DNA from: Pelotomaculum schinkii | Lineage (GTDB): Bacteria; Bacillota; Desulfotomaculia; Desulfotomaculales; Pelotomaculaceae | NCBI RefSeq assembly: GCF_004369205.1 | Contig: NZ_QFGA01000002.1 | Span: 248,001-312,000 of the forward strand | Length of the DNA: 64,000 nt | Direction: 5' to 3' | Shown: piece by piece, positions 1 to 64,000 of the stretch | How the letters are laid out: every line of letters starts with the position of its first letter | Numbering within the stretch: position 1 is the stretch's first letter | Position numbers and translations under genes: made by a program | The notes under the pieces: generated by a model | Seen by the model: the letters and a program-made list of their open reading frames with translations, nothing else | Told to the model about the DNA's origin: nothing | Database searches by the model: none

Positions 1-4
1 TCTG

Positions 5-206
5 CTAGACCATGTTGAAGTCTTCCTTATTAATAATGGCAGGCATAAAATCGGGGTGGACGAATTGTTCTTCCTTGTCCACCCCGACCTTCTTGCCTTT
101 CATTTTGCTTACCTTGGTAGTACCACAACGTAAGGTTCCGATATGGGCGTCGTTTCTCAAGATCCCCTTTACGCTAGTGGCATACCACAAATCTCTCTGC
201 GTCCAG
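5..206 (-). pseudogene. Serine site-specific recombinase fragment
   Basis: The reading frame contains the segment NWTQRDLWYATSVKGILRN followed by a GTLRCG-type motif and a VHPDFMPAI motif. These are characteristic of the recombinase domain that follows the catalytic domain in large serine recombinases (SpoIVCA/phage integrase type). Only about 65 residues survive. The frame is closed by a TAA just upstream of NWTQRD and by a TAG after the NMV near position 5, where intact proteins usually read on. Neither the catalytic N-terminal resolvase domain nor the C-terminal coiled coil is present, so this is a decayed internal piece, probably from a former prophage or integrative element to the left of the window. 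The domain assignment is fairly secure; the origin is inference. Confidence 0.7.
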
Positions 207-410
207 TTCGGTTTTTACGGGATTGCCATGGTTATATCTGGAACAGGGGTAAGCTCGCTGCTTGGCAAGCCTTATATTAGTCTACCGACAGCGGGTGGGC
301 GCTCCTAAAAGTTCGGGCGGCTGGAGTATCGATACAGTTTTCGCTATCTGCTGCCTGGTATTGGAATTTAACCTGGTCACAGTTCTGGCCGGCAGAAATA
401 GCGATGGTTA

Positions 411-2489
411 TTAGTGGAATAAAACGGAAGCAATAATTAGGGCAATGGTACCTGCAACTTTGATTAGCGGGTTCATGGCAGGTCCGGAAGTATCCTTGCA
501 GGGGTCGCCGACAGTGTCGCCGATAACCGCTGCCTGGTGGACCGGGTTGGGCTTGCCGTCGATCTTTTTACCGCCCAGGTTGCCCGCTTCAATCCACTTC
601 TTGGCATTATCCCAGGCGCCGCCGGCGTTGGCTAGGAACAGGGCCATCAGAACGCCGGTGGCGGTCAAACCGGCCAGGTAACCGGCCAAGGCCAGCGCGC
701 CCAGGCCAAAGCCCACAACTAGCGGCACGATAACAGCCACAAGGCCGGGGAAGATCATCTTGCTGATGGCGGCGCCGGTGGCGATACTGACGCAGCGGGC
801 ATAGTCCGGCTTGGCCTCGCCTTCCATAATCCCCGAAATTTCACGGAATTGGCGGCGCACTTCGTTCACCATACCGAAAGCGGCATCACCCACGGCACGC
901 ATGGTGGCAGAGCCGACAACAAAAGGAATGGATGCGCCAAGCAGGAGTCCCACCAGCACCGTCGGGTTGTTCAGGTTGATAACCAGGTGGCCATTCGTCA
1001 ATAGATGCGCAAGTTTCGGGTTCCTGGCCACTTCGTCGGCAAAGGCCTGGAAGAGGGCTAAAGCTGTAAGCGCCGCCGAACCGATGGCAAAACCCTTGGC
1101 GATGGCAGCGGTGGTGTTGCCCACAGCGTCCAGCCTGTCGGTCTTTTCACGGACTTCTTCAGGCAATTCGGCCATCTCAGCAATACCGCCGGCGTTGTCG
1201 GCGACGGGGCCGAAGGAGTCCATAGCCACCACTATGCCGGCGGTGGATAGCATACCCATGGCAGCCATGGCAATACCGTAAATGGCATGGCTTGGGTCAA
1301 CCCAACTAGCAGCCCAGAAAGCGAAATAAATCGCGCCCGCAAAGAACACCATCGGATAGAACACCGACTCCATCCCTACCGCCAGGCCATGGATGACGTT
1401 GGTGGCCGGCCCGGTCTTGGAGGCCTCGGCGATCCGCAGGCAGGGCGGTTTGTTATTAGCGGTGTAATATTCGGTCAGGGCGCCGATAGCAATGTTAACA
1501 ATCAACCCGGCGGCAACCGCCAGAAAAATACCCACGCCATCCCTGCCGGGGAAAGTCCTGGTAGATAATAAGTATACGCCGATAGCGGTCATAAGATTGG
1601 TGGCCCACAGGCCCACATTAAGAGCCGTCTGCGGGTTGCCGCCTTCACCGGTACGTACAAAAAAAGTGCCGATAATAGAAGCGATAATCCCAATCGCTCC
1701 TACCAACAGTGGGAAAAGGGCGCCCTTGGGCCCGAAAATACTATTACCGATAATCATAGCGGCGATGGTGGTCGCGGCGTATGACTCGAACAGATCGGCG
1801 CCCATACCGGCGGTATCGCCTACGTTGTCACCCACGTTATCGGCGATAGTAGCCGGATTACGCGGGTCATCTTCGGGAATACCGGCTTCAACCTTACCTA
1901 CAAGGTCTGCGCCCACATCGGCAGCCTTGGTGTAAATACCGCCGCCGACCCTGGCAAAGAACGCGATGGCAGATGCGCCAAAGGCAAAGCTGTTGATAAC
2001 AACGGCGTCTTTATAAATAAGGAATAAAACAGAAACTCCCAATAGGCCTAAACCTGCTACAGACAGTCCCATAACTGAGCCGGCGCGGAAGGAAACATTC
2101 AGTGCTTTGCCCAAGCCAAAACTACGAGCAGCTTCCGCAGTCCGAGCGTTTGATTTGGTAGTGCTGTTCATTCCGATGTATCCTGCAATAGCTGAACAAA
2201 CAGCACCCACGAGGAATGATATCATCAAAGGAATTCCTTTAACCCGGGGATCAAGCATAGGCAACACTAATACAAGTAATATTGCAACAACAATAGTAAA
2301 AGGTATCAGGGTTTTGTACTGCCGGTTCAGATAGGCCATGGCGCCTTCCTGAACCGCTTCCGAAATCTCTTTCATTTTGGGGGTGCCCATGGATTCTTTC
2401 ATAATGCTTGCAAATGTTGCAAGCGCAAAAAGAAGGGCGACTGCCCCGGTTATTACGCCGTACCAAGCAAGTGTCATTGTTTCCTGCAC
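411..2489 (-). CDS. hppA: Membrane-bound proton/sodium-translocating pyrophosphatase
   Basis: This integral membrane pump couples pyrophosphate hydrolysis to H+ or Na+ export, saving the energy of PPi made during acyl-CoA activation. The protein is about 690 residues with some 16 hydrophobic segments, the usual family size. It carries the substrate-binding [11 protein letters not shown] and DNVGDNVGD motifs (about residues 190-225) and a second acidic region near the C-terminus ([15 protein letters not shown]). The segment [10 protein letters not shown] has Ala where K+-independent enzymes have Lys, which points to the K+-dependent class; H+ versus Na+ specificity cannot be read. I chose the GTG at 2489 because an AGGAGG lies 11 bases upstream (2501-2506). 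The same frame extends 15 codons further to 2534 without a good site. It is transcribed alone. Confidence 0.95.
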
Positions 2490-2679
2490 TTCTAAGCTAA
2501 CCTCCTTAGACCTTTTCTGAAAATTTTCCAACAAAGCTCAACTGCTATAATAGCAATCTTTCAGACCTCATCTTGTATTAATATTTTTCCACTTATCGTA
2601 AAGTACGATTTTTATATCTAAAACCTCAAATAATCCAAAATATTTGATATATTTCAGGAAATAACATCATAATGGATAA

Positions 2680-2716
2680 GATATGAGATCTCACATTTTG
2701 TGCGGGATCTCATATC
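2680..2716 (-). terminator. Long inverted repeat downstream of the acyl-CoA synthetase gene
   Basis: GATATGAGATC at 2680-2690 pairs perfectly with GATCTCATATC at 2706-2716, and the 15-base loop can pair further (CAC/GTG). It sits about 100 bases beyond the stop of the minus-strand gene ending at 2820 and before hppA. There is no clear U-tract, so it may be a terminator or an mRNA-stabilising hairpin. The rest of the roughly 330-base gap (2490-2819) is AT-rich and should hold the hppA promoter. Confidence 0.5.
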
Positions 2717-2819
2717 ATCCTTGGGAACTTTACTTCTTTTTTTCTACTCTAACAATACATTTTCATGATACGTGGCGATGCCGGTGGCATGTAGAACGCC
2801 TTAGTTGCCGATTCTCCAA

Positions 2820-4238
2820 CTAACCAATCATTTTTTTAATTTTCGCGTATTTTCTTAAAGCAACCATAGCATTAACAGCTTGTTCCGGTGTAGGATAAGC
2901 GGGAATGCCGTGGTCCCTGAGCTTCATTATCGATTCGTTGCATTCGCCTCCACCCTGGCATTCCATGATAAACGGCTTCCCGAGGTGTTTATAGGTTTCA
3001 TAAATCTCAATGGCGATGTCGGTCACAGCAGGGACGTCGGTGACGGCTGTAGGGCAGATAGAACCTATAACACCGTCGACGTTCGGGTCACGTAGGGCCT
3101 GCCTGAAAGCTCCCTTATACTGAATGGGGGAAGCCGTGCCGGCAATGTCCACAGGGTTCAGGGGCGAACCGAACATGGGCATGTAAGCCCTGATTTTCTG
3201 AATAAGACTAGGAGAAATATCTTTCAGTTCAGTTAAGGGCATGCCGACTCTTTCAAAGTGATCGCAGGCCAGCAAGCCTGAACCGCCGCCATTTGTGATC
3301 ATAACTACATTATCACTTTTTAATTCGGGTTGCATACCTAGGGCAAGGGAAATATCTAAAAACTCCTGCCATGTGCCGGCCCTGATAGCTCCGGCTTTTT
3401 CAAAAATCTTATCGTAGTAAGCATCATCAGTACCTTCGTTTTCAGATGCGGTATGGGCAAAAGCCGCTTTAACCCCGATCTTGGATCCTCCGACCTTGAT
3501 AGCTACTACCGGTTTTTCACGGACAACAGACTGGCAGGCCTTAACATATGCTTCCGGAGAATCCAGGCCCTCTATATACGTGGAAATGCATTTGGTATTG
3601 GGATCTTTAGCTCCGTAAGCGACAAACTCGGCAAAGTCCACATCTGCCTTGTTGCCCAGGCCGACGAAAAAGCTCATGCCAAAATGGGAAGTCTGTGAAG
3701 TCCCCAGGGCGGCCAGCAGGTTTGCTCCCGACTGGGATATCATTGCCACCGGGCCCTTAATGGGCAGATAGGGGATAAAACCACAGTTGAAGTTAAGATA
3801 AGGACTGCCCATTCCAACCAGGTTAGGACCAATCAGAGGCAGCTTGTTGTCCCGGCAAAACTGAGTCAGGCGGTTTTGCAGGTCTCCCCTGCCGATTTCC
3901 TTAAAAGCGCTTGTAGCAATAACTGTCATTTTAGCCTTTTTAGCCACGGCATGTTCCAGAACCATTTTCACCAGATGAGCGGGGACAGCGACAAAGACCA
4001 AGTCCACCTCACCCGGAATATCCATGACGGTCTTATATGCTTTTAAGCCGTGGATCTTCTCCGCCCGTGGGTTAACCGGATAGATGGTCCCCTTATAACC
4101 CCAGTTTTTCAAGCCTTCGATAACCTTGTAACCGACTTTGGTACTATAACGTGAAGCGCCTACAACAGCGATGGAAGAGGGGCTGAGGGCATACTTCAAA
4201 TTATCAACCACATATTGACGAGGAGCGCTGATTTTCAT
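2820..4238 (-). CDS. ADP-forming acetyl/acyl-CoA synthetase alpha-type protein
   Basis: This 472-residue protein matches the alpha half of NDP-forming acyl-CoA synthetases. It has an N-terminal CoA-binding Rossmann fold (IAVVGASR, residues 23-30), a succinyl-CoA-ligase-like domain (GPVAMISQSGA, 162-172), and a region around AHTASENEGT that places H262 at the position of the phosphorylated histidine. The ATP-grasp beta half (about 230 residues) is absent from the protein and from its neighbours. It therefore needs a partner encoded elsewhere, or acts as a CoA-binding regulator. Its ATG directly follows the stop of the upstream regulator gene (4239), and the site GGAGGAGGAATAA gives tight coupling. 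The likely role is acyl-CoA to acid plus ATP in fermentative or syntrophic energy conservation. Confidence 0.85.
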   Translation of the reverse strand: MKISAPRQYVVDNLKYALSPSSIAVVGASRYSTKVGYKVIEGLKNWGYKGTIYPVNPRAEKIHGLKAYKTVMDIPGEVDLVFVAVPAHLVKMVLEHAVAKKAKMTVIATSAFKEIGRGDLQNRLTQFCRDNKLPLIGPNLVGMGSPYLNFNCGFIPYLPIKGPVAMISQSGANLLAALGTSQTSHFGMSFFVGLGNKADVDFAEFVAYGAKDPNTKCISTYIEGLDSPEAYVKACQSVVREKPVVAIKVGGSKIGVKAAFAHTASENEGTDDAYYDKIFEKAGAIRAGTWQEFLDISLALGMQPELKSDNVVMITNGGGSGLLACDHFERVGMPLTELKDISPSLIQKIRAYMPMFGSPLNPVDIAGTASPIQYKGAFRQALRDPNVDGVIGSICPTAVTDVPAVTDIAIEIYETYKHLGKPFIMECQGGGECNESIMKLRDHGIPAYPTPEQAVNAMVALRKYAKIKKMIG

Positions 4239-5471
4239 TTATTCCTCCTCCTTCCTGGCCATGCTGCATTTTATTCCGTCTTTCACAGTGCGGTCCTGGA
4301 GGAAATCGTCGGTAAACACACATTCTTCCCAAAAACCGTTCTGGTCGTCCATCCGGCATACCCAGCGCCGGAATTGCCTGTAGATATCGGCTTCTTTTAT
4401 GTCTTCGATCTCGCTGTAAGAGTTGAGTTTTTCCTTCAAAGCTTTGGTATCCGAAATTTCATTATAGGCCCAGACAGATATATCATATAAAGAATCAGTA
4501 AATTCAACGACGTTATTCAGTTCCGGAATCCGTGACAGTTCATCGGCAATTTGAGCCTTGCGATAACTGGGTATAGTTTGGAACAAACGTATTACATATG
4601 CATGGTTGGTAAGGCCAAGCTTCATAAAATTAAGGTGAAACAGGGGAACCAGTATACGTTTGTTTTCTACGACATCTTTGATTCCGGCCAACATTTCTTT
4701 TGGATCCAGGCCTGAAATATCAGCCAGGACTTTGAAGTCAAAAAGCTCTTCCATTGGTTTTTTAGTGTTCAAGGCCTGGATAATTTTTAAATCCGTCAGG
4801 TCCATCTTGTCCTGTATTTTTGCCAACTTTTCCAACTGATCCTTGCCCCAGAAAAGTTCACGGTAGGAATCTCCAGGCGCGTCCCACATATTGACATTAG
4901 ATTCCCGGATGTCACGGCGGATCGGGCAAAGATGCACAAACTCTATTTCCGGGTTGTTTTTCCAGGGTTCAATAACATCGGCCAGCAGGTTATCCAAAAC
5001 CCTCATATGGTTTCCGTTAAAATAATCAAAATCGCCGCTGCATTCATAACCGGTACAGATATCATCCTTGTTTTGATACCATTCTGATAATTTTGCCTTG
5101 GTCTCCCTGGGAGTGTTTTCTTTTAGTTTAACAAGCCAGTAATATAGCCCCCATCCGTAGACCTGGGTGGCGGGATTCATCACAAACATAATCAGGTGTT
5201 CATCATAGAGCCTGTGCAGCCGTTTAACAATTTCATTTTTACCCAACCCAACAGCTTTGGACAGGTAATCCATGTTGAAGACGTCGGGATGGATCTGGTA
5301 TGAGGATTTTGCCACGTTATACGCGCTCATGGCTGCGTCGTCCAGCGGTACGATACCCGGTTCTGAAAAGCCAATCCCTCTGGGTGCAAAAAAGTAATCT
5401 CTCATCCACTCTTGCCTTTGATCACTACCAAGCATATAAGCTGGTGCATCTTTTTGTTGTTTATCAGACAT
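4239..5471 (-). CDS. Double Lrp/AsnC-like winged-helix regulator
   Basis: This 410-residue soluble protein contains two winged-helix units. One lies around residues 65-110 (MDYLSKAVGLGKNEIVKRL) and the second around 225-275 (DLTDLKIIQAL through ISGLDPKEML). Each is followed by a stretch resembling the RAM/Lrp effector fold. The tandem arrangement resembles Lrp-type proteins such as the siroheme decarboxylases AhbA/AhbB, but no heme-related genes are nearby. Because it sits immediately upstream of, and coupled to, the acyl-CoA synthetase gene, a regulator or acyl-CoA-responsive partner is the likelier role. The start is supported by AAAGGAGG 7 bases upstream of the ATG. The exact function is unknown. 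Confidence 0.7.
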   Translation of the reverse strand: MSDKQQKDAPAYMLGSDQRQEWMRDYFFAPRGIGFSEPGIVPLDDAAMSAYNVAKSSYQIHPDVFNMDYLSKAVGLGKNEIVKRLHRLYDEHLIMFVMNPATQVYGWGLYYWLVKLKENTPRETKAKLSEWYQNKDDICTGYECSGDFDYFNGNHMRVLDNLLADVIEPWKNNPEIEFVHLCPIRRDIRESNVNMWDAPGDSYRELFWGKDQLEKLAKIQDKMDLTDLKIIQALNTKKPMEELFDFKVLADISGLDPKEMLAGIKDVVENKRILVPLFHLNFMKLGLTNHAYVIRLFQTIPSYRKAQIADELSRIPELNNVVEFTDSLYDISVWAYNEISDTKALKEKLNSYSEIEDIKEADIYRQFRRWVCRMDDQNGFWEECVFTDDFLQDRTVKDGIKCSMARKEEE

Positions 5472-5593
5472 TTTTTGACCTCCTTTTTGATTTTTCTTAA
5501 TATCTACTTAAAAAACAATTACAAAGGTATCTACCCCCCCATAACCTGTTTTGCAAAGATACCACACATACGGGATTGATAATGATTTTATTA

Positions 5594-5617
5594 AGTTGCT
5601 TATAGTACTAAGCAACT
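5594..5617. promoter_or_regulatory. Perfect inverted repeat, candidate operator of the 5471 operon
   Basis: AGTTGCTTA (5594-5602) and TAAGCAACT (5609-5617) form a perfect 9-bp inverted repeat with a 6-base centre. It lies about 125 bases upstream of the start of the Lrp-like gene and downstream of a separate terminator, where an operator would be expected. Which protein binds it is not known; the Lrp-like protein is one candidate. Confidence 0.4.
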
Positions 5618-5660
5618 AATATGCCAGAGAAGTGTTTTAAAGAAAAAGGCATAAAAACTC

Positions 5661-5700
5661 AAAAAATAGCCTCTACATTAAAAATTAACGTAGAGGCTTA
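5661..5700 (-). terminator. Rho-independent terminator of the sigma-54 activator gene
   Basis: On the minus strand AGCCTCTAC pairs with GTAGAGGCT (5668-5676 with 5690-5698) and is followed directly by six T residues (5661-5666). It lies about 90 bases past the stop codon at 5792 and separates that gene from the Lrp-like operon. Confidence 0.85.
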
Positions 5701-5791
5701 TGTCCTAAAATTGAATCATAGATATATTTAAATCCAATGAAAACTTATGAGGACAAAGAAAATCAATAAGTGTTAGAATTTCTATCAGGTG

Positions 5792-7771
5792 TTAGTTTTC
5801 ATAACACCCTATTTGATATTTCCTCATTTTACAGTAAAGTGTATTCCGGGCAATCCCTAAAATTTTAGCTGTTTGACTTAAATTTCCCCTGCTTATATCC
5901 AGAGCTTGTTGAATCGACTGCTTTTCTGCTTCCTCCAAAGAAAGCGTTCCTGTGGATGTTTTATTGTACTGCGGTTTAGATGTAGTAATATATCCAGGAA
6001 GGTGTTCAGGCAAAATGTAACCATTTTCCGCAAAGAGCGCCGCCCTTTCCAGGGCGTTTTCCAATTCACGGACGTTTCCGGGCCAATGGTAATTAAGTAA
6101 AATCTCCCTTGTATTTTTACTTAAAGAATATTTTTTTCCACGCTTCCGGGAATGTTTTTCAAGAAAATATTCAATTAACAGAGGTATGTCACCATTTCGC
6201 TGAGACAAAGGGGGAATATTTATAGATATTATATTTAACCTCCAGTAAAGATCCTCCCTGAAACTACCCTCCGCCACCATCCTTGACAGGTCCTTGTTCG
6301 TGGCGGCGATGACCCTGACGTCCACCGGTACAACTTTCGCACCGCCTAACCGTGTAACTTCTTTTTCCTGTAAAACCCTTAATAGCCTTACCTGGAGGTC
6401 TTTAGGCATTTCCCCTATTTCATCTAAAAAGATTGTCCCGCCCACCGCAAGTTCAAATTTCCCAGGGCGGCCGCCCTGGCATGCCCCTGTAAAAGCCCCC
6501 TTCTCATAACCAAAAAATTCGCTTTCTATCAGTTCTTTTGGTATCGCCCCGCAATTAACGGCTATAAAGGGGCCCTCCGCCCGGAAACCTGCATTGTGAA
6601 TAGCTTGAGCAAATAATTCCTTTCCAGTCCCGCTTTCACCAAACAGCAGTACGTTAGAAGATTCCCTGGCAGCTATGTTTGCCAATCGTTTAACTTCCTG
6701 GATTTCCCTGCTGTTCCCTATTATGCTGTCAAAAGTAAATTTTGCTTTGCTGTTATTTTTAGAAGCTAAGTTTTTTTGTTCTTTAGCTTCCCTGAAGACA
6801 CCTATAACTCCAGCGATTTCACCATCGTCTTTTAATATGGGAATACTATTTAAAAATATTTTCCCCCGTTTGGAATCAAGAATAACCTCTTGGTTGCGAC
6901 AACCTTTTTCGGAATCAAATGTTTTTAGCGTAACCGGGTGAAAATCCAGGATTTCACTCGCTTTCCTGCCGACTGCTTGTTCATGATTGATTGATAGGAG
7001 CCCTCCTGCGCTCTTGTTGATATCCCTGATTATTCCTTTCCTATCAATCGTCACAACCGCTTCTGCAACCGAATCAAATACAGCCTTATAATATTGGCTT
7101 ATCACATGAAGATTTTCTCTTGTCTTCATAACCAGCAGGTGATTTTCAATTGCCATTTCAGCCGCCACCAGTATGCCGAAGATTTGGCAGTTAATTTTCT
7201 TCACCATTTGGAAGCTCATGGCAAAACCCAGTACCCCAATAATTTTCCCCTCTGGATCTTTGATAGGCACTGCCGAACAAGCCCGCTCCTTTAGCTTCAT
7301 GCAGTATTTTTCTTCAGCAATAAACGGCACGGGGACTCCCTCTGCCAGTACCATTGCGACAGCTGTTGTGCCCACCGCCTGCTCGCTCCAGCTAACCCCA
7401 ATACCAAAGTTCAAGTTGTCCTCGAAGTCTCTTAATATTTTTTTGTCCCCTACAACATACAATACCCAGCCCTCATTATCCGTCAAAAAAACAACATAAC
7501 CCGAACCTTTTATCATTTGATACATCTTATCCATATAAGGCTTGACTACTCTCAAAAAGTTTTCATTTTGCTCTAACTTTCCGGTTAGCTCCGCACTAGA
7601 TAATATTTTCGTACTTTCCCCACCATAAGGATCAATGCCCAACCTTTTACACCTTTGCCAGGATGAAAGAATCGCCCGGTTAACTTTAACCGGCTGTTTA
7701 TCATACTTTATAAAATTCTGCCATTCCTCTTTAAGTAAGGAGTTGTTTTTTCTTAATTGAGCAAGCGACAT
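5792..7771 (-). CDS. Sigma-54-dependent transcriptional activator (GAF-PAS-AAA-Fis)
   Basis: This 659-residue enhancer-binding protein is of the AcoR type. It has a GAF domain (about 60-215), a PAS domain (225-330), an AAA+ sigma-54 interaction domain (345-580) and a C-terminal Fis-type helix-turn-helix (617-655, NLSQTAKILGIARNTLYCKM). The AAA+ domain shows Walker A GESGTGKE (378-385), the sigma-54 contact loop GAFTGA (425-430) and Walker B FLDEIGEM. It lacks a receiver domain, so it probably senses a small molecule through GAF/PAS and drives an operon with a -24/-12 promoter. No convincing -24/-12 site was found in front of the adjacent Lrp-like operon, so its target is unknown. It has its own terminator. 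Confidence 0.93.
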   Translation of the reverse strand: MSLAQLRKNNSLLKEEWQNFIKYDKQPVKVNRAILSSWQRCKRLGIDPYGGESTKILSSAELTGKLEQNENFLRVVKPYMDKMYQMIKGSGYVVFLTDNEGWVLYVVGDKKILRDFEDNLNFGIGVSWSEQAVGTTAVAMVLAEGVPVPFIAEEKYCMKLKERACSAVPIKDPEGKIIGVLGFAMSFQMVKKINCQIFGILVAAEMAIENHLLVMKTRENLHVISQYYKAVFDSVAEAVVTIDRKGIIRDINKSAGGLLSINHEQAVGRKASEILDFHPVTLKTFDSEKGCRNQEVILDSKRGKIFLNSIPILKDDGEIAGVIGVFREAKEQKNLASKNNSKAKFTFDSIIGNSREIQEVKRLANIAARESSNVLLFGESGTGKELFAQAIHNAGFRAEGPFIAVNCGAIPKELIESEFFGYEKGAFTGACQGGRPGKFELAVGGTIFLDEIGEMPKDLQVRLLRVLQEKEVTRLGGAKVVPVDVRVIAATNKDLSRMVAEGSFREDLYWRLNIISINIPPLSQRNGDIPLLIEYFLEKHSRKRGKKYSLSKNTREILLNYHWPGNVRELENALERAALFAENGYILPEHLPGYITTSKPQYNKTSTGTLSLEEAEKQSIQQALDISRGNLSQTAKILGIARNTLYCKMRKYQIGCYEN

Positions 7772-8065
7772 AATGAAGACTCCTTGTTTCTTTATTGCTG
7801 CAGATTGCCCAAGCTAACACTAATTCTACCGTGAAAACCTACTGCAAGCCGAATCTAACCAAGCGTCAACATCATAACAGGCGTCTTTCTTGTTATATAA
7901 GATACTTATATGGCTTTCTTAATTAATTATTATATCATACCCATGAAATATCGCTACTTTCACAACTTGCCAATAATGCTGTCAAGTTAAAGTAGGTTGT
8001 TCCCGATAATTTTCAATGTAACTCAACCAAATAATAAATTTGACAACATACCGGATTACAAAAAT

Positions 8066-8323
8066 TCAAAAAACGTAGGTGGCCGTGTCGTTGACTACCA
8101 CCCCCATCATGGTCTCATCAATATGCCGACGGGGTGGCTCCGGGAACATGTCTACAAAAGTAGAGTCCGTCGTTTCTCCCATTATACCATGCGTAGGCTC
8201 CCCGGTACCTAAACATAATTTATTTTCAACAACATCATGAGTTATTGGTTTTATCATCCACGATTTTATCAGTTGATTTATTTTCTTTTTTAAGAGCATT
8301 AAACTCATCTTATGATAAAGCAA
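8066..8323 (-). other. Unidentified open frame, possible gene remnant
   Basis: An 85-codon frame has a coding-like central part (LCLGTGEPTHGIMGETTD and a PEPPRRHIDETMMG stretch) but no convincing ribosome binding site, and it ends abruptly. I do not recognise the family. It lies in the gap between the sigma-54 activator and the IS21 element (7772-8383), next to a known insertion scar, so it may be what is left of a gene damaged by insertion or deletion. The rest of the gap holds the AT-rich promoter region of the activator gene and nothing else I can name. Confidence 0.25.
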
Positions 8324-8383
8324 TTAAAATATTAAAAGCATTTACTACATTCCATTGTATATTCCGCTAAGAAAAAACACCTA

Positions 8384-8423
8384 GACCGCCGAAGTTGAAC
8401 ACTAAGACCGTTTAAATTGAACA
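8384..8423. repeat. IS21 left-end multiple terminal repeats
   Basis: Two 18-base repeats of the form GACCGNNNNANNTTGAACA are separated by CTAA (8384-8401 and 8406-8423). They are inverted relative to the TGTTCA-NNN-CGGTC repeats at the right end. These are the expected transposase binding sites. Confidence 0.7.
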
Positions 8424-8677
8424 ATCATTCCGTAGTGGCTGTACATTGATAACTAAAGGATCACATGGTATACTCAAACTGCTTTTACTTTTAAGCAGGA
8501 TAGGGCAACACTGAGGAGTGACCCGAGCGGCTTAAGAGTTTTGCGGGGAGAGTGATGCCGGTGAGCGTCGCTCTTTTTTTGTTAAAAGCAACATAACATC
8601 ACTCTCTTTGGAAAACTAAGCGATAAACCTCGGGAGTTTGAGGGCAGAGCCCTCAATAGCCGTAAGGCTGTTTTGAA

Positions 8678-9424
8678 TTATCTGTCGGCAATACCCTTGC
8701 GCTCCCGCATAGAGTTTTTACCGTCGATAAAAATGGTGTAGGAATCATGCACAATGCGATCTGAAATGGCATCGGCCAGTGTCGGTTCGCCAATTTTATG
8801 ATACCAACCGCCGATCTCAAACTGGGAACAGAATATGGTAGAAGCTTTTTTGTAACGAGATTCTACGATCTCAAGCAGATCGCGGGCTTCGCTTTCCTTG
8901 AGCGGAAACAGAAGCCATTCATCCAAAATGAGCAGCTTTACCTGTTTGTAAGCTTTGATGACCTTGCGGTATGTCCCCTCACCGCGTGCAATGGCCAATT
9001 CACCCAGCAGATCGGGAAGCCGTACATATTTAACCGTGTAAAAGTTTCGGTTGGCAGCCATGCCAAAAGCATTTGAGAGGTAGGTTTTTCCGCTGCCCGT
9101 GGCTCCAAGGATTATGATGTTATGGGCTTCTTGGATGTAGTTACAGCTAGCCAAGCGGATGATTTGAGCTTTGTCGAGTTTGCGATCGTCATGATACTCA
9201 ATGTTCTCAATACAAGCGTCATTGAAGGCAAAACCCGCGTTTTTGATCAAGCGCGACAGCCGATTGTTTTTACGGGCTGCCCATTCGGCATCGATCAGCA
9301 GACCGAAGCGTTCTTCAAAAGCCATGTCAGACAAGTTTGCGTTTTTGAGCTGTTCCCGGAATGCTGCGGCCATGACACTAAGCTTCATTTCGTGAAGCTT
9401 GGTTACGGTCGAATCGTTTAGCAT
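8678..9424 (-). CDS. istB: IS21-family helper ATPase IstB
   Basis: A 248-residue AAA+ ATPase that assists the IstA transposase in target selection and strand transfer. Walker A is GATGSGKTYL and Walker B is LLILDEW. The N-terminal region matches the IstB family and the length is typical. It overlaps istA by 7 bases (9418-9424), the usual translationally coupled arrangement in IS21 elements, and shares its promoter. All core motifs are intact, so the element may still be active. Confidence 0.95.
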   Translation of the reverse strand: MLNDSTVTKLHEMKLSVMAAAFREQLKNANLSDMAFEERFGLLIDAEWAARKNNRLSRLIKNAGFAFNDACIENIEYHDDRKLDKAQIIRLASCNYIQEAHNIIILGATGSGKTYLSNAFGMAANRNFYTVKYVRLPDLLGELAIARGEGTYRKVIKAYKQVKLLILDEWLLFPLKESEARDLLEIVESRYKKASTIFCSQFEIGGWYHKIGEPTLADAISDRIVHDSYTIFIDGKNSMRERKGIADR

Positions 9425-10986
9425 TTTCCATCCCTCCTGCTGTAGTAATCGGCTCCTCGTGTGAGTCCAAATTCAGAGGAGGAATGGGCTGGGGTTTCTT
9501 TCGGCAGCTTGTCCTGACCGGATTTTAAGATGGCCTGAACGCTCTTCAAGCTAGGCTGTACAGTGTAGGACAATGCTTTGGTGCAGGCCGCTTCAAGGCG
9601 CTCCACCGAATATTTGTCGGCTAGTTTCAAAAGAGCCATACAAGCCTTGTAGCCCTGCTGCTCGACTTTGTGACTTCCTAAAAACAGGTTAATGACAGCG
9701 CTTGTATTCTCACCGATTTTGGCTGCCCAGGATTTAAAGCGGTCGCCGTTCCAAGACACATATTTTTGATGATCTGGTGGCATATGGACTTCCAGGGTGC
9801 TGTATTGATTGCTCCTACCATAGAGCCGGGGATGAGAACAAATGCGATTGCCTTGGAAGAAGACCTCAATCACATTGCGGGTAATCCTGACATCAACTTT
9901 CTGCTTGATGTATTCAAACGGCACCGAATAATTCTGGGTCTCCACACTGATATGGTAATTGTATTGAACAGTGGCAATCTTCCAGGTCGCCAATTCAAAT
10001 GGCTTTAAGGGCAACGGCAGCAAGAAGGGTTTTTCCTCATCGAACGAGGTGGCTCTGCTCCCGTTCTTCTTCTGAAAAGGTTTCTCTAGAAAAACCATTA
10101 GCTTTTCCCGAATGGCAGCATTCAGCTCTCGTAACGATAAAAACTGCTGATTACGCAGAGCAGCGAGTATCCATGTTGAGATGATGCCGACCGATCCTTC
10201 TACCGTGGGTTTATCTTTGGGAGCCCTAACTCTGCATGGAATAACCGCTGTACCATAATGTTCAGCCATCTCCTGATAGGTCTTGTTAATAACTGCTTCG
10301 CCTTTCGTCACCTTCTCCACGCCGGTTTTTAAGTTGTCCGGTACCATAATGCGAGTGATTCCACCGAAGAAGCGATAGGCGTTGATATGGGCGGTAATCC
10401 AGCTCTCCTGATTTTGTGAAAGGAAGGCTTCCACATAGGCATAGCCGCTGTATGGCAGGGCAGCCACAAACACATAGGCTTGGATAATCTCTCCCGTGTC
10501 TGTGTCGATGATCCTGGCGGTTTGTCCCGCCCAGTCTACCTCCATGATTTCCCCAGGCTTACGGTGAATGTGCATGGTTGCCTTGGTGCTTTTCACATAG
10601 TCAGCGTAATATTTGTTGAACTGGGTCGACTTGTACGGTACTTGCCCGGACTCGCGGCACTGGTCGCAGTATTCAAGCCATAACAGAGTTAAGGTCACAC
10701 CGCTTTTTGCCATCTCACGATGGATGTAGTCGTAATTCGGCATTTTGTACGCGGGCTTAGCGCTCTCCGAAGAAAAAAGGCGCTGTGACAACTCCTTGTC
10801 GGACATTTCGGCCACTGTCTGCCAACTTAGCCCTTGATCCTTTGCTCTTTGAAGCACGTTAATAACCGTGGTTCGAGAGCATCCGCATCCAGACGCAATG
10901 CGGCTGTTGTTGATTCCGAGGCTATGTAGCCGCAGAATCTCTTTGTAACTGGTCATCTCTATGACCCTCCTTGAATTTATTTGCAC
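9418..10986 (-). CDS. istA: IS21-family transposase IstA
   Basis: A 522-residue DDE transposase. It has an N-terminal helix-turn-helix (EILRLHSLGINNSRIASGCG), then the catalytic core with the first Asp in MEVDWAGQ, the second in VPDNLKTG and the Glu in KPTVEGSVG, followed by a C-terminal Mu-like domain. The likely true start is the ATG of MTSYKEIL (codon 11, near 10956), preceded by the GAGGGTCATAG stretch; the longer frame begins inside the right-end region. It is followed by istB with a short overlap. It appears intact. Confidence 0.93.
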   Translation of the reverse strand: MQINSRRVIEMTSYKEILRLHSLGINNSRIASGCGCSRTTVINVLQRAKDQGLSWQTVAEMSDKELSQRLFSSESAKPAYKMPNYDYIHREMAKSGVTLTLLWLEYCDQCRESGQVPYKSTQFNKYYADYVKSTKATMHIHRKPGEIMEVDWAGQTARIIDTDTGEIIQAYVFVAALPYSGYAYVEAFLSQNQESWITAHINAYRFFGGITRIMVPDNLKTGVEKVTKGEAVINKTYQEMAEHYGTAVIPCRVRAPKDKPTVEGSVGIISTWILAALRNQQFLSLRELNAAIREKLMVFLEKPFQKKNGSRATSFDEEKPFLLPLPLKPFELATWKIATVQYNYHISVETQNYSVPFEYIKQKVDVRITRNVIEVFFQGNRICSHPRLYGRSNQYSTLEVHMPPDHQKYVSWNGDRFKSWAAKIGENTSAVINLFLGSHKVEQQGYKACMALLKLADKYSVERLEAACTKALSYTVQPSLKSVQAILKSGQDKLPKETPAHSSSEFGLTRGADYYSRRDGKC

Positions 10987-11030
10987 CTTTCAGATGCATA
11001 AATTCAATTTAGCAGAAAGGTCATATCCGG

Positions 11031-11115
11031 TGTTCAACTTTGCCGGAAAGGGTGTCCAGTTTCAAACGGAGACACTGTTCAATCTCAGCGGTCAAACTGT
11101 TCAGTTTGACCCGGC
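11031..11115. repeat. IS21 right-end multiple terminal repeats
   Basis: Four related units start at 11031, 11053, 11076 and 11098. Each begins TGTTCA or TGTCCA and ends in a CGG/CCGG motif. They are inverted relative to the two left-end units, and the outermost pair has the same 4-base spacer as the left pair. Confidence 0.7.
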
Positions 11116-11920
11116 ATATTCATTCCATAAAATGGAACCAACCCATATGGGGACAGGCATAATTAAAGAAGTTGTTTCAAACATGCAAAAGGGTTGCATC
11201 GATTACACAATTTTAGCCAATTTCGCACCAGTAAAAGTATTGCACCAAAACAATATATGGACAATTACTATGGCAAAGAAACATACACAACTTGTTCCAC
11301 TTATCAGTATTCACCCTGAAATGGAAGGAAATATTCTTAGCCATTTAAAACAATACATAGCATTAGGGGCTAAAGGAATTAAAATTCATCCCTCCGTACA
11401 AGGGTTCTTGCCAAATGACTACAGGCTTCAGAGTGTGTATGAGTATTGTAATGAAATTGCATTTCCAATAGTGTTTCACTGTGGGCTAACATCGGAAGTT
11501 AGAATAAACAATTATTCCGATTTAGAAATGCTCATGCCGGTAATTGACGAATACCAAAATATCCCGATTATATTAGGTCATATGGCTGAGGGAAAGGTTG
11601 GGGATGTACTATGGTTATCGAAGGTATATAGAAATGTATATTTTGATACATCAATAGCTATTTCTGGATTGCTTTGTATTAAAAGAGTACATGATGATTG
11701 CTGGCGGGATGATAATATAGTAATTGATATTATTAATAAAATAGGTGCAAACAGGATTATTTTTGGTTCCGACTACCCTTTTGGTTGTCCTATACATGAC
11801 ATTAAACGATTTATGGATATGAGTCTTATTAATGAAGACAAAAGGCTTATATTAGGAGATAACTCTATGAGAGTTTTTAATATAAGAACTGGTCATAAAG
11901 ATATCTCAGATACCCTTTGA
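11116..11920 (+). pseudogene. Amidohydrolase (TIM-barrel) cut at its 5' end by IS21
   Basis: About 265 codons homologous to COG2159-type amidohydrolases remain. Recognisable elements are GAKGIKIHPSVQGF, FHCGLTSEV, ILGHMAEGK and the C-terminal IIFGSDYPFG, in which the Asp is the usual metal/catalytic residue. The N-terminal metal-binding HxH segment that should open the barrel is missing: the frame runs back directly into the right end of the IS21 element, and the first codons are IS sequence. No matching 5' half was found to the left of the IS, so the insertion was probably accompanied by a deletion. The gene is non-functional as it stands. The family call is good; the substrate is unknown. 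Confidence 0.8.
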
Positions 11921-12522
11921 TGACGGCAAGATTTCTTTGCCTGACATATGGAGCATTCCTGTAGTAAGCAAAAATGAGCTTTGAAAAAAGGAGTATCTCC
12001 TGTTAACATACGAGGTGTCTGCTTCGCGAAGCGACCCTTAAGCGGCCTTGCGCGATCAGATGCGAGTACTAAGAAGCTGCAGCAGTAGGAGCTCAGGTTC
12101 ATCCACCGATGAGGGCGGACCCTATTCGAGACCTACGACATTGCAAAGTATTATACATTGCTTGGAATCAATTTGAAGAATGTTGGTGCCGTGTTGATGA
12201 TGAAGAGAAGTTTCACTCTTCAAAGTCTTGCTGCCAGATACGGTGTTTAAAAGAACTGCTGGAAAGGACCCGGGTTATAGAAACTTACATCTCTGTAAGC
12301 CTGAGAATTTAATATACCACCTTTGCAAATTACAACTACAAGGCTCTCATATCTCTATCGGTATAAATAGAGAGATATTGAGGGTGGAATTTCAGTTCGT
12401 TTTAAATACGCGCTGTATCTACTATCATATTCCATGGGTTAAAACTAGGCCATCAACGATATGGAATCCCCCCGGTTTGTCGGCAGGTGTGTAGCAGAAT
12501 TATGGTGAAAGGACAAATATAT
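11921..12522. other. Non-coding accessory gap with hairpins
   Basis: There is no recognisable gene in about 600 bases. It contains a small palindrome (GCTTCGCGAAGC near 12020) and an imperfect hairpin at 12346-12382 (CTCATATCTCTAT pairing with the reverse ATAGAGAGATATTGAG). Short open frames here show no family features. The region reads like decayed sequence between the truncated amidohydrolase and the transporter. Confidence 0.5.
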
Positions 12523-13497
12523 TTATCCGTTGTTACTATACTGTTTTACAGCATTCTGGGTATCTTGCGGTGCTACTCCAACAGACTGTATGAATATAAA
12601 GCAGATATATCTAATCAGGACATATACAACAAAAGTAATAGCAAATACTTCTTCAAAATACACAAGGTATTTGAGTGCAGGGATATCCATATGCATTTTT
12701 ATAAAAAAACCATCGGTAGCCTTAATTGCTGTTGCACTTATAACAAAAGGGAATGTAAAAGCCGAGTAGCTTGGATAAAACTTTAGCCTAAACATTTTAG
12801 GCATGTAAAGAAGTACTGCAAAAAACATTGTTAGTGACATGACTACTAACAGCCAAATGAATGTCATGTTTTTTTCTTGGAAAGAATTTAGATATCCGGT
12901 TAGGCATATACCTGTAGGCGCAGCAAAAATCGCTACCGTAGGCAACAGCGATTCAGGTATAGATTTAATTACGAATGTTCTATAAGTAATAATTGGCAGC
13001 AGAATCAAATAAGCAATAAAGCTAAACCAGAATAATACCCTGCCGATCCAATCAACTCCAAATACAGGTGCCGTGATACTTCCCGCAGCAATACCGACAA
13101 ATACTACAAAGCAGCTTGGAAAAACCTTTTGAATGCTGTATTTTAAAATGAATTCTTTTGTAAAATAGATGATTAAAGCACAGTGCATCAAAATTCCTAT
13201 AACCCATATGACATATGATGCAAACGGCCAACAGGAGTGAATATAGGTAGATAGAACCATAACTCCCATTGGGAAAGTAGAAGCAATACCGGCAATTGCG
13301 GGATTCTTTAAATCCTCAATGACGACTCCGATCTTACAAATTATCTTTACTAAAAGAAGCACCAGTATTGAAGCGGATATAATGCCAAATATGCTTTTTA
13401 ATATATTTGAGTAGGACGATATTAGATTGCCTGCAGCTGCCAGCCCCAGCATCAGCCCTGATGCCGGTACGGGGATTCTATCAATTATGTTTCTCAT
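12523..13497 (-). CDS. TDT/SLAC1-family (TehA-like) transporter
   Basis: This hydrophobic protein of about 324 residues has some ten membrane segments in the tellurite-resistance/dicarboxylate transporter (TDT) fold. It begins IIDRIPVPASGLMLGLAAAG, which matches the conserved first helix (PxxxxGLxxGxxxLG), and has the later AAPTGICLTGY and PSYSAFTFPFV motifs typical of the family. The substrate is probably a small anion. The start was placed at the ATG at 13497 because homology begins there. The same frame continues upstream into an unrelated DNA-ligase-like segment and there is no clear Shine-Dalgarno before this ATG, so translation may begin further up. The divergent LysR gene at 13985 is the likely regulator. 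Confidence 0.8.
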   Translation of the reverse strand: MRNIIDRIPVPASGLMLGLAAAGNLISSYSNILKSIFGIISASILVLLLVKIICKIGVVIEDLKNPAIAGIASTFPMGVMVLSTYIHSCWPFASYVIWVIGILMHCALIIYFTKEFILKYSIQKVFPSCFVVFVGIAAGSITAPVFGVDWIGRVLFWFSFIAYLILLPIITYRTFVIKSIPESLLPTVAIFAAPTGICLTGYLNSFQEKNMTFIWLLVVMSLTMFFAVLLYMPKMFRLKFYPSYSAFTFPFVISATAIKATDGFFIKMHMDIPALKYLVYFEEVFAITFVVYVLIRYICFIFIQSVGVAPQDTQNAVKQYSNNG

Positions 13498-13647
13498 ACT
13501 TACTGATGGGAATGGGACACTATTTCTTTTATCCTCGTATCCTACGCAATATTTCAGGATTTCCTGCTTATCACGTGATTTGAAGGAGTTTACCACTTTG
13601 AACCCCTGCTTTCTTAAGAATTCTAAAACTTCATCCTCGGGGTCTGC
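13498..13647 (-). pseudogene. NAD-dependent DNA ligase (LigA-like) internal remnant fused to the transporter frame
   Basis: About 50 codons in frame with the downstream transporter read EVLEFLRKQGFKVVNSF and then KYCVGYEDKRNSVPFPS. This aligns by eye with the part of the LigA adenylation domain that normally runs (W)GFKV...EE/K...W EEKRDSLPY just before IDGIVIKVN. The conserved DGIVIKV block is replaced by the transporter start, and a TGA closes the frame on the 5' side. It looks like the scar of a deletion that joined a ligA piece to a transporter gene. Recognition rests on pattern memory, so confidence is moderate. Confidence 0.5.
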
Positions 13648-13913
13648 TCACGAAACGGAAGAAATCGTACGCCAACCAAATTATGGTAAATAATTCGCAT
13701 ATAACTACACGCTGGTACCTATTCGATTAAGCCTCACCGTGCTTTCGTAGCGTCCGGAATGCGCAGAACCTGCGCCAGGTCCGCAGGACCTATTTTACAA
13801 GCTCAGCCTGAACCCGGGGAGTAGGAGGTTAAATTTATATTTAAGAATTGATTATCCATTGATTATGCTCCTTGCCATTAGTTTGTTTACAGCGTATCAT
13901 AACAGTAATTATA

Positions 13914-13942
13914 ATACAAATGCATTGTATGCATATTTGTAT
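13914..13942. promoter_or_regulatory. Palindromic LysR-type operator candidate
   Basis: ATACAAATGCA and TGCATATTTGTAT form a near-perfect 29-base palindrome, with an internal ATACAA-N5-TTGTAT. It lies about 45 bases before the LysR start and between the divergent LysR and transporter genes, where a LysR autoregulatory T-N11-A site is expected. The rest of the gap (13648-13984) shows no gene. Confidence 0.55.
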
Positions 13943-13984
13943 GCGCTGCAGTAATAATTCGAACGATTAAAAGGAGCGCAGCTA

Positions 13985-14965
13985 TTGTCTGAAATTAACC
14001 TTTACCAGCTAAAAGTATTTTACAGTGTAGCAAGACATCTCGGTTACTCAAAGGCCGGGGAAGAGCTGGCCTTAAGTCAGCCTGCCGTTTCCCGCCAGGT
14101 AGCCGCCCTGGAGAAAAGTCTTGGCCTTGAGCTCTTTGTTCAGAGAGGACGGCATGTAGAGCTTACCGACGTGGGCCGCAGCCTTTTCGATTACGCCGAC
14201 CGGATCTTTGATCTGGCAGTCCAGGCCGAGCGGGCCATGTCTCAATTTAAGGACTTGGAGCGCGGCCATGTACTCATCGGTGCCAGTACAACCATTGGTA
14301 GCTATATACTCCCGCAAGTGCTGCAGGCCTTCCATGAGAGGTTCCCCCACATAGATATTTCATTGCGTTTAGGAAACAGCGCAACCATTGAACAGTTGGT
14401 TACAAATAGAGACGTGGACCTGGGATTAGTGGGCGATGAGGTTAAAAACCCGGCCATGCACGTAGAGACATATTTCCGGGACGAGCTTGTAATGATCATT
14501 TCACCGGAACATCATTTGAATAATAAAAAAAAGGTCTTAGTGGAAGACCTTGAAAGAGAAACCCTTATTTGGAGGGAAAAAGGCTCCGCAACACGTGCTT
14601 TGATCGAGCGATTCTTAAATAATAGCGGAGTTGTTTTCAAAAATTATATAGAAATCGGTGACACCGAAGCAACTAAGCGTTTGGTTACGGCAAAAATGGG
14701 AATTGCTTTTGTTTCTAGGTATGCGATAACACTAGAGCTTTCAGCAGGCATCCTCAATATAATAGACAGCAGCAAATTCGTAATCCCCAGGTATTTTTAT
14801 GTCATTTCAGCAAAATACCAACATCATGTTCCAACAGTATTAGCCTTATTAAACTTCATTCATAAATGTTTTCCCCAGGGTAAGTGTCCCTTTTTCATAA
14901 CTTCTAGACAGATAAGCTGGAATAACAGAAGTGTTCTGATAACCGAACCCGTTAATGATCAATAG
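13985..14965 (+). CDS. LysR-family transcriptional regulator
   Basis: A 326-residue LysR protein with an N-terminal winged helix (YSKAGEELALSQPAVSRQVA, about residues 20-40) and a two-lobed effector domain (from about residue 90, beginning HVLIGASTTIGSYILP). The start is a TTG with AAAAGGAGCGCAGC upstream, a good ribosome site. It is divergent from the TDT transporter, and the palindrome at 13914-13942 fits control of both genes. The C-terminal 30 residues after the effector domain are longer and more polar than usual. The ligand cannot be told; the CbbR/CysB-like lobes suggest a small carboxylate or anion. Confidence 0.92.
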   Translation: MSEINLYQLKVFYSVARHLGYSKAGEELALSQPAVSRQVAALEKSLGLELFVQRGRHVELTDVGRSLFDYADRIFDLAVQAERAMSQFKDLERGHVLIGASTTIGSYILPQVLQAFHERFPHIDISLRLGNSATIEQLVTNRDVDLGLVGDEVKNPAMHVETYFRDELVMIISPEHHLNNKKKVLVEDLERETLIWREKGSATRALIERFLNNSGVVFKNYIEIGDTEATKRLVTAKMGIAFVSRYAITLELSAGILNIIDSSKFVIPRYFYVISAKYQHHVPTVLALLNFIHKCFPQGKCPFFITSRQISWNNRSVLITEPVNDQ

Positions 14966-15491
14966 CTTGGGAGTACAATAGATTTTTAGCTACTAAAGGC
15001 TGCGTACTAAGGCAAGCAACAGTATACCTTGGTTGTAATGATGGGAAGTTGAATGTCTTGGTGATAAATCCTGCAAAATTTGCGAATAAGGTGGGTTAGT
15101 AGTGCAGATAATAGCACACCAACAAGCAAAACTACGTGCATATTCCGGAAATGTGGTGGCTTGCGCAACTCCTGTTTCGGTAAAAGCCTGTCGTGTTTCC
15201 TAATCTATCATCCCCTGGGTGCCGAAAACCACTCCATTCAAAAGAGCCGCTTCAGAGGGTGGGAGTAAATAGGTTGCAGCGGTCGAAAGCTTCTGCTTGA
15301 CCCACAGGGTGAATCGCCCTACCGGATTGTCCCCCGTCTTCTTCAATTATATAAACGTTGTCCGCTAGCATTTGTAAACGGCTTCTAAATACCAACACAG
15401 AAGAAACCGACCTCTCTTTTCAATTCCAGGCAGGATTTTACAGCAAAATAATAGAAAGATGTGTAAATCATTTTTCTATGCGGAGGCAAGC
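14966..15491. other. Intergenic gap with no recognised gene
   Basis: About 525 bases between the LysR gene and the ComM/YifB gene. Short open frames have no family features and no good ribosome sites. No tRNA, terminator with U-tract or riboswitch was recognised, and the moderately GC-rich parts look like decayed coding sequence. Confidence 0.5.
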
Positions 15492-17054
15492 ATGATTGCC
15501 ATAGTGAAAAGCACCGCTTTGAGCGGTCTGGATGGTCAAATCGTGGAGGTTGAGGTGGATGTGTCAAGAGGTTTACCCAGCTTCGACATAGTTGGGCTGC
15601 CGGACGCCTCGGTGCGTGAAGCCAAGGACCGCGTCCGCACCGCCATCAAAAACTCCGGGCTTGAATTTCCGGTCAAGAGGATTACAGTCAACCTCGCCCC
15701 CGCTGATCTCAAAAAGGAGGGGCCAATTTACGATCTCCCCATTGCAGTCGGCATCCTGGCTGCCACTGAGCAGCTGCCTCCTGAGCGCTTCCAGAAGTAT
15801 GTTTATCTCGGGGAACTGTCCCTTAATGGCACCCTGCGAGGTGTAACAGGTGTGCTCCCCAACGTGCTGGCGGTAAGGGATGCAGCTTTACAGCAGGTGG
15901 TTGTGCCATTGGAAAACGCGCAAGAAGCCGCGCTCGTGGAAGGAATTGATGTTTTTCCTGCTTCCTGCCTTGATGAACTGGTAGCTTTCCTGCTCGGCGA
16001 AAATGAAATAGCTCCTTACAGGTTGGACCTATCAGAATTGCAGGCCCATCCGGAGGAAGGAGCTTTTGATTTTGAGGACATCAAAGGCCAGCAGACAGCC
16101 AAGAGGTGTCTGGAAGTGGCCGCAGCCGGCGGCCATAATGTGATTATGCTCGGCAGTCCAGGTTCCGGTAAAACCATGCTTGCCCGCAGCCTGCCCGGCA
16201 TACTGCCTGACCTGACCTTTCAGGAGTCTATAGACGTGACCAAAATACACAGCCTGGCCGGACTGCTTCCTGCCAACCGTCCGTTGTTAATCAGGCGCCC
16301 TTTCCGCTCCCCGCACCACACCGCATCAACGATAAGCATAATTGGAGGCGGGAGGATTCCCAAGCCTGGTGAGGTTTCACTTGCCCATCACGGGGTTTTG
16401 TTTCTGGATGAGATGCCGGAATTTCACAAGGACACCCTGGAAGCGCTGCGCCAGCCCCTGGAAGACGGCGTGGTGACCATCTCCAGGATTAACGCATCCC
16501 TGACCTACCCGGCCAGGTTGATGCTGGTGGGGGCGCTCAACCCTTGCCCCTGTGGTTATCACGGCGACCCGGTCAGGGAATGCTCCTGCTCCCCGCTCCA
16601 GGTACAGCGCTATATTTCCCGTCTTTCCGGACCTCTCCTGGACCGGGTTGACCTCCATATTCAGGTGCCAAGGCTCCCTTACGAAGACATATCACAACAG
16701 CCCCAAGGCGAAAGCTCCAGGGAAATTAAAAACAGGGTGGAACGAGCCAGGGAAATACAACGGCAGAGGTTTTCCGCAGAAGAACCAGCCGGGACGCTGC
16801 GGAGCAAACCATCATGTGCAACCTGTAACGCCGGCATGGGTCCGCGAGAGATAAGGCAGTACTGCAAACTTACCAAGGACGCCAAGGCGTTGATCAAGGA
16901 CGCTTTCAGCAGGCTAAACCTGAGCGCAAGATCCTACGACCGCATCCTCAAAGTCTCCAGAACCATAGCTGACCTGGCTGCCAGTAAACTGATTAAGGAA
17001 GGCCACGTGGCCGAGGCGCTGCAGTACCGTTCTATGGACAACAAGAGCTTATAG
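15492..17054 (+). CDS. comM: ComM/YifB family Mg-chelatase-like AAA ATPase
   Basis: A 520-residue member of the YifB/ComM family, hexameric helicase-like AAA+ proteins that promote branch migration during natural transformation. The N-terminal Lon-S5-like domain begins MIAIVKSTALSGLDGQIVEV and includes the family motif GLPSFDIVGLPDASVREAK. The AAA+ core has Walker A GSPGSGKT and Walker B FLDEMPEF, and a cysteine cluster (NPCPCGYHGDPVRECSC) precedes the C-terminal Mg-chelatase domain. I chose the ATG at 15492, preceded by GCGGAGG with 6-7 bases of spacing, over one 11 codons upstream without a site. It stands alone. Whether the host is transformable is not shown here. Confidence 0.93.
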   Translation: MIAIVKSTALSGLDGQIVEVEVDVSRGLPSFDIVGLPDASVREAKDRVRTAIKNSGLEFPVKRITVNLAPADLKKEGPIYDLPIAVGILAATEQLPPERFQKYVYLGELSLNGTLRGVTGVLPNVLAVRDAALQQVVVPLENAQEAALVEGIDVFPASCLDELVAFLLGENEIAPYRLDLSELQAHPEEGAFDFEDIKGQQTAKRCLEVAAAGGHNVIMLGSPGSGKTMLARSLPGILPDLTFQESIDVTKIHSLAGLLPANRPLLIRRPFRSPHHTASTISIIGGGRIPKPGEVSLAHHGVLFLDEMPEFHKDTLEALRQPLEDGVVTISRINASLTYPARLMLVGALNPCPCGYHGDPVRECSCSPLQVQRYISRLSGPLLDRVDLHIQVPRLPYEDISQQPQGESSREIKNRVERAREIQRQRFSAEEPAGTLRSKPSCATCNAGMGPREIRQYCKLTKDAKALIKDAFSRLNLSARSYDRILKVSRTIADLAASKLIKEGHVAEALQYRSMDNKSL

Positions 17055-17198
17055 GTTTTATGCGCCCACCAAGGATTATTCTACATATCCCTATAAAGGG
17101 CACATGTCTCTTCCATGTTGGCACACCGGCAACCGCCGCAGACACATCCATTTTAATCATATAGCCACTTGATACTTTGATTTGAGAGGAAGAACAAA

Positions 17199-18097
17199 AT
17201 GAAAATTAATTTGACAAACGTCCAAGGGACGCTGCTGTTACCTTTATGGGGAGGGCCAAACTAACCAAAATTGGCAATCCGGTTTTAAGCGACCCCAAAG
17301 CAGTTGAAATTGTGGAACAAATAGTCGAATATGATTTTGCAGGCGTAGAAAAGATTTTTAGCGATTTTTTTAATGTTGGATGGATCACAAGAGCAAAAAT
17401 GTTTGATGAAACGATTAAAGCCTTCTTATCAAATCATTCTGAAGCCACTGTGGTAAACCTTGGCGCCGGCCTGGACACTACCTTTTTCCGTATCGACAAC
17501 GGTAAATCGCGCTGGTATGACCTGGACCTCCCCGACGTCATAGAAATAAGGAAAAAAATAATCCCGGAAGGCGCACGTTCAAAATGCATAGCGGGATCCA
17601 TGCTTGACCCGGCCTGGGTAAAGGAAGTCTCAACCGGTTCGTCCGATGTTTTGTTCTTTTCAGGAGGGGTGCTGTTTTACTTCACCGAGACAGAAGTAAA
17701 AGAATTGTTCAAGCTTTTAGCAGACAACTTCCCCGGCGCAGAAATAGTTTTTGATACAAACGGACAAGGCTGGGAAATCGGTAAAGCCGTAACAGAGATC
17801 GGATCCGGTCTGAACGGACACCGCCTAAAACTGATGAAATTACTTGCAGATCCTAAGATACGAGTGATTGTGGTTGAACACCGTGATCGTCTCATGCGGT
17901 TTGTGTTTGAATACGTGGAAAGCTGTCTTTCTGTCCAGGGTAGACGGGTGATCGTGATGGACCAGTCTGAAATGAAAGATGATCTGGTTCAAGATATGAT
18001 TGAAGTTCTCACATCCTTCTGTGCCCGGCTATATGGCCGCAGGTCGGCAAAGAACAAGGTAAAAAAAGCAATGGAGGCCTTAGAGAATGATAATTAA
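17199..18097 (+). pseudogene. LCM-type SAM-dependent methyltransferase with a 1-base frameshift near its start
   Basis: The body (about 283 codons in the downstream frame) is a leucine-carboxyl-methyltransferase/PpmC-like class I methyltransferase with the SAM motif VVNLGAGLDTTFFR and the acidic YDLDLPDVI loop. The expected N-terminus, ATG AAA ATT AAT ... TTA TGG at 17199 with GAGGAAG upstream, reads MKINLTNVQGTLLLPLWG and then hits TAA. The rest (GRAKLTKIGNPVLSDPKA) continues one base out of frame from the run of four G at 17248-17251; one extra G would restore LWGRAKL. The ATG at 17246 has no ribosome site. So this is either a recent frameshift, a sequencing error or slippage. Its end overlaps tnpB. 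Confidence 0.75.
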
Positions 18098-19187
18098 CCG
18101 TGCCTATCGGTATGAGTTAAAACCAAACATATCTCAGAGAATCCTCCTTGCCAAGCATGCCGGATGCGCTCGCTTCGCTTACAACTGGGGGCTAGCCCGC
18201 CGGATCGAGCTGTATCAAGCGGAAAAGAAGTCAACTAATGCTATGGCCCAACACCGGGCGTTGAATAAACTTAAACAGACAGATTTTTCCTGGATGTATG
18301 AGGTTTCCAAGTGTGCTCCTCAGGAAGCCCTGCGGGATCTCGACCGGGCATTCAAAAACTTTTTCACTGGTCTGAAAGCAGGAGAGAAGATCGGATTTCC
18401 CAAGTTCAAGAAGAAAGGTGTCCATGACTCTTTCCGATTGACGGGCGCAATCAAGGTTGAAGAGAAAGCCGTTCAGCTTCCCCGCCTGGGTATAATCCGT
18501 CTCAAAGAAGAATCAGCGATAGGTGGCCGGATTCTCTCGGCCACCGTCAGCAGAGAAGTGGATCGCTGGTTTGTCAGCTTTTCCTGTGAGGTAGCGATTC
18601 CAGATCCTGAACCTGTCTTCGGTGATGCTGTTGGCATTGACGTGGGGTTGCACCATTTTGCCGCCATGTCTGACGGGACGAAGATCGAAGCTCCTAAACC
18701 ACTGGGCAAGTATCTGAAAAGACTCAAGAGATTATCCAAGAAACACAGCAGGAAACAGAAAGGCTCCAACAACCGGAAGAAAAGCGCTCTTGACCTAGCC
18801 CGTCTTCACCGGCGCATCCGCAACATCCGGCAGGACTTCATGCACAAGCTCACGACAGAGCTGGCAAAAACCAAGTCAGAGATCGTGCTCGAAGATTTGA
18901 ATGTCCGCGGGATGTTGCAAAATGACCGGTTGTCCAGGCATATCGCTGACGTGGGCTGGGGAGAATTCCGGCGACAACTCACCTATAAGACTGTGTGGTA
19001 TGGGTCAGTGTTGACACTTGCTCCCCGTTTCTATCCCAGCAGCAAGACATGCTCATGTTGCGGCCATGTGAGGGATAGCATGCCTCTGTCTATTCGTGAA
19101 TGGGACTGTTCTTCCTGCGGGGCGCAGCATGACCGTGACGTTAATGCTGCTGTCAACCTGAAGAAATATACAAGAAGCCTTGCTTAA
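18087..19187 (+). CDS. tnpB: TnpB RNA-guided nuclease (IS200/IS605 OrfB)
   Basis: A 366-residue TnpB, the ancestor-type of Cas12 nucleases, which cuts DNA guided by an omega RNA made from its own 3' end. The RuvC triad is intact: D185 (GIDVGLHHFA), E269 (VLEDLNVRGM) and D351 (HDRDVNAA). The zinc finger is present (C322/C325 in SCCGH and C341/C344 in CSSCG), as is the N-terminal wedge start (YRYELKPNISQ). No tnpA transposase is nearby, so it is a solo element that would move only in trans. Its ATG overlaps the last codons of the methyltransferase by 11 bases, leaving no room for a normal left end. Length is a little under the usual 380-400. Confidence 0.93.
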   Translation: MIINRAYRYELKPNISQRILLAKHAGCARFAYNWGLARRIELYQAEKKSTNAMAQHRALNKLKQTDFSWMYEVSKCAPQEALRDLDRAFKNFFTGLKAGEKIGFPKFKKKGVHDSFRLTGAIKVEEKAVQLPRLGIIRLKEESAIGGRILSATVSREVDRWFVSFSCEVAIPDPEPVFGDAVGIDVGLHHFAAMSDGTKIEAPKPLGKYLKRLKRLSKKHSRKQKGSNNRKKSALDLARLHRRIRNIRQDFMHKLTTELAKTKSEIVLEDLNVRGMLQNDRLSRHIADVGWGEFRRQLTYKTVWYGSVLTLAPRFYPSSKTCSCCGHVRDSMPLSIREWDCSSCGAQHDRDVNAAVNLKKYTRSLA

Positions 19188-19292
19188 AATTTGAGTACCG
19201 GAAGTTCTCCGGGAATTTACGCCTGTAGAGATCCCTCTGCCGGGGGTGGGAGACCATCTAGTCACGGGTCGATGATGCAGGAATTTCGGAGT
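19150..19292 (+). ncRNA. Putative omega RNA / right end of the tnpB element
   Basis: Sequence running out of the tnpB 3' end contains the pattern common to IS605 right ends: a GGAAGTTCTCCGGGAATTTA segment, then GCCTGTAGAGATCCCTCT, a GC-rich hairpin (CTGCCGGGGGTGGGAG) and GATGATGCAGGAA close to the end. This is the region that becomes the omega RNA scaffold, with the guide lying just beyond the element border. The exact border and guide were not resolved. Confidence 0.55.
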
Positions 19293-19332
19293 GGGAATAT
19301 TTTTCTATGAAGAAAGGAACGGTCAACATCCT

Positions 19333-19542
19333 TTACCTTTTCATGGGATGAGTATCCTCTTTGGGAATTACGGTATTTGTTTGCTCCGAACAACCAAGGT
19401 CCCCTGGAGCTTCACATAATTCCTCCAACTCCTCGGCCGTTACATCCCGAATATCCCCCGCGTCGAAATTTCTTAACCGGTCGGCAGTTATCCTTCGTAA
19501 TTCTTCTGCCCTGGTTGATCGTAGTTCGTCAGCTTTTGGCAT
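19333..19542 (-). CDS. Small acidic hypothetical protein
   Basis: A 69-residue charged protein in which similar units recur (RAEELRRITADRLRNF and DAGDIRDVTAEELEEL), suggesting short helical repeats. Base composition is higher in G+C than the flanks and codon use looks real, with a G-rich stretch 10 bases ahead of the ATG. No family is recognised and it has no obvious partner, so it remains a tentative gene. Confidence 0.4.
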   Translation of the reverse strand: MPKADELRSTRAEELRRITADRLRNFDAGDIRDVTAEELEELCEAPGDLGCSEQTNTVIPKEDTHPMKR

Positions 19543-19621
19543 TGATCCGTACCCCCACCAAATATAATTTATTCCTTAGCTTATCCCTCCGTTCGGACTT
19601 TATCCGTATAAACTCCCAAAA

Positions 19622-19642
19622 ACAAAAAAGCCCGAAGGCTCA
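19622..19642 (-). terminator. Terminator with UUCG tetraloop
   Basis: On the minus strand AGCC-TTCG-GGCT is followed by TTTTTT. The stem is short but carries the stable tetraloop and a U-tract. It lies just after the small gene ending at 19707. Confidence 0.6.
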
Positions 19643-19706
19643 TTAAATCTTCATTACTTTGCTGTAATTAAGCTTGATTAAATATAATTACCTTATAATC
19701 AACAAG

Positions 19707-19889
19707 TTAGATTTTTTTAGCTCTAGTTACCTCCGATTTTTCCTGTAACATGTTTCGTAGTATATTAAAATCAATCTTTTTAAGTGATTGAGGACTCTTA
19801 TATTGGAGAACTTCTGCAATCGCGTATTCAACCTCGTCGGGGTGATATCCATATGAAACCAACCGTTTGCGTATTTCCTTTAATTTCAT
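19707..19889 (-). CDS. Small hypothetical protein
   Basis: About 60 residues, basic and mostly helical (MKLKEIRKRLVSYGYHPDEV at the start). It has no membrane segment or recognised domain; the SYGYHPDEVEYAI stretch resembles short helical DNA-binding or regulatory proteins but no family can be named. I preferred the ATG at 19889 over a GTG three codons upstream; the GGGTG before it is a weak site. A terminator follows at 19622-19642, which supports a real transcript. The neighbour upstream is the LysM protein. Confidence 0.5.
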   Translation of the reverse strand: MKLKEIRKRLVSYGYHPDEVEYAIAEVLQYKSPQSLKKIDFNILRNMLQEKSEVTRAKKI

Positions 19890-19948
19890 GAGTTTCACCC
19901 AAATAATGAATAAGTTATTATTTATAATATTCCCGAAAGAAAATAGCC

Positions 19949-20437
19949 CTACAGATTATTCTTTAAATCAGGTTTATCTTTTGGGACTCTTATAACTTGT
20001 CCAATATGCAATGTCGAATTAATTGTCAATCCGTTTAATTTTGCTAATTCAGAAGTGTAATCAACTTCTTGGTAGTATCGCTCAGAAATAGTTGCAAAGC
20101 AATCGCCTGCTTGAACGACATGGAAAATAAATCCATCTACATCTTTATCGTCAGAAGTTTTTGTGGTTGGCAATATCTGTGTTGCTTGTGCATAAATTTG
20201 TTCCTTGAGTGATGCATTTTCACTATTAAGCTGGGATATTGTAGCTCCCAAATAAGAAACTTCACATTTCAGGCTCCATATGATTGTAAGCATAATCACA
20301 AATAAAAGTACTATACCCAGAGGTAAAAGCCGCTCTTTCAATTGTGCCGCAAGAACTGATATCCCCTTAGATTTGTGGATTTGCTTTTCTAGTTCACCAA
20401 TGCTCTTCGCGAAAACCTCGTTGGATTGCTGATTGAT
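19949..20437 (-). CDS. Membrane-anchored LysM protein, start uncertain
   Basis: A single N-terminal membrane helix (LLPLGIVLLFVIMLTIIWSL) is followed by a short coiled coil (ISQLNSENASLKEQI) and a C-terminal LysM domain (FHVVQAGDCFATISERYY ... GQVIRVP). It should sit at the cell surface and bind peptidoglycan. The in-frame TTG at 20341 has no ribosome site. The open frame continues back to 20437 as INQQSNEVFAKSIGELEKQI, all coding-like. An AAGGGGAG lies at the right distance from the ATC codon at 20437, and between them sits a two-codon mini-ORF (ATG AAT TAA). So either ATC is a non-canonical start or a point mutation has damaged the real one. If only the TTG is used the protein has 130 residues. 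Confidence 0.65.
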   Translation of the reverse strand: MNQQSNEVFAKSIGELEKQIHKSKGISVLAAQLKERLLPLGIVLLFVIMLTIIWSLKCEVSYLGATISQLNSENASLKEQIYAQATQILPTTKTSDDKDVDGFIFHVVQAGDCFATISERYYQEVDYTSELAKLNGLTINSTLHIGQVIRVPKDKPDLKNNL

Positions 20438-20581
20438 TTAATTCATCTCCCCTTAGTAACTACTATACTATTCGTCAAAATCCAAATAATCTTTAATTAA
20501 TTAAAGACAAAACAAAATACCCGCCGATACCTACGGGTAACTACTACTGCCAGCTGGAGTCCAAAGCAAGGGTAAAATAGT

Positions 20582-21433
20582 CTATTTCAGTTCTCCCTTA
20601 ATACATGTGACTTGTATTCCTTCCTCTTTGGAAATAGTACTGGCCAAGCTGGCCTTATTTATCAAATTATCAACAGCAATAGCAAAATAAGAGCCTATAC
20701 ATGTACCGTCACTGCCTCCTCTTGCTACACCAGCAACAATATTTATCGGTACTCCAAACTCTTTTGTTAGTACTGCTACTTCATTAACTATTTTAATGGC
20801 CCATTCCTTAGAACGTTCAGTATCTTCTGCGGTAATCACCATAAATTCATCTCCGGCATAACGTCCCGGAAAGTAAACACCATTTTCCGTTCTCTCTAAA
20901 AGCAATCGTCCTATAATTTTTAGGCAGATGTCTCCTCTAACGTGACCGTACTTTTTATTTATTTTTCCGAAGCCGTTGATATCGAAGAAGATAACCGTAA
21001 GCTCCTTCCCCTGGCTGAGAATATTTTCTGCCATATACCTTAAATATGGGGCTTTTTTAAGGCCAGTCAGCGTATCTTCATGCTTACCGGCCTCAGCCAG
21101 AAGACTTTTTTTAGTAACAATTCCTACTAGTTTACCGCTCTCAAATACAGGCAACCTTTCTACTTGTTTTTCTTCCATTAAATTAATTGCATCCCAAAGG
21201 GACGTATTTGTATAAACAAATACTGGATTTTTGGACATAGCGTCTGCAATAATACGGTTCATATGAGAACGCCGGGCATCCCTTGAAGTGATCATTCCAC
21301 AGAGTTTACCGTCCTCTAAAACTGGAAGTCCACCGATACAGTTTTCTTCCATTAATGAGACGGCTTGTTCGACACTGTCGAGAATATCAACCGTAATGAC
21401 AGGACTGCTCATATAATTAGAAATGGAAGCCAT
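20582..21433 (-). CDS. CBS-pair diguanylate cyclase (GGDEF)
   Basis: A 283-residue cytoplasmic protein. Two CBS motifs (residues 1-60 and 65-118) form a nucleotide-sensing Bateman module, followed by a GGDEF domain that starts at the canonical DTLTGL (120-125). The signature is AGDEF (193-197) rather than GGDEF; Ala in first place is known in active cyclases. FFDINGFGKIN supplies the metal-binding Asp. It should make c-di-GMP from GTP under control of adenine nucleotides bound by the CBS pair. It is the third gene of an operon with an HD-GYP phosphodiesterase, behind a c-di-GMP riboswitch, so synthesis and breakdown are under product feedback. Confidence 0.92.
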   Translation of the reverse strand: MASISNYMSSPVITVDILDSVEQAVSLMEENCIGGLPVLEDGKLCGMITSRDARRSHMNRIIADAMSKNPVFVYTNTSLWDAINLMEEKQVERLPVFESGKLVGIVTKKSLLAEAGKHEDTLTGLKKAPYLRYMAENILSQGKELTVIFFDINGFGKINKKYGHVRGDICLKIIGRLLLERTENGVYFPGRYAGDEFMVITAEDTERSKEWAIKIVNEVAVLTKEFGVPINIVAGVARGGSDGTCIGSYFAIAVDNLINKASLASTISKEEGIQVTCIKGELK

Positions 21434-21807
21434 TAAAGTTCCACCTCTAGACTAATCGCAAGCACAATATCAACCTGTGCTTTTAATAATGTTGTTTCAG
21501 ATGCAACCTTATTTGCTTCATTCAAAACAATTTCCAGTAATTTTTCATTACTAACCATTTTTGATAGTGACTTACGAATTACTACCGCTTCGAGAGGTCC
21601 TTCCTCAATTAAATGTATTTCGTACTGACCGGGACACATTAAATCTATCATTCTCTTTACGGCTTCCGGACCTATGGGAGCTCTTCTTCCAATCAATAAC
21701 ACATCCTGAATTGGCGGAATCTCAAACTCGCTTAACTTCATCGAAAATAGCGCCTTTCTTCCAGGTTCAACCTTTTGAGCATGCAAATTAGAACACCACC
21801 ATTTCAT
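21433..21807 (-). CDS. Unknown protein in the c-di-GMP operon
   Basis: Up to 124 residues, soluble, mixed alpha/beta, with no recognised domain. Visible features are IPPIQDVLLIGRRAPIGPEA, a central LIEEGPLEAVVIRKS strand-like region and a C-terminal helix plus strand (LLKAQVDIVLAISLEVEL). It is sandwiched between the HD-GYP gene (stop adjacent at 21808) and the CBS-GGDEF gene (1-base overlap), so it very likely works in the same circuit. A second ATG at 21741 (codon 23) has GGAAGAAAGG upstream and may be the real start, since the first ATG lacks a good site. Function unknown. Confidence 0.65.
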   Translation of the reverse strand: MKWWCSNLHAQKVEPGRKALFSMKLSEFEIPPIQDVLLIGRRAPIGPEAVKRMIDLMCPGQYEIHLIEEGPLEAVVIRKSLSKMVSNEKLLEIVLNEANKVASETTLLKAQVDIVLAISLEVEL

Positions 21808-22359
21808 TTAGAAAATCAAATATGCTAATCGAATTAGTCTTTCTGTCAAATAGGGATCAAACTGCATTCCAGAATTTTTTTCAATTTCACTTAAACTTTC
21901 ATCCCATGCCTTTCCTTTTTTATAAGGCCTGGAGGTTCTCATTGCATCAAAAGCATCAGCAACGGCAATTATTCTAGCCCCTAGAGGTATATCGTTTGCT
22001 TCGACACCGAAATATCCTTTTCCATCCCATCGTTCATGATGGTACAAAATTAATACAAGGAGTTCTTTAGCCCAGGAATAAGGCTTCAGCATAACAACTC
22101 CAGATTCAGGATGTCTCTTAATAATACTCCATTCCCTGCCAGTTAATTGTTCTTTTTTAGATAATATACTTTTGTCAATCTTAACCTTGCCAATATCATG
22201 TAATAAAGCTGCATTAGTGATTATCGAAATATCTTTATCTTGTAATCCCAGATGATATGCAATACGACATGCAATATAACTAACGCTAATAGAATGACAA
22301 TAAATTTCAAAATCATAATTATTTAATGCAATCATTAATTTGTTAATCTCGTTAAGCAA
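21808..22359 (-). CDS. HD-GYP domain c-di-GMP phosphodiesterase
   Basis: A 183-residue stand-alone HD-GYP domain. The metal ligands are visible: ALLHDIGKVKI (H54, D55), RHPESG (H83), YHHERWDGKG (H107, H108) and VADAFDAM (D135). The GYP signature reads GYF (115-117), a substitution seen in some members that can alter binding of GGDEF partners. It has no sensory domain of its own, so control is probably transcriptional through the riboswitch directly upstream. First gene of the operon HD-GYP / unknown / CBS-GGDEF. Confidence 0.9.
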   Translation of the reverse strand: MLNEINKLMIALNNYDFEIYCHSISVSYIACRIAYHLGLQDKDISIITNAALLHDIGKVKIDKSILSKKEQLTGREWSIIKRHPESGVVMLKPYSWAKELLVLILYHHERWDGKGYFGVEANDIPLGARIIAVADAFDAMRTSRPYKKGKAWDESLSEIEKNSGMQFDPYLTERLIRLAYLIF

Positions 22360-22398
22360 AAGCTCATACCCCTTCCTAAACTGTTAAAGAAAAGGGCA

Positions 22399-22428
22399 TA
22401 AAAAAAGAAATTACCAAGCCATTTCTCT
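22399..22428 (-). terminator. Expression-platform terminator of the c-di-GMP riboswitch
   Basis: On the minus strand AGAAAT (from 22426) pairs with ATTTCT (to 22406) around a GGCTTGGTA loop, followed by seven T. It begins right after the aptamer and 40 bases ahead of the HD-GYP start, as expected for transcriptional riboswitch control. Confidence 0.75.
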
Positions 22429-22514
22429 TGTAGCCAGACAATCACACCAGTAAACATAACTGATAAGAGTCTTAGCTTTGCGTCCCACCCTTTCGGAGTG
22501 GTTTGCCCTTAAAC
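22429..22514 (-). ncRNA. c-di-GMP-I (GEMM-I) riboswitch
   Basis: Read on the minus strand, the sequence has the conserved GEMM-I blocks in order: AGGGCAAACC, then CGAAAGGGTGGGACGCAAAG, a GC-poor second arm, and GGCTAC near the 3' side. These contain the GNRA-type GAAA tetraloop and the GGGACGCAAAGC internal element that bind c-di-GMP. It lies about 70 bases upstream of the HD-GYP/CBS-GGDEF operon and is followed by an intrinsic terminator. The class is recognised from its consensus; whether ligand turns the operon on or off is not deducible by eye. Confidence 0.93.
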
Positions 22515-22667
22515 AACAGGTGGTATGCTTTTTAGAAAATATTCAATAAATTATACAACTATGAGTATACATTTATCAATAGTTTGAATTTATTTTTTTG
22601 GGAAGGGCAAAAATATATATTAAAATTTAATTGTTCATTCAAGGGATAAATAAAAATGAGGTAAAAT

Positions 22668-23012
22668 ATGGTTGATATTTTGAAAACATGTGGATTGAAT
22701 CTGAGGCATTATAGAAAGGCTAAAGGTTTAACTTTAAATCAATTATCTCAGGATATTGGCATAACTAGTTCATATCTTGGATATCTTGAGAGGGGACAAA
22801 GAAACCCTTCCCTGGCAACAATAGCCAAAATAGCAGAGGCTTTGGAGGTAGAGCCTTATCATCTCCTGGTAAATTTTGAAAATCGTTTTGACCGGTCGTT
22901 ACATAATTTGATTATTATGTTAATTACAAGAAAACGAATTGATGAAGTAATTTTTTTACAGGAAGTACTAACATCCTATTTAAAATCCATAAAGAATAAT
23001 GACAGGCAATAG
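22668..23012 (+). CDS. XRE-family transcriptional regulator
   Basis: A 114-residue protein with an N-terminal Cro/C1 helix-turn-helix (residues 8-65; LTLNQLSQDIGITSSYLGYL) and a short helical C-terminus (about 70-110) that may mediate dimerisation. It is divergent from the c-di-GMP operon; the 150-base gap carries both promoters and the riboswitch leader. A GAGG precedes the ATG. A role in controlling the c-di-GMP genes is possible but not shown. It has its own downstream terminator. Confidence 0.85.
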   Translation: MVDILKTCGLNLRHYRKAKGLTLNQLSQDIGITSSYLGYLERGQRNPSLATIAKIAEALEVEPYHLLVNFENRFDRSLHNLIIMLITRKRIDEVIFLQEVLTSYLKSIKNNDRQ

Positions 23013-23091
23013 TTAAGCGGCGTAACTTTATAGTATAAATTATCAACCTGCCAAAAAGATTGATATTAGCTGAGTATTTCTTTGTAAAACA

Positions 23092-23122
23092 CAAAAGCCC
23101 CGCTGCGGAGAGCGAGGCCTTT
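23092..23122 (+). terminator. Terminator after the XRE gene
   Basis: AAAAGCCCCGCT pairs with AGCGAGGCCTTTT around GCGGAG, ending in a T-rich run. It lies about 80 bases past the XRE stop. The remaining sequence to the MarR gene (23123-23389) has no recognised gene. Confidence 0.7.
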
Positions 23123-23389
23123 TGTATGTCTGCATATATAGTTTACCGAAATTGAAGTTGTATTATCCCCCGGTGGAGGTTCGTTGCTACGTATACCAAA
23201 GCTGGAGCTACTGCAGCTTCTTCAGGTAGAGCAGTAGCCGGTACTTTTCCAAAACCCGACGGCTTCGTTTAGAGTTAGAAGATCCTTGTTTCCTATGGGC
23301 TTATGCCCTTGACGCAGAAGCCTTTATATGATAAATTATGTCGGTATTCTTATTGTTAGTATTCTAACTATCCAACAGGGGTGGTGCTG

Positions 23390-23836
23390 ATGAATTTCCA
23401 GGAAGCTAAAGAATTGCACAATTTATTGTTTTCCTTTATAGGTATGTTTCATGAAAAGTTTCTATGCCGGTTCCGCCAGCATTATGACGGCAATCCCAGG
23501 CTTAAAAAAAACCAGGTCAAGATTATCAGTATTTTATACCAGCATGATCACCTGATCCCAACTGAAATCGGTAAAATGCTGGATATAGAAAAAGGTAGTC
23601 TGACTGCCCTTATAGATCAATTGGAAGATATGGGCCTGATTATACGACGCGCTGATCCCTGCGACAGACGAAAGCTATTAATATCACTCAGTGCTGCCGG
23701 CAGAGATGAAATGAATAAAATTATGGACGATCACACCCGAAGCCTGAGTGTTTTTTTCCGAGGCGTAGATCCCGGAGAAATAAAACAATTTGTAGCCAGC
23801 TTGCAATATGCAGTAGACTTCATGAAAAAATTTTAA
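23390..23836 (+). CDS. MarR-family transcriptional regulator
   Basis: A 148-residue winged-helix repressor. The recognition region is LIPTEIGKMLDIEKGSLTAL and the wing carries the diagnostic DPCDRRKLLISLSAAG, with dimerisation helices at both ends. I chose the ATG at 23390, which has AGGGGTGG at correct spacing; GTG codons just upstream are part of that site. It is followed after 3 bases by a MATE efflux gene, the classic repressor-pump pair, so it probably represses the pump until a drug-like ligand binds. Confidence 0.93.
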   Translation: MNFQEAKELHNLLFSFIGMFHEKFLCRFRQHYDGNPRLKKNQVKIISILYQHDHLIPTEIGKMLDIEKGSLTALIDQLEDMGLIIRRADPCDRRKLLISLSAAGRDEMNKIMDDHTRSLSVFFRGVDPGEIKQFVASLQYAVDFMKKF

Positions 23837-23839
23837 AAG

Positions 23840-25228
23840 GTGAATGTTGACAAAATGGAAAAAAGCTTAGAAATGCGCGATCGAAATATAGGCAGTCTGT
23901 TGTGGAAGTTTTCCTTGCCCGCTATCGTGGCTATGCTCATTAACGCACTCTACAACATTGTCGACAGGATATTTGTAGGGCGTGGGATCGGCTTTATCGC
24001 CATCGCCGCAACAACTGTGGCTTTCCCCATTATGATTATTCTAATGGCTGTATCCATGTTGGTCGGAATCGGCGCTACGGCATTGATTTCCATCCGTTTA
24101 GGACAGCAGAAAATGGAAGAAGCCGAAAAGGTAGCCGGCAATGCCATGGTTATGATAATTTTATTGCCAGTCATTATAGCCGTAATATACCTGCTCTTCC
24201 CCGAGCCGATTTTAATATTCTTTGGGGCAAGTGAAGAAGTTTTACCTTACGCCCGGGATTTTGCGCACATTATTATGCTGGGAGCGGCTTTTGGTTCCAT
24301 CAGCATGGGGATGAACAACTTTATCAGGGCGGAAGGCAATCCCAGGTTGGCTATGTTTACGCAAATTACCGGCGCGTTGATAAACGGAGTTTTAAACTAC
24401 ATTTTCATTTTCAAGTTGGGACTGGGGATAAAAGGTTCGGCTTTAGCTACTTTGTCCGGCCAATTCCTTTCAGCAATCTGGGTATTGAGTTATTTCCTGT
24501 CAGGCAGAAGCCTGGTCAAAATCAGATTAAAAAACCTTAAGTTGCAGCTGCCTATAATTATCAGCATTATATCTATTGGCTTTGCCCCTTTTGCCATGCA
24601 AGTCGCCAACAGTGTTCAGCAATCAATACTTAATAAAACCCTGTTGGTACATGGCGGGGATTTAGCTCTATCGGCTGTGGGCATTATTATGAGTATAGCT
24701 GCCTTATTATTCATGCCGATAGTGGGCTTAAGCCAGGGAGCACAACCCCTTATAGGCTTTAATTACGGCGCCCGGCAATATGACAGGGTTAAAGAGACGG
24801 TGAAAATAGCGGTGATCGCCGGCACCTGCATTGCTGTAGCCGGCTATACGGCCATTCATATCTGGCCGGTCCAAATTGTTGGGCTATTCAGCAAAGGGGA
24901 TACGGCGCTTACGGAAATGACCTCACAGGCAATGCGGGTGTTTTTTGCGCTATTTCCGGTTGTAGGATTTCAAATAATATGTTCAAACTATTTTCAAGCA
25001 GTGGGCAAACCGGTACAATCTACCATACTCAGCTTGTCCAGACAGGTACTGCTGTTTATCCCCTTGCTTCTGATCCTGCCAAATTTCTGGGGAATCAACG
25101 GAGTTTGGAGAACAGCGCCGATTGCTGACGGCCTGGCAGTTCTGCTGACGGCTACCCTTATTTATTTGGAAATGAAAAACCTCCCGCAAAATCAACCATT
25201 AATTGCACAGGTTAAGCAGTCTGTCTGA
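23840..25228 (+). CDS. MATE-family multidrug efflux transporter
   Basis: A 462-residue membrane protein with twelve hydrophobic segments in two similar halves, as in NorM/DinF/MepA-type Na+- or H+-coupled exporters. It begins with the usual LWKFSLPAIVAMLINALYN block and contains IVDRIFVG and the second-half counterpart MSIAALLFMPIVGLSQGAQP. The start is a GTG overlapping an AAAAGG site; an ATG five codons later is an alternative. It is co-transcribed with marR. By family habit (MepA type) substrates are cationic drugs, but this is inference. Confidence 0.93.
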   Translation: MNVDKMEKSLEMRDRNIGSLLWKFSLPAIVAMLINALYNIVDRIFVGRGIGFIAIAATTVAFPIMIILMAVSMLVGIGATALISIRLGQQKMEEAEKVAGNAMVMIILLPVIIAVIYLLFPEPILIFFGASEEVLPYARDFAHIIMLGAAFGSISMGMNNFIRAEGNPRLAMFTQITGALINGVLNYIFIFKLGLGIKGSALATLSGQFLSAIWVLSYFLSGRSLVKIRLKNLKLQLPIIISIISIGFAPFAMQVANSVQQSILNKTLLVHGGDLALSAVGIIMSIAALLFMPIVGLSQGAQPLIGFNYGARQYDRVKETVKIAVIAGTCIAVAGYTAIHIWPVQIVGLFSKGDTALTEMTSQAMRVFFALFPVVGFQIICSNYFQAVGKPVQSTILSLSRQVLLFIPLLLILPNFWGINGVWRTAPIADGLAVLLTATLIYLEMKNLPQNQPLIAQVKQSV

Positions 25229-25293
25229 GTTTTTATAATCGGAGCGGATGAATAGAACTCCAGCAGGTTTAAAAAGGCATGATTTTCAAAATA

Positions 25294-25328
25294 AGAAAAA
25301 ACCGTCTAGTTCTTACAGTAGACGGTCC
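25294..25328 (-). terminator. Terminator of the nitrilase-STAND gene
   Basis: On the minus strand ACCGTCTA (25319-25326) pairs with TAGACGGT (25301-25308) across a 10-base loop, followed by TTTTTT. It is 50 bases past the stop at 25379. It could also act weakly for the convergent MATE gene. Confidence 0.8.
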
Positions 25329-25378
25329 CACCAAAAGTTCAAACAAAAGATATCAGGGAAAATTTGGTCAAAAATAAA

Positions 25379-28300
25379 TTAGATGTTATTATCCTCGAAA
25401 TCATCCTCATTAACAACCTCATCCTCATCCGGAAGTCTAACTAACCCATTACCTGCAGTAGATGATATTTGTTCTTTAAGCCATTTAACCTGTTTAAGTG
25501 AAGAATCAAGTTCCTCTGCAATTTTCAATTGAGTAATTGCATCTGGATAATTTTTTTGTTTATATAGGTATTTTGCATATGCATATCTAGCAAAAGCACT
25601 GGCTTTATCAAAATCAATCGCAGATTTATAGAATTCTTCTGCCTTGCCAAATATCTTACGCTTTTCAAAGACATTTGCTAGCGATTGATATATAGCGGAA
25701 TATCGCCATTCTGGCACATTGACTTTATTTGCAATTTCTATTGATTGATTTAAATACTTTTCTCCTTGATCCAGCTTCCTTTTTCTTGATAATAAATCCC
25801 CGTATCCCGCTAGAACCCACCACGCATCACGATTCTTGCCCAAAGCTAAATTAATATAATGCTCAGCCTCCCTCCAAAATTCTAAATTACCATAACATAA
25901 TCCAATTTTAAATTTTATATCGACATCTTCAGGATACATGCCTTCAAGTATCTTATAATATTCAATAGCTTTACGGAATTCTTTTCCTCTAAATAACCTT
26001 AATGCCACTGGACGAATTTCATCCATAAAAATTTCCTTATATTCCTGAACCTTTTCATATTGAAGTGATTGAGCTAAATGTGATACTAGTTCCCCATAAT
26101 CCTCTATCCTTGTTGATGATTGTTTTATTTTGGATTCATAGTATTCAACAGCATGCTTATGGTATTCAATTCTTATTTCAAGTGGAATTTGATTAACAAA
26201 ATACTCCTTAATAATTGGATGCATCTGATAGAGACCTGTTTCTATATTAAATTCAAGCAAAAAATGATCGGTTAAAACATCAATCATTTCTACAGATTCG
26301 TCTCCAACAAACTTATCTATTACTTCAAACTCGAAAGGAACGTTATAAACTGAGATATAGCGAACCAACTCAATTTCCTTGGGCATTAAATCAATTCTTG
26401 CTAGTAGTAAAGGAATTAACCTATCTTGGAAACGTTTTTGAACAGTAGTATTATCAATAATTGATTGCATAGGATACTTTTCTAGTAACTGAGATATGAA
26501 TTTTGCAGCTAGCGGGTTACCGTGTAACCTATTTATTAATTCTATTGGAATATAGATAGATTTGTTTCCATGGAAAAGTTTCAAATTCCAGTCTATTATT
26601 CCTCTTATATATTGTTCTTCAAGTGGTTCCAAAACGATATTTGCAAAACCTTCTTCAGGATATTTAAACTTAAAAGGTGATGTAATAAAGATTTTATTTT
26701 TGCTACCTGAAACAGTTTTGGCTGAATATTTAATAAATCGATCAAATTTTATGTCAAAATAGTTACCTCTACTAAATGTATAGTGCCAGTCATCTATTAT
26801 TAAAACAGCAGAAGGCAAACTATTAAACCTATCAAAAATATTTTTAAATAAAGATTCCAAATTACTCTCAATCTGTGTTATTATTTCTTTTTCATCAAAG
26901 ATAAACTCCAGTAAGTTTAACAGGGAAAGGATAAAACGATTAAATCCTGTCCCTTCCGTTATATTAATAACTATTTTTTTCCAATTTGATGGTAGTACAT
27001 AATTAATTCCCTCATTAACGAAGGCTGTTTTTCCTATACCCCTTATGCCAAAAACAAAACAAGTTTTAATATTTTCATTATTAATAAATTCTCTCATTTC
27101 TTTAATTGCATTATCCCTACCAATATATGGACGATTAGTATCACTGATTACTTCAGAAAATTGTTCAGCATCTGGAGTAATAATCGTTTTTGCGGTAATA
27201 GATGGATAACACTTTTTTATTTGATCAAGTTTTCTCGATATATTATTCAATACTTCTAAGGCCTTCCTATTAAAGTTATCGCTGGTAACTATTGGTGCAA
27301 CAGCTTTCTGTATCACTTTTAAAAATTCATATTCTAAAAATTCAAGGGGATTTTCCGAGATAAATATGTAATCACAAAAAAATAGAACATCTTCCTTCTT
27401 AGCAATACCTTCTTCAATTATTTCTGAAAGAAAAGTCAATTTATAGTTTAAAATTGATGGTTGTTCTTTTATACTTGCAAGTGAATCCAGTTCTAAATGT
27501 AACTGAGTCGAATTTAAAGAAGGTGCCTTGTTTAATGAATCAAATATTCTTTCATGTAAATTATTCAATATAGGTATAATAGAAACAATTTTTATTGGCT
27601 TATGTAATGTCACTACACCACTTTTATTATATTGCCCTTCAATATCTACATCAGCAACAAGAATAACTTCATCGTTAGATGGCATTGCAATAGTTCCATC
27701 TTCATCTAAAAAAATGTCCTTATTATTTTTGTCACAGTATCCGAATATTTTCGACCCACCTATAGTTGCTTCATTAACATATATAATAGATTTTCCTTGA
27801 ATTCGATAATAATTTGCTGGAAAACTAAAATATGCTGTTTTTGGACTCCAAGACGGAACAACTATCAGACAAGGATTATCGTTTTGAGGTGATACTAAAG
27901 CCTCACTCAAGAAATCAACACAGATCATAACTCCTAAGTTAAAATTATAATCATTTAAATCAATAGAAATCCAATCCCAAGTTCTTTGAGACTCTTCTAA
28001 ATCCGGCTCAAATTTAGAAGGTCGAGTTTTAGGAACAAAGTATATTTTTTCATTTGGCATAACCACCGGACACATTGCTTGCCGAATATATTCATCTTTT
28101 ATATATTCATCGTTCTCCAGAAAATCATCGAATCCTATACTTTTATAATGGTTAGCGCATTTTTGTGTAACCATGTGGCTACCAGCAACTATAAAAATAT
28201 TGTTTTTAATGGAAAGTTCTTTTACTAACAATAAAAGATCAGATGGTATTGAATATTCTGGGAAAACAACAATGTTAACTTTTAATGAAGAACATTTATC

Positions 28301-28495
28301 TATAATAGATATAACTCTTCGAGATAAAAAATCTAAATATTTATCATATACATACTTTCTTGAGGCTTTTACCCCAACAACTGATGACCCTAATAAGTTT
28401 AATCCTATATCTTCACCAGTTGGTTCCATAAGTAAATTTTTATAAGCAGGGTGATACTTAATCTGAGCTAATGCAATTCTTAAATAATTACCCAC
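25379..28495 (-). CDS. Nitrilase-STAND NTPase-TPR protein (putative antiphage/conflict system)
   Basis: This 1038-residue protein has three parts. Residues 1-300 are a carbon-nitrogen hydrolase (nitrilase) domain with the complete Glu-Lys-Cys triad: E80 in VVFPEYSIP, K156 in FVPKTRPS and C192 in GVMICVDF. Residues 455-800 are a STAND-class P-loop NTPase with Walker A GIRGIGKT (483-490), Walker B LIIDD (565-569), a RLHGNPLAA motif (657-664) and a winged-helix-like region. Residues 830-1010 are helical TPR-like repeats (KAIEYYKILEGMYPEDVDIK and following). This effector-switch-sensor order is that of Avs-like immune NTPases, with nitrilase as the presumed effector. It starts at a GTG with a weak site, is strongly AT-rich and monocistronic, and lies between remnants. 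Function is inferred. Confidence 0.85.
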   Translation of the reverse strand: MGNYLRIALAQIKYHPAYKNLLMEPTGEDIGLNLLGSSVVGVKASRKYVYDKYLDFLSRRVISIIDKCSSLKVNIVVFPEYSIPSDLLLLVKELSIKNNIFIVAGSHMVTQKCANHYKSIGFDDFLENDEYIKDEYIRQAMCPVVMPNEKIYFVPKTRPSKFEPDLEESQRTWDWISIDLNDYNFNLGVMICVDFLSEALVSPQNDNPCLIVVPSWSPKTAYFSFPANYYRIQGKSIIYVNEATIGGSKIFGYCDKNNKDIFLDEDGTIAMPSNDEVILVADVDIEGQYNKSGVVTLHKPIKIVSIIPILNNLHERIFDSLNKAPSLNSTQLHLELDSLASIKEQPSILNYKLTFLSEIIEEGIAKKEDVLFFCDYIFISENPLEFLEYEFLKVIQKAVAPIVTSDNFNRKALEVLNNISRKLDQIKKCYPSITAKTIITPDAEQFSEVISDTNRPYIGRDNAIKEMREFINNENIKTCFVFGIRGIGKTAFVNEGINYVLPSNWKKIVINITEGTGFNRFILSLLNLLEFIFDEKEIITQIESNLESLFKNIFDRFNSLPSAVLIIDDWHYTFSRGNYFDIKFDRFIKYSAKTVSGSKNKIFITSPFKFKYPEEGFANIVLEPLEEQYIRGIIDWNLKLFHGNKSIYIPIELINRLHGNPLAAKFISQLLEKYPMQSIIDNTTVQKRFQDRLIPLLLARIDLMPKEIELVRYISVYNVPFEFEVIDKFVGDESVEMIDVLTDHFLLEFNIETGLYQMHPIIKEYFVNQIPLEIRIEYHKHAVEYYESKIKQSSTRIEDYGELVSHLAQSLQYEKVQEYKEIFMDEIRPVALRLFRGKEFRKAIEYYKILEGMYPEDVDIKFKIGLCYGNLEFWREAEHYINLALGKNRDAWWVLAGYGDLLSRKRKLDQGEKYLNQSIEIANKVNVPEWRYSAIYQSLANVFEKRKIFGKAEEFYKSAIDFDKASAFARYAYAKYLYKQKNYPDAITQLKIAEELDSSLKQVKWLKEQISSTAGNGLVRLPDEDEVVNEDDFEDNNI

Positions 28496-28750
28496 AAAAT
28501 ACCACTTCCCGTTAACGTAGAATTTTTTAACATTCGACAGAAATATAAATTATTCCTTTACATACAAAAAATTACTAAGAAAATATTCCTTAAAAAAGTT
28601 GTTCGTCAAAAATCATGAATAAACATTTCAACCTAAATCACACGAGATATAGTACTAGGAAAAATATCCAGTATATAGATTAATCCTGCCTACCATCACT
28701 TCCCTGCTGACCTCCACTTCTTAAAACAATAAAATGTAGCTAAGGAGGGA

Positions 28751-28972
28751 ATGAATATGCAGGCAATATGGAAAGGCTCAATATCATTTGGCCTCGTTAA
28801 CATACCGGTGAAAGTATGCGGCGCCGTTAATGCTAACCAAGTTTCCTTCAATCAGATACATGAGCCTTGCAAGAGTAGGATAAAGTACCGTAAGTACTGC
28901 CCTCACTGTGAAAAGGAAGTGCCGGCAGAAGAAATTATCAAAGGTAGTGGTAGAACCACCCAGGGTTACTAA
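28751..28972 (+). pseudogene. ku: Ku (NHEJ) N-terminal remnant
   Basis: The first about 65 codons match bacterial Ku proteins (AIWKGSISFGLVNIPVKV, VSFNQIH, KYCPHCEKEVPAEEIIKG). After IIKG the sequence diverges and stops at 28972; a full Ku is about 270 residues. The ribosome site (AAGGAGG) and start are intact. No ligase D gene is present, so end-joining is not encoded here. The sequence beyond (28973-29317) holds only a GC hairpin near 29037-29058 (AGCCCCTGG/CCAGGGGCT). Confidence 0.85.
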
Positions 28973-29317
28973 TCTTATGGAGGCTCTAAGATTGAGTATA
29001 GAGCAGTCTATGAAGAAGACGAAATCGCGTAAGAATAGCCCCTGGGGAACCAGGGGCTGTTCCTGTAATGTTTTTTAATTAAACGGCTTCAGTTTTAATA
29101 ACTTCTTACATAAATTATGTGGCACCCCACCATCAGCAATGCCGCGAAAACCTAAGCCGGTCTCTTATTCGGCTCCACCGTGCCATCAATACAGCTCAGA
29201 TTGCACATGCAATTCCTAAGGTATAGTCAACGTATATCATATTGGGAATATTCGCCAGAGTTTTAACTTAACCTGTCGGGTAGATTAAAAATTAACAAAG
29301 TGTAAAGGAGGTAAACC

Positions 29318-29440
29318 ATGACAAGTATAGCCATTGCCATAGGTTTAGGTTTCTTTATTATTGCAGCATTCATTGTAAAAATTGCAAAACGGGATATCAT
29401 AAAAATCACCTGTCTTTCGTCGTATTTTATTGGTAACTAA
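29318..29440 (+). CDS. 40-residue membrane microprotein
   Basis: An ATG preceded by a perfect AAAGGAGG with 6-base spacing opens 40 codons, MTSIAIAIGLGFFIIAAFIV then KIAKRDIIKITCLSSYFIGN. The first 20 residues form one hydrophobic helix and the rest is basic, an N-out single-pass topology or a small toxin-like peptide. No family is recognised. The strong ribosome site is the main argument that it is translated. It converges on the DUF4387 gene only 8 bases away. Confidence 0.55.
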   Translation: MTSIAIAIGLGFFIIAAFIVKIAKRDIIKITCLSSYFIGN

Positions 29441-29448
29441 CTTGCCGA

Positions 29449-29799
29449 TTAACTATCCAAATATTTTACGAAGTCTGAGCTAACCGGTACCTCTATACTC
29501 AACAAAGGGGCATTCTGCTGAGCCCCATACACATCTGTCTCGCCGAGGGCTCCTGATACCACCGGGCGTACAATTGTCGCCTTGATAGCGTTTGCTGCTT
29601 CAAACTCTACAACCCCGATAACCTTATCTATATCGATGTTGTATAGTCCGGCAATCAATTCTTTTGTAAACACCCCAGACCTCCGTGCCTGTTCAAAGGC
29701 CGCACGATCCTTGAAAATGATATCGAAAGTCAATTCATAAGGACCCGAATTCTTACTACGAACCACACTGGCTAGTTCGGTAATATTAATTTTTTTCAA
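29449..29799 (-). CDS. DUF4387 family protein
   Basis: A 116-residue protein of the DUF4387 type (ITELASVVRSKNSGPYELTF at the start, then TFDIIFKDRAAFEQ), which almost always follows AtuA-like genes and is thought to be the small subunit of the same enzyme. The start is a TTG with AAGGGGCG 7 bases ahead, and it begins 13 bases after the AtuA gene ends, so the two are one operon. The reaction is unknown; the family context suggests acyl-CoA or terpenoid acid catabolism. Confidence 0.85.
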   Translation of the reverse strand: MKKINITELASVVRSKNSGPYELTFDIIFKDRAAFEQARRSGVFTKELIAGLYNIDIDKVIGVVEFEAANAIKATIVRPVVSGALGETDVYGAQQNAPLLSIEVPVSSDFVKYLDS

Positions 29800-29812
29800 T
29801 CCAATCGCCCCT

Positions 29813-31168
29813 TTAAAGATTAATTAGTTTCATCGGGAAAAGACTATAGGGATTGTTTACCTCAATCAAGTGATAGACGCTGAACTGGTATACGGCCCCA
29901 CCTTTAAAGTCGGAGGGAGAGTAAGGAAATGCCAGGTTTCCCGCTGTAGCCATCCGGCCGGAGTAACCGCTGTGGAGCATGGTGGAACGGGCAAAGCTGC
30001 AAATCGTATCGGCTATGTCCTGGGTTTCCCCCACCGCTTCAATGATGATTCCTAATTCATGAGGTATCACATTTAGCTCCGGCTCCAGCCTGCCCATTAC
30101 GCCATTGCGGCCGTATAGCTTGAAGTCGAGAAAATATTGGTAACCTGACTCCTTAAAGTTATCCTGGACCCTTTCCCTTACTGTCGTGATGACCTCATCT
30201 ATTTTCTTCACCATGATCGGATCACGGCAGCCGGCAATGGATACTGTCCTGTAACCAGCCATCTTTACCCCTTCCAGCTTAATATAATACTTGTCCGTAG
30301 GGATAAACTTGCTGCCCGTAACCCTTACCCGGTTCTCTGTCACTTGCTCAAACTTTGCTTCCTTCAGCTCCAACAGTCCCCCCGGGCCGGGCAGCGCCAA
30401 TGGATTTGATTTTTCATAAAGGGTGTGGGCTGACACAGAGGTAACCGTACACCGCCGGATTGGGTTTAAGGGCTCCACTTCAAAATATCCCGGGCCCACC
30501 CGTCCCAGGAGGCAGTCACTGCCGCTGCCGGGAGATGAGGCAATAGCCCCGCATTCAAGAATTTTGCCCAGGTGAATAGCCAACCCCGGTTCAAAACCAG
30601 CGCGAATGGCCGGGGCCGCGAAGACCGACGGGTCGTAAGCACGGCCGGCCAAAATCACCTGCGCCCCTTCTTCCAGGGCAGCAATCAGAGGCTCGAACCC
30701 CATCTGTCCTACAACCCTGAATGTAGTATCCAGGTCTTCTTCCTTCAGCGGTGGCGCAGGATACAATGGAGTTACTTCACCTCGGCGCAACGCCTCTCTA
30801 ACCTGCTCCTTGTCCACCTCGGCATGAATTACCGCCATTGTAAAATGAAGCCCTTTTTCCCTGGCAATCTCTACGATTAAGTCATAGTCCCGTTTCAGGT
30901 GCGGCTCCCCACCGCTGCCCCCTGCCGTACCAATGAGTACCGGGATTTTCCTTTCTACCGCCGCTTCCAGTATCAACTCGAGGTCCCTTTTCACAGCGGC
31001 GCGGTTTGTAAAAGACTTCCCGGCGCCCAGGTAATACGGACCCGGGTCGGTGGAACCCGCGTCCACTGCTATGACATGAGGCTTTTGGCTTAACCCTTCT
31101 GTGAATGATTCCAACGGAAACCCATACCCAAGGATGGCCGTTGGAGACAAAATCCGCATTTCTTCCAT
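29813..31168 (-). CDS. AtuA-like (DUF1446) acyclic terpene utilisation family protein
   Basis: A 451-residue protein matching AtuA/DUF1446. The N-terminal block is ILSPTAILGYGFPLESF, followed by VIAVDAGSTDPGPYYLG, IGTAGGSGGEPHL and VILAGRAYDPSVFAA, all strongly conserved in this family. AtuA proteins are tied to citronellol/geranyl-CoA and related branched acyl degradation, but biochemical proof is limited. The ATG at 31168 has GGGGGA upstream and is preferred over one 14 codons earlier. It is coupled to the DUF4387 gene. A strong AAAGGAGGG/ATG pair at 31266 in another frame may be a leader ORF. Confidence 0.88.
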   Translation of the reverse strand: MEEMRILSPTAILGYGFPLESFTEGLSQKPHVIAVDAGSTDPGPYYLGAGKSFTNRAAVKRDLELILEAAVERKIPVLIGTAGGSGGEPHLKRDYDLIVEIAREKGLHFTMAVIHAEVDKEQVREALRRGEVTPLYPAPPLKEEDLDTTFRVVGQMGFEPLIAALEEGAQVILAGRAYDPSVFAAPAIRAGFEPGLAIHLGKILECGAIASSPGSGSDCLLGRVGPGYFEVEPLNPIRRCTVTSVSAHTLYEKSNPLALPGPGGLLELKEAKFEQVTENRVRVTGSKFIPTDKYYIKLEGVKMAGYRTVSIAGCRDPIMVKKIDEVITTVRERVQDNFKESGYQYFLDFKLYGRNGVMGRLEPELNVIPHELGIIIEAVGETQDIADTICSFARSTMLHSGYSGRMATAGNLAFPYSPSDFKGGAVYQFSVYHLIEVNNPYSLFPMKLINL

Positions 31169-31406
31169 CTGAATGAATCCCCCTTTGTTGCAAAAATAAA
31201 ATGACACCATTCATATATTTCAAAAATTAGAGTCCATTCCGATTTTGCTGATGCCCAGACTTTCATACGAACCCTCCTTTTTGAATTTTTTAATCTATAA
31301 TATTATTTATTAAGGATTATATATGGAACAACTACAAAAAAGACTCTTTTAACAAGGTCATTGCCGTAATTGGGCTAAATAATACGATCTTAGTTAAACA
31401 AAAAAA

Positions 31407-31440
31407 GTGGTTGAAGACAACAGCTTCAACCACTTTTTTC
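31407..31440 (-). terminator. Strong terminator below the activator remnant
   Basis: AAGTGGTTGAAG pairs with CTTCAACCACTT around a 7-base loop, with T-runs on both strands. It would stop transcription from the remnant above before the AtuA operon and so isolates that operon's promoter. Confidence 0.85.
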
Positions 31441-31455
31441 TCTTGTAATGCTTTT

Positions 31456-31600
31456 CTAGCTATTCATCTCATCTAATAAGCCTAGGAGTTTCATCTTGCG
31501 CCATAGCGTGGTGGTGCTTATACCCAGCTTTTTTGCAGCCCGGCTTCGTTTATAGCCAGTGTCCTTTAATATTAACTGCCAGAAGGCAGTCCCCCATAGG
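31456..31600 (-). pseudogene. C-terminal Fis-type HTH remnant of a sigma-54 activator
   Basis: The frame ends FWQLILKDTGYKRSRAAKKL then GISTTTLWRKMKLLGLL and a TAG at 31456. This is the Fis helix-turn-helix that closes sigma-54 enhancer-binding proteins. Nothing of the AAA+ domain is found upstream, so only the DNA-binding tail remains. It sits directly ahead of the AtuA operon and was probably its regulator. Confidence 0.7.
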
Positions 31601-32269
31601 TAAAAAGAAGTGTATTAACCCTTTCTTACTGGGGGAATGGACTAGTAATCGATGCGGTAGTCAATAACCGTGGCATACCCCCCCGGCCATGCTGGCAAAA
31701 GTACCCAGACAGACACTAAGCGTTTCAAAGTAATTGCCATCCCCTTACCCCCTGGATTGCTATTTGTAAAGCAGAAAATTCATATTTTTGAAATTTACTA
31801 TATCTAGCGCTTTTTACCTAAAATATAAAACTTAATGTAGACCACAGGGACTAAATTGTGCAAGACACCTGTTGCAAAGCCTGCGTATAAATGATTAGAA
31901 CCGGGCAATATACATATAAGCTACTTAAATGACAAGCTTATGGTACCTACGGCGAAGTCTACACGGGTCGAAAACCAGATCGTCGGACGTAGCAGAGTAT
32001 ACCCCCTCTTGGGAAAATAAGGCGGCGCACCGCGGTGTAAGCTTCCTGGGCTGAACTACATAGATCGCGGAAAAGCCTAATGGTGAAGCCAGCCCGGACG
32101 ATTTTTTCCTCTTCCATCCGTCCTCCTGCCTGCCAGGGAGAAATTGAGGTCAGTTCGAGCACATGTGCAATGCTAATTGAGTTAATGCGGAATGCAGGTT
32201 GCAGTACGAAACAAAAGATAAAGATATTTACCATATAAGACAAAAATCTATTTTTGGAGGACATTTGTC
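31601..32269. other. Gap with decayed sequence; one uncertain minus-strand frame
   Basis: No certain gene. A minus-strand frame of 101 codons (31959-32264) includes a coding-like EKIVRAGFTIRLFRDLCSSA stretch ending GGILCYVRRSGFRPV, but I cannot name it and the ribosome site is poor. The last 60 bases (AT-rich, ending in TTTGGAGGACATTTGTC) give the start site for the high-GC gene that follows. Confidence 0.4.
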
Positions 32270-32749
32270 ATGCTAGAAGTCTCGGGCAATCCTAACCCCA
32301 CATGGATTTTGTCTGAGCCAGAAGAGAAGGACGAGCGGGCCTTGCGGCTGACCTTCGCCTACCGCGGCGAGGAGATCGAGCTGGTCGTCGCCCAACGAGT
32401 GGCGATGTTCGTGCCGCCCGCCGACTCCCTGGAGGAGCGTGAGCCGCGAAGCGGCTTCTGGCTCGAGCTGCGTGACGCGGCCGGCGCCCTGGTGTTCAGG
32501 CAGGACCTGCACAACCCGATCGCCGCCGACTACGAGGTCTTCCCCGAGAATCCTGCCGGAGAGATCGTCCGGCTTCCGGCCGCGGCGCCGTCGGGGACGT
32601 TCACCTTGGTGATCCCCGAACCGGAACGCGCCGAGAACCTGGTCCTCGTCGCCAGCCCTTCCACACCCGAGGCCCGCAACCAAGCGGCCCGGGAGGTCGC
32701 CCGCTTCGACATGGCCGGGGTGCGGCGCACCGTGGAGGGCCGGCCGTGA
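32270..32749 (+). CDS. High-GC hypothetical protein upstream of M64 peptidase
   Basis: A 159-residue acidic protein, with no signal peptide, that looks mostly beta (LRLTFAYRGEEIELVVAQRV, then GFWLELRDAAGALVFRQDL and TFTLVIPEPERAENLVLVA). No family is known to me, but the layout resembles a small immunoglobulin-like domain. It overlaps the next gene by GTGA (32746-32749), so the two are translationally coupled and probably act together. G+C is near 68 per cent with G/C third positions, far from the host. Remarkably, the ribosome site (GGAGG) lies in AT-rich host-like DNA right up to the ATG. Confidence 0.75.
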   Translation: MLEVSGNPNPTWILSEPEEKDERALRLTFAYRGEEIELVVAQRVAMFVPPADSLEEREPRSGFWLELRDAAGALVFRQDLHNPIAADYEVFPENPAGEIVRLPAAAPSGTFTLVIPEPERAENLVLVASPSTPEARNQAAREVARFDMAGVRRTVEGRP

Positions 32750-34479
32750 GCGCCTCGGATGGGGCGGTCGTGGGGACGACCCAGATACTCAACAACGGGC
32801 CGGCGGCCCGCCGGTTCAACATCGTCATTCTGTCCGAGGGCTACCAGCAGGCCCAGCTGGGTCAGTTCGCCAACGACGCCGCCGCGTTCGTCACCCGGCT
32901 GTCCCGGACACCGCCGTTCCACCTGGTCATGAACTCGATCAACGTGTTCCGGGTGGACGTGAGCTCGACCGACACGGGGGCCGACGACCCCGTGACGTGC
33001 GGCGGCGGGGGCGGCACCGCCCGCACGTACTTCGACGCCACGTTCTGCGGCGACGGCACGAACCAACGTTTGTTGACCGTCAACAATACCTTAGCCCTAC
33101 AGGTGGCCAACGCCGAAGTACCCCAGCACCGCCTGGTCGTGGTCATCGTCAACTCGCCGATCTACGGGGGTTCAGGGGGCCCGGTGGCCGTCTACTCCCT
33201 CGCCGCCAACGCGGTCGACATCGCCCTGCACGAGATCGGCCACACCGCCTTCGCTCTGGCCGACGAGTACGAGACCTTCCGTGGGTGCGCGTCCGGCGAG
33301 CTCGACCACAACAACCACCCGGCGGTGGAGCCCGCCGCCGAAAACGTAACGGTCACCGGCTTCAACAACATCCAAAGGCTGAAGTGGCGCCGGTACGTCC
33401 GGGCGGGCACGGCGCTCCCGACGACCCGGAACGCCAACTGCGCGGTGTGCGACCCGCAGCCGTCACCGGTCCCCTCCGGCGCCGTAGGGGCGTTCGAGGG
33501 CGCCGACACCTACCACTGCTCCGCCTACCGTCCCGAGTTCGACTGCAAGATGCGCACGTTGGCGAGCGACTTCTGCCGGGTCTGCTCCGACGTCATCCTG
33601 CACCGCCTCTGGCAGTTCTCGCCGCTGTCCGTCCGCTTCGCCTGGAAGGGAGTGGGTGGTGACCAGACCCTCTACAACGGCCGGGCCAGCGAAAGCTACC
33701 AGTACCACCTGCCCGACTTCAAGAGCAGCACTGGCCCCGCGCTGATCAGCGACAACCAAGGAGCCTTCATGGCGTGGAAGGGCATCTCCAACGACCAGGG
33801 CATCTACTACAGCGTACTACGCCACATCGACGGGGTCACCTGGGACACGCAGCACAACGTGCCCGGCGTGGGCACGAGCACCGGCCCCGCCGCGGCCATG
33901 TTCCAGGGCCGGGCGTACCTGGCCTGGAAGGGCGCGTTCAACGACCAAGGCATCAACTTCACCCGCTTCGAGGGCGGCTTGCCTGCTGCCCAGCGCAACG
34001 TTCCCGGAGTGGGCACAAGCACGCGTCCGGCCCTCGCGGTCTACAGGGGCCGGCTGTATATGGCGTGGAAGGGCATCGCCAACGACCAGAGCATGTGGTT
34101 CGCCAGCTTCGACGGCAACCAGTGGAGCGCCCAGGCGCCGATCCCCAACGTCGGCACGAGCGCCTATCCCGCCCTGGCCGTGATCGGTGATCGCCTTTAC
34201 ATGGTGTGGAAGGGGATCGAGGGCGATCAGAGCGTGTGGTTCACCAGCTTCGACGGCTCGCGATGGGCGCCGCAGGCTCCGGTCCCCAACGTGGGGACGG
34301 CCACGGGCGTCTCGCTCTCGGCCGGTCCGGACCGGCTGTTCATGGCATGGAGCGGCGTCGCCGGCGATCCGAGCCTCTACTACACGACCTTCGACGGCAG
34401 GACGTGGGGCCGCCAGCACAACTACCTCGGCACCGGGTCGAGCGCCGTACCCGCGGTGCATGTCCGTTATTATGGCTGA
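32746..34479 (+). CDS. M64 (IgA-peptidase-like) metallopeptidase with six-repeat C-terminal domain
   Basis: A 577-residue protein. The catalytic domain (about 20-290) carries the zinc signature HEIGHTAFALADEYE (H162, E163, H166 and the downstream D173-E-Y) and the M64 opening FNIVILSEGYQ. From about residue 297 to the end come six repeats of about 45-50 residues, each with a core like MAWKGISNDQ...F DG..W and VPGVGTST.PAL, which would fit a six-bladed propeller or lectin-like module. There is no signal peptide, so export would need another route. It is strongly high-GC with actinobacterial codon use, and in an operon with the 159-residue gene. Target protein unknown. Confidence 0.88.
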   Translation: MSASDGAVVGTTQILNNGPAARRFNIVILSEGYQQAQLGQFANDAAAFVTRLSRTPPFHLVMNSINVFRVDVSSTDTGADDPVTCGGGGGTARTYFDATFCGDGTNQRLLTVNNTLALQVANAEVPQHRLVVVIVNSPIYGGSGGPVAVYSLAANAVDIALHEIGHTAFALADEYETFRGCASGELDHNNHPAVEPAAENVTVTGFNNIQRLKWRRYVRAGTALPTTRNANCAVCDPQPSPVPSGAVGAFEGADTYHCSAYRPEFDCKMRTLASDFCRVCSDVILHRLWQFSPLSVRFAWKGVGGDQTLYNGRASESYQYHLPDFKSSTGPALISDNQGAFMAWKGISNDQGIYYSVLRHIDGVTWDTQHNVPGVGTSTGPAAAMFQGRAYLAWKGAFNDQGINFTRFEGGLPAAQRNVPGVGTSTRPALAVYRGRLYMAWKGIANDQSMWFASFDGNQWSAQAPIPNVGTSAYPALAVIGDRLYMVWKGIEGDQSVWFTSFDGSRWAPQAPVPNVGTATGVSLSAGPDRLFMAWSGVAGDPSLYYTTFDGRTWGRQHNYLGTGSSAVPAVHVRYYG

Positions 34480-34625
34480 CCGCCGGGCTGGCGTCAGCGG
34501 TCGAACCCGCTCGCGGTCTCAACGTGGAAGGTGTGGGGGAAGGAGTCGACCAGCGCCACCGACACCAGGCGGTAGCCGCTTGGGCGAGCAGGGCGGCGTC
34601 GCGCCCCAGTGACCAGGCTCAGCTG
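34480..34625 (-). pseudogene. 3' end of a high-GC TrmA-like RNA methyltransferase gene
   Basis: On the minus strand the frame ends SGYRLVSVALVDSFPHTFHV and ETASGFDR-stop. This matches the C-terminus of class I TrmA/RlmD-type RNA uracil methyltransferases (GYxLxSVxxxDxFPxTxHVE). Just upstream the expected RDxALL motif appears in another frame (SLGRDAALLAQ), so the piece is frameshifted as well as truncated. It ends where the G+C falls back to host level near 34680. It is convergent with the M64 gene, as if copied with it from an actinobacterial chromosome. Confidence 0.6.
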
Positions 34626-34723
34626 TCCAGCACGAGGCTCCACTTTTCAATCTTTGCGCTCCACCGGGTACCCTTAGACTAACTGCTTAAACCATTTTAC
34701 ACAATAATTTTAATAAGAACGTG

Positions 34724-34757
34724 AAACCCCAGTTCATTTTGAAGTGGGGTTTTTTTG
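34724..34757 (+). terminator. Terminator after the high-GC segment
   Basis: AAACCCCA (34724-34731) pairs with TGGGGTTT (34745-34752) and is followed by further T. It is in host-like AT-rich sequence just right of the foreign segment. Confidence 0.8.
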
Positions 34758-34839
34758 ATGAAACTGCCCTTTAGTTTAAGAAGCTGCAAAGCATTACCAC
34801 ATTATGTATAAACCAAGTACGACAGCAAAGGGCAAAACG

Positions 34840-34877
34840 AGCAAGACCGCCTACTTTTTATAGTAGACGGTCTTGCT
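34840..34877 (-). terminator. Long hairpin after the acyl-CoA dehydrogenase gene
   Basis: AGCAAGACCGcCTAC (34840-34854) pairs with GTAGaCGGTCTTGCT (34863-34877) with one mismatch. It lies 16 bases past the stop at 34893 and probably ends that minus-strand transcript. Confidence 0.75.
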
Positions 34878-34892
34878 GCCTATAGGATTTGT

Positions 34893-36419
34893 TTAGAACA
34901 TTCTATCCTCAGTTACAAATTCCGGCGCCCACCTGTAGTATTCCTTGGGATAAGCTTTCTTCAGACCTTTGTAGTTGGCCTTGACGAGCTGTACGGCGCC
35001 TTTCCTGGTCCGGTAGGTCATTACAAGCCCCTGTTCCTGCAGGGCGTCGATGACTTTGCCCAATGCTTCATCATCTGCATCGATATATTGCTCGATATCA
35101 CCCAGTGTCATATGCAGTCCCTGGTTGATCCGGTAGTCTTCGCCCAGGACAGCCAGGACATTTTCTTCGCTGAGCGCCAATTTCTTTTCAACAGGCCCTG
35201 CTGCCGGCACCGGCACACCCAGTTTTTCGCTTATGACCCGGCGCGGCATCTGCATATCCTCCGCCATCAGTTTGAGCCCGGACCTGAAAATAACTAACCT
35301 ACAGGCTTCCAGAGTACCCCCCGCAATATAATCTGTCTTGGCAACTTCAAATACATTCTGAACCGGATAGAAACGGTTCACCCCGTCACCACCCATAACC
35401 TGAGTGGCGTCACAGCTTGATGCAAATGTGTTTTCAGCGCCACATGCCTTTACCATGCTTGCTTCGATGGTAATGTCCTTGCCAAGATCCCAAAGGTATG
35501 CGGTGTAGTAAACGGACATACGCGTCGTTTTTAGCCGCATGATGATATCAGCGATTCTGGTCTGGTTACCGGCAATATCAATGGTGGGTCTGCCGAACTG
35601 GACCCTCCTTTGAGAATAAGGTACTGTATATTGCAATAATATTTGCTGCCAGGCAGCGGCCGAGGCGGAAATCAGGGTTCTCTCAAAATTGAGCCCGTGC
35701 ATCAAAACCTTCCAGCCTTCACCCTCCTGGCCGATTCTGTTTTCCACCGGTATGATAACATTATCGAAATCAAGGGAACCATTTTGTACGTTCTCGAAAC
35801 CTAGAATTTCATTGATCCGTTCTGTGGTAAAGCCGGGTACCCCTTTTTCAACCCAGAAAGCTGTGAGATGACGGTGTTTTTTAACATCTTCCGGGTTGTT
35901 GCTTGACCTGGCGTAGACAATATAATGTTGTGCCACGCCGGCTCCGACGATAAAGCGCTTCTTGCCGTTGAGGACATAATGATCCCCTTCCGGTTTCGCT
36001 TCAACTTCTATACCAGCAGCATCGGTACCAGCGGTCACTTCGGTAATACCAACACACCCGATCTCACCTTGGGCAATACGCGGCAGATACTTTTTCTTTT
36101 GATCTTCCGTACCGAAATCTAGAAGCTGCATTACGCCGCCCATCATATTGCCCACGATGATCCTGCCCAATCCCGGGCTAACTTTGTGAACTTCCTCGGC
36201 CACGATGCAGCCGCCTGTGCAGCCCAGACCCATTCCACCATACTCCTTGGGGAAGGCGGCGCCTGTAAAGCCTGTTTTGCCAAACTCTTCATATAAATCA
36301 AAGGGGAATTCCCTCGTCCACCTGGTCTCCATTTCCCGTTTCGCTATCTTTTGCATAAACGCCCTTACATCTTTTGCTAACTGTTTCTGTTCTTCACTCC
36401 ACCAGGGAAAACTCTCCAT
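34893..36419 (-). CDS. Acyl-CoA dehydrogenase with C-terminal winged-helix-like extension
   Basis: A 508-residue flavoprotein. Residues 1-390 are a standard acyl-CoA dehydrogenase with an N-terminal helical part, the FAD-contact segment GCVGITEVTAGTD (121-133), and E371 in GGTLEACR at the catalytic-base position. Residues about 415-490 form an added domain (YRINQGLHMTLGDIEQYI, VIDALQEQGLVMTYRTRKGA) with a winged-helix pattern not seen in ordinary members. It oxidises an acyl-CoA to the enoyl-CoA; the substrate is unknown. It starts at an ATG with GGAGGC upstream and stands alone, with the OFA transporter and CoA-transferase further upstream on the same strand. Confidence 0.92.
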   Translation of the reverse strand: MESFPWWSEEQKQLAKDVRAFMQKIAKREMETRWTREFPFDLYEEFGKTGFTGAAFPKEYGGMGLGCTGGCIVAEEVHKVSPGLGRIIVGNMMGGVMQLLDFGTEDQKKKYLPRIAQGEIGCVGITEVTAGTDAAGIEVEAKPEGDHYVLNGKKRFIVGAGVAQHYIVYARSSNNPEDVKKHRHLTAFWVEKGVPGFTTERINEILGFENVQNGSLDFDNVIIPVENRIGQEGEGWKVLMHGLNFERTLISASAAAWQQILLQYTVPYSQRRVQFGRPTIDIAGNQTRIADIIMRLKTTRMSVYYTAYLWDLGKDITIEASMVKACGAENTFASSCDATQVMGGDGVNRFYPVQNVFEVAKTDYIAGGTLEACRLVIFRSGLKLMAEDMQMPRRVISEKLGVPVPAAGPVEKKLALSEENVLAVLGEDYRINQGLHMTLGDIEQYIDADDEALGKVIDALQEQGLVMTYRTRKGAVQLVKANYKGLKKAYPKEYYRWAPEFVTEDRMF

Positions 36420-36651
36420 TTTTTTGCCTCCTTTTATATTGAATAGTTAATTTGATATTATCCGGGGTAATACCGCTAAATCATTGCATCTTCCTATAGC
36501 TGGTATTCTACCCTCTTTTTTTGCCCTGCGTTACATTGTGGGATATTCCACAAGGGGTTACGCACGCAACTTTACTGCTAGCTTTATCATACTGATTCCT
36601 ATTACACACAATATAAGCAGCCTCAAGTTGAAACAGCCCTGCGATTAAAAC

Positions 36652-37893
36652 CTATGCCTTAGCCTCCAGGGACCTGGCTGCCCGGTCTTTTTTATTCTTG
36701 TTCTGCACAATCAGAGTAAGCACGACACCGATAATACTCATTGAAGCGGCAATCATGAAGGCCATCGTATAATTCCCGTTGCTAGCTTTAATACTGGCAG
36801 CCAGGATAGGGCCAAGATATCCGGCTAAAGCAAAACCGCAGAACATGATGCCGTAATTAACCCCGTTGTTTTTAGGACCGAACATGTCGGCCGTAAGTGC
36901 CGGAAAGATGCCCATAGTGCCGCCGAAGCAAAAGCCAACGAACATAATGGCGGCAATAAAAGTACCAAAAGAGCCAATACTGGACAAAGATAATGTGGCT
37001 GCGCCAGCAATAATATACATGACGATCAGCGCAGGATAGCGGCCGATTCTATCCGACACCGCACCCCAAAAGATCCGGCCGAACGTGTTGGCCATAGCCA
37101 GCAGACTTACTCCTACAGCTGCTGCTGCCGGGGTTACTTTGGTTACTTCCTGGATAATAGGTGAAGCCTGACTGATAATCATCAAACCGGAAAATGCCCC
37201 GGCGGTAAGCATTAAAAATAACACGTAAAACATGGGATCCGAGAGCATTTGGTTCCAGTTTTTATCCACACCGGATACTGTCGATGTAGCGGTAGGCGCC
37301 GGTGGATTCCAGCCTTCCGGCTTGTAATTGGCGGGAGCAGTCTGGATAAAGAATGAGAATACTGCAATTATGATAATGTAGGCAATGCCCAACGTCTTAA
37401 AAGTGTTAAGGATACCCATACTGGCAATCATAGAGTTAGCAAGGGGGGGCACAATGATAGATCCACACCCGTAACCGGCTGTTGCTATTCCGGCTACAAG
37501 ACCCCGTTTATCCGGGAAAAACTTGACCGTATTGGCTACCGTGCAGGAATAAATGATACCCATACCTAAGCCCATGATCACCCCGTATGACATATACAGC
37601 CATGATACCGATGTCGAAAAGCCGGCCAGTAAAACGCCGCCGCCGAACATGAATGCTCCGAAAAATATTACCCACTTGGGTCCAACTTTGTCCTGAATTC
37701 TTCCGCCCGTGATCATCGTTATAGGACCAACACCGTTAGAAATCGTAAATGCCAGAGCCGCTGCGGCAGCAGTACATCCTAACGCAGCGATCACTGGTTT
37801 GGCAAAAACACTCCAGGCGTAACCGGAACCAATACAAAGGTTGATAACCACGCTGGCGATCAAAATAAGCCATCTTTTAGTTTTTAAGTCCAT
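36652..37893 (-). CDS. MFS transporter, oxalate/formate antiporter (OFA) family
   Basis: A 413-residue carrier with twelve membrane helices. The start MDLKTKRWLILIASVVINLC leads into GSGYAWSVFAKP, the conserved OFA beginning, and helix 4 has GLGMGIIYSCTVAN. These exchange mono- or dicarboxylates. The ATG at 37893 has a perfect AAAGGAGG 8 bases ahead and is preferred over one 11 codons upstream. It lies between the CoA-transferase (upstream, 38175) and the acyl-CoA dehydrogenase on one strand, which suggests uptake of the acid that they activate and oxidise. Confidence 0.92.
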   Translation of the reverse strand: MDLKTKRWLILIASVVINLCIGSGYAWSVFAKPVIAALGCTAAAAALAFTISNGVGPITMITGGRIQDKVGPKWVIFFGAFMFGGGVLLAGFSTSVSWLYMSYGVIMGLGMGIIYSCTVANTVKFFPDKRGLVAGIATAGYGCGSIIVPPLANSMIASMGILNTFKTLGIAYIIIIAVFSFFIQTAPANYKPEGWNPPAPTATSTVSGVDKNWNQMLSDPMFYVLFLMLTAGAFSGLMIISQASPIIQEVTKVTPAAAAVGVSLLAMANTFGRIFWGAVSDRIGRYPALIVMYIIAGAATLSLSSIGSFGTFIAAIMFVGFCFGGTMGIFPALTADMFGPKNNGVNYGIMFCGFALAGYLGPILAASIKASNGNYTMAFMIAASMSIIGVVLTLIVQNKNKKDRAARSLEAKA

Positions 37894-38012
37894 GAATAAT
37901 GCCTCCTTTATAAAAATAGCTATCATTTGTTATCCATGGGAAATATTACCTATATTATGGGAACATTTATTTACCCCCACTATAGCGAGAAATTCAATTA
38001 TTCATGGATACA

Positions 38013-38115
38013 CTTGACATGGAAACTGGTACCATCGTTTTAAATGCCTGAGGATGAAGCAGCTTCGCTGCATTCCTTATCATCTGTGGACGATAGAATC
38101 ATTCTCCATGTCAAG
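38013..38115. repeat. 103-base nested inverted repeat (RNA-like or MITE-like)
   Basis: CTTGACATGGA (38013-38023) pairs perfectly with TCCATGTCAAG (38105-38115), and inside GCAGC-TTC-GCTGC forms a second stem (near 38060). There is no U-tract. It lies between the CoA-transferase stop and the transporter start. Confidence 0.6.
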
Positions 38116-38174
38116 AATCCGCTTTGCTTCGATAAGTACTCCGTTTGATTATAAAGAAAACATATCCGGTTAAA

Positions 38175-39791
38175 CTATTTTACTTTTGCGTCCCAAACAG
38201 CCTTTAAGCCGCCGTTGCCCCAAACCGGCTGGAAGATTTCAGCAGGCATCAATCTAGGGCCGCCTGCCGGGATGATCGGAGCGAATTCCATCTGATCCAG
38301 AATATCCTTCTGAAGATCTACGCCCGGCGCGATCTCAATCAACACCATGCCTTCCAAAGTCCTTTCAAATACGCATCTTTCAGTGATATAGAGCAGCTTC
38401 TGACCATTCTTAGCGGCCAAGTTTGCGTCAAAGGTCAACTGTAAGCATTTCTTCACGAACTTCTTCAGTTTGCCTTCTTGTTTAATAACAAGCTTACCGT
38501 CTTCAATAGTTTCCTCTAAACCCTTGGCAGTGAAAGTACCGATGAACAGAGCAGTATTAGCACCTGCAGTTATGTTGGCAAATCCACCTACGCCGAGAGT
38601 TATGCCGTTTAGAAATGAAGTATTGATCGAACCGTCTTCCTGTGCTTCGGATAAACCGAATACACCAAAGTCGAGACCTGTTCCGTCAAACCAATCGAAA
38701 TGCTCGCCCTGGTCTACCGAAGCTTGCACATTCCAATGGCATCCAAAGTCAGGGCCGCCGCCCGGAACGCCGCCAACAGAACCGGATTCGGAAATCATGG
38801 TGATGTCATCCATAACGCCTTCTTCAGCCATTACGCTGCCGCAGAAGGTAGGCAGACCGATACCAAAGTTACACATCCAACCCGCCTGGGCTTCCATGCA
38901 GGCTCTTCTTACCATTACTTTCTTGGGGTCAAGAGGCATCGGTTTTAAGCTATCGCCAATAGGAACTTTTATTCTTCCATTGAGGCCGTACCAATAATTA
39001 ATGTTTTGCTTGCCGTGGGGCCATAAGCCGTGGACCAGGTTTTCGGGATGTTCAATGACTACTACATAGTCAACTAAATTACGTCCAACCTTAACCAGTT
39101 TAGGATCCAAAGACCCTGCCTTGGCAAGACGCTCAACCTGAACAATTACCTTTCCGCCATTAGCTTTCACAGCACGCGCAACAGTTGATAATTCGAGGTT
39201 ATAAACTTCATTTTCAGCCGTAACATTACCGTTTTCGTCAGCTGTAGTAGCTCTAATTAGACCCTTGGTATAAGGTAGTCCTCTGTAGTAGAGATACTCT
39301 TCCCCGTCAAAATCGGGAATGTACTTAATAAATTGTTTATTTTGAGCCGTCAATTCCTCTGTAATCTTCTTTGCGCTGGGATTTAAGCACCCTGCGTCAA
39401 CCCGTTCGTCCATGAAAGTTCCAAGACCAACCTTTGACATGGCACCCGGCATCCCTCTGCCTTGTTCTCTCCACATCTGCAGCATTGTTCCCAAAGGCAT
39501 ATACCATCCGGGTAATTTATCTTCCTCGATTAGCTTTGCCATTTTGGGGGTAGTGCTTTCGTGCGAAGAAATATCCCACTTTAACATGCCTTCATGGGCG
39601 AAGCAGTCCGCCGGTATGCAGCCCGCAGCATGAAGATGAACCATATCACGGGGATGACCTGTCTCCAGGAAACGTTTCTCGATGGCCTGACCGACTTCTT
39701 CCGGCCATACCATTCCGAAAGAGGCTGATAGAATTATGTCCCCATCAGCAAACAGTTCAGCTGCCTCTGCCATCGTAATTACCTTTGCCAT
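38175..39791 (-). CDS. Family I CoA-transferase (propionate/acetate CoA-transferase type)
   Basis: A 538-residue fused alpha-beta enzyme that moves CoA between an acyl-CoA and a free acid. The catalytic Glu is E335 in ISESGSVGG, followed by the GVPGGGPDFG loop, and the N-terminal half has the usual FADGDIILSASFGMV opening. Length and arrangement match propionate CoA-transferases and related enzymes, such as those for aromatic or branched acids. The ATG has GGAGAG ahead. With the OFA carrier and acyl-CoA dehydrogenase it forms a plausible uptake-activation-oxidation route, though each seems separately transcribed. Confidence 0.92.
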   Translation of the reverse strand: MAKVITMAEAAELFADGDIILSASFGMVWPEEVGQAIEKRFLETGHPRDMVHLHAAGCIPADCFAHEGMLKWDISSHESTTPKMAKLIEEDKLPGWYMPLGTMLQMWREQGRGMPGAMSKVGLGTFMDERVDAGCLNPSAKKITEELTAQNKQFIKYIPDFDGEEYLYYRGLPYTKGLIRATTADENGNVTAENEVYNLELSTVARAVKANGGKVIVQVERLAKAGSLDPKLVKVGRNLVDYVVVIEHPENLVHGLWPHGKQNINYWYGLNGRIKVPIGDSLKPMPLDPKKVMVRRACMEAQAGWMCNFGIGLPTFCGSVMAEEGVMDDITMISESGSVGGVPGGGPDFGCHWNVQASVDQGEHFDWFDGTGLDFGVFGLSEAQEDGSINTSFLNGITLGVGGFANITAGANTALFIGTFTAKGLEETIEDGKLVIKQEGKLKKFVKKCLQLTFDANLAAKNGQKLLYITERCVFERTLEGMVLIEIAPGVDLQKDILDQMEFAPIIPAGGPRLMPAEIFQPVWGNGGLKAVWDAKVK

Positions 39792-40322
39792 AACATCGCT
39801 CTCCTTTTTTGTTTATCTTACTGATAACCCCTAAAATATTTGGGGTGTTCTGCGCGAAATTGATAGAAACCCGGCGCTCTTAAATAAAATCATGTTATTG
39901 CCAGTTTTGTTTTATAACAATCAAATGCTGCCAAACGTCAACAAACCACAATGTTAACTTATGCGTATTACTATCGAACATATTGAAATATACAAAACTA
40001 CTATAATCCATACTATTTTGCCAAAAAAAATAAATAATTTTATTCACAAACTAAAATCTAAGAAAATGATTACCCGTTGCTAAATCTCGTCATGTTTTGG
40101 CAAATGATTGTTTTATTAATTTCATAGGCGCAGAAAGGGCTTTCGTTTAAAATACTAAGCAAATATGACTTCTATATTTAATAAGATTTGGAAGTATTAC
40201 CTCCAAGTTGTCTTAATTATAATAACAGCCTGGCCGCGCTTTATGGCGCGGCCAGGCTTGGTAAAAGTTATTTATATAGTTAAAGCTGCATAAAACCCTG
40301 AAGCACTTGATGGACAAAGTAT
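39792..40322. other. AT-rich gap with one strong GC hairpin
   Basis: No gene is seen. At about 40229-40259 AGCCTGGCCGCGC pairs with GCGCGGCCAGGCT, a very stable stem without a U-tract, perhaps a terminator. The region next to 39791 should carry the CoA-transferase promoter; no clear -24/-12 site was found. Confidence 0.5.
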
Positions 40323-40449
40323 GAGAAAATTTATTGCCACATGCCAGGATAGACACTACCCCTTGCCAGGCTAGACACCACCCCACGCCAGGGTAGACAT
40401 TACCCGTGCCGAGAAAATCTCTGCCACATGCTGGGGTAGACTCGATGCG
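40323..40449. repeat. Iteron-like direct repeats
   Basis: Three units of TGCCAGGNTAGACANNACCC start at 40342, 40364 and 40386 (22-base period), with a partial fourth near 40407 and a diverged copy around 40428. A larger repeat, GAGAAAATNTNTGCCACATGC, opens the set at about 40323 and recurs at 40411. They lie just downstream of the 712-residue XRE-containing protein gene. Confidence 0.75.
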
Positions 40450-40478
40450 ATATGGTATTATGCAGACGGCTTAATTTG

Positions 40479-42617
40479 TCATCTGTCCTCCAGCCACTTC
40501 TTAAGTAAATATCTGGTTCTTCCGTCGGTTGATTTTCCTCTCTCCAATCGGGACATTGTACTTTGATCTACACCTATTTCTTCAGCAGCCTGCATCTGGG
40601 AAAGACCACTTTGAAGCCGTGCTTTTTTTACAATCGGACCCATAAATGTCGCAGTTCGCTCCTGACAGGGAGTTGGCTGAGCTTCCCGTCTTTTTATTTT
40701 ATGGTCCCTTATTTTGCCGTAATGGTCCATGATTTCCTGGGGCGGCTCAATAATGACTTTCCAAACAAGCCATTCCTTCCACCAACCCTTTGTACCGACG
40801 ATATCCTCATTAACACACTCATATTGCCATCCTGTAATAATGTGATCCTGTTGAAGGATATCCAACGCCTTTTCCAAGCGCTCTTTCGTTTGGCTCGGGT
40901 TATGTTTACTGACTTCTTTATTTACGGCATTCAGAAGGGTTTCTACGTTGAACGGGGCAAGGTAAGCCCCCCCACCCTGGCGGTTTCTCCACTGCCAGGT
41001 CAGGTAACGAGTCAACCTCTTTTCCCATTGCTGGTTAATGGGATGATATTCTACTGCTTTCTGTGAGATGAGTGCCGTCTGACGTCCTGCTCCAAAAAGA
41101 AATTTGGAGAACACATCCCCAGGTCTTACCCGCCAAACATAGGAATCTTTTCCCTCCATAGTTCCCTGCCCGGACTTACTATCGACAACCCAGGCTTTAC
41201 TTTCACCCTGCCATTTTACTCTCTTCCGCTGCCTGCCTTTTTTCCCTTCTACTTCTTCAGTTACATCCATCTCAGCGACAACGATCCAGGTATTTGCTAA
41301 AATTGCGATATGACGGGCAATTTCTTGGCGCCACACATTCTTGTATCCACCTCTTCTGCCCGCGCCGTTTTTCTGTGGTTTTAAACCCCTAAAAGCTAGA
41401 ATGTCATCTGCAGTCACTGTGGCTATGTCCTCATAGTGAGATGCCTGTTTTAACCATATAGCTGAGACAATATCCACGACGTCGGCAGTAACGTCATCCA
41501 TGGACATAACATTTTGTCTCATTCGCTTCTGCCAGGCAATTATTTCAGTATTTGAAAGGTAAGGCTCTATGTCTACAGGGTCCGGCCTGAGCTGAACAAT
41601 TGCCCTGAGTTTTCTATTGCCGGTAGTCAAGTTAGCAGTGGGCCAGCTTTCTCCTTCAGGAATGGTAAAACCGCTTATGGCCAGGACTTCGCGAAACCGG
41701 TAATACAGCAAACAGTTTCCCACTCCCAGCAAGCTCCCACTAAAAGGCGATTCCATACTTCTATCAATGTGGAATGATATTTTTACATCTTGATTTTTTC
41801 CCTCCAGTGCCTTCAAACCCAATATTATCTCCAATTCTTCCATTGAGGGATTTGTCAAATCTATGCTTTTTACTATTGATCGAGACAGATCTTGTACGTA
41901 CATCCCTACCAGATAACGATACCTTCCGGAAAAAACCAGGGCATCATTATATAAATAATTATTAAGTATTTGTACTCTCTGTTCCTTATTCATAGAATCT
42001 AAGGCTTCCTTGCCAAAATTACTTTCCAGCCATTCTAACGCCATAACGATTAGGTTGGTTAAAAACCAATTCGCAAATTCTCTCCATATATATTTAACTT
42101 CCCGTAATGATTTTTGAAGAAAAGCTTCAACACTAATGAATACTGTATTAAAGTATTCTTCTTTTAGTCCGGTTATATAGTCCCTCTCTTCGTTTGTGGT
42201 TATTTCAATATAAGGCCTTTCTGTAATTGCATTTTTTAATCCTTTTTCTTTTATAGAATTATTGAGATGAAGAAGATATACATTTAACAATTTGGGGGTT
42301 ATAAGCCAAGCGATCTGTTTTGAAAGAGGATCGTTGTTATAAAAAAGGGTAACCCATTCATTTATGAGTTTTGAAGTTATAATCTTTTTTGCCTCTAAGA
42401 CTCTTTGGTATGTTTTCAGGGCATCTTCTTGATTAGTTTTGCCCTCTTTGTGGATATAATCAAATTCAAAATTTATATTGACTGGTAGTTTTGGTATATA
42501 GAGTAAGACTTTTTCTTTCCCAATATCTACTGTATTAGGGGTAAAGAAGTTCTTGCTAATTAATGACTCAACAGGTATATACTTACACACATCTTTGTGC
42601 TTAATATTGGTAATCAT
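40479..42617 (-). CDS. Unknown 712-residue protein with C-terminal XRE helix-turn-helix
   Basis: The family is not recognised. The C-terminal 55 residues are a Cro/C1 domain (SGLSQMQAAEEIGVDQSTMS). The preceding 650 residues are soluble and include FHIDRSMESPFSGSLLGVGN, a basic region NGAGRRGGYKNVWRQEIARH and a tryptophan-rich part (WQWRNRQGGGAYLAPFNV). The start has AAGGTGG 4 bases before the ATG. Next to its 3' end are 22-base repeats, so a plasmid-type replication initiator or large repressor of a lost element is my leading guess. Neighbouring genes give no further help. Confidence 0.6.
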   Translation of the reverse strand: MITNIKHKDVCKYIPVESLISKNFFTPNTVDIGKEKVLLYIPKLPVNINFEFDYIHKEGKTNQEDALKTYQRVLEAKKIITSKLINEWVTLFYNNDPLSKQIAWLITPKLLNVYLLHLNNSIKEKGLKNAITERPYIEITTNEERDYITGLKEEYFNTVFISVEAFLQKSLREVKYIWREFANWFLTNLIVMALEWLESNFGKEALDSMNKEQRVQILNNYLYNDALVFSGRYRYLVGMYVQDLSRSIVKSIDLTNPSMEELEIILGLKALEGKNQDVKISFHIDRSMESPFSGSLLGVGNCLLYYRFREVLAISGFTIPEGESWPTANLTTGNRKLRAIVQLRPDPVDIEPYLSNTEIIAWQKRMRQNVMSMDDVTADVVDIVSAIWLKQASHYEDIATVTADDILAFRGLKPQKNGAGRRGGYKNVWRQEIARHIAILANTWIVVAEMDVTEEVEGKKGRQRKRVKWQGESKAWVVDSKSGQGTMEGKDSYVWRVRPGDVFSKFLFGAGRQTALISQKAVEYHPINQQWEKRLTRYLTWQWRNRQGGGAYLAPFNVETLLNAVNKEVSKHNPSQTKERLEKALDILQQDHIITGWQYECVNEDIVGTKGWWKEWLVWKVIIEPPQEIMDHYGKIRDHKIKRREAQPTPCQERTATFMGPIVKKARLQSGLSQMQAAEEIGVDQSTMSRLERGKSTDGRTRYLLKKWLEDR

Positions 42618-42995
42618 GTTCCACCTTGCCTTTCAAACAATCGATCTTACCAGGGTTCATTTGCTTCCCCAAAAGAGTGTTTAAACCCTATCCCTTTTCA
42701 TCATATTTATCGAGACAGAAGCAATATGCCAATTTATGGATTAAGCTATTGTTATACTTTAACAATTATAATGCCTCTCAGGACCAAGTTATTGTGGTAC
42801 AATAACAATTATAATACTTCTACAGAATTAGTAAACCGACATTTATTTACTATTATTGCCAGAATAAAAAAGATGGTTGATCCTCTAAATTCTAATTAGA
42901 AAATAAACCATCCATATAGATTCCATATCCCATTCGGTTACGATACGAAATTAAGCTTCTTAATTTATAAAGACATTTCTAAATTGAGTGCAATC
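42618..42995. promoter_or_regulatory. Promoter region of the 712-residue protein gene with inverted and direct repeats
   Basis: There is no gene. TTATTGT-GGT-ACAATAA (about 42789-42805) is a perfect inverted repeat, and TAACAATTATAATRC occurs twice (about 42760 and 42804). These are likely operator or promoter elements for the upstream-facing gene. Confidence 0.4.
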
Positions 42996-45900
42996 TTATA
43001 CATCCGCAGAGGGATGGCTTGATTTAATAAAATTTTTCTTAATCCTCCCAAAGGTATTGGAAAAACGCTTACTTAATCTTTTCCCCAGGTCATCAAAAAT
43101 GGTATACACCACTGGGACCAGAACCAATGTGATGAGAGTAGAGAAAGTCAATCCAAAGGCGATAACAATGGCCATCGGTTTCATCATTTCGTTTCCCGAA
43201 CCACCACCAAGAGCCATAGGCGCCAGGGCCAACACCGTACACAGCGTGGTCATCAGAATAGGCCGCAAGCGGATCGGTCCGGCTTGCAGGATCGCCTCGT
43301 TGCGTTCGGTACCCCGCTTTCGCAGGGTATTGATATAGTCGACCAACACGATGGCATTATTGAGAACGATACCCACCAGCATGATCGCCCCGATCAGGCT
43401 CATCACACTCAAACGGGTCCCGGTGAGCCCCAGACCGATCACAGCGCCGATAAAGGTAGGCGGTAAGGAAAACATGATAATAAATGGCTGGAACAAAGAT
43501 TCAAACTGTGCCGCCATCACCATAAAGACCAGGACAATCGCCATTGCGAGCGCCGTAAAAAGAGCGCTGAAAGATTCATTCATATTTTGCCGCTCACCGC
43601 TGTAGTCGATGGTATAGCCCTGGGGCAGCGTCATTTTTGCAAGTTGTTCCTGAATATCACTGTTAACACTGCCGGTATCCCTGCCGGAAACATCTGCGGT
43701 AATTTCCACCTCCCGGTTTTGATTGGAGCGGCTGATCTCTTTGGGCGAATCTTTAATGGTAATGCTGGCCAGGCTGCTCACCGGCACCTTCACGCCAGAA
43801 GAGGTTACAAGCATCAGGCTCTCAAGATTACTCTCTGTTTGGGTGAAATCATTGGACAACTTCAGATTGATGTCTACCGTGCTATCCCCGGTATGCAAGG
43901 TGCCTACCGTCGACCCTCCGAAGGCGGTTTTGATCACCGAAAGCACCTGGCTTACGGAAAGCCCGTAACGCGCCGCTTTCTCACGGTCAACCACGACCTG
44001 CACCTGGGTATTGCTGGACAGTGAATTTTCTACATTTCTGGTCCCTGAAACCCCTTTGACGATATCTGCCGCCTCGTTCCCCAACTCAGTAAGGACATCC
44101 AGATCGGTACCCCGGATAATCACATCGACTGCGCTGCTGGACATCCCCATGGCGCCGCCTTCAACCGCTACTGTTATGGTCGCCCCAACAACATCGCTCA
44201 AGGCCAGACGCACTTTTTCTGCCGCTTCATTTGCCGTCAGTTTATACTCATCCGTGGATTTGAGCTTAAACTGGATATTGGCCTGATTGCTGTTGGAAAT
44301 GCCCATAAAGGACCTGCTTCCACCGCCGACAGTTATATAATCTTTTTTAAAACCATCTTCTAATGCCTTTTGGGCCAGCGCATCAACTTCCATAGCCTTT
44401 TCACGGGTTGACTCCAACTTTGTCCCCGTGGGCATTTCGATGGTGATATTGACCCCTCTTTCATCCATCGAAGTCATAAACTCCATCCCAATCAGCGGGA
44501 TACACCCCAGGCTGGCGAAGAACATGATTATGGTAGCAGCCACCACTTTTTTACGGTGAGCTAAAGCCCATTTGAGGGTCTTCTTATACAGGGCAGTAAT
44601 CTTTTGAAGCCCGTAACCGAAAATAGTAACCGGGTTCTTGGCGCCTTTTTTATACACAAACTCTTCCGGCGCCGGAACGCTTTTCAACATTCTGGAGGCC
44701 ATCATGGGGACCAGTGTCAAAGCGGCAAACAGAGCACAGGCATGAGAAAAGCTGACTGTAAGCGCCAATGGCTTGAAAATCATGCTGGCGATGCCGCTGA
44801 CAAAGACAATAGGCAGAAAGACCACGATCTGTGACGCTGCCGAGGCCATCACGGCAGTCCCCACCTCAGCTGCTCCTGTTTTGGCGGCATTGACAATATC
44901 AAGACCCTCCTGCCTCTTTCTGTAGATACTTTCCAGTACAACGATGGAAAAGTCGACCAGAGAGCCAAGCCCCAGCATCAATCCACCCAGGGACAACATG
45001 TTAATCGTAACATCAGAAAAATACATGACAGAAAAAGTTCCGATTAAGGCGACCGGCAGAGTGACAGCCACTACCGCGGTGCTGCGGGCGCTGCGGAGGA
45101 ATAAATAAAGAACGATCACGGCCAGGAGACCGCCCAGTAACCCATGTTCCTCAACACTTTTAATGGTATCGTTGATGGTGGTGGAAGTGTCGCTGACCAG
45201 ATTCATCTGCACCCCGCCAGGAAGAGTTTGACTTAAACTGGCAACTTCCTCACGTACCTTCTCAGCCACCTGCACTGTGTTCCCGTCTGAAGTTTTCATT
45301 ACCGCTAGACTTAGAGAAGCTTCCCCATCCACATAGGTGAGAGTGCTATCTTTGGCGAAAGAATCACTCACCTCCGCAATATCCGACAACGGGACATATT
45401 TATTCGATGAGCCGGGAACACTGATCTGCACGTTTTTGATGACGTCCAGGCTGTCGAATTCGTTCATGACCCTGATGCTGATTTCGTTGGAGCCTTTTAC
45501 CAGTGAGCCCGCTGTGCCGGTAATATCATCACCGGAGATTGCCTGTGACACCTGCTGCACGGTCAGTCCATAGGCATCCATTTTAGTTTGATTTAGCCTG
45601 ACCTGAATCTCCCTCTCCTTGCCGCCGCTGATCGATACGGAACTCACTCCCTCGATCCGTTCCAAAGCGGGCTGGATGGTGTCTTCGGCAACTTCCTTCA
45701 TCTTGGTGAGGCTTGCTCCCGACAGGGAGTAAGTCATGATCGACTGGGAATTAGGATCTATTTTCGAGATGGTGGGACTGCCGGCATCATCCGGCAACGA
45801 TTTCCGAACCGTATCCACCTTGCTCCGCAGATCGTTCATTTTTTCATCAATATCGGTCCCATAGTTGAATTGCACCATTACCATGGAATTTCCGGTTGAA

Positions 45901-46151
45901 GAGCTGGAACTGATTTCTTTCACGCCGCTAACCGAACTCACAGCGGATTCAATTGGTTTGGTGATGATCTTTTCCACCTCGGCCGGCGCCGCCCCCTGGT
46001 AACTGGTGCTGATTGTCACCACCGGGATACTCATGTTCGGCATCAGAGCAACCCCCAGGTTTGGCAGGGCATAGAGACCTATGAATACCACCGCGAGGAT
46101 GAGCATCGAGATGGCAACCGGTCGTTCTACCGAGAAATCTGCTATTTTCAC
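42996..46151 (-). CDS. RND efflux transporter (AcrB/SwrC type)
   Basis: A 1051-residue proton-driven pump with twelve membrane helices and two large extracellular loops. The N-terminus (FSVERPVAISMLILAVVFIG) is canonical, and helix 4 reads GLGSLVDFSIVVLESIYR with a single Asp, as in Gram-positive SwrC/YerP-like members. The start overlaps the end of the adaptor gene by 4 bases, so the two are coupled. No outer membrane channel gene is present. In a single-membrane cell it would export from the membrane or wall space, for example drugs, lipids or surfactant. It is probably controlled by the divergent two-component system. Confidence 0.93.
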   Translation of the reverse strand: MKIADFSVERPVAISMLILAVVFIGLYALPNLGVALMPNMSIPVVTISTSYQGAAPAEVEKIITKPIESAVSSVSGVKEISSSSSTGNSMVMVQFNYGTDIDEKMNDLRSKVDTVRKSLPDDAGSPTISKIDPNSQSIMTYSLSGASLTKMKEVAEDTIQPALERIEGVSSVSISGGKEREIQVRLNQTKMDAYGLTVQQVSQAISGDDITGTAGSLVKGSNEISIRVMNEFDSLDVIKNVQISVPGSSNKYVPLSDIAEVSDSFAKDSTLTYVDGEASLSLAVMKTSDGNTVQVAEKVREEVASLSQTLPGGVQMNLVSDTSTTINDTIKSVEEHGLLGGLLAVIVLYLFLRSARSTAVVAVTLPVALIGTFSVMYFSDVTINMLSLGGLMLGLGSLVDFSIVVLESIYRKRQEGLDIVNAAKTGAAEVGTAVMASAASQIVVFLPIVFVSGIASMIFKPLALTVSFSHACALFAALTLVPMMASRMLKSVPAPEEFVYKKGAKNPVTIFGYGLQKITALYKKTLKWALAHRKKVVAATIIMFFASLGCIPLIGMEFMTSMDERGVNITIEMPTGTKLESTREKAMEVDALAQKALEDGFKKDYITVGGGSRSFMGISNSNQANIQFKLKSTDEYKLTANEAAEKVRLALSDVVGATITVAVEGGAMGMSSSAVDVIIRGTDLDVLTELGNEAADIVKGVSGTRNVENSLSSNTQVQVVVDREKAARYGLSVSQVLSVIKTAFGGSTVGTLHTGDSTVDINLKLSNDFTQTESNLESLMLVTSSGVKVPVSSLASITIKDSPKEISRSNQNREVEITADVSGRDTGSVNSDIQEQLAKMTLPQGYTIDYSGERQNMNESFSALFTALAMAIVLVFMVMAAQFESLFQPFIIMFSLPPTFIGAVIGLGLTGTRLSVMSLIGAIMLVGIVLNNAIVLVDYINTLRKRGTERNEAILQAGPIRLRPILMTTLCTVLALAPMALGGGSGNEMMKPMAIVIAFGLTFSTLITLVLVPVVYTIFDDLGKRLSKRFSNTFGRIKKNFIKSSHPSADV

Positions 46152-47341
46152 TTGGAATCACCTTCCTGTTTTGTGACCACCTTCACCTGCTGCCCATCGG
46201 AAAGCAAGCGGTTGCCTTCGACTACAATGCTCTGTCCGACCTCCAAGCCTTTTGTGATTTCAACCTGGGAGTCATTGGACACTCCTGTTTCGACATATAC
46301 TTCCTTGGCTTTGCTGTCTTCTACAATATAGACAATATGCTGTCCATCCTTATCAATAACTGCATCCACCGGGACAGCAATAACATTTTGCAAAGTTCCT
46401 GTGACAAGGTTGATTTTCACAGTCATCCCCGGCTTAATTTCCCCGTCTGGATTGGCTACGGTGATTTCTACCGGATAACCCATGGTGGTCGAGTCAGCCT
46501 TTGGAGCTATCGCAGTCACCGTTCCTTCCACAGACTTGTTCAGGGAATCAACGGTTACTGGGACCTTATTTCCCAGATTAATGTTGTTAACCACACTTTC
46601 CGGTATCGAAGCCTCTACCTTGACGGTATCGATACTGACGATACTGGCTACATCCTTCGAACTACTTACCATTTCTCCAAGATCTACATCAATTTCACCT
46701 ATGTAACCACTAATTGGCGCGGTAACCGTATATTCTTCCAAATTATCCTGTGCGGTACTAATGGTCACGTGCAACTTATCAATTTCCTGCTTTGTTTGTT
46801 CCAAACTGAGCCTTGCCTGTTCCAAACTGAGCCTGGCATTGACCAGTTTGGTATTCGCATCTTCTAAATCGGTCTTTGATACAGCACCGCTTTCATAAAG
46901 AGTACTGATGCGGTCGTAATTGACCTGGGCATCATTTAAAGCCTGAGCTGCAGTATCATAACTAACCTGTGCAGTATCATAACCAACCTGTTTGATACCC
47001 AGGTCAGCTTCCGACTCAGCCAGGTTATGAGATGCTTCCCTGGACTCAATTGTAAAAAGAACCTGCCCCTTTTCCACCCGGTCACCTAATTTCACGTTGA
47101 CCCCGGCAACACGGCCCGAAACCTTGGAAGCAATAGTGGCTTCAGACGATGCCTCAATCTGTCCGGAGGTATTGTAAATCTTGTTCATGTCTGTCTTGCT
47201 CACCTGAACAACCTCAACTGCAGTAGAAGATTCTTCATTGCTTAAAGGCTGTTTTTTTCCACATCCGCTAAAAAGAGAACATAATAACAAAGCCAATACC
47301 AAAACCGTTAATCGTTTCAACTTTCTTCTCGCTCCCTTCAT
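46148..47341 (-). CDS. RND-type membrane fusion (adaptor) lipoprotein
   Basis: A 397-residue HlyD/AcrA-like adaptor. It has a lipoprotein signal (VLVLALLLCSLFSGC, lipobox cysteine near residue 27), a split lipoyl domain (SKVSGRVAGVNVKLGDRVEK), a coiled-coil hairpin with near-duplicated NARLSLEQARLSLEQTKQ, and beta-barrel plus membrane-proximal domains. It is anchored to the outer leaflet and would stabilise the RND pump encoded next. The start ATG carries GGGAGC upstream. First gene of the operon, divergent from the histidine kinase. Confidence 0.92.
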   Translation of the reverse strand: MKGARRKLKRLTVLVLALLLCSLFSGCGKKQPLSNEESSTAVEVVQVSKTDMNKIYNTSGQIEASSEATIASKVSGRVAGVNVKLGDRVEKGQVLFTIESREASHNLAESEADLGIKQVGYDTAQVSYDTAAQALNDAQVNYDRISTLYESGAVSKTDLEDANTKLVNARLSLEQARLSLEQTKQEIDKLHVTISTAQDNLEEYTVTAPISGYIGEIDVDLGEMVSSSKDVASIVSIDTVKVEASIPESVVNNINLGNKVPVTVDSLNKSVEGTVTAIAPKADSTTMGYPVEITVANPDGEIKPGMTVKINLVTGTLQNVIAVPVDAVIDKDGQHIVYIVEDSKAKEVYVETGVSNDSQVEITKGLEVGQSIVVEGNRLLSDGQQVKVVTKQEGDSK

Positions 47342-47619
47342 CTTCTTTTATTTACAAGCATTTATGCATTAGGCAAAACTCTGGAAACTGCATTATGTAA
47401 AATCAGCCAGTTCTTCAACCTTAAACATTATAAAAAAAGAAAATAAACTGCCTCTAAATCAAATAGAAAAATTTTCTTAACAAATTTGAAAATCGAAATA
47501 AAAATTTTGTACAATATTTTTAAAAAATTTAAGAAACCGTTTTAAAGTAATTAATATTTAGGATTTATAATGGATAAAGAAAAAAATTCCCCAAAAGGCA
47601 AGTTCAGAGGAGAAATAGC
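47342..47619. promoter_or_regulatory. Divergent promoter region of the RND operon and two-component genes
   Basis: A very AT-rich 278-base spacer with several TTTGTACAATATTT-like and AAATTTGAAAAT segments. It should hold both promoters and the response-regulator sites, but no clean direct repeat was found. Only the GAGGAG ribosome site before 47620 is clear. Confidence 0.45.
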
Positions 47620-49089
47620 ATGTCCTTAAAATCAAAAATTTGGGCTTCTTACATAATTATGATTATTATTCCTCTTCTCCTGGCAGTTTTGTCAGCCAGG
47701 CTGATTCTAAGCAATTATGAAAAGGACCACCAGCTTCAAATAATCGAAATTGCCCTAGAGGAAAAAATGCAGGAGAATATGGATTTTATGGATGAGCTGG
47801 ATAACACCCTCGCCAATAAGCCGGATAATTTCAAAGATTCATTTTTCCTGTCGCGGATCAACGAAAGAATTTCTTCTTTAAATATGGGAGTTCTGATTCA
47901 ATACAATGAAAAGTTTATGTATAATTCTGTTCCAGTTAACGCCGAAAAACTTAAACCTTACTTGGTAAAATTTCTCCAACAAGACGTTGCCAATAGATGG
48001 GTATCGGCAATCTCAAAAGATTATATTGTAAAGTGCCGGGCTCTCTCTTTCAGTGACGGGACAACCGGCCGCATCTACCTTTTTATGAGCAGAACAGCGC
48101 CCTGGGATACTCCGCCGGCCGGCCACACCGGCTATGTGAAATGGGTTTTTTTAATTTTCATTATTTGCATCTTTATGACCAACAGTTTCTTGACCTACCG
48201 GTTGTCCAAAAGCTTAATCAAGCCTTTGGATTCGGTTAAAAAAGCGGCTAAAGAAATCCAATATGGAAACCTGGATTATCCAATTAGTTATCCGGTAAAG
48301 AATGAAATAGGAGAATTGTATCAAGCCTTTGAAGAGATGCGGATAAAGCTAAAGCAATCACAGGCGCTCAACGCGCAATATGAAAATAGCAGAAAAGAGC
48401 TAATATCCAATATATCCCATGACCTTAAGACCCCCATCACAGCAATTAAAGGCTACGCCCAGGGTATTATTGAAGGTGTAGCTAACAACCCTTCGAAAAT
48501 AGAAAAATATCTTCGAACTATCTTTACCAACGCTGTGGAAATGGAGCGCTTAACAAATGATCTAGTCCTTTTTTCCAAACTGGACATCAAACAAATCCCT
48601 TTTTCCTTTGAGTGTGTAGACATTAATAGATACCTTGAGGATGCCAGAGAAGAACTACATTTTGATTTGACTGAAAACAATATAGCGCTTAACTTTGAGT
48701 CCTATTATGAAAGCGATGATCTAATCATGGCCGACCGGCAGAGGTTAATTAGAGTCATTCATAACATCATGGAAAACGCCAAAAAACATTTAAATAAACA
48801 GGAAAAGGAAATAAAAATAATCTTAAAAGAAGAAAAAAACGAAGCCTTGATTGAAATAAGGGACAACGGTTGTGGAATTCCGGCGGATAGACTCCCTTTA
48901 ATTTTTGACCGGTTTTACCGGGTAGATTGCGCCAGGAACCGGACAACCGGGGGTAGCGGGATCGGGCTGTCCATTGCCAAGGAGATTATTGAGGCCCATC
49001 AGGGGAGGATATGGGGAGAAAGCACTGAAGGTTTGGGGACAAGTATTTTTTTCACTTTAAAAAAAGCTGCCTATTTTAAAAAAGATTAA
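47620..49089 (+). CDS. Two-component sensor histidine kinase
   Basis: A 489-residue membrane kinase. It has an N-terminal helix, an extracytoplasmic sensor of about 130 residues, a second helix (VFLIFIICIFMTNSFLTY), then HAMP, the HisKA box SNISHDLKTPITAIKGYAQG with the phosphorylated His, and an HATPase domain with N box NIMENAKKH, DNGCGIP and GGSGIGLSIA. The start has AGAGGAG ahead. It is 27 bases from the response regulator gene and divergent from the RND operon, so it probably senses envelope stress or an exported compound. Confidence 0.94.
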   Translation: MSLKSKIWASYIIMIIIPLLLAVLSARLILSNYEKDHQLQIIEIALEEKMQENMDFMDELDNTLANKPDNFKDSFFLSRINERISSLNMGVLIQYNEKFMYNSVPVNAEKLKPYLVKFLQQDVANRWVSAISKDYIVKCRALSFSDGTTGRIYLFMSRTAPWDTPPAGHTGYVKWVFLIFIICIFMTNSFLTYRLSKSLIKPLDSVKKAAKEIQYGNLDYPISYPVKNEIGELYQAFEEMRIKLKQSQALNAQYENSRKELISNISHDLKTPITAIKGYAQGIIEGVANNPSKIEKYLRTIFTNAVEMERLTNDLVLFSKLDIKQIPFSFECVDINRYLEDAREELHFDLTENNIALNFESYYESDDLIMADRQRLIRVIHNIMENAKKHLNKQEKEIKIILKEEKNEALIEIRDNGCGIPADRLPLIFDRFYRVDCARNRTTGGSGIGLSIAKEIIEAHQGRIWGESTEGLGTSIFFTLKKAAYFKKD

Positions 49090-49116
49090 AATCCCATCAA
49101 AGAGGAGGTTAGAAGA

Positions 49117-49812
49117 ATGAAAAAGGTATTGATTATTGAAGACGACCAATGTATTGCGGAACTGGAAAGAGACTATCTGGAAATAGACGGATTTGAAACG
49201 GATATTGAACTAAACGGAAGAACAGGACTGCAGCGTGCTTTGCAAGGAAACTACGCGATTATCATATTAGATGTCATGCTGCCTGAAATAGACGGTTTTG
49301 AAATCTGCAGGACAATACGCAATAGGAGTAATGTACCTATCATTATTGTCTCTGCCAAAAAAGAAGATATTGATAAAATCAGAGGATTGGGGCTAGGAGC
49401 TGATGATTACATGACTAAACCTTTCAGTCCTGCCGAACTGGTTGCAAGAATTAAATCCCATCTTGCCCGCTATAATCGCCTTGTTGATCAAAAAGTTGTC
49501 AATCGCCCCGAAGAAATAAAAATTAAAGGACTGGTAATCAATAAAAGCTCCCGGCGTGTTCACCTGAATGGCCAGGAAATTCCATTTACCGCCAAAGAAT
49601 TTGATCTGTTGGTCTTCTTGGCTGAGAACCCTGATCGGGTGTTCAGTAAAGAACATATTTTTGAAAAGATCTGGGGTGTGGATAATGTGGGAGAGATTGC
49701 GACAGTAGCCGTTCACATCCGGAGAATCCGTGAAAAAATAGAAGAAGATACATCTAATCCGGATTATATTGAAACCATATGGGGTACAGGATATCGTTTT
49801 AATATTTCCTGA
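49117..49812 (+). CDS. OmpR-family response regulator
   Basis: A 231-residue regulator. The receiver domain has the acidic pocket IEDD (residues 7-10), the phosphorylated Asp in IIILDVMLPEID and the Lys in MTKPFSP. The C-terminal winged helix (IPFTAKEFDLLVFLAENP, VAVHIRRIREKIE) binds DNA. It has AGAGGAGG before the ATG. Partner of the kinase just upstream; the nearest target is the divergent RND efflux operon. Confidence 0.95.
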   Translation: MKKVLIIEDDQCIAELERDYLEIDGFETDIELNGRTGLQRALQGNYAIIILDVMLPEIDGFEICRTIRNRSNVPIIIVSAKKEDIDKIRGLGLGADDYMTKPFSPAELVARIKSHLARYNRLVDQKVVNRPEEIKIKGLVINKSSRRVHLNGQEIPFTAKEFDLLVFLAENPDRVFSKEHIFEKIWGVDNVGEIATVAVHIRRIREKIEEDTSNPDYIETIWGTGYRFNIS

Positions 49813-49863
49813 TTTCGATTAAGCAATGACCTATCAATAAGTTAAAATTAGGTACCCGGTATC

Positions 49864-50955
49864 TTATTCTTTATTCTGGTAAATGACCTGCTTGGGATAG
49901 GGGATTTCGATACCGGCCCGGTCCAGCGCGTACTTAAAGCGCTTGCGCAGCTCTCTTTCTACAGCCCAGTGTTCACCCGGCAAAGTAGGCGCCACGGCGC
50001 GAATATCTACCGATGAAAGCCCCAGTTCAATAACGCCCTGCACCTGGGGCACATCAATAATGGCTTCGATTTCCCGGCAGGCTGCTTCACACTCATCTTT
50101 CAATACCTTGATGGCCTGGTCGATATCTTCTTCGTAGGCGATACCCACCGTTACCTGGGCCAGCATGGGTCCCCGGTTGTAGTTGGTCACCTGGGTAATC
50201 CCCCCGTTGGGGATGATGCTAAGCTCACCGGTCCACTGGCGGATCTTACAGGTGCGCAGCCCTATTTCCTCCACGGTGCCGGTTACCGCGTCTATTTGCA
50301 CAAAGTCGCCCACACTAAACTGGTCTTCAAATAATATAAAGAACCCGCTGATGACATCCTTGACCAGGTTTTGCGCGCCGAAACCTACCGCCAGGCCAAG
50401 GATACCGGCGCTGGCCAGGATGGCGCTGGTGTTAACGTTGAAAATTTGCAGGATCATCAGGCAGGCCATGAAGAAAACGAGGTAAGTGATGGCGCTACGC
50501 AGCAGTATTTCCAGGGTTTGCGCCCGGCGGCCGGTCGTTTCGTGATTATCAAAAACCTGCTTCACAACCAACTGGCCGAAATTAATGGCCAGCTTCGCTC
50601 CAACCAGGATCCCGATGATTTTTAACACTTTGGCGCCCAGCGTTTTTAAATCGTCCGGTGAAATGAGCTTCACATTGAAAATTTCCAGGATCACTATAGC
50701 CGCTATAAAATAACCCCCATAGAGGATTATTGTCTGCAGTAAAATACGCGCCGAACGTATAGCTTCGTCAGAAATAACCCCCTTCTCTGCCTGCTCGCTA
50801 TCGCCCTGCCCGCTTTCTCTCAATACCCGGTTCGAGAAGCGGTAAAGCACCTTGATAAGGATGTACGTAAAAACTAATACTAAAACGGATAATACCAGGT
50901 CGTATAAGAAAATTTGCATCTGATCGGGGATAAACAGATCCTTAATCCAGTCCAT
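49864..50955 (-). CDS. mscS: Small-conductance mechanosensitive channel (MscS family)
   Basis: A 363-residue channel with about five membrane helices and a C-terminal cytoplasmic vestibule. The pore-lining TM3 reads ASAGILGLAVGFGAQNLVKD, the family hallmark, followed by the beta domain GFFILFEDQFSVGDFV. It opens on membrane tension to release solutes on hypo-osmotic shock. I chose the ATG at 50955 (MDWIKDLF) because CTGGAG precedes it at 6 bases; the longer frame starts at a TTG. It is divergent from the c-di-AMP-controlled osmolyte operon, so the two sides handle opposite osmotic challenges. Confidence 0.93.
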   Translation of the reverse strand: MDWIKDLFIPDQMQIFLYDLVLSVLVLVFTYILIKVLYRFSNRVLRESGQGDSEQAEKGVISDEAIRSARILLQTIILYGGYFIAAIVILEIFNVKLISPDDLKTLGAKVLKIIGILVGAKLAINFGQLVVKQVFDNHETTGRRAQTLEILLRSAITYLVFFMACLMILQIFNVNTSAILASAGILGLAVGFGAQNLVKDVISGFFILFEDQFSVGDFVQIDAVTGTVEEIGLRTCKIRQWTGELSIIPNGGITQVTNYNRGPMLAQVTVGIAYEEDIDQAIKVLKDECEAACREIEAIIDVPQVQGVIELGLSSVDIRAVAPTLPGEHWAVERELRKRFKYALDRAGIEIPYPKQVIYQNKE

Positions 50956-51252
50956 ATATAACTCCAGCTGCTTATCGATAATTGTAGCCACCTCGCAATA
51001 AAACAAGACTATTGTCGGATATTATATCACAAAAATTTCCGATTTCCCATATGGCTCAGCATTTCCTTCAGCAGTAATTAAACAACCCTGCAAGGCTAAA
51101 TTTTTAAAACTCAGGCATAAAAAGTGCATGTATCCGTTTACAATGCCATAACTCCGGTATACTGCCATATGCTACCATATATCTCATTTGACATAAGAAA
51201 TATTTATAACTAAAATTACATCAAGACATATTGAATATCAAAGACCATTCTA

Positions 51253-51398
51253 TCAGCGCCGAGTCTTCCCAAAAGGAAGAGCGGGGGAACCAATTTTTGG
51301 GGTTAATCTGTTTGAGACGTGTACATTTCACATCTCAAATGGTAGGGCTACCCTTAGTCCGCATCCGTCAGCTAACCTCGTAGGCGTACAAGGGAAGA
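51253..51398 (+). ncRNA. c-di-AMP (ydaO/yuaA) riboswitch
   Basis: The conserved ydaO blocks appear in order: CAGCGCCGAGTC, GAGCGGGGGAACCA, TTTTTGGGGTTAATC, AGGGCTACCCTTAGTCCG, then CATCCGTCAGCTAACCTCG and TAGGCGTACAAGGGAAG. The closing stem pairs TCTTCCC (51264-51270) with GGGAAGA (51392-51398). It lies 140 bases before ablA and is followed by a terminator, so it is a transcriptional switch. In this class c-di-AMP normally turns expression off. Confidence 0.95.
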
Positions 51399-51417
51399 AT
51401 TGGGCTGTATATTTTTT

Positions 51418-51447
51418 TGGCCGGATCTTTCTTCCGGCCATTTTATT
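51418..51447 (+). terminator. Expression-platform terminator of the c-di-AMP riboswitch
   Basis: GGCCGGA pairs with TCCGGCC around TCTTTCT and is followed by ATTTTATTTT. It sits 20 bases after the aptamer and 95 before the ablA start. Confidence 0.88.
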
Positions 51448-51540
51448 TTCAATATACTTCCTTTTTATTCTTCCTTAACCCCATTGTTACCCTAATGCTG
51501 TTTAGCCGGGGGAGAAAAATTGACAGGAGGTATTTAACCT

Positions 51541-52839
51541 ATGAATGCAAAAATCTTATCCCTACAATCCAGAAACACTGTAGACTGGATGGATTGGCGA
51601 TGGCAAATGAAGCACAGGCTCCAGTCGGTGGAAGAACTGGCCGAATATATCGACTTCAATAATGAGAAGATACGGGATATCCAGATGGCCTGCGATGTCT
51701 TCCCTATGTCCATCACCCCCTATTATGCATCGTTGATCAACAAGGATGACCCCAGGTGTCCCATTCGTATGCAGTGCATACCAAATCCCCAGGAACTTAT
51801 AGAGGGACGCGGCGATATGGACGATCCTTTACATGAGGACGCAGATTCTCCCGTACCCGGCCTGACCCACCGCTACCCCGACCGGGTGCTCCTGCTTGTC
51901 ACCAACGAGTGTTCCATGTACTGCCGGCACTGTACCCGCAAGCGCAAAGTGGGCGACAACAACAGGTGCACAACGGAAAAGGATATTGACCTTGGCGTTG
52001 AATACATTAAAGCCCACCCGGAAATACGTGATGTCCTGCTGTCGGGAGGAGATCCTTTTATACTTTCCACCAACCATTTGGAACGAATCATCCGCAAGGT
52101 GAAGGAAATTCCACATGTACAGGTAATTCGCATTGGGACCCGTACCCCGGTGGTCATGCCGCAAAGGATTACTGACGAGCTGGTCAGGATGCTCAAGAAA
52201 TATCATCCTGTCTGGATCAATACTCATTTCAACCACCCGCGTGAATTCACGCCTGAAGCTGTCCAGGCCCTGGCCAGGCTGGCCGATGCCGGAATTCCCT
52301 TGGGCAACCAGACGGTCCTGTTGAGAGGCGTCAACGACTGCCCGGTGATTATCAAGAAACTGTCGCACCTCCTGGTGAAAAACCGTGTTCGTCCATATTA
52401 TCTTTATCAGTGCGACTTATCCCGGGGCATCGAACATTTCCGTACTCCTGTAGCCAAAGGGATAGAAATCATGGAAGCGCTAATCGGCCATACTTCCGGT
52501 TTTGCCGTACCCACTTACGTTGTGGACGCGCCGGGAGGAGGCGGCAAAATCCCGGTCCTGCCTAATTACCAGCTGTCAATGACCAACACCAAAACTGTAT
52601 TGCGCAACTACGAGGGCGTCATATGTGTCTACGAGGAACCCCAAAACCCTGGTTCCGGTTGCTCCCCCACCTGCTCCTTGTGTAAGGAACACATTATCAG
52701 GCATGAACCGGTCGGCCTGCAAAAGCTGTTTGACCCATCCAACCTGACTGTCAGCCTGGTGCCAGAAGGAAACCGGCGCAAAGCTCGCTATACCGCTCGT
52801 AAAGGAGAAGCTCATGTCTATCGAAATCAAAAAAAATGA
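51541..52839 (+). CDS. ablA: Lysine 2,3-aminomutase (KamA/AblA)
   Basis: A 432-residue radical-SAM, PLP-dependent enzyme that turns L-lysine into L-beta-lysine. The iron-sulfur motif is CSMYCRHC (CxxxCxxC), the PLP Lys is in VVDAPGGGGKIP, and a further cysteine group (GCSPTCSLC) near the C-terminus matches the zinc or structural site of this family. The start has ACAGGAGG upstream. It overlaps the acetyltransferase gene by 26 bases, giving the ablAB operon for the osmolyte N-epsilon-acetyl-beta-lysine, behind the c-di-AMP riboswitch. Osmolyte use rather than lysine fermentation is inferred from ablB and the riboswitch. Confidence 0.95.
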   Translation: MNAKILSLQSRNTVDWMDWRWQMKHRLQSVEELAEYIDFNNEKIRDIQMACDVFPMSITPYYASLINKDDPRCPIRMQCIPNPQELIEGRGDMDDPLHEDADSPVPGLTHRYPDRVLLLVTNECSMYCRHCTRKRKVGDNNRCTTEKDIDLGVEYIKAHPEIRDVLLSGGDPFILSTNHLERIIRKVKEIPHVQVIRIGTRTPVVMPQRITDELVRMLKKYHPVWINTHFNHPREFTPEAVQALARLADAGIPLGNQTVLLRGVNDCPVIIKKLSHLLVKNRVRPYYLYQCDLSRGIEHFRTPVAKGIEIMEALIGHTSGFAVPTYVVDAPGGGGKIPVLPNYQLSMTNTKTVLRNYEGVICVYEEPQNPGSGCSPTCSLCKEHIIRHEPVGLQKLFDPSNLTVSLVPEGNRRKARYTARKGEAHVYRNQKK

Positions 52840-53704
52840 AGATATTTACTTGGATCGCTGGGAAATCATAGAGGGCAATGCTTTTGACTGCCGTATTCTG
52901 GTTTCACCCTATAACCGGCGAATTACTGTCTATGAATTCAACCTTACACGGGACCATGCTGCAGGAGAAATGGTTGAACTCCTTGCGGGAAAGGCTTTAG
53001 AAAACGGCCTCGACAAGATCTGGCTTAAATCCAAAACCGGTTATATGAACGCTTTTGCAGGCGCCGGGATGAAGTTGGAGGCAGCTATTCCCGGTTATTA
53101 TAAGGGCAAGGAGACAGCCCTCGTCTTTGCCCTGTACCTAAGCAACCAGCGACAAACACCTTCACACGCCAGAGGCAAGGAATTGGTCGATCAATTGGTA
53201 TCCAAGTTCAAGGACGGAACAGTAAAACGTATAATTCCTGACGGGATAACGTTTAAGTGGGGTGAAAAGGAGCATTGCCCAGCCCTGGCCCGGTTATACA
53301 GAAAGGTTTTTACTACTTATCCATTTCCGGTTTTTGATCCCGATTACCTCAAATCGACCATCGCTCAAGACAGTACTTACTATATAACAGCCTGGCACAA
53401 CAGAGAGCTGATAGCTGCCTCCTCGGCAGAGATAAACCGCCCCCAGCAAAACGCGGAGATGACTGACTTTGCCACGCTCCCCCAGTGGAGAGGGCACGGG
53501 CTGGCCAGTTTTCTCCTGGAACAAATGGAAACCCGGCTGAAGGGTGAACGGTTCCGGTGTCTGTACACCATCGCCCGTAGTAGTTCAATTGGTATGAATA
53601 GTGTGTTCGTCAACGCCGGATATGGTTATTATGGAGTATTAATCAAAAATTGTAATATTGGTGTGGGATTTGAAGACATGAACGTATGGGCTAAATTACT
53701 ATGA
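52814..53704 (+). CDS. ablB: Beta-lysine N-epsilon-acetyltransferase (AblB)
   Basis: A 296-residue AblB-type enzyme. The C-terminal half is a GNAT domain (YITAWHNRELIAASSAEI, then ATLPQWRGHGLASFLLEQM, whose RGHGLA is the acetyl-CoA loop). The N-terminal half is the family-specific extension (YLDRWEIIEGNAFDCRILVS). It acetylates beta-lysine made by AblA to the neutral compatible solute. It starts within ablA with GTAAAGGAGAAGCTC upstream, so the two are coupled. A terminator follows at 53726. Confidence 0.93.
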   Translation: MSIEIKKNEDIYLDRWEIIEGNAFDCRILVSPYNRRITVYEFNLTRDHAAGEMVELLAGKALENGLDKIWLKSKTGYMNAFAGAGMKLEAAIPGYYKGKETALVFALYLSNQRQTPSHARGKELVDQLVSKFKDGTVKRIIPDGITFKWGEKEHCPALARLYRKVFTTYPFPVFDPDYLKSTIAQDSTYYITAWHNRELIAASSAEINRPQQNAEMTDFATLPQWRGHGLASFLLEQMETRLKGERFRCLYTIARSSSIGMNSVFVNAGYGYYGVLIKNCNIGVGFEDMNVWAKLL

Positions 53705-53725
53705 AAGTCCTGACGCCCAAAAAAG

Positions 53726-53755
53726 ACTCGCCGGCATCGGCGAGCCTTTTGTTTA
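53726..53755 (+). terminator. Terminator of the ablAB operon
   Basis: CTCGCCG-GCAT-CGGCGAG is followed by CCTTTTG. It lies about 25 bases after the ablB stop and just before the convergent yraN gene. Confidence 0.88.
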
Positions 53756-53762
53756 TGGCAAG

Positions 53763-54125
53763 CTAAAAAGCGTTCTCAATATGTTCCAGTTTTTTTACCC
53801 GGCCCTCCCCGTCAAACAGGACCGCTATGACATCAAACCTGCAGCTTGCGTTGGTCTTACCCACCGATTTGAGATAATGCCAGGCCAGCTGCCTGAGCTT
53901 CATCTTTTTCCGGCTGGTAACCGATTCCTGAGGCAAGCCGTAATCGTTGGAACTGCGTGATCGAACCTCAACAAAGACGATGACATCCCGCTCGCATGCC
54001 ACGATGTCGATCTCTCCGAGCCTGCAGCTATAGTTCCTGCATAACACCTGGTAGTTATTATTTTCCAGGTACTGGGTTGCAGCGTCTTCACCCTGCCGCC
54101 CCAGCAGCTTTCGCCGGATTGTCAT
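53763..54125 (-). CDS. yraN: YraN family (UPF0102) nuclease-like protein
   Basis: A 120-residue protein of the UPF0102 family with a restriction-endonuclease-like fold. It shows GRQGEDAATQYLENNNYQVL, then the LGEIDIVACE and VIVFVEVRSR motifs that hold the acidic/Lys-type active site. Its role is unknown, though the family is linked to Holliday-junction or DNA processing. I chose the ATG at 54125 (MTIRRKLLG) after GCAGGTG; the frame reaches 54140. It lies at the tail of the rnhB-containing translation operon, its usual position. Confidence 0.9.
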   Translation of the reverse strand: MTIRRKLLGRQGEDAATQYLENNNYQVLCRNYSCRLGEIDIVACERDVIVFVEVRSRSSNDYGLPQESVTSRKKMKLRQLAWHYLKSVGKTNASCRFDVIAVLFDGEGRVKKLEHIENAF

Positions 54126-54346
54126 TCGCATCACCTGCAAACTCTAACATCATAGCTGAAAAACAACATAATTTCCCGCGATAATTCATTCGCACAAACG
54201 CTCACGCCCAGATGGGCATAGAATAGTTCCCCATGTCGCTGACGCAGAGGCAAGGTTTGCACCTACATTTCCAGACCCACCCGAAGTGTTATTTCCATGT
54301 TCAAAGCAAAGTGGCATTTTGTTGTTTTCACAGTCGTATCTGCAAC

Positions 54347-55150
54347 TTATCCGAACAAGCCCCCATCCGCCTGTTCCGTCATATCCTTGACAGGCTGGAA
54401 GCCGGCCCGGTGGATCGGGCAGGGTCCGTAGAGTTTCAGAGCGCTCAGGTGTTCCGGTGTGGCGTAGCCTTTATGGCGATTGAACCCGTATTGGGGATAG
54501 AGCTGGTCGTAAGAATCCATGATCCGGTCTCTTTCCACCTTGGCCAGGATTGAAGCCGCCGCAATAGAGGCGCTGAGGCCGTCCCCGCCAACGAGCGGCA
54601 TCTGGGGCAGGTTGAGTCCGGAAATTTTAAAACCGTCAACCAGTACAAAGACGGGCTTATCTTTTAGTCCCAGCACGGCGCGCCGCATGGCGGTGAGTCC
54701 GGCCTGGTGGATATTCTCCTGATAAATTTCTTCAACCGTAGACAGGCCGGTAGCCCAGGCCAGGGCAGCCTCTTTAATCTGCCGGGCCAGAGTTTCCCTC
54801 TTGGCGGCAGTAAGCTTTTTGGAATCGTTTAAATCCTTTAGATGGATTACACCCGGTAAAATAACGGCTGCCGCCACTACCGGCCCGGCCAGGGGCCCCC
54901 GCCCCGCCTCGTCCACACCTGCTATGGCCGAGTGGCCTTTGGCCCACAAATCCTCCTCGTACAGAAACATCCCGGCCAGGCGCTTATGCTCGGTCTCCTT
55001 GATATTTTCAGCCCGCTTCCACCGGCTGTACAGATTACGCACCCCTGCCCTCGGGTCTTCTGCCATAGCGGCAAGGATCTCTTCCAGATCCGCACGGGGG
55101 CTCTTGAGAAGCTCTTTTATTTGCGCCAAGGACAAGCCCGTAAGAATCAA
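54347..55150 (-). CDS. rnhB: Ribonuclease HII
   Basis: A 267-residue RNase HII that cuts RNA in RNA-DNA hybrids and removes single ribonucleotides. The catalytic residues are visible in GVDEAGRGPLAGP (Asp-Glu), LNDSKKL, and the later VGGDGLSASIAAASILAKV with Asp, plus DQLYPQYGFNRHKGY near the end. The roughly 70-residue N-terminal helical extension (LSLAQIKELL...) is the same as in Bacillus RnhB. It lies 34 bases after rbgA in the conserved operon. Confidence 0.95.
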   Translation of the reverse strand: MILTGLSLAQIKELLKSPRADLEEILAAMAEDPRAGVRNLYSRWKRAENIKETEHKRLAGMFLYEEDLWAKGHSAIAGVDEAGRGPLAGPVVAAAVILPGVIHLKDLNDSKKLTAAKRETLARQIKEAALAWATGLSTVEEIYQENIHQAGLTAMRRAVLGLKDKPVFVLVDGFKISGLNLPQMPLVGGDGLSASIAAASILAKVERDRIMDSYDQLYPQYGFNRHKGYATPEHLSALKLYGPCPIHRAGFQPVKDMTEQADGGLFG

Positions 55151-55184
55151 TAAAACCCCCGGCCTTTCATGAGATTAATGAGGT

Positions 55185-56033
55185 TCAAACGGGCGGTCTG
55201 TCCAGGGTGTATCGCCCCAGTTTGCCCTCCCGGAATTCTTTAATAACGATACGGGCCGACTTTAACGAGTCGACGGCCCCGCCGGATATGTAAAAACCCC
55301 TGCGCACCCCGACAGCCTCCAGCAATTGTTCCGGCTCAGCCGTCAAGTCCGCAATCTGGTACCGCTCCCGTATCGCTTCAGGGTAATTGTCAGCCAACCA
55401 CTTTAAAAGCTTGCCCGCTGTCCCATAAAGGTCATAGACTTCGTCCTTGATCGCCCCGGTCACGGCCAGGCGGTAAGCCGCTTCCTGGTCCTCCAGCTTC
55501 GGCCACAGAATACCCGGGGTATCAAGCAGATCAATGTTGCCGGCCACCCTAACCCACTGCTGGCCGCGGGTAACCCCGGGCTTGTCACCGGTCCTGACGG
55601 CGCGCTGACCTACCAGCTTGTTGATAAAAAAGGACTTCCCGACATTGGGGATGCCCAGCACCATGCAACGCGGCGCCCTCGGCCGCCTGCCGTTCGATAC
55701 CAGCGCTTGTATTTTGGGAGCCGCCAGCTTGTTGACCTGCCCGGAAACATCTCTAGCCCCACTCCCGCTGATGGAATCAACGGCAATGGAGGGAAAACCG
55801 GCTTTAGCCAAAACAGCCTTCCAAAGCCTGGTCTGTTCCGGGTCTGCCAGGTCTGATTTATTGAATATCACCAGGCGGGGTTTTTGCCCCGCCAGCTCAT
55901 CTATATCGGGATTGCGGCTGCTGGAGGGTATCCTGGCGTCCAGCACCTCGATAACAACATCGACCAGCTTCAAATATTCCTTGACCAGCCGCCTGGCCTT
56001 GGCCATATGGCCCGGGTACCACTGTATGTCCAT
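55185..56033 (-). CDS. rbgA: Ribosome biogenesis GTPase RbgA (YlqF)
   Basis: A 282-residue circularly permuted GTPase that acts late in 50S subunit assembly. The motif order is permuted: G4 NKSDL first, then G1 GIPNVGKSFFINK and G3 DTPG, as in the YlqF family. The N-terminal WYPGHMAKARR and the C-terminal RNA-binding domain are typical. It starts 20 bases after lepB. It would be essential in a Bacillus-like cell. Confidence 0.95.
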   Translation of the reverse strand: MDIQWYPGHMAKARRLVKEYLKLVDVVIEVLDARIPSSSRNPDIDELAGQKPRLVIFNKSDLADPEQTRLWKAVLAKAGFPSIAVDSISGSGARDVSGQVNKLAAPKIQALVSNGRRPRAPRCMVLGIPNVGKSFFINKLVGQRAVRTGDKPGVTRGQQWVRVAGNIDLLDTPGILWPKLEDQEAAYRLAVTGAIKDEVYDLYGTAGKLLKWLADNYPEAIRERYQIADLTAEPEQLLEAVGVRRGFYISGGAVDSLKSARIVIKEFREGKLGRYTLDRPPV

Positions 56034-56053
56034 AGGTCACCGTTTCAAATAGA

Positions 56054-56689
56054 CTAGTTTATAATGCGGATCCTGTCCAGCGGCCAGTAAATCAGGACCG
56101 CCTTGCCAATCATGAGGTCCCTGGGCAGGAACCCCCAAACCCTGCTGTCATCACTGTTATTGCGGTTGTCACCCAACATCAGGTAGCTGCCCTGGGGTAC
56201 CTCTCTTGGCCCGTAGTCATTAAAGCGCAGACCCGCCGGCAGGTAATCTTCCGGTACCGCCTGCCCGTTTATATAAAGGCGGCTGCTTTTTAGAGCTACC
56301 GTCTCACCGCCTGTGGCGATCAGCCTTTTGACAAAATTACGTTTCTGATCAAGCGGGTATTTGAAGACGACAACATCCCCCCGGGCAGGGTCCTGGAAAT
56401 GGTAATTCAATTTGCTCACGATAATCCGGTCGCCTTCCTTTAAAGTAGGCTCCATCGAACCGGATGGTATGTAGAAAGGTTCCAGGATAAACAGCCTGAT
56501 CAATACGGCCAGAACCACCGCGATAACGATGGACTCAGTAATCTCCCTGAAGAAGGAGCTGTTTTTCGGTTTTTCCGGCAACTCTTCTATGCTTTTATCC
56601 TCCACCGCGCTTCCCCCCTGTTTCTTCCCGGCATTACCAACTCTTTTTTTGCCCTTCAGCGCTAAAAAACGAAAAAGGGACTGCGCCAT
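56054..56689 (-). CDS. lepB: Signal peptidase I
   Basis: A 211-residue type I signal peptidase. One membrane helix (SIVIAVVLAVLIRLFILEPF) is followed by the catalytic Ser in IPSGSMEPTL, the catalytic Lys in KRLIATGGETV and the GDNRNNSDDSR motif. The active site faces outward and cleaves exported preproteins. The ATG at 56689 has AAAGG upstream; a GTG at codon 29 with GGGGGG ahead gives the more usual 183 residues and may be the real start. It follows rplS by 17 bases. Confidence 0.95.
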   Translation of the reverse strand: MAQSLFRFLALKGKKRVGNAGKKQGGSAVEDKSIEELPEKPKNSSFFREITESIVIAVVLAVLIRLFILEPFYIPSGSMEPTLKEGDRIIVSKLNYHFQDPARGDVVVFKYPLDQKRNFVKRLIATGGETVALKSSRLYINGQAVPEDYLPAGLRFNDYGPREVPQGSYLMLGDNRNNSDDSRVWGFLPRDLMIGKAVLIYWPLDRIRIIN

Positions 56690-56706
56690 GTCCAGTCCCT
56701 TTCCAT

Positions 56707-57051
56707 CTACCGCTTATCTTGAATACGGGCAGCCTTGCCGCGCAGTCCGCGCAGGTAGTACAACCTGGCCCGGCGAACCCGGCCTCTCCTTACTACCTCA
56801 ATGCGTTCAATTTTTGGTGTGTGCAGGGGAAATGTTCTTTCCACCCCTACCCCGTAGGAAACCCTGCGAACTGTAAAAGTTTCGCCGATGCCGCCGCCCC
56901 TGCGCCTGATTACAACGCCTTCAAAGACCTGAATTCTCTCGCGGCCGCCTTCAACAACCTTAACATGTATCCGGACCGTGTCACCGGGATTGAACTTTAC
57001 TATATCCTTTTTAAGCTGTTCCTGTTCAAGCGATTGGATGAGGTTCATCAA
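56707..57051 (-). CDS. rplS: 50S ribosomal protein L19
   Basis: A 114-residue L19 with the family block [20 protein letters not shown] and the C-terminal [19 protein letters not shown]. It lies at the 30S-50S interface. The start has GGAGGGAC upstream. It follows trmD after about 190 bases that include no other gene. Confidence 0.97.
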
Positions 57052-57238
57052 GAAGTCCCTCCTTCCCTCTAGATCTTAAGTACATAATGTCAAATTAAGC
57101 TTGAGATCTTTTGCAAAAAAATAGGATACCCGAGCACACTAACAGCCCGCGTTTGCTCAACAAACGTTATTATAGCATAAACAGTGTGGCGCGGCAAGAA
57201 TTTTCCTGGAAAACATACCCCAGTAAACCCTGGCTGGT

Positions 57239-57994
57239 TTAATCCAGATCAAGACTTGCAAGGTCTTGCAGCACCTCTCTGAGGATGGCTTTATCCTCCC
57301 GGGTCAATTCCGCCTGCTCCAGCAGATCCGGCCGGCGGGCCAGGGTGCGCAGCAGTGAGTGCCGCCTTCGCCACTTCCTGATTTCCTCATGGTGACCGCT
57401 TAGGAGGACCTCCGGTACCATTTGCCCGCGGTATTCCCTGGGCCTGGTATAGTGGGGATACTCCAGCAGGCTGGTCTGAAAAGATTCCTCTTCAAATGAA
57501 GCCGCCTCTCCCAACACGCCCGGCAGCAGGCGCGCCACCGCGTCCACCACCACTGCCGCCGGTAGTTCTCCGCCGGTCAGGACGTAGTCCCCGATTGAGA
57601 TTTCGTCCGTTACCATTGTCTCCCGCACCCGCTCGTCTATCCCCTCGTAGTGGCCGCAAATCAACAGCAGGTTTTTCTCGCCTGCCAGGTCCATAGCCAG
57701 GGCCTGACTAAAAGGTCTGCCCTGGGGACACATCAGGAGCACGCGATGGGAAGACTGACCGTACCGGCCCACGACGTTTTCGATCGCATTGGTCAGCGCC
57801 TCCGGCCCCATGACCATCCCCGCGCCGCCCCCGTAAGGGGTGTCGTCCACAGTGTGGTGTTTGTTGGTTGAATAATCGCGAATATTAACCAGGTTGACCT
57901 CGATGGCGCCGCGTTCCCGGGCCCTTTTTAAAATGCTGGAGGTCAAGGGTCCCGTGAACATCTCCGGGAAAAGGGTGAGGATATCAAATCTCAT
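57239..57994 (-). CDS. trmD: tRNA (guanine-N1)-methyltransferase
   Basis: A 251-residue TrmD that makes m1G37 next to the anticodon. The start [13 protein letters not shown], the knotted SPOUT core with [24 protein letters not shown] and [14 protein letters not shown] bind SAM and tRNA. It begins one base after the rimM stop, a classic rimM-trmD pair. Confidence 0.97.
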
Positions 57995-58504
57995 TTAATC
58001 AGCCAGCCCTTCCGGCAGTTCAACCAGCATCCTTCGCCCCGGCAGATCAATCTCCCGGACAACCTGCTTGAGCGCAGGAATCAGGAGGGGTTTACCTGCG
58101 GTTTCCACCACGTAAACATCGTTGGCTCCGGTCTGGAGCACATCCGTTACTTTTCCCAGAAGTGTTTGATCAAGATCAAATACACTCATACCGACAATAT
58201 CAAATATGTAATAACTGCCTTCCTGAAGCGGTACCAGTTCCTGGCGGGTGACCTCAAGGTAACAGTCCCTGAGCTTATCGGCGGCATCCATGTCTGTGAT
58301 TTCTTTAAACTTGATGGTCAGGAATTTGCCGTGCGGTTTTATTTCCTCAATGGTGTAGTCCGCGCCGCCGTCCCGGAGCTTAACCCTGACTCGCTTCATA
58401 CCTTGAAAGCGTTCGGGAAAATCGGTCAGCGGCAATACCCTGACAGCTCCCCGGTGTCCCTGACTCTTAAGTATTTTTCCAATCCGGATGAATTCATCAC
58501 TCAT
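57995..58504 (-). CDS. rimM: 16S rRNA processing protein RimM
   Basis: A 169-residue RimM needed for 30S maturation around S19. The N-terminal part has [20 protein letters not shown] and the PRC-barrel part [20 protein letters not shown]. It overlaps ylqD by 8 bases and is followed directly by trmD. Confidence 0.95.
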
Positions 58505-58934
58505 GGCCGTGGTCCTTTCCGATCCCCCCCTGCCTTATTTCAATGACGGTACCGTCCTGAACAATAATCTCCACACCCAGTACTTTATTCCAATCATCCC
58601 CAAGTTTTAGCTCAACCGGGCTTTCCATTTTGCTGAACAGTACCTCCGTGCCTTCGGCCAGTTGTCCTATCCCTTTGAGCTGGTCGAGCAGCTGCCGGTG
58701 TTTTTCTTTGCGCAGGCTGCGCTCCTGATCCAGGCGCTGCCGGGCGACGGCAAACCCCTGGGGGTTTTTCTTTTCCAGTTCGGGAACCAGCCGCCTTTCC
58801 TGAAAATCAAGGCTCTGCAGCTCCAGTTCAACCCGCCGCAGCGCTTCCTGCACTTCAGCTGCCGCCGCCTTCTTATAGGCGTCTGTAACTTTTACCTTGA
58901 CCAGCACCGGCCGGATCAGGTGAATAGCTTCCAT
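58497..58934 (-). CDS. ylqD: YlqD family protein
   Basis: A 145-residue protein with a long coiled coil ([17 protein letters not shown] to about residue 80) and a C-terminal beta part ([20 protein letters not shown]). This matches YlqD, which sits between khpA and rimM in Firmicutes. Function unknown, perhaps ribosome-related. It has GGAGGT before the start. It is separated from khpA by a 490-base insert. Confidence 0.85.
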
Positions 58935-59067
58935 GAAAACCTCCGGATTGGGACGTGGGTATATACTGCATTCCTATGGGGTCAATGTGCGAATGAACCA
59001 ATTCAATATCACTGAGGAGTGACAAACATATGTCCCGTCATATGCCTCACCTATCTCAAGAATATTG

Positions 59068-59295
59068 TTCGAAAAGGCTTGACTTGCGGGCTTGGGGTTA
59101 TCCGGAGCGAGCGGAGCACCTGGGTGCGTTCCTTAGCGCGTGCGTTGCTGAAAGTCAAAGCTTAAATAGCGCGTAGCTACCGGAGGGCTGTCAGTAGATG
59201 CGGTCGGCATGACGCTCTTGTTGCACAAATGGAGAATTGCAAAGAGAGCGGAGGATAACCCCAAGCCCACTACCCCCAAGGCTTTTCGAGAACCA
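59068..59295. repeat. MITE-like or structured-RNA element inside the ribosomal operon
   Basis: Two arms of about 46 bases face each other. GGGCTTGGGGTTATCC (59088-59103) is matched exactly by GGATAACCCCAAGCCC (59252-59268), and outer parts TCGAAAAGGCTTG and CAAGGCTTTTCGA match with gaps. The inner 150 bases are GC-rich and could fold further (TAGCGCGTAGC, GTGCGTT). It lies between khpA and ylqD and encodes no protein. It could be a non-autonomous transposon or a non-coding RNA gene. Confidence 0.6.
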
Positions 59296-59401
59296 GTTAT
59301 GGCCTTTACTATTGCGCCTAATAACTATGTTTCAAAAAGCATTAGATGTTTCACAGGAATTAGCACAAAAACGCAAAGTCTTGCAAGGCGCTTAAGGGAA
59401 C

Positions 59402-59430
59402 GTCTAGGGGTGTATTTTACCCCTAGACGA
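59402..59430 (-). terminator. Hairpin overlapping the khpA stop
   Basis: CGTCTAGGGGT and ACCCCTAGACG pair perfectly (11 bp) around a 7-base loop, and the stem includes the khpA stop codon. There is no U-tract, so it may be a processing or stability element as much as a terminator. Confidence 0.6.
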
Positions 59431-59650
59431 TTTCCACGATAACTTTTTTGTTCTGCCTGGCTGCCGCGGCCTTTACCACCATTCTGATGGCTTTGGCGAT
59501 GCGGCCCTGCTTACCGATCACTTTGCCCATGTCTTCCTGGGCAACCCTGAGTTCAATGACAATAGACTTGTCTTTTTCCACCAAATCAACAACTACTTTG
59601 TCCGGCTGGTCAACGAGGGCTTTGGCCAAAATTTCAACAAGTTCTTTCAT
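59423..59650 (-). CDS. khpA: KH-domain RNA-binding protein KhpA
   Basis: A 75-residue single-KH protein (YlqC/KhpA). The GxxG-type loop is in EDMGKVIGKQGRIAKAIRMV. With KhpB/Jag it binds RNA and affects cell elongation and division in Firmicutes. It starts 16 bases after rpsP and has GGGAGGC upstream. Confidence 0.95.
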   Translation of the reverse strand: MKELVEILAKALVDQPDKVVVDLVEKDKSIVIELRVAQEDMGKVIGKQGRIAKAIRMVVKAAAARQNKKVIVEIV

Positions 59651-59666
59651 CTTTGAGCCTCCCTAT

Positions 59667-59942
59667 CTACTGACCCTCTTCGACTGTTTTTTTCAAAACG
59701 CCTGCCTTGTTAAATAGGGCCTTGGCTGTCTCGGAAAGTTGCGCTCCTTTTTTCAGCCAGTCCAGGGCTTTCTCCTCATTGATATTAATCACCACCGGGT
59801 CCTTCAGGGGATCATAATATCCAATTTCTTCAATAAATCTGCCATCTCTGGGGGAACGAGAATCAGCTACAACTATACGGTAAAACGGAGCCTTCTTCGC
59901 TCCCATCCTTCTCAAGCGGATTCTAACTGCCACGAACTTCAC
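59667..59942 (-). CDS. rpsP: 30S ribosomal protein S16
   Basis: A 91-residue S16 with the conserved [40 protein letters not shown] block. The start follows AAAAGGAGG with proper spacing, 17 bases after ffh. Part of the ffh-rpsP-khpA operon. Confidence 0.97.
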
Positions 59943-59959
59943 CTCCTTTTATTATATCC

Positions 59960-61309
59960 CTAGCTAAAGAAAGGCAATTTGGACATTTTGCCGCCCTTCT
60001 TTAAATTTTTTTCCATGTCCATAAATTGTTTCATCATCTTTTTGGTCTGGTCAAATTGTTTCAAGAGCCTGTTTACCTCCTGCACAGAAGTGCCGCTGCC
60101 CCTGGCAATCCGTTTTTTGCGGCTGCCGTTTAATACTCTTTCCGGCTCACGCCGCTCATCCGCAGTCATGGAGTGGATGATGGCTTCCACATAGACCAGT
60201 TCTTTTTCATCGACCTGCAGGTCCTTTAACTTCTTTGCACCGCCCAGGCCGGGAATCATCCCCAGGATCTGCTCCAGCGGCCCCAGTTTTTTCACCTGAG
60301 AAAGCTGATCCAGAAAGTCATCCAGGGTGAACTCCAGTGAGCGAATTTTTTTCTGCATCTGGACCATCTGTTCAGCATCGAAGTTCTCCTGGGCCTTTTC
60401 AATCAGGGTGAGCATATCCCCCATACCCAGGATCCGCTCTGCCATCCGGTCGGGATAAAAAGGTTCCAGTGCGTCGAGCTTCTCGCCCACACCGGCAAAC
60501 TTTATCGGCTTCCCGGTAACCGCGCGCACTGAAAGCGCGGCGCCGCCCCTGGTGTCGCCGTCCAGCTTGGTCAGGACTACTCCGTCCAGGTCAAGGCGGC
60601 TGTTGAAGGCCTCTGCCACATTGACCGCCGCCTGGCCGGTCATGGCGTCGATCACCAGGAGGATTTCGTGGGGGGCGATAGCCTCGTTCATGTTGACAAG
60701 TTCAGCCATGAGCTCCTCATTTACTTCCTGGCGGCCGGCGGTGTCGATAATGACCAGGTCCTGGCCGTTTTGCACAGCGCTGTCCGCGGCAGCCCGCCCG
60801 ATGGCGACGGGAGCTTTACTGTCGTTCAAGGTAAATACAGGTATATTCAACTGCCCGCCAAGGACCTGCAGCTGTTTAACGGCAGCCGGACGGTACACGT
60901 CGGCTGCGACCAGAAGCGGCCTTCTCCCCTGTTTGCGCAGGAGGTTGGCCAGCTTGGCGGAGGTGGTGGTTTTGCCGGCGCCGTTCAAGCCGACCATCAT
61001 CACCACGGTAGGGGGTTTGGGGGCAAGGTTGATTTTACTATTGGAACCACCCATCAGCAAGCTGAGTTCATCATGTACAATTTTTATAACATGTTGGGCG
61101 GGATTGAGGCTGGCCAGAAGCTCCTGGCCCACCACCCGCTCTTTAATTTTGGCAATGAAATCTTTGACCACCTTGAAGTTGACGTCCGCTTCCAATAGCG
61201 CCAAACGCACCTCACGCAAGGCCTCGGTCACGTCCGACTCGGTTAGCCGTCCTTTGCCTCGGAGCTTTTTAAAGGTATCCTGCAGCCTTTCGGCCAGATT
61301 GGCAAACAT
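59960..61309 (-). CDS. ffh: Signal recognition particle protein Ffh
   Basis: A 449-residue SRP54 GTPase that brings nascent membrane proteins to the translocon. The N domain leads to the G domain with GLNGAGKTTTSAKL (G1), DTAGRQ (G3) and TKLDGD (G4), then the methionine-rich M domain (FMDMEKNLKKGGKM at the end) that binds SRP RNA and signal peptides. The ATG at 61309 has GGGAGG 11 bases upstream; the frame runs 8 codons further. It follows ylxM. Confidence 0.97.
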   Translation of the reverse strand: MFANLAERLQDTFKKLRGKGRLTESDVTEALREVRLALLEADVNFKVVKDFIAKIKERVVGQELLASLNPAQHVIKIVHDELSLLMGGSNSKINLAPKPPTVVMMVGLNGAGKTTTSAKLANLLRKQGRRPLLVAADVYRPAAVKQLQVLGGQLNIPVFTLNDSKAPVAIGRAAADSAVQNGQDLVIIDTAGRQEVNEELMAELVNMNEAIAPHEILLVIDAMTGQAAVNVAEAFNSRLDLDGVVLTKLDGDTRGGAALSVRAVTGKPIKFAGVGEKLDALEPFYPDRMAERILGMGDMLTLIEKAQENFDAEQMVQMQKKIRSLEFTLDDFLDQLSQVKKLGPLEQILGMIPGLGGAKKLKDLQVDEKELVYVEAIIHSMTADERREPERVLNGSRKKRIARGSGTSVQEVNRLLKQFDQTKKMMKQFMDMEKNLKKGGKMSKLPFFS

Positions 61310-61342
61310 AAGCGTTGGAATCCTCCCTTCCACCGATAATGT

Positions 61343-61705
61343 TTATTTATTGACCATATCCAGGATTTCCGTTAGAATTTGCCTGGCCCGCAGCACCCTG
61401 TCGTCCTTGCAGGCCGAACTGTACTCGTCCAGAAGGAGCGCGGCGGCAGCCAACTTATTTCTTTCGTTGTTGAACTTCTCCACCAGACCGAGTTTGCTCT
61501 CGTACTCGTTTAGTAGCTGCTCGGCCCTTTTCAGGGTATCGTGCACGGCCTGGCGCGTGACCTTGAACTCGCCGGCGATCTCTCCCAGGGACAGGTTCTG
61601 GCCGTAATACAGCTCCATAAAGTCCTGCTGGCGCCGGGTCAGCAGTTGGCCGTAAAAATCGTTGAGCAGGTTAATCCAGGCTACTTTTTCCAGCAGTTTA
61701 CTCAC
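61343..61705 (-). CDS. ylxM: YlxM-family sigma-like DNA/RNA-binding protein
   Basis: A 120-residue helical protein with a sigma-70 region 4-like helix-turn-helix (LSLGEIAGEFKVTRQAVHDT). YlxM/p13 proteins nearly always precede ffh and modulate SRP activity. The start has GGGGTGAG upstream. It is the first gene of the operon. Confidence 0.93.
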   Translation of the reverse strand: MSKLLEKVAWINLLNDFYGQLLTRRQQDFMELYYGQNLSLGEIAGEFKVTRQAVHDTLKRAEQLLNEYESKLGLVEKFNNERNKLAAAALLLDEYSSACKDDRVLRARQILTEILDMVNK

Positions 61706-61834
61706 CCCGCCAGCCTATAAAGGATTTCACCTTTACACAGATAGATTCTACAAAAATAGCTGTCAAATGTCAAGTTGTATTCCATTTTTTTACCTATAAG
61801 GAGGGTATTTTGCCCTGACATAGAAAATAATATA

Positions 61835-61852
61835 GTGCACAGTTACGTGCAC
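61835..61852. promoter_or_regulatory. Inverted repeat, candidate operator of the aminotransferase gene
   Basis: GTGCAC-AGTTAC-GTGCAC lies about 50 bases before the aminotransferase start in the divergent spacer with ylxM, which also shows TTGCCC...TATAGT-like promoter bases. A regulator cannot be named. Confidence 0.4.
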
Positions 61853-61900
61853 ATCAGGCGCGTATGACTTTAATCATAATTATATAAAGGGGTGACAGCA

Positions 61901-63319
61901 TTGCAGGCTAAACAATTGCAGCGCAGCGCTTCCAGGCCGGCCGGGTTCCTGTCCCTGACCGAAGCTATAAAACAAAGCCGGGAGCAGGTTGTGGAGAACC
62001 ACAAAAATTACCTGAACAGCAGCCTGGTCATGATGATGGGTCTTATAGGTTTTGATAAGCATTTCACCAGAGCCGAGGGCATTTACGTCTGGGACAACAA
62101 AGGCAACCGCTACCTTGATTTTCTAGGCGCCTACGGGGCGCTCAACCTGGGCCACAACCACCCGAAAATTATCGACGCCGTCAACCAGGTCAAGGAAGTG
62201 CCCAACCTGCTCCAAGCCTCCCTCGGCACCTTGCCGGCGGCCCTGGCCAAAAACCTGGCTTTGGCCGCCCCCGGTGACCTGCGCCGCTCTTTCTTCGGCA
62301 ACAGCGGCGCCGAGGCGGTCGAAGGAGCCCTTAAACTGGCGCGCGCCGCCACCGGCCGGACAGCTTTTGTTTACTGTGAAGGCTCTTTCCACGGTAAATC
62401 TTTGGGCGCGCTGTCGGTTACCGGCCGTGAAAAATACCAGAAGACCTTTCAGCCTCTCGTGCCTGACTGCCACAGTGTCCCTTTCGGTGACCTCGATGCG
62501 CTGGAGAAACAGCTGCGCGACCAAAGCTGCGCTGCCTTTATTGTAGAGCCGATCCAGGGAGAGGGCGGGATCATCATACCGCAGGCAGGCTACCTCTCCG
62601 GTGTCAGGCAGATCTGCTCCAGATACGGGACGCTGTTGATTTTTGATGAGATCCAGACCGGCTTTGGCCGTACCGGCGAGATGTTTGCCTGCCAACACGA
62701 AGGTGTCGCCCCTGATATTATGTGCATGGCTAAATCACTTGGAGGCGGCATCATGCCTATAGGCGCCTACATCACTACCGATGAAATCTGGAAGAAGGCT
62801 TACGGCAGCATGGAAAAAGCCCTGCTGCACACCTCCACTTTCGGGGGCAACACCTGGGCGGCCGCCGCGGGTATCGCAGCCCTGGAAGTAATATACGAGG
62901 AAAACCTGCCGGAAAAAGCACGTGTAAACGGCGCCTACCTGCTGCAGGAACTTTGCAAGCTGCAGGAAAAATACCCGCTTTTAAAAGATGTCAGAGGGCG
63001 CGGCCTGATGGCGGGCATTGAATTCAACCAGCCGGGGAGCCTGGCCGGCAAAGCCACCTTCGGACTGGCCAGCAAGCTTTCCGAGGAATACCTGGGCACC
63101 CTGGTAGCGGGCGAACTGATGAACAAGTACCACATCATCACCGCCTATACCCTGAACAATCCCAACGTAATCCGCCTCGAGCCGCCTCTGGGTGTCACCC
63201 GCGAACAGCTTGACACCCTGCTGCAGGCCCTGGATAAGGTCCTGGCTGCCAACAAGGGTTTTTTCAGCATGGCCGCCTCAGGCGCGAAGACCATGCTGAA
63301 GTCATTGATTAAAAAATAA
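61901..63319 (+). CDS. Class III aminotransferase, putrescine aminotransferase type
   Basis: A PLP enzyme of 472 residues. It has FFGNSGAEAVEGALKLARA, SFHGKSLGALSVTG, VEPIQGEGGIIIP, FDEIQTGFGRTG and the PLP Lys in CMAKSLGGGIMPIG. Over the whole length it resembles YgjG/SpuC-like putrescine aminotransferases more than ornithine or GABA enzymes, so it probably moves an amino group from a diamine to 2-oxoglutarate. I chose the TTG at 61901, with AAAGGGGTG at 6-base spacing, over a GTG three codons upstream. It is divergent from the ribosomal operon. Confidence 0.9.
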   Translation: MQAKQLQRSASRPAGFLSLTEAIKQSREQVVENHKNYLNSSLVMMMGLIGFDKHFTRAEGIYVWDNKGNRYLDFLGAYGALNLGHNHPKIIDAVNQVKEVPNLLQASLGTLPAALAKNLALAAPGDLRRSFFGNSGAEAVEGALKLARAATGRTAFVYCEGSFHGKSLGALSVTGREKYQKTFQPLVPDCHSVPFGDLDALEKQLRDQSCAAFIVEPIQGEGGIIIPQAGYLSGVRQICSRYGTLLIFDEIQTGFGRTGEMFACQHEGVAPDIMCMAKSLGGGIMPIGAYITTDEIWKKAYGSMEKALLHTSTFGGNTWAAAAGIAALEVIYEENLPEKARVNGAYLLQELCKLQEKYPLLKDVRGRGLMAGIEFNQPGSLAGKATFGLASKLSEEYLGTLVAGELMNKYHIITAYTLNNPNVIRLEPPLGVTREQLDTLLQALDKVLAANKGFFSMAASGAKTMLKSLIKK

Positions 63320-63326
63320 AGGATGC

Positions 63327-63787
63327 ATGCTATTTCTCCTTCAAAAAAGACCAGGCTTCTTTTTAATGCTAATTATGTTAATAACCCTTTGCTTGCCTGC
63401 TTTAGCATCAGCCAATGTATATGTTGGAGGAAAATGGATCCCATCATCAGGCAACATAACCGGTGTAAAAGCTGACATATATACAGCAGCATACGGTGTC
63501 ATATCGTCTGGACATATGACATGTGCATGGCCTATGGTTTGGCAGAATAATTCTATCAACTTACAAACACTGCCTTTAATGCTTTTAGTGATGATACAAA
63601 GAATAACAACAAATATCTATCAAAAGATGGTTTTTTGGAAAAAGCTCCGTGCTATATCGTAAGTTTTAAAGGAATAACTAGAGCTGGCAAAGCACCTGAA
63701 GGGATGCAAGCTCCAATATTCCATGAATATAATGTTGTTATTGATGCTGATTCGGGTGATATTCTATTTAGTCTAGCATACAGATAG
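63327..63787 (+). pseudogene. Secreted hypothetical protein with a frameshift
   Basis: A signal peptide (FFLMLIMLITLCLPALASA) and a mature start NVYVGGKWIPSSGNITG read in frame 1 until about MTCAWPMVW. The coding pattern then moves to another frame (YQLTNTAFNAFSDDTKNNNK through VVIDADSGDILFSLAYR) and stops at 63787. The shift is near 63530-63550. The IDADSGDIL ending is like PepSY-type or stalk-like secreted domains. AAAGGA precedes the ATG, and the gene begins 8 bases after the aminotransferase stop. Recent loss or a sequencing error are both possible. Confidence 0.75.
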
Positions 63788-63825
63788 AAAATATTATTTG
63801 CTAAAGAAATAAGAATCAACTAGAG

Positions 63826-63860
63826 TAGTGCTGCAGTAATTTTCTGCAGCACTATTTATT
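63826..63860 (+). terminator. Terminator after the secreted protein gene
   Basis: AGTGCTGCAG and CTGCAGCACT pair perfectly around TAATTTT and are followed by ATTTATTT. It is about 40 bases past 63787 and before the convergent partial gene. Confidence 0.8.
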
Positions 63861-63921
63861 TCTATAATGTATGAGTTAAAAGAAAAAGGCCGATTAATAA
63901 CCAGCCCAAGGTAGAAAATGA

Positions 63922-64000
63922 TTACATACCCAATTCAACAGCAGCCTGCCTTACAGCCTCTTCGTCAATATGCTTAAGGCCCTTCTGATAGCCATAGATT
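63922..64000 (-). CDS. C-terminus of a gene that continues past the right edge
   Basis: The minus-strand frame reads IYGYQKGLKHIDEEAVRQAA VELGM and stops with TAA at 63922-63924. Only 25 codons are visible. They look like a normal helical C-terminus, but the family cannot be named from so little. Confidence 0.55.
   Translation of the reverse strand, partial: IYGYQKGLKHIDEEAVRQAAVELGM

What the first reader, a model, noticed from the sequence alone, without database searches (positions are those of the whole stretch)
32270..34680. Sharp high-GC actinobacterial-like segment with M64 peptidase
About 2.4 kb with roughly 68 per cent G+C and G/C third positions begins exactly at an ATG served by an AT-rich, host-like GGAGG site. 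It ends inside a truncated, frameshifted TrmA-like methyltransferase tail. The segment carries two coupled genes. Such clean edges mean recent transfer by illegitimate recombination or a chimeric contig. If real, a foreign ORF has been placed directly on a host ribosome site.
Basis: partly seen in the sequence, partly recalled or inferred. Interest (0 to 1): 0.7.

Follow-up and report, generated by a model that had tools for sequence, protein, structure and literature searches.

The report
Foreign two-gene protease in genomic island
A 2.4-kb piece of high-GC DNA carrying a two-gene zinc protease (a catalytic M64 peptidase and a small partner that looks like its detached front domain) sits in a Firmicute inside a 9.5-kb stretch that two relatives of the same genus lack, so it is most likely an ordinary recent gene capture with an interesting split enzyme inside.

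Summary
The high-GC segment is real: GC 0.68, third positions 0.88-0.91, against about 0.5 in host genes. The edges are less exact than claimed. The left composition break is 32311-32338, not ATG 32270. Eleven related loci start ORF1 12-15 residues before a conserved motif, which matches TTG 32309; the ATG adds 13 codons found in no relative. The right break is 34632-34680, beyond a frameshifted RlmD/TrmA tail. The segment is one part of a 9.5-kb island (about 25330-34845) of mixed composition. In one congener the flanking MATE and acyl-CoA dehydrogenase genes are adjacent; in a second, the dehydrogenase lies 200 bp from a MATE relic. The two island ends carry the only two copies in the genome of one terminator-like hairpin. 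No M64-domain homologue was found in 59 relatives or 397 other genomes of the phylum, while 10 of 395 genomes of one actinobacterial family have one (47-55% identical). The window copy falls outside that clade, so the donor is unknown. The module is an M64 zinc peptidase split in two: ORF1 is predicted to fold like the N-terminal domain of BACOVA_00663/BF3526 and overlaps the catalytic gene by GTGA. Chimeric assembly is unlikely but not excluded without reads.

The parts
25301..25327 (+). Terminator-like hairpin, left edge of island (ACCGTCTAGTTCTTACAGTAGACGGTC)
   Evidence: One of only two matches in the 4.44-Mb genome with up to 3 mismatches; congener G001 has a single hairpin of this kind between MATE and ACAD genes
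25379..28495 (-). Island gene: nitrilase-like + nSTAND + TPR protein, GC 0.305
   Evidence: Pfam nSTAND6/TPR; PADLOC nitrilase part of RT_UG29; GC
29449..31210 (-). Island genes DUF4387 and AtuA-family
   Evidence: PF14330 3.1e-38, PF07287 1.6e-25
31459..31614 (-). Tail of a truncated sigma-54 activator (Fis-type HTH); body missing
   Evidence: PF02954 2.3e-9; DhaR/PrpR C-termini in NCBIfam
31620..32308 (.). Non-coding spacer of unknown origin; ends with GGAGG, ATG 32270 and a 13-codon leader
   Evidence: No Rfam match at gathering level, no family match of the reading frames tested, no homologous copy in own genome, congeners or plasmids
32309..32749 (+). ORF1 from inferred native TTG start: beta-sandwich partner, predicted fold like the M64 N-terminal domain (reading frame open from ATG 32270)
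   Evidence: Alignment A1, start positions in 11 loci, AlphaFold + Foldseek
32746..34479 (+). M64 zinc peptidase (catalytic residues about 14-290) with six ~47-aa W(K/S)G repeats, propeller-like
   Evidence: PF09471 1.6e-37; 4df9/3p1v 1.1e-20; repeats
34494..34612 (-). Truncated, frameshifted C-terminal tail of an RlmD/TrmA-type methyltransferase
   Evidence: NF009639 8.3e-5; reading frames
34632..34680 (.). Right composition break of high-GC segment
   Evidence: GC change-point interval
34846..34872 (+). Terminator-like hairpin, right edge of island (ACCGCCTACTTTTTATAGTAGACGGTC)
   Evidence: Second of only two matches in genome

Best explanation
The segment is a recently acquired piece of foreign, high-GC DNA that landed inside an island of accreted genes between two convergent host genes (MATE exporter and acyl-CoA dehydrogenase). 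It carries a complete two-gene protease: ORF1, predicted to be the detached N-terminal beta-sandwich domain of an M64 peptidase, and the catalytic M64 metallopeptidase with a C-terminal repeat (propeller-like, probably lectin-like) domain. The two are translationally coupled and probably assemble into one zinc protease that binds a glycan or protein target through the repeats. Shown: composition, synteny, empty site in a congener, conserved gene pair, zinc ligands. Inferred: assembly of the two chains, target binding, expression from ATG 32270 or TTG 32309, uptake by end-joining.
For: GC and GC3 far from host. MATE and ACAD genes adjacent in congener G001; in G002 a MATE-end relic lies 200 bp from ACAD. 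Hairpin found only at the two island ends. No M64-domain homologue in 59 relatives or 397 other phylum genomes. 10 of 395 genomes of one actinobacterial family carry it at 47-55% identity, and ORF1 is recognisable directly upstream in 12 of 13 loci. The stop/start overlap ATGA occurs in most of them and GTGA in the window. The ORF1 model (pLDDT 75) has as its 13 best PDB matches only M64 peptidases, prob 0.99-1.00, E from 2e-3. HEIGHTAFALAD aligns with the BF3526 zinc site.
Against: Profile-profile comparison of ORF1 with Bacteroidota M64_N gave nothing (prob 0.2%, four rows per side), and Pfam M64_N does not hit ORF1. Foldseek TM-scores are low (0.4). The donor is not identified; the copy lies outside the sampled actinobacterial clade. 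No integrase or recombination site is recognised. The metzincin glycine is alanine here. Expression is unknown. The two hairpin copies differ at several positions, so they need not be a duplication made by the insertion.
Confidence: 0.72

Rival explanations
1. Assembly or library chimera: a contaminating high-GC fragment was joined into the contig.
For: Abrupt composition edges, a truncated and frameshifted RlmD tail at one end, no recombination signature at the edges, no close donor.
Against: Window lies in a contig at least 734 kb long of an 8-contig, 100% complete, 1.49% contaminated genome. A chimera needs two joins within one intergenic space. The surrounding 9.5 kb is itself absent from congeners and built of pieces of different GC, as expected of an insertion hot spot.
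Confidence: 0.12
2. The island is one mobile element that brought the protease as cargo, with the hairpins as its ends.
For: Hairpin occurs only at the two ends of the island; the island is absent from two congeners; it holds a nitrilase-STAND gene of defence type.
Against: No integrase, transposase or relaxase recognised in 25330-34845. Parts differ widely in GC (0.305, 0.44-0.52, 0.68), which indicates separate origins. The hairpins look like ordinary terminators, one of which G001 also has.
Confidence: 0.1
3. Old vertically inherited gene that escaped amelioration and was lost in relatives.
For: Intact 577-codon reading frame.
Against: None in 59 relatives or 397 other phylum genomes; GC3 0.91 in a host with about 0.5.
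Confidence: 0.02

Closest known systems
M64 peptidases BF3526 / BACOVA_00663 (PDB 4df9, 9qdi, 3p1v)
   Same: Same catalytic domain and zinc ligands; predicted ORF1 fold matches these entries best
   Different: In related Bacteroidota proteins the N-terminal domain (PF16217) and catalytic domain are one chain; here they are two coupled genes without an evident signal peptide, plus a repeat domain
Two-gene M64 modules of Micrococcaceae and Cellulomonas (L006, L008, L061-L070)
   Same: Same upstream partner and usually the same 4-nt stop/start overlap; 47-57% identity in the catalytic domain
   Different: In Sinomonas and Cellulomonas (the two read in full) the C-terminal repeats are of another type (YAGHLDVF...WW)
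Nitrososphaerales MAG locus L007
   Same: ORF1-M64 pair, strongest ORF1 match found
   Different: GC 0.39, catalytic frame broken by a stop, next to a phage-type tail sheath gene
IgA protease of Thomasclavelia ramosa (ThomasA, PMC12402451)
   Same: M64 catalytic domain with zinc motif
   Different: Single multidomain protein with signal peptide; IgA cleavage is neither claimed nor tested here

Membership tests
M64 metallopeptidase (PF09471) | Catalytic domain profile above curated cut-off | tested here: met
   129.7 bits against cut-off 26
M64 metallopeptidase (PF09471) | Zinc ligands and base H, E, H, D of HEXXHXXXGXXD (PMC12402451) | tested here: met
   HEIGHTAFALAD, aligned with BF3526
M64 metallopeptidase (PF09471) | Glycine of HEXXHXXXGXXD | tested here: not met
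   Alanine in the window; one relative has Arg there, so the position varies in this subfamily; membership is by profile and zinc ligands
M64 metallopeptidase (PF09471) | N-terminal M64_N domain (PF16217), found in the Bacteroidota subgroup | tested here: inconclusive
   No Pfam or profile match; predicted fold of separate ORF1 matches M64 entries best
M64 metallopeptidase (PF09471) | Proteolytic activity | not testable with these tools
   Needs expression and assay
Horizontally acquired genomic island | Absent from close relatives at the same site | tested here: met
   G001 and G002
Horizontally acquired genomic island | Atypical composition | tested here: met
Integrative mobile element | Integrase or transposase with recognisable ends | tested here: not met
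   None among the reading frames examined in 25330-34845; so filed only as an insertion region
Assembly chimera | Reads do not span the junctions | not testable with these tools
   No reads available

The most novel reading that the evidence does not exclude
The split M64 pair is a mobile protease module, used as cargo of contractile injection systems in some hosts (tail sheath gene beside it in an archaeal MAG), that moves between high-GC bacteria, archaea and Firmicutes; in this genome it was captured in frame behind a 13-codon leader with a new ribosome site.
Probability: 0.1. Interest if true: 0.6.

Novelty: new variant of a known kind. Interest (0 to 1): 0.33.

Why it matters
It gives a recent and nearly unameliorated transfer of a complete two-gene enzyme across phyla, with an empty site in a congener. 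It also suggests a subgroup of M64 peptidases in which the N-terminal domain is a separate protein, which would allow a direct test of what that domain does (folding, inhibition or substrate binding).

Tried and rejected
Mobile-element remnant in 31620-32270: no Rfam family at gathering level, all weak hits being far below their cut-offs; no copy in own genome or plasmids. A group II intron 5' part was suspected by eye and not supported. IS21-type end at the right edge (34620-34680): suspected from memory, no copies in window, genome or plasmids. Whole-protein AlphaFold of M64 gave pLDDT 38 and was not used. Phage or viral origin: no match in viral contigs and only distant M64 matches in two phage records. 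ORF1 has no match on plasmids and no PHROG family. The G001:C15 match upstream of AtuA proved to be a short shared stretch between other genes, not synteny.

Full report
Observation. The window is bases 248001-312000 of contig C2 of a 4.44-Mb, 8-contig genome rated 100% complete and 1.49% contaminated. GC rises to 0.67-0.69 between about 32.3 and 34.65 kb. GC3 is 0.88-0.91 in the two genes of the segment and 0.47-0.62 in most neighbouring genes; exceptions are island genes, such as the nitrilase-STAND gene at 0.21. A two-rate GC change-point fit puts the left break at 32311-32338 and the right one at 34632-34680, so the left break is not at ATG 32270.

Start of ORF1. In 11 related loci the ORF1 start codon lies 12-15 residues before a conserved RL[IT]F.Y motif. 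In the window the TTG at 32309 lies at -12 and the ATG at 32270 at -25. The 13 extra residues have no counterpart in the aligned relatives, and residues 1-19 are predicted with low confidence, as a disordered stretch. I infer that the donor gene began at TTG 32309 and that ATG 32270 plus the GGAGG site form an upstream in-frame leader. Whether that leader is host DNA could not be shown, since 31620-32270 has no match in congeners, own genome or plasmids.

Surroundings. In congener G001 the MATE gene (window 23293-25328) is followed at once by the acyl-CoA dehydrogenase gene (window 34833-36419). In G002 a relic of the MATE end lies 200 bp from the dehydrogenase. The interval 25330-34845 is therefore an island missing from both. 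It holds a nitrilase-STAND-TPR gene (GC 0.305), DUF4387 and AtuA genes, the tail of a broken sigma-54 activator, a non-coding spacer and the high-GC segment. A terminator-like hairpin occurs at both island ends and, with up to 3 mismatches, nowhere else in the genome. The two copies differ from each other at several positions, so they may be older than the insertion.

Origin. No M64-domain relative was found in 59 close genomes or in 397 other genomes of the phylum, where only the C-terminal repeats matched in two. Broad samples of actinobacteria gave few, but 10 of 395 genomes of the Sinomonas family carry it at 47-55% identity. In a maximum-likelihood tree the window copy falls outside this actinobacterial clade, weakly with an archaeal MAG copy (80/77). 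The donor is a high-GC organism of unknown phylum. At the right end the segment carries the last part of an RlmD/TrmA-type gene on the opposite strand with one base missing.

The enzyme. The second gene is an M64 zinc peptidase with zinc ligands intact and Ala in place of the metzincin Gly of the motif given in PMC12402451. Its C-terminal half has six repeats of about 47 residues, with a weak sialidase match and similar repeats in proteins of other phyla, such as a chitinase-type protein on a Tolypothrix plasmid. ORF1 stands directly upstream in all loci where it could be read. Its AlphaFold model (pLDDT 75) has M64 peptidases as its 13 best PDB matches. Bacteroidota M64 proteins have an N-terminal domain PF16217 ahead of the catalytic domain, which ORF1 would replace. 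Sequence profiles do not confirm this, so the split-domain reading rests on predicted fold and gene order.

Judgement. The most likely reading is a recent capture of foreign DNA in an insertion-prone intergenic region, with a complete two-gene protease. A chimeric contig cannot be ruled out without reads. The association of the module with a tail sheath gene in one archaeal MAG is a single case and only a lead.

Noticed in passing
17246-19187 (+): A leucine-carboxyl-methyltransferase-like domain (residues 42-157) runs in frame into a serine resolvase N-terminal domain (174-275), followed by an overlapping TnpB/Cas12f-like OrfB gene: looks like an IS607-type element fused into a methyltransferase gene.
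   Followed up: partly
25379-28495 (-): 1038-aa protein with nitrilase-like N-terminus (PADLOC RT_UG29 / RTasNitrilase), nSTAND6 ATPase and TPR repeats, GC 0.305: candidate defence STAND protein in the same island.
   Followed up: partly
40479-42617 (-): 712-aa protein of unknown function with a C-terminal HTH; congener G002 has a 96% ortholog and a shorter second copy beside duplicated CoA-transferase/MFS genes.
   Followed up: no
L007:2-3143: Contig of a Nitrososphaerales MAG with a phage-type tail sheath gene upstream of an ORF1-M64 pair whose catalytic frame holds a stop.
   Followed up: partly
8678-10986 (-): IS21-type istB/istA pair next to an amidohydrolase gene (istA by reading its sequence).
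   Followed up: no
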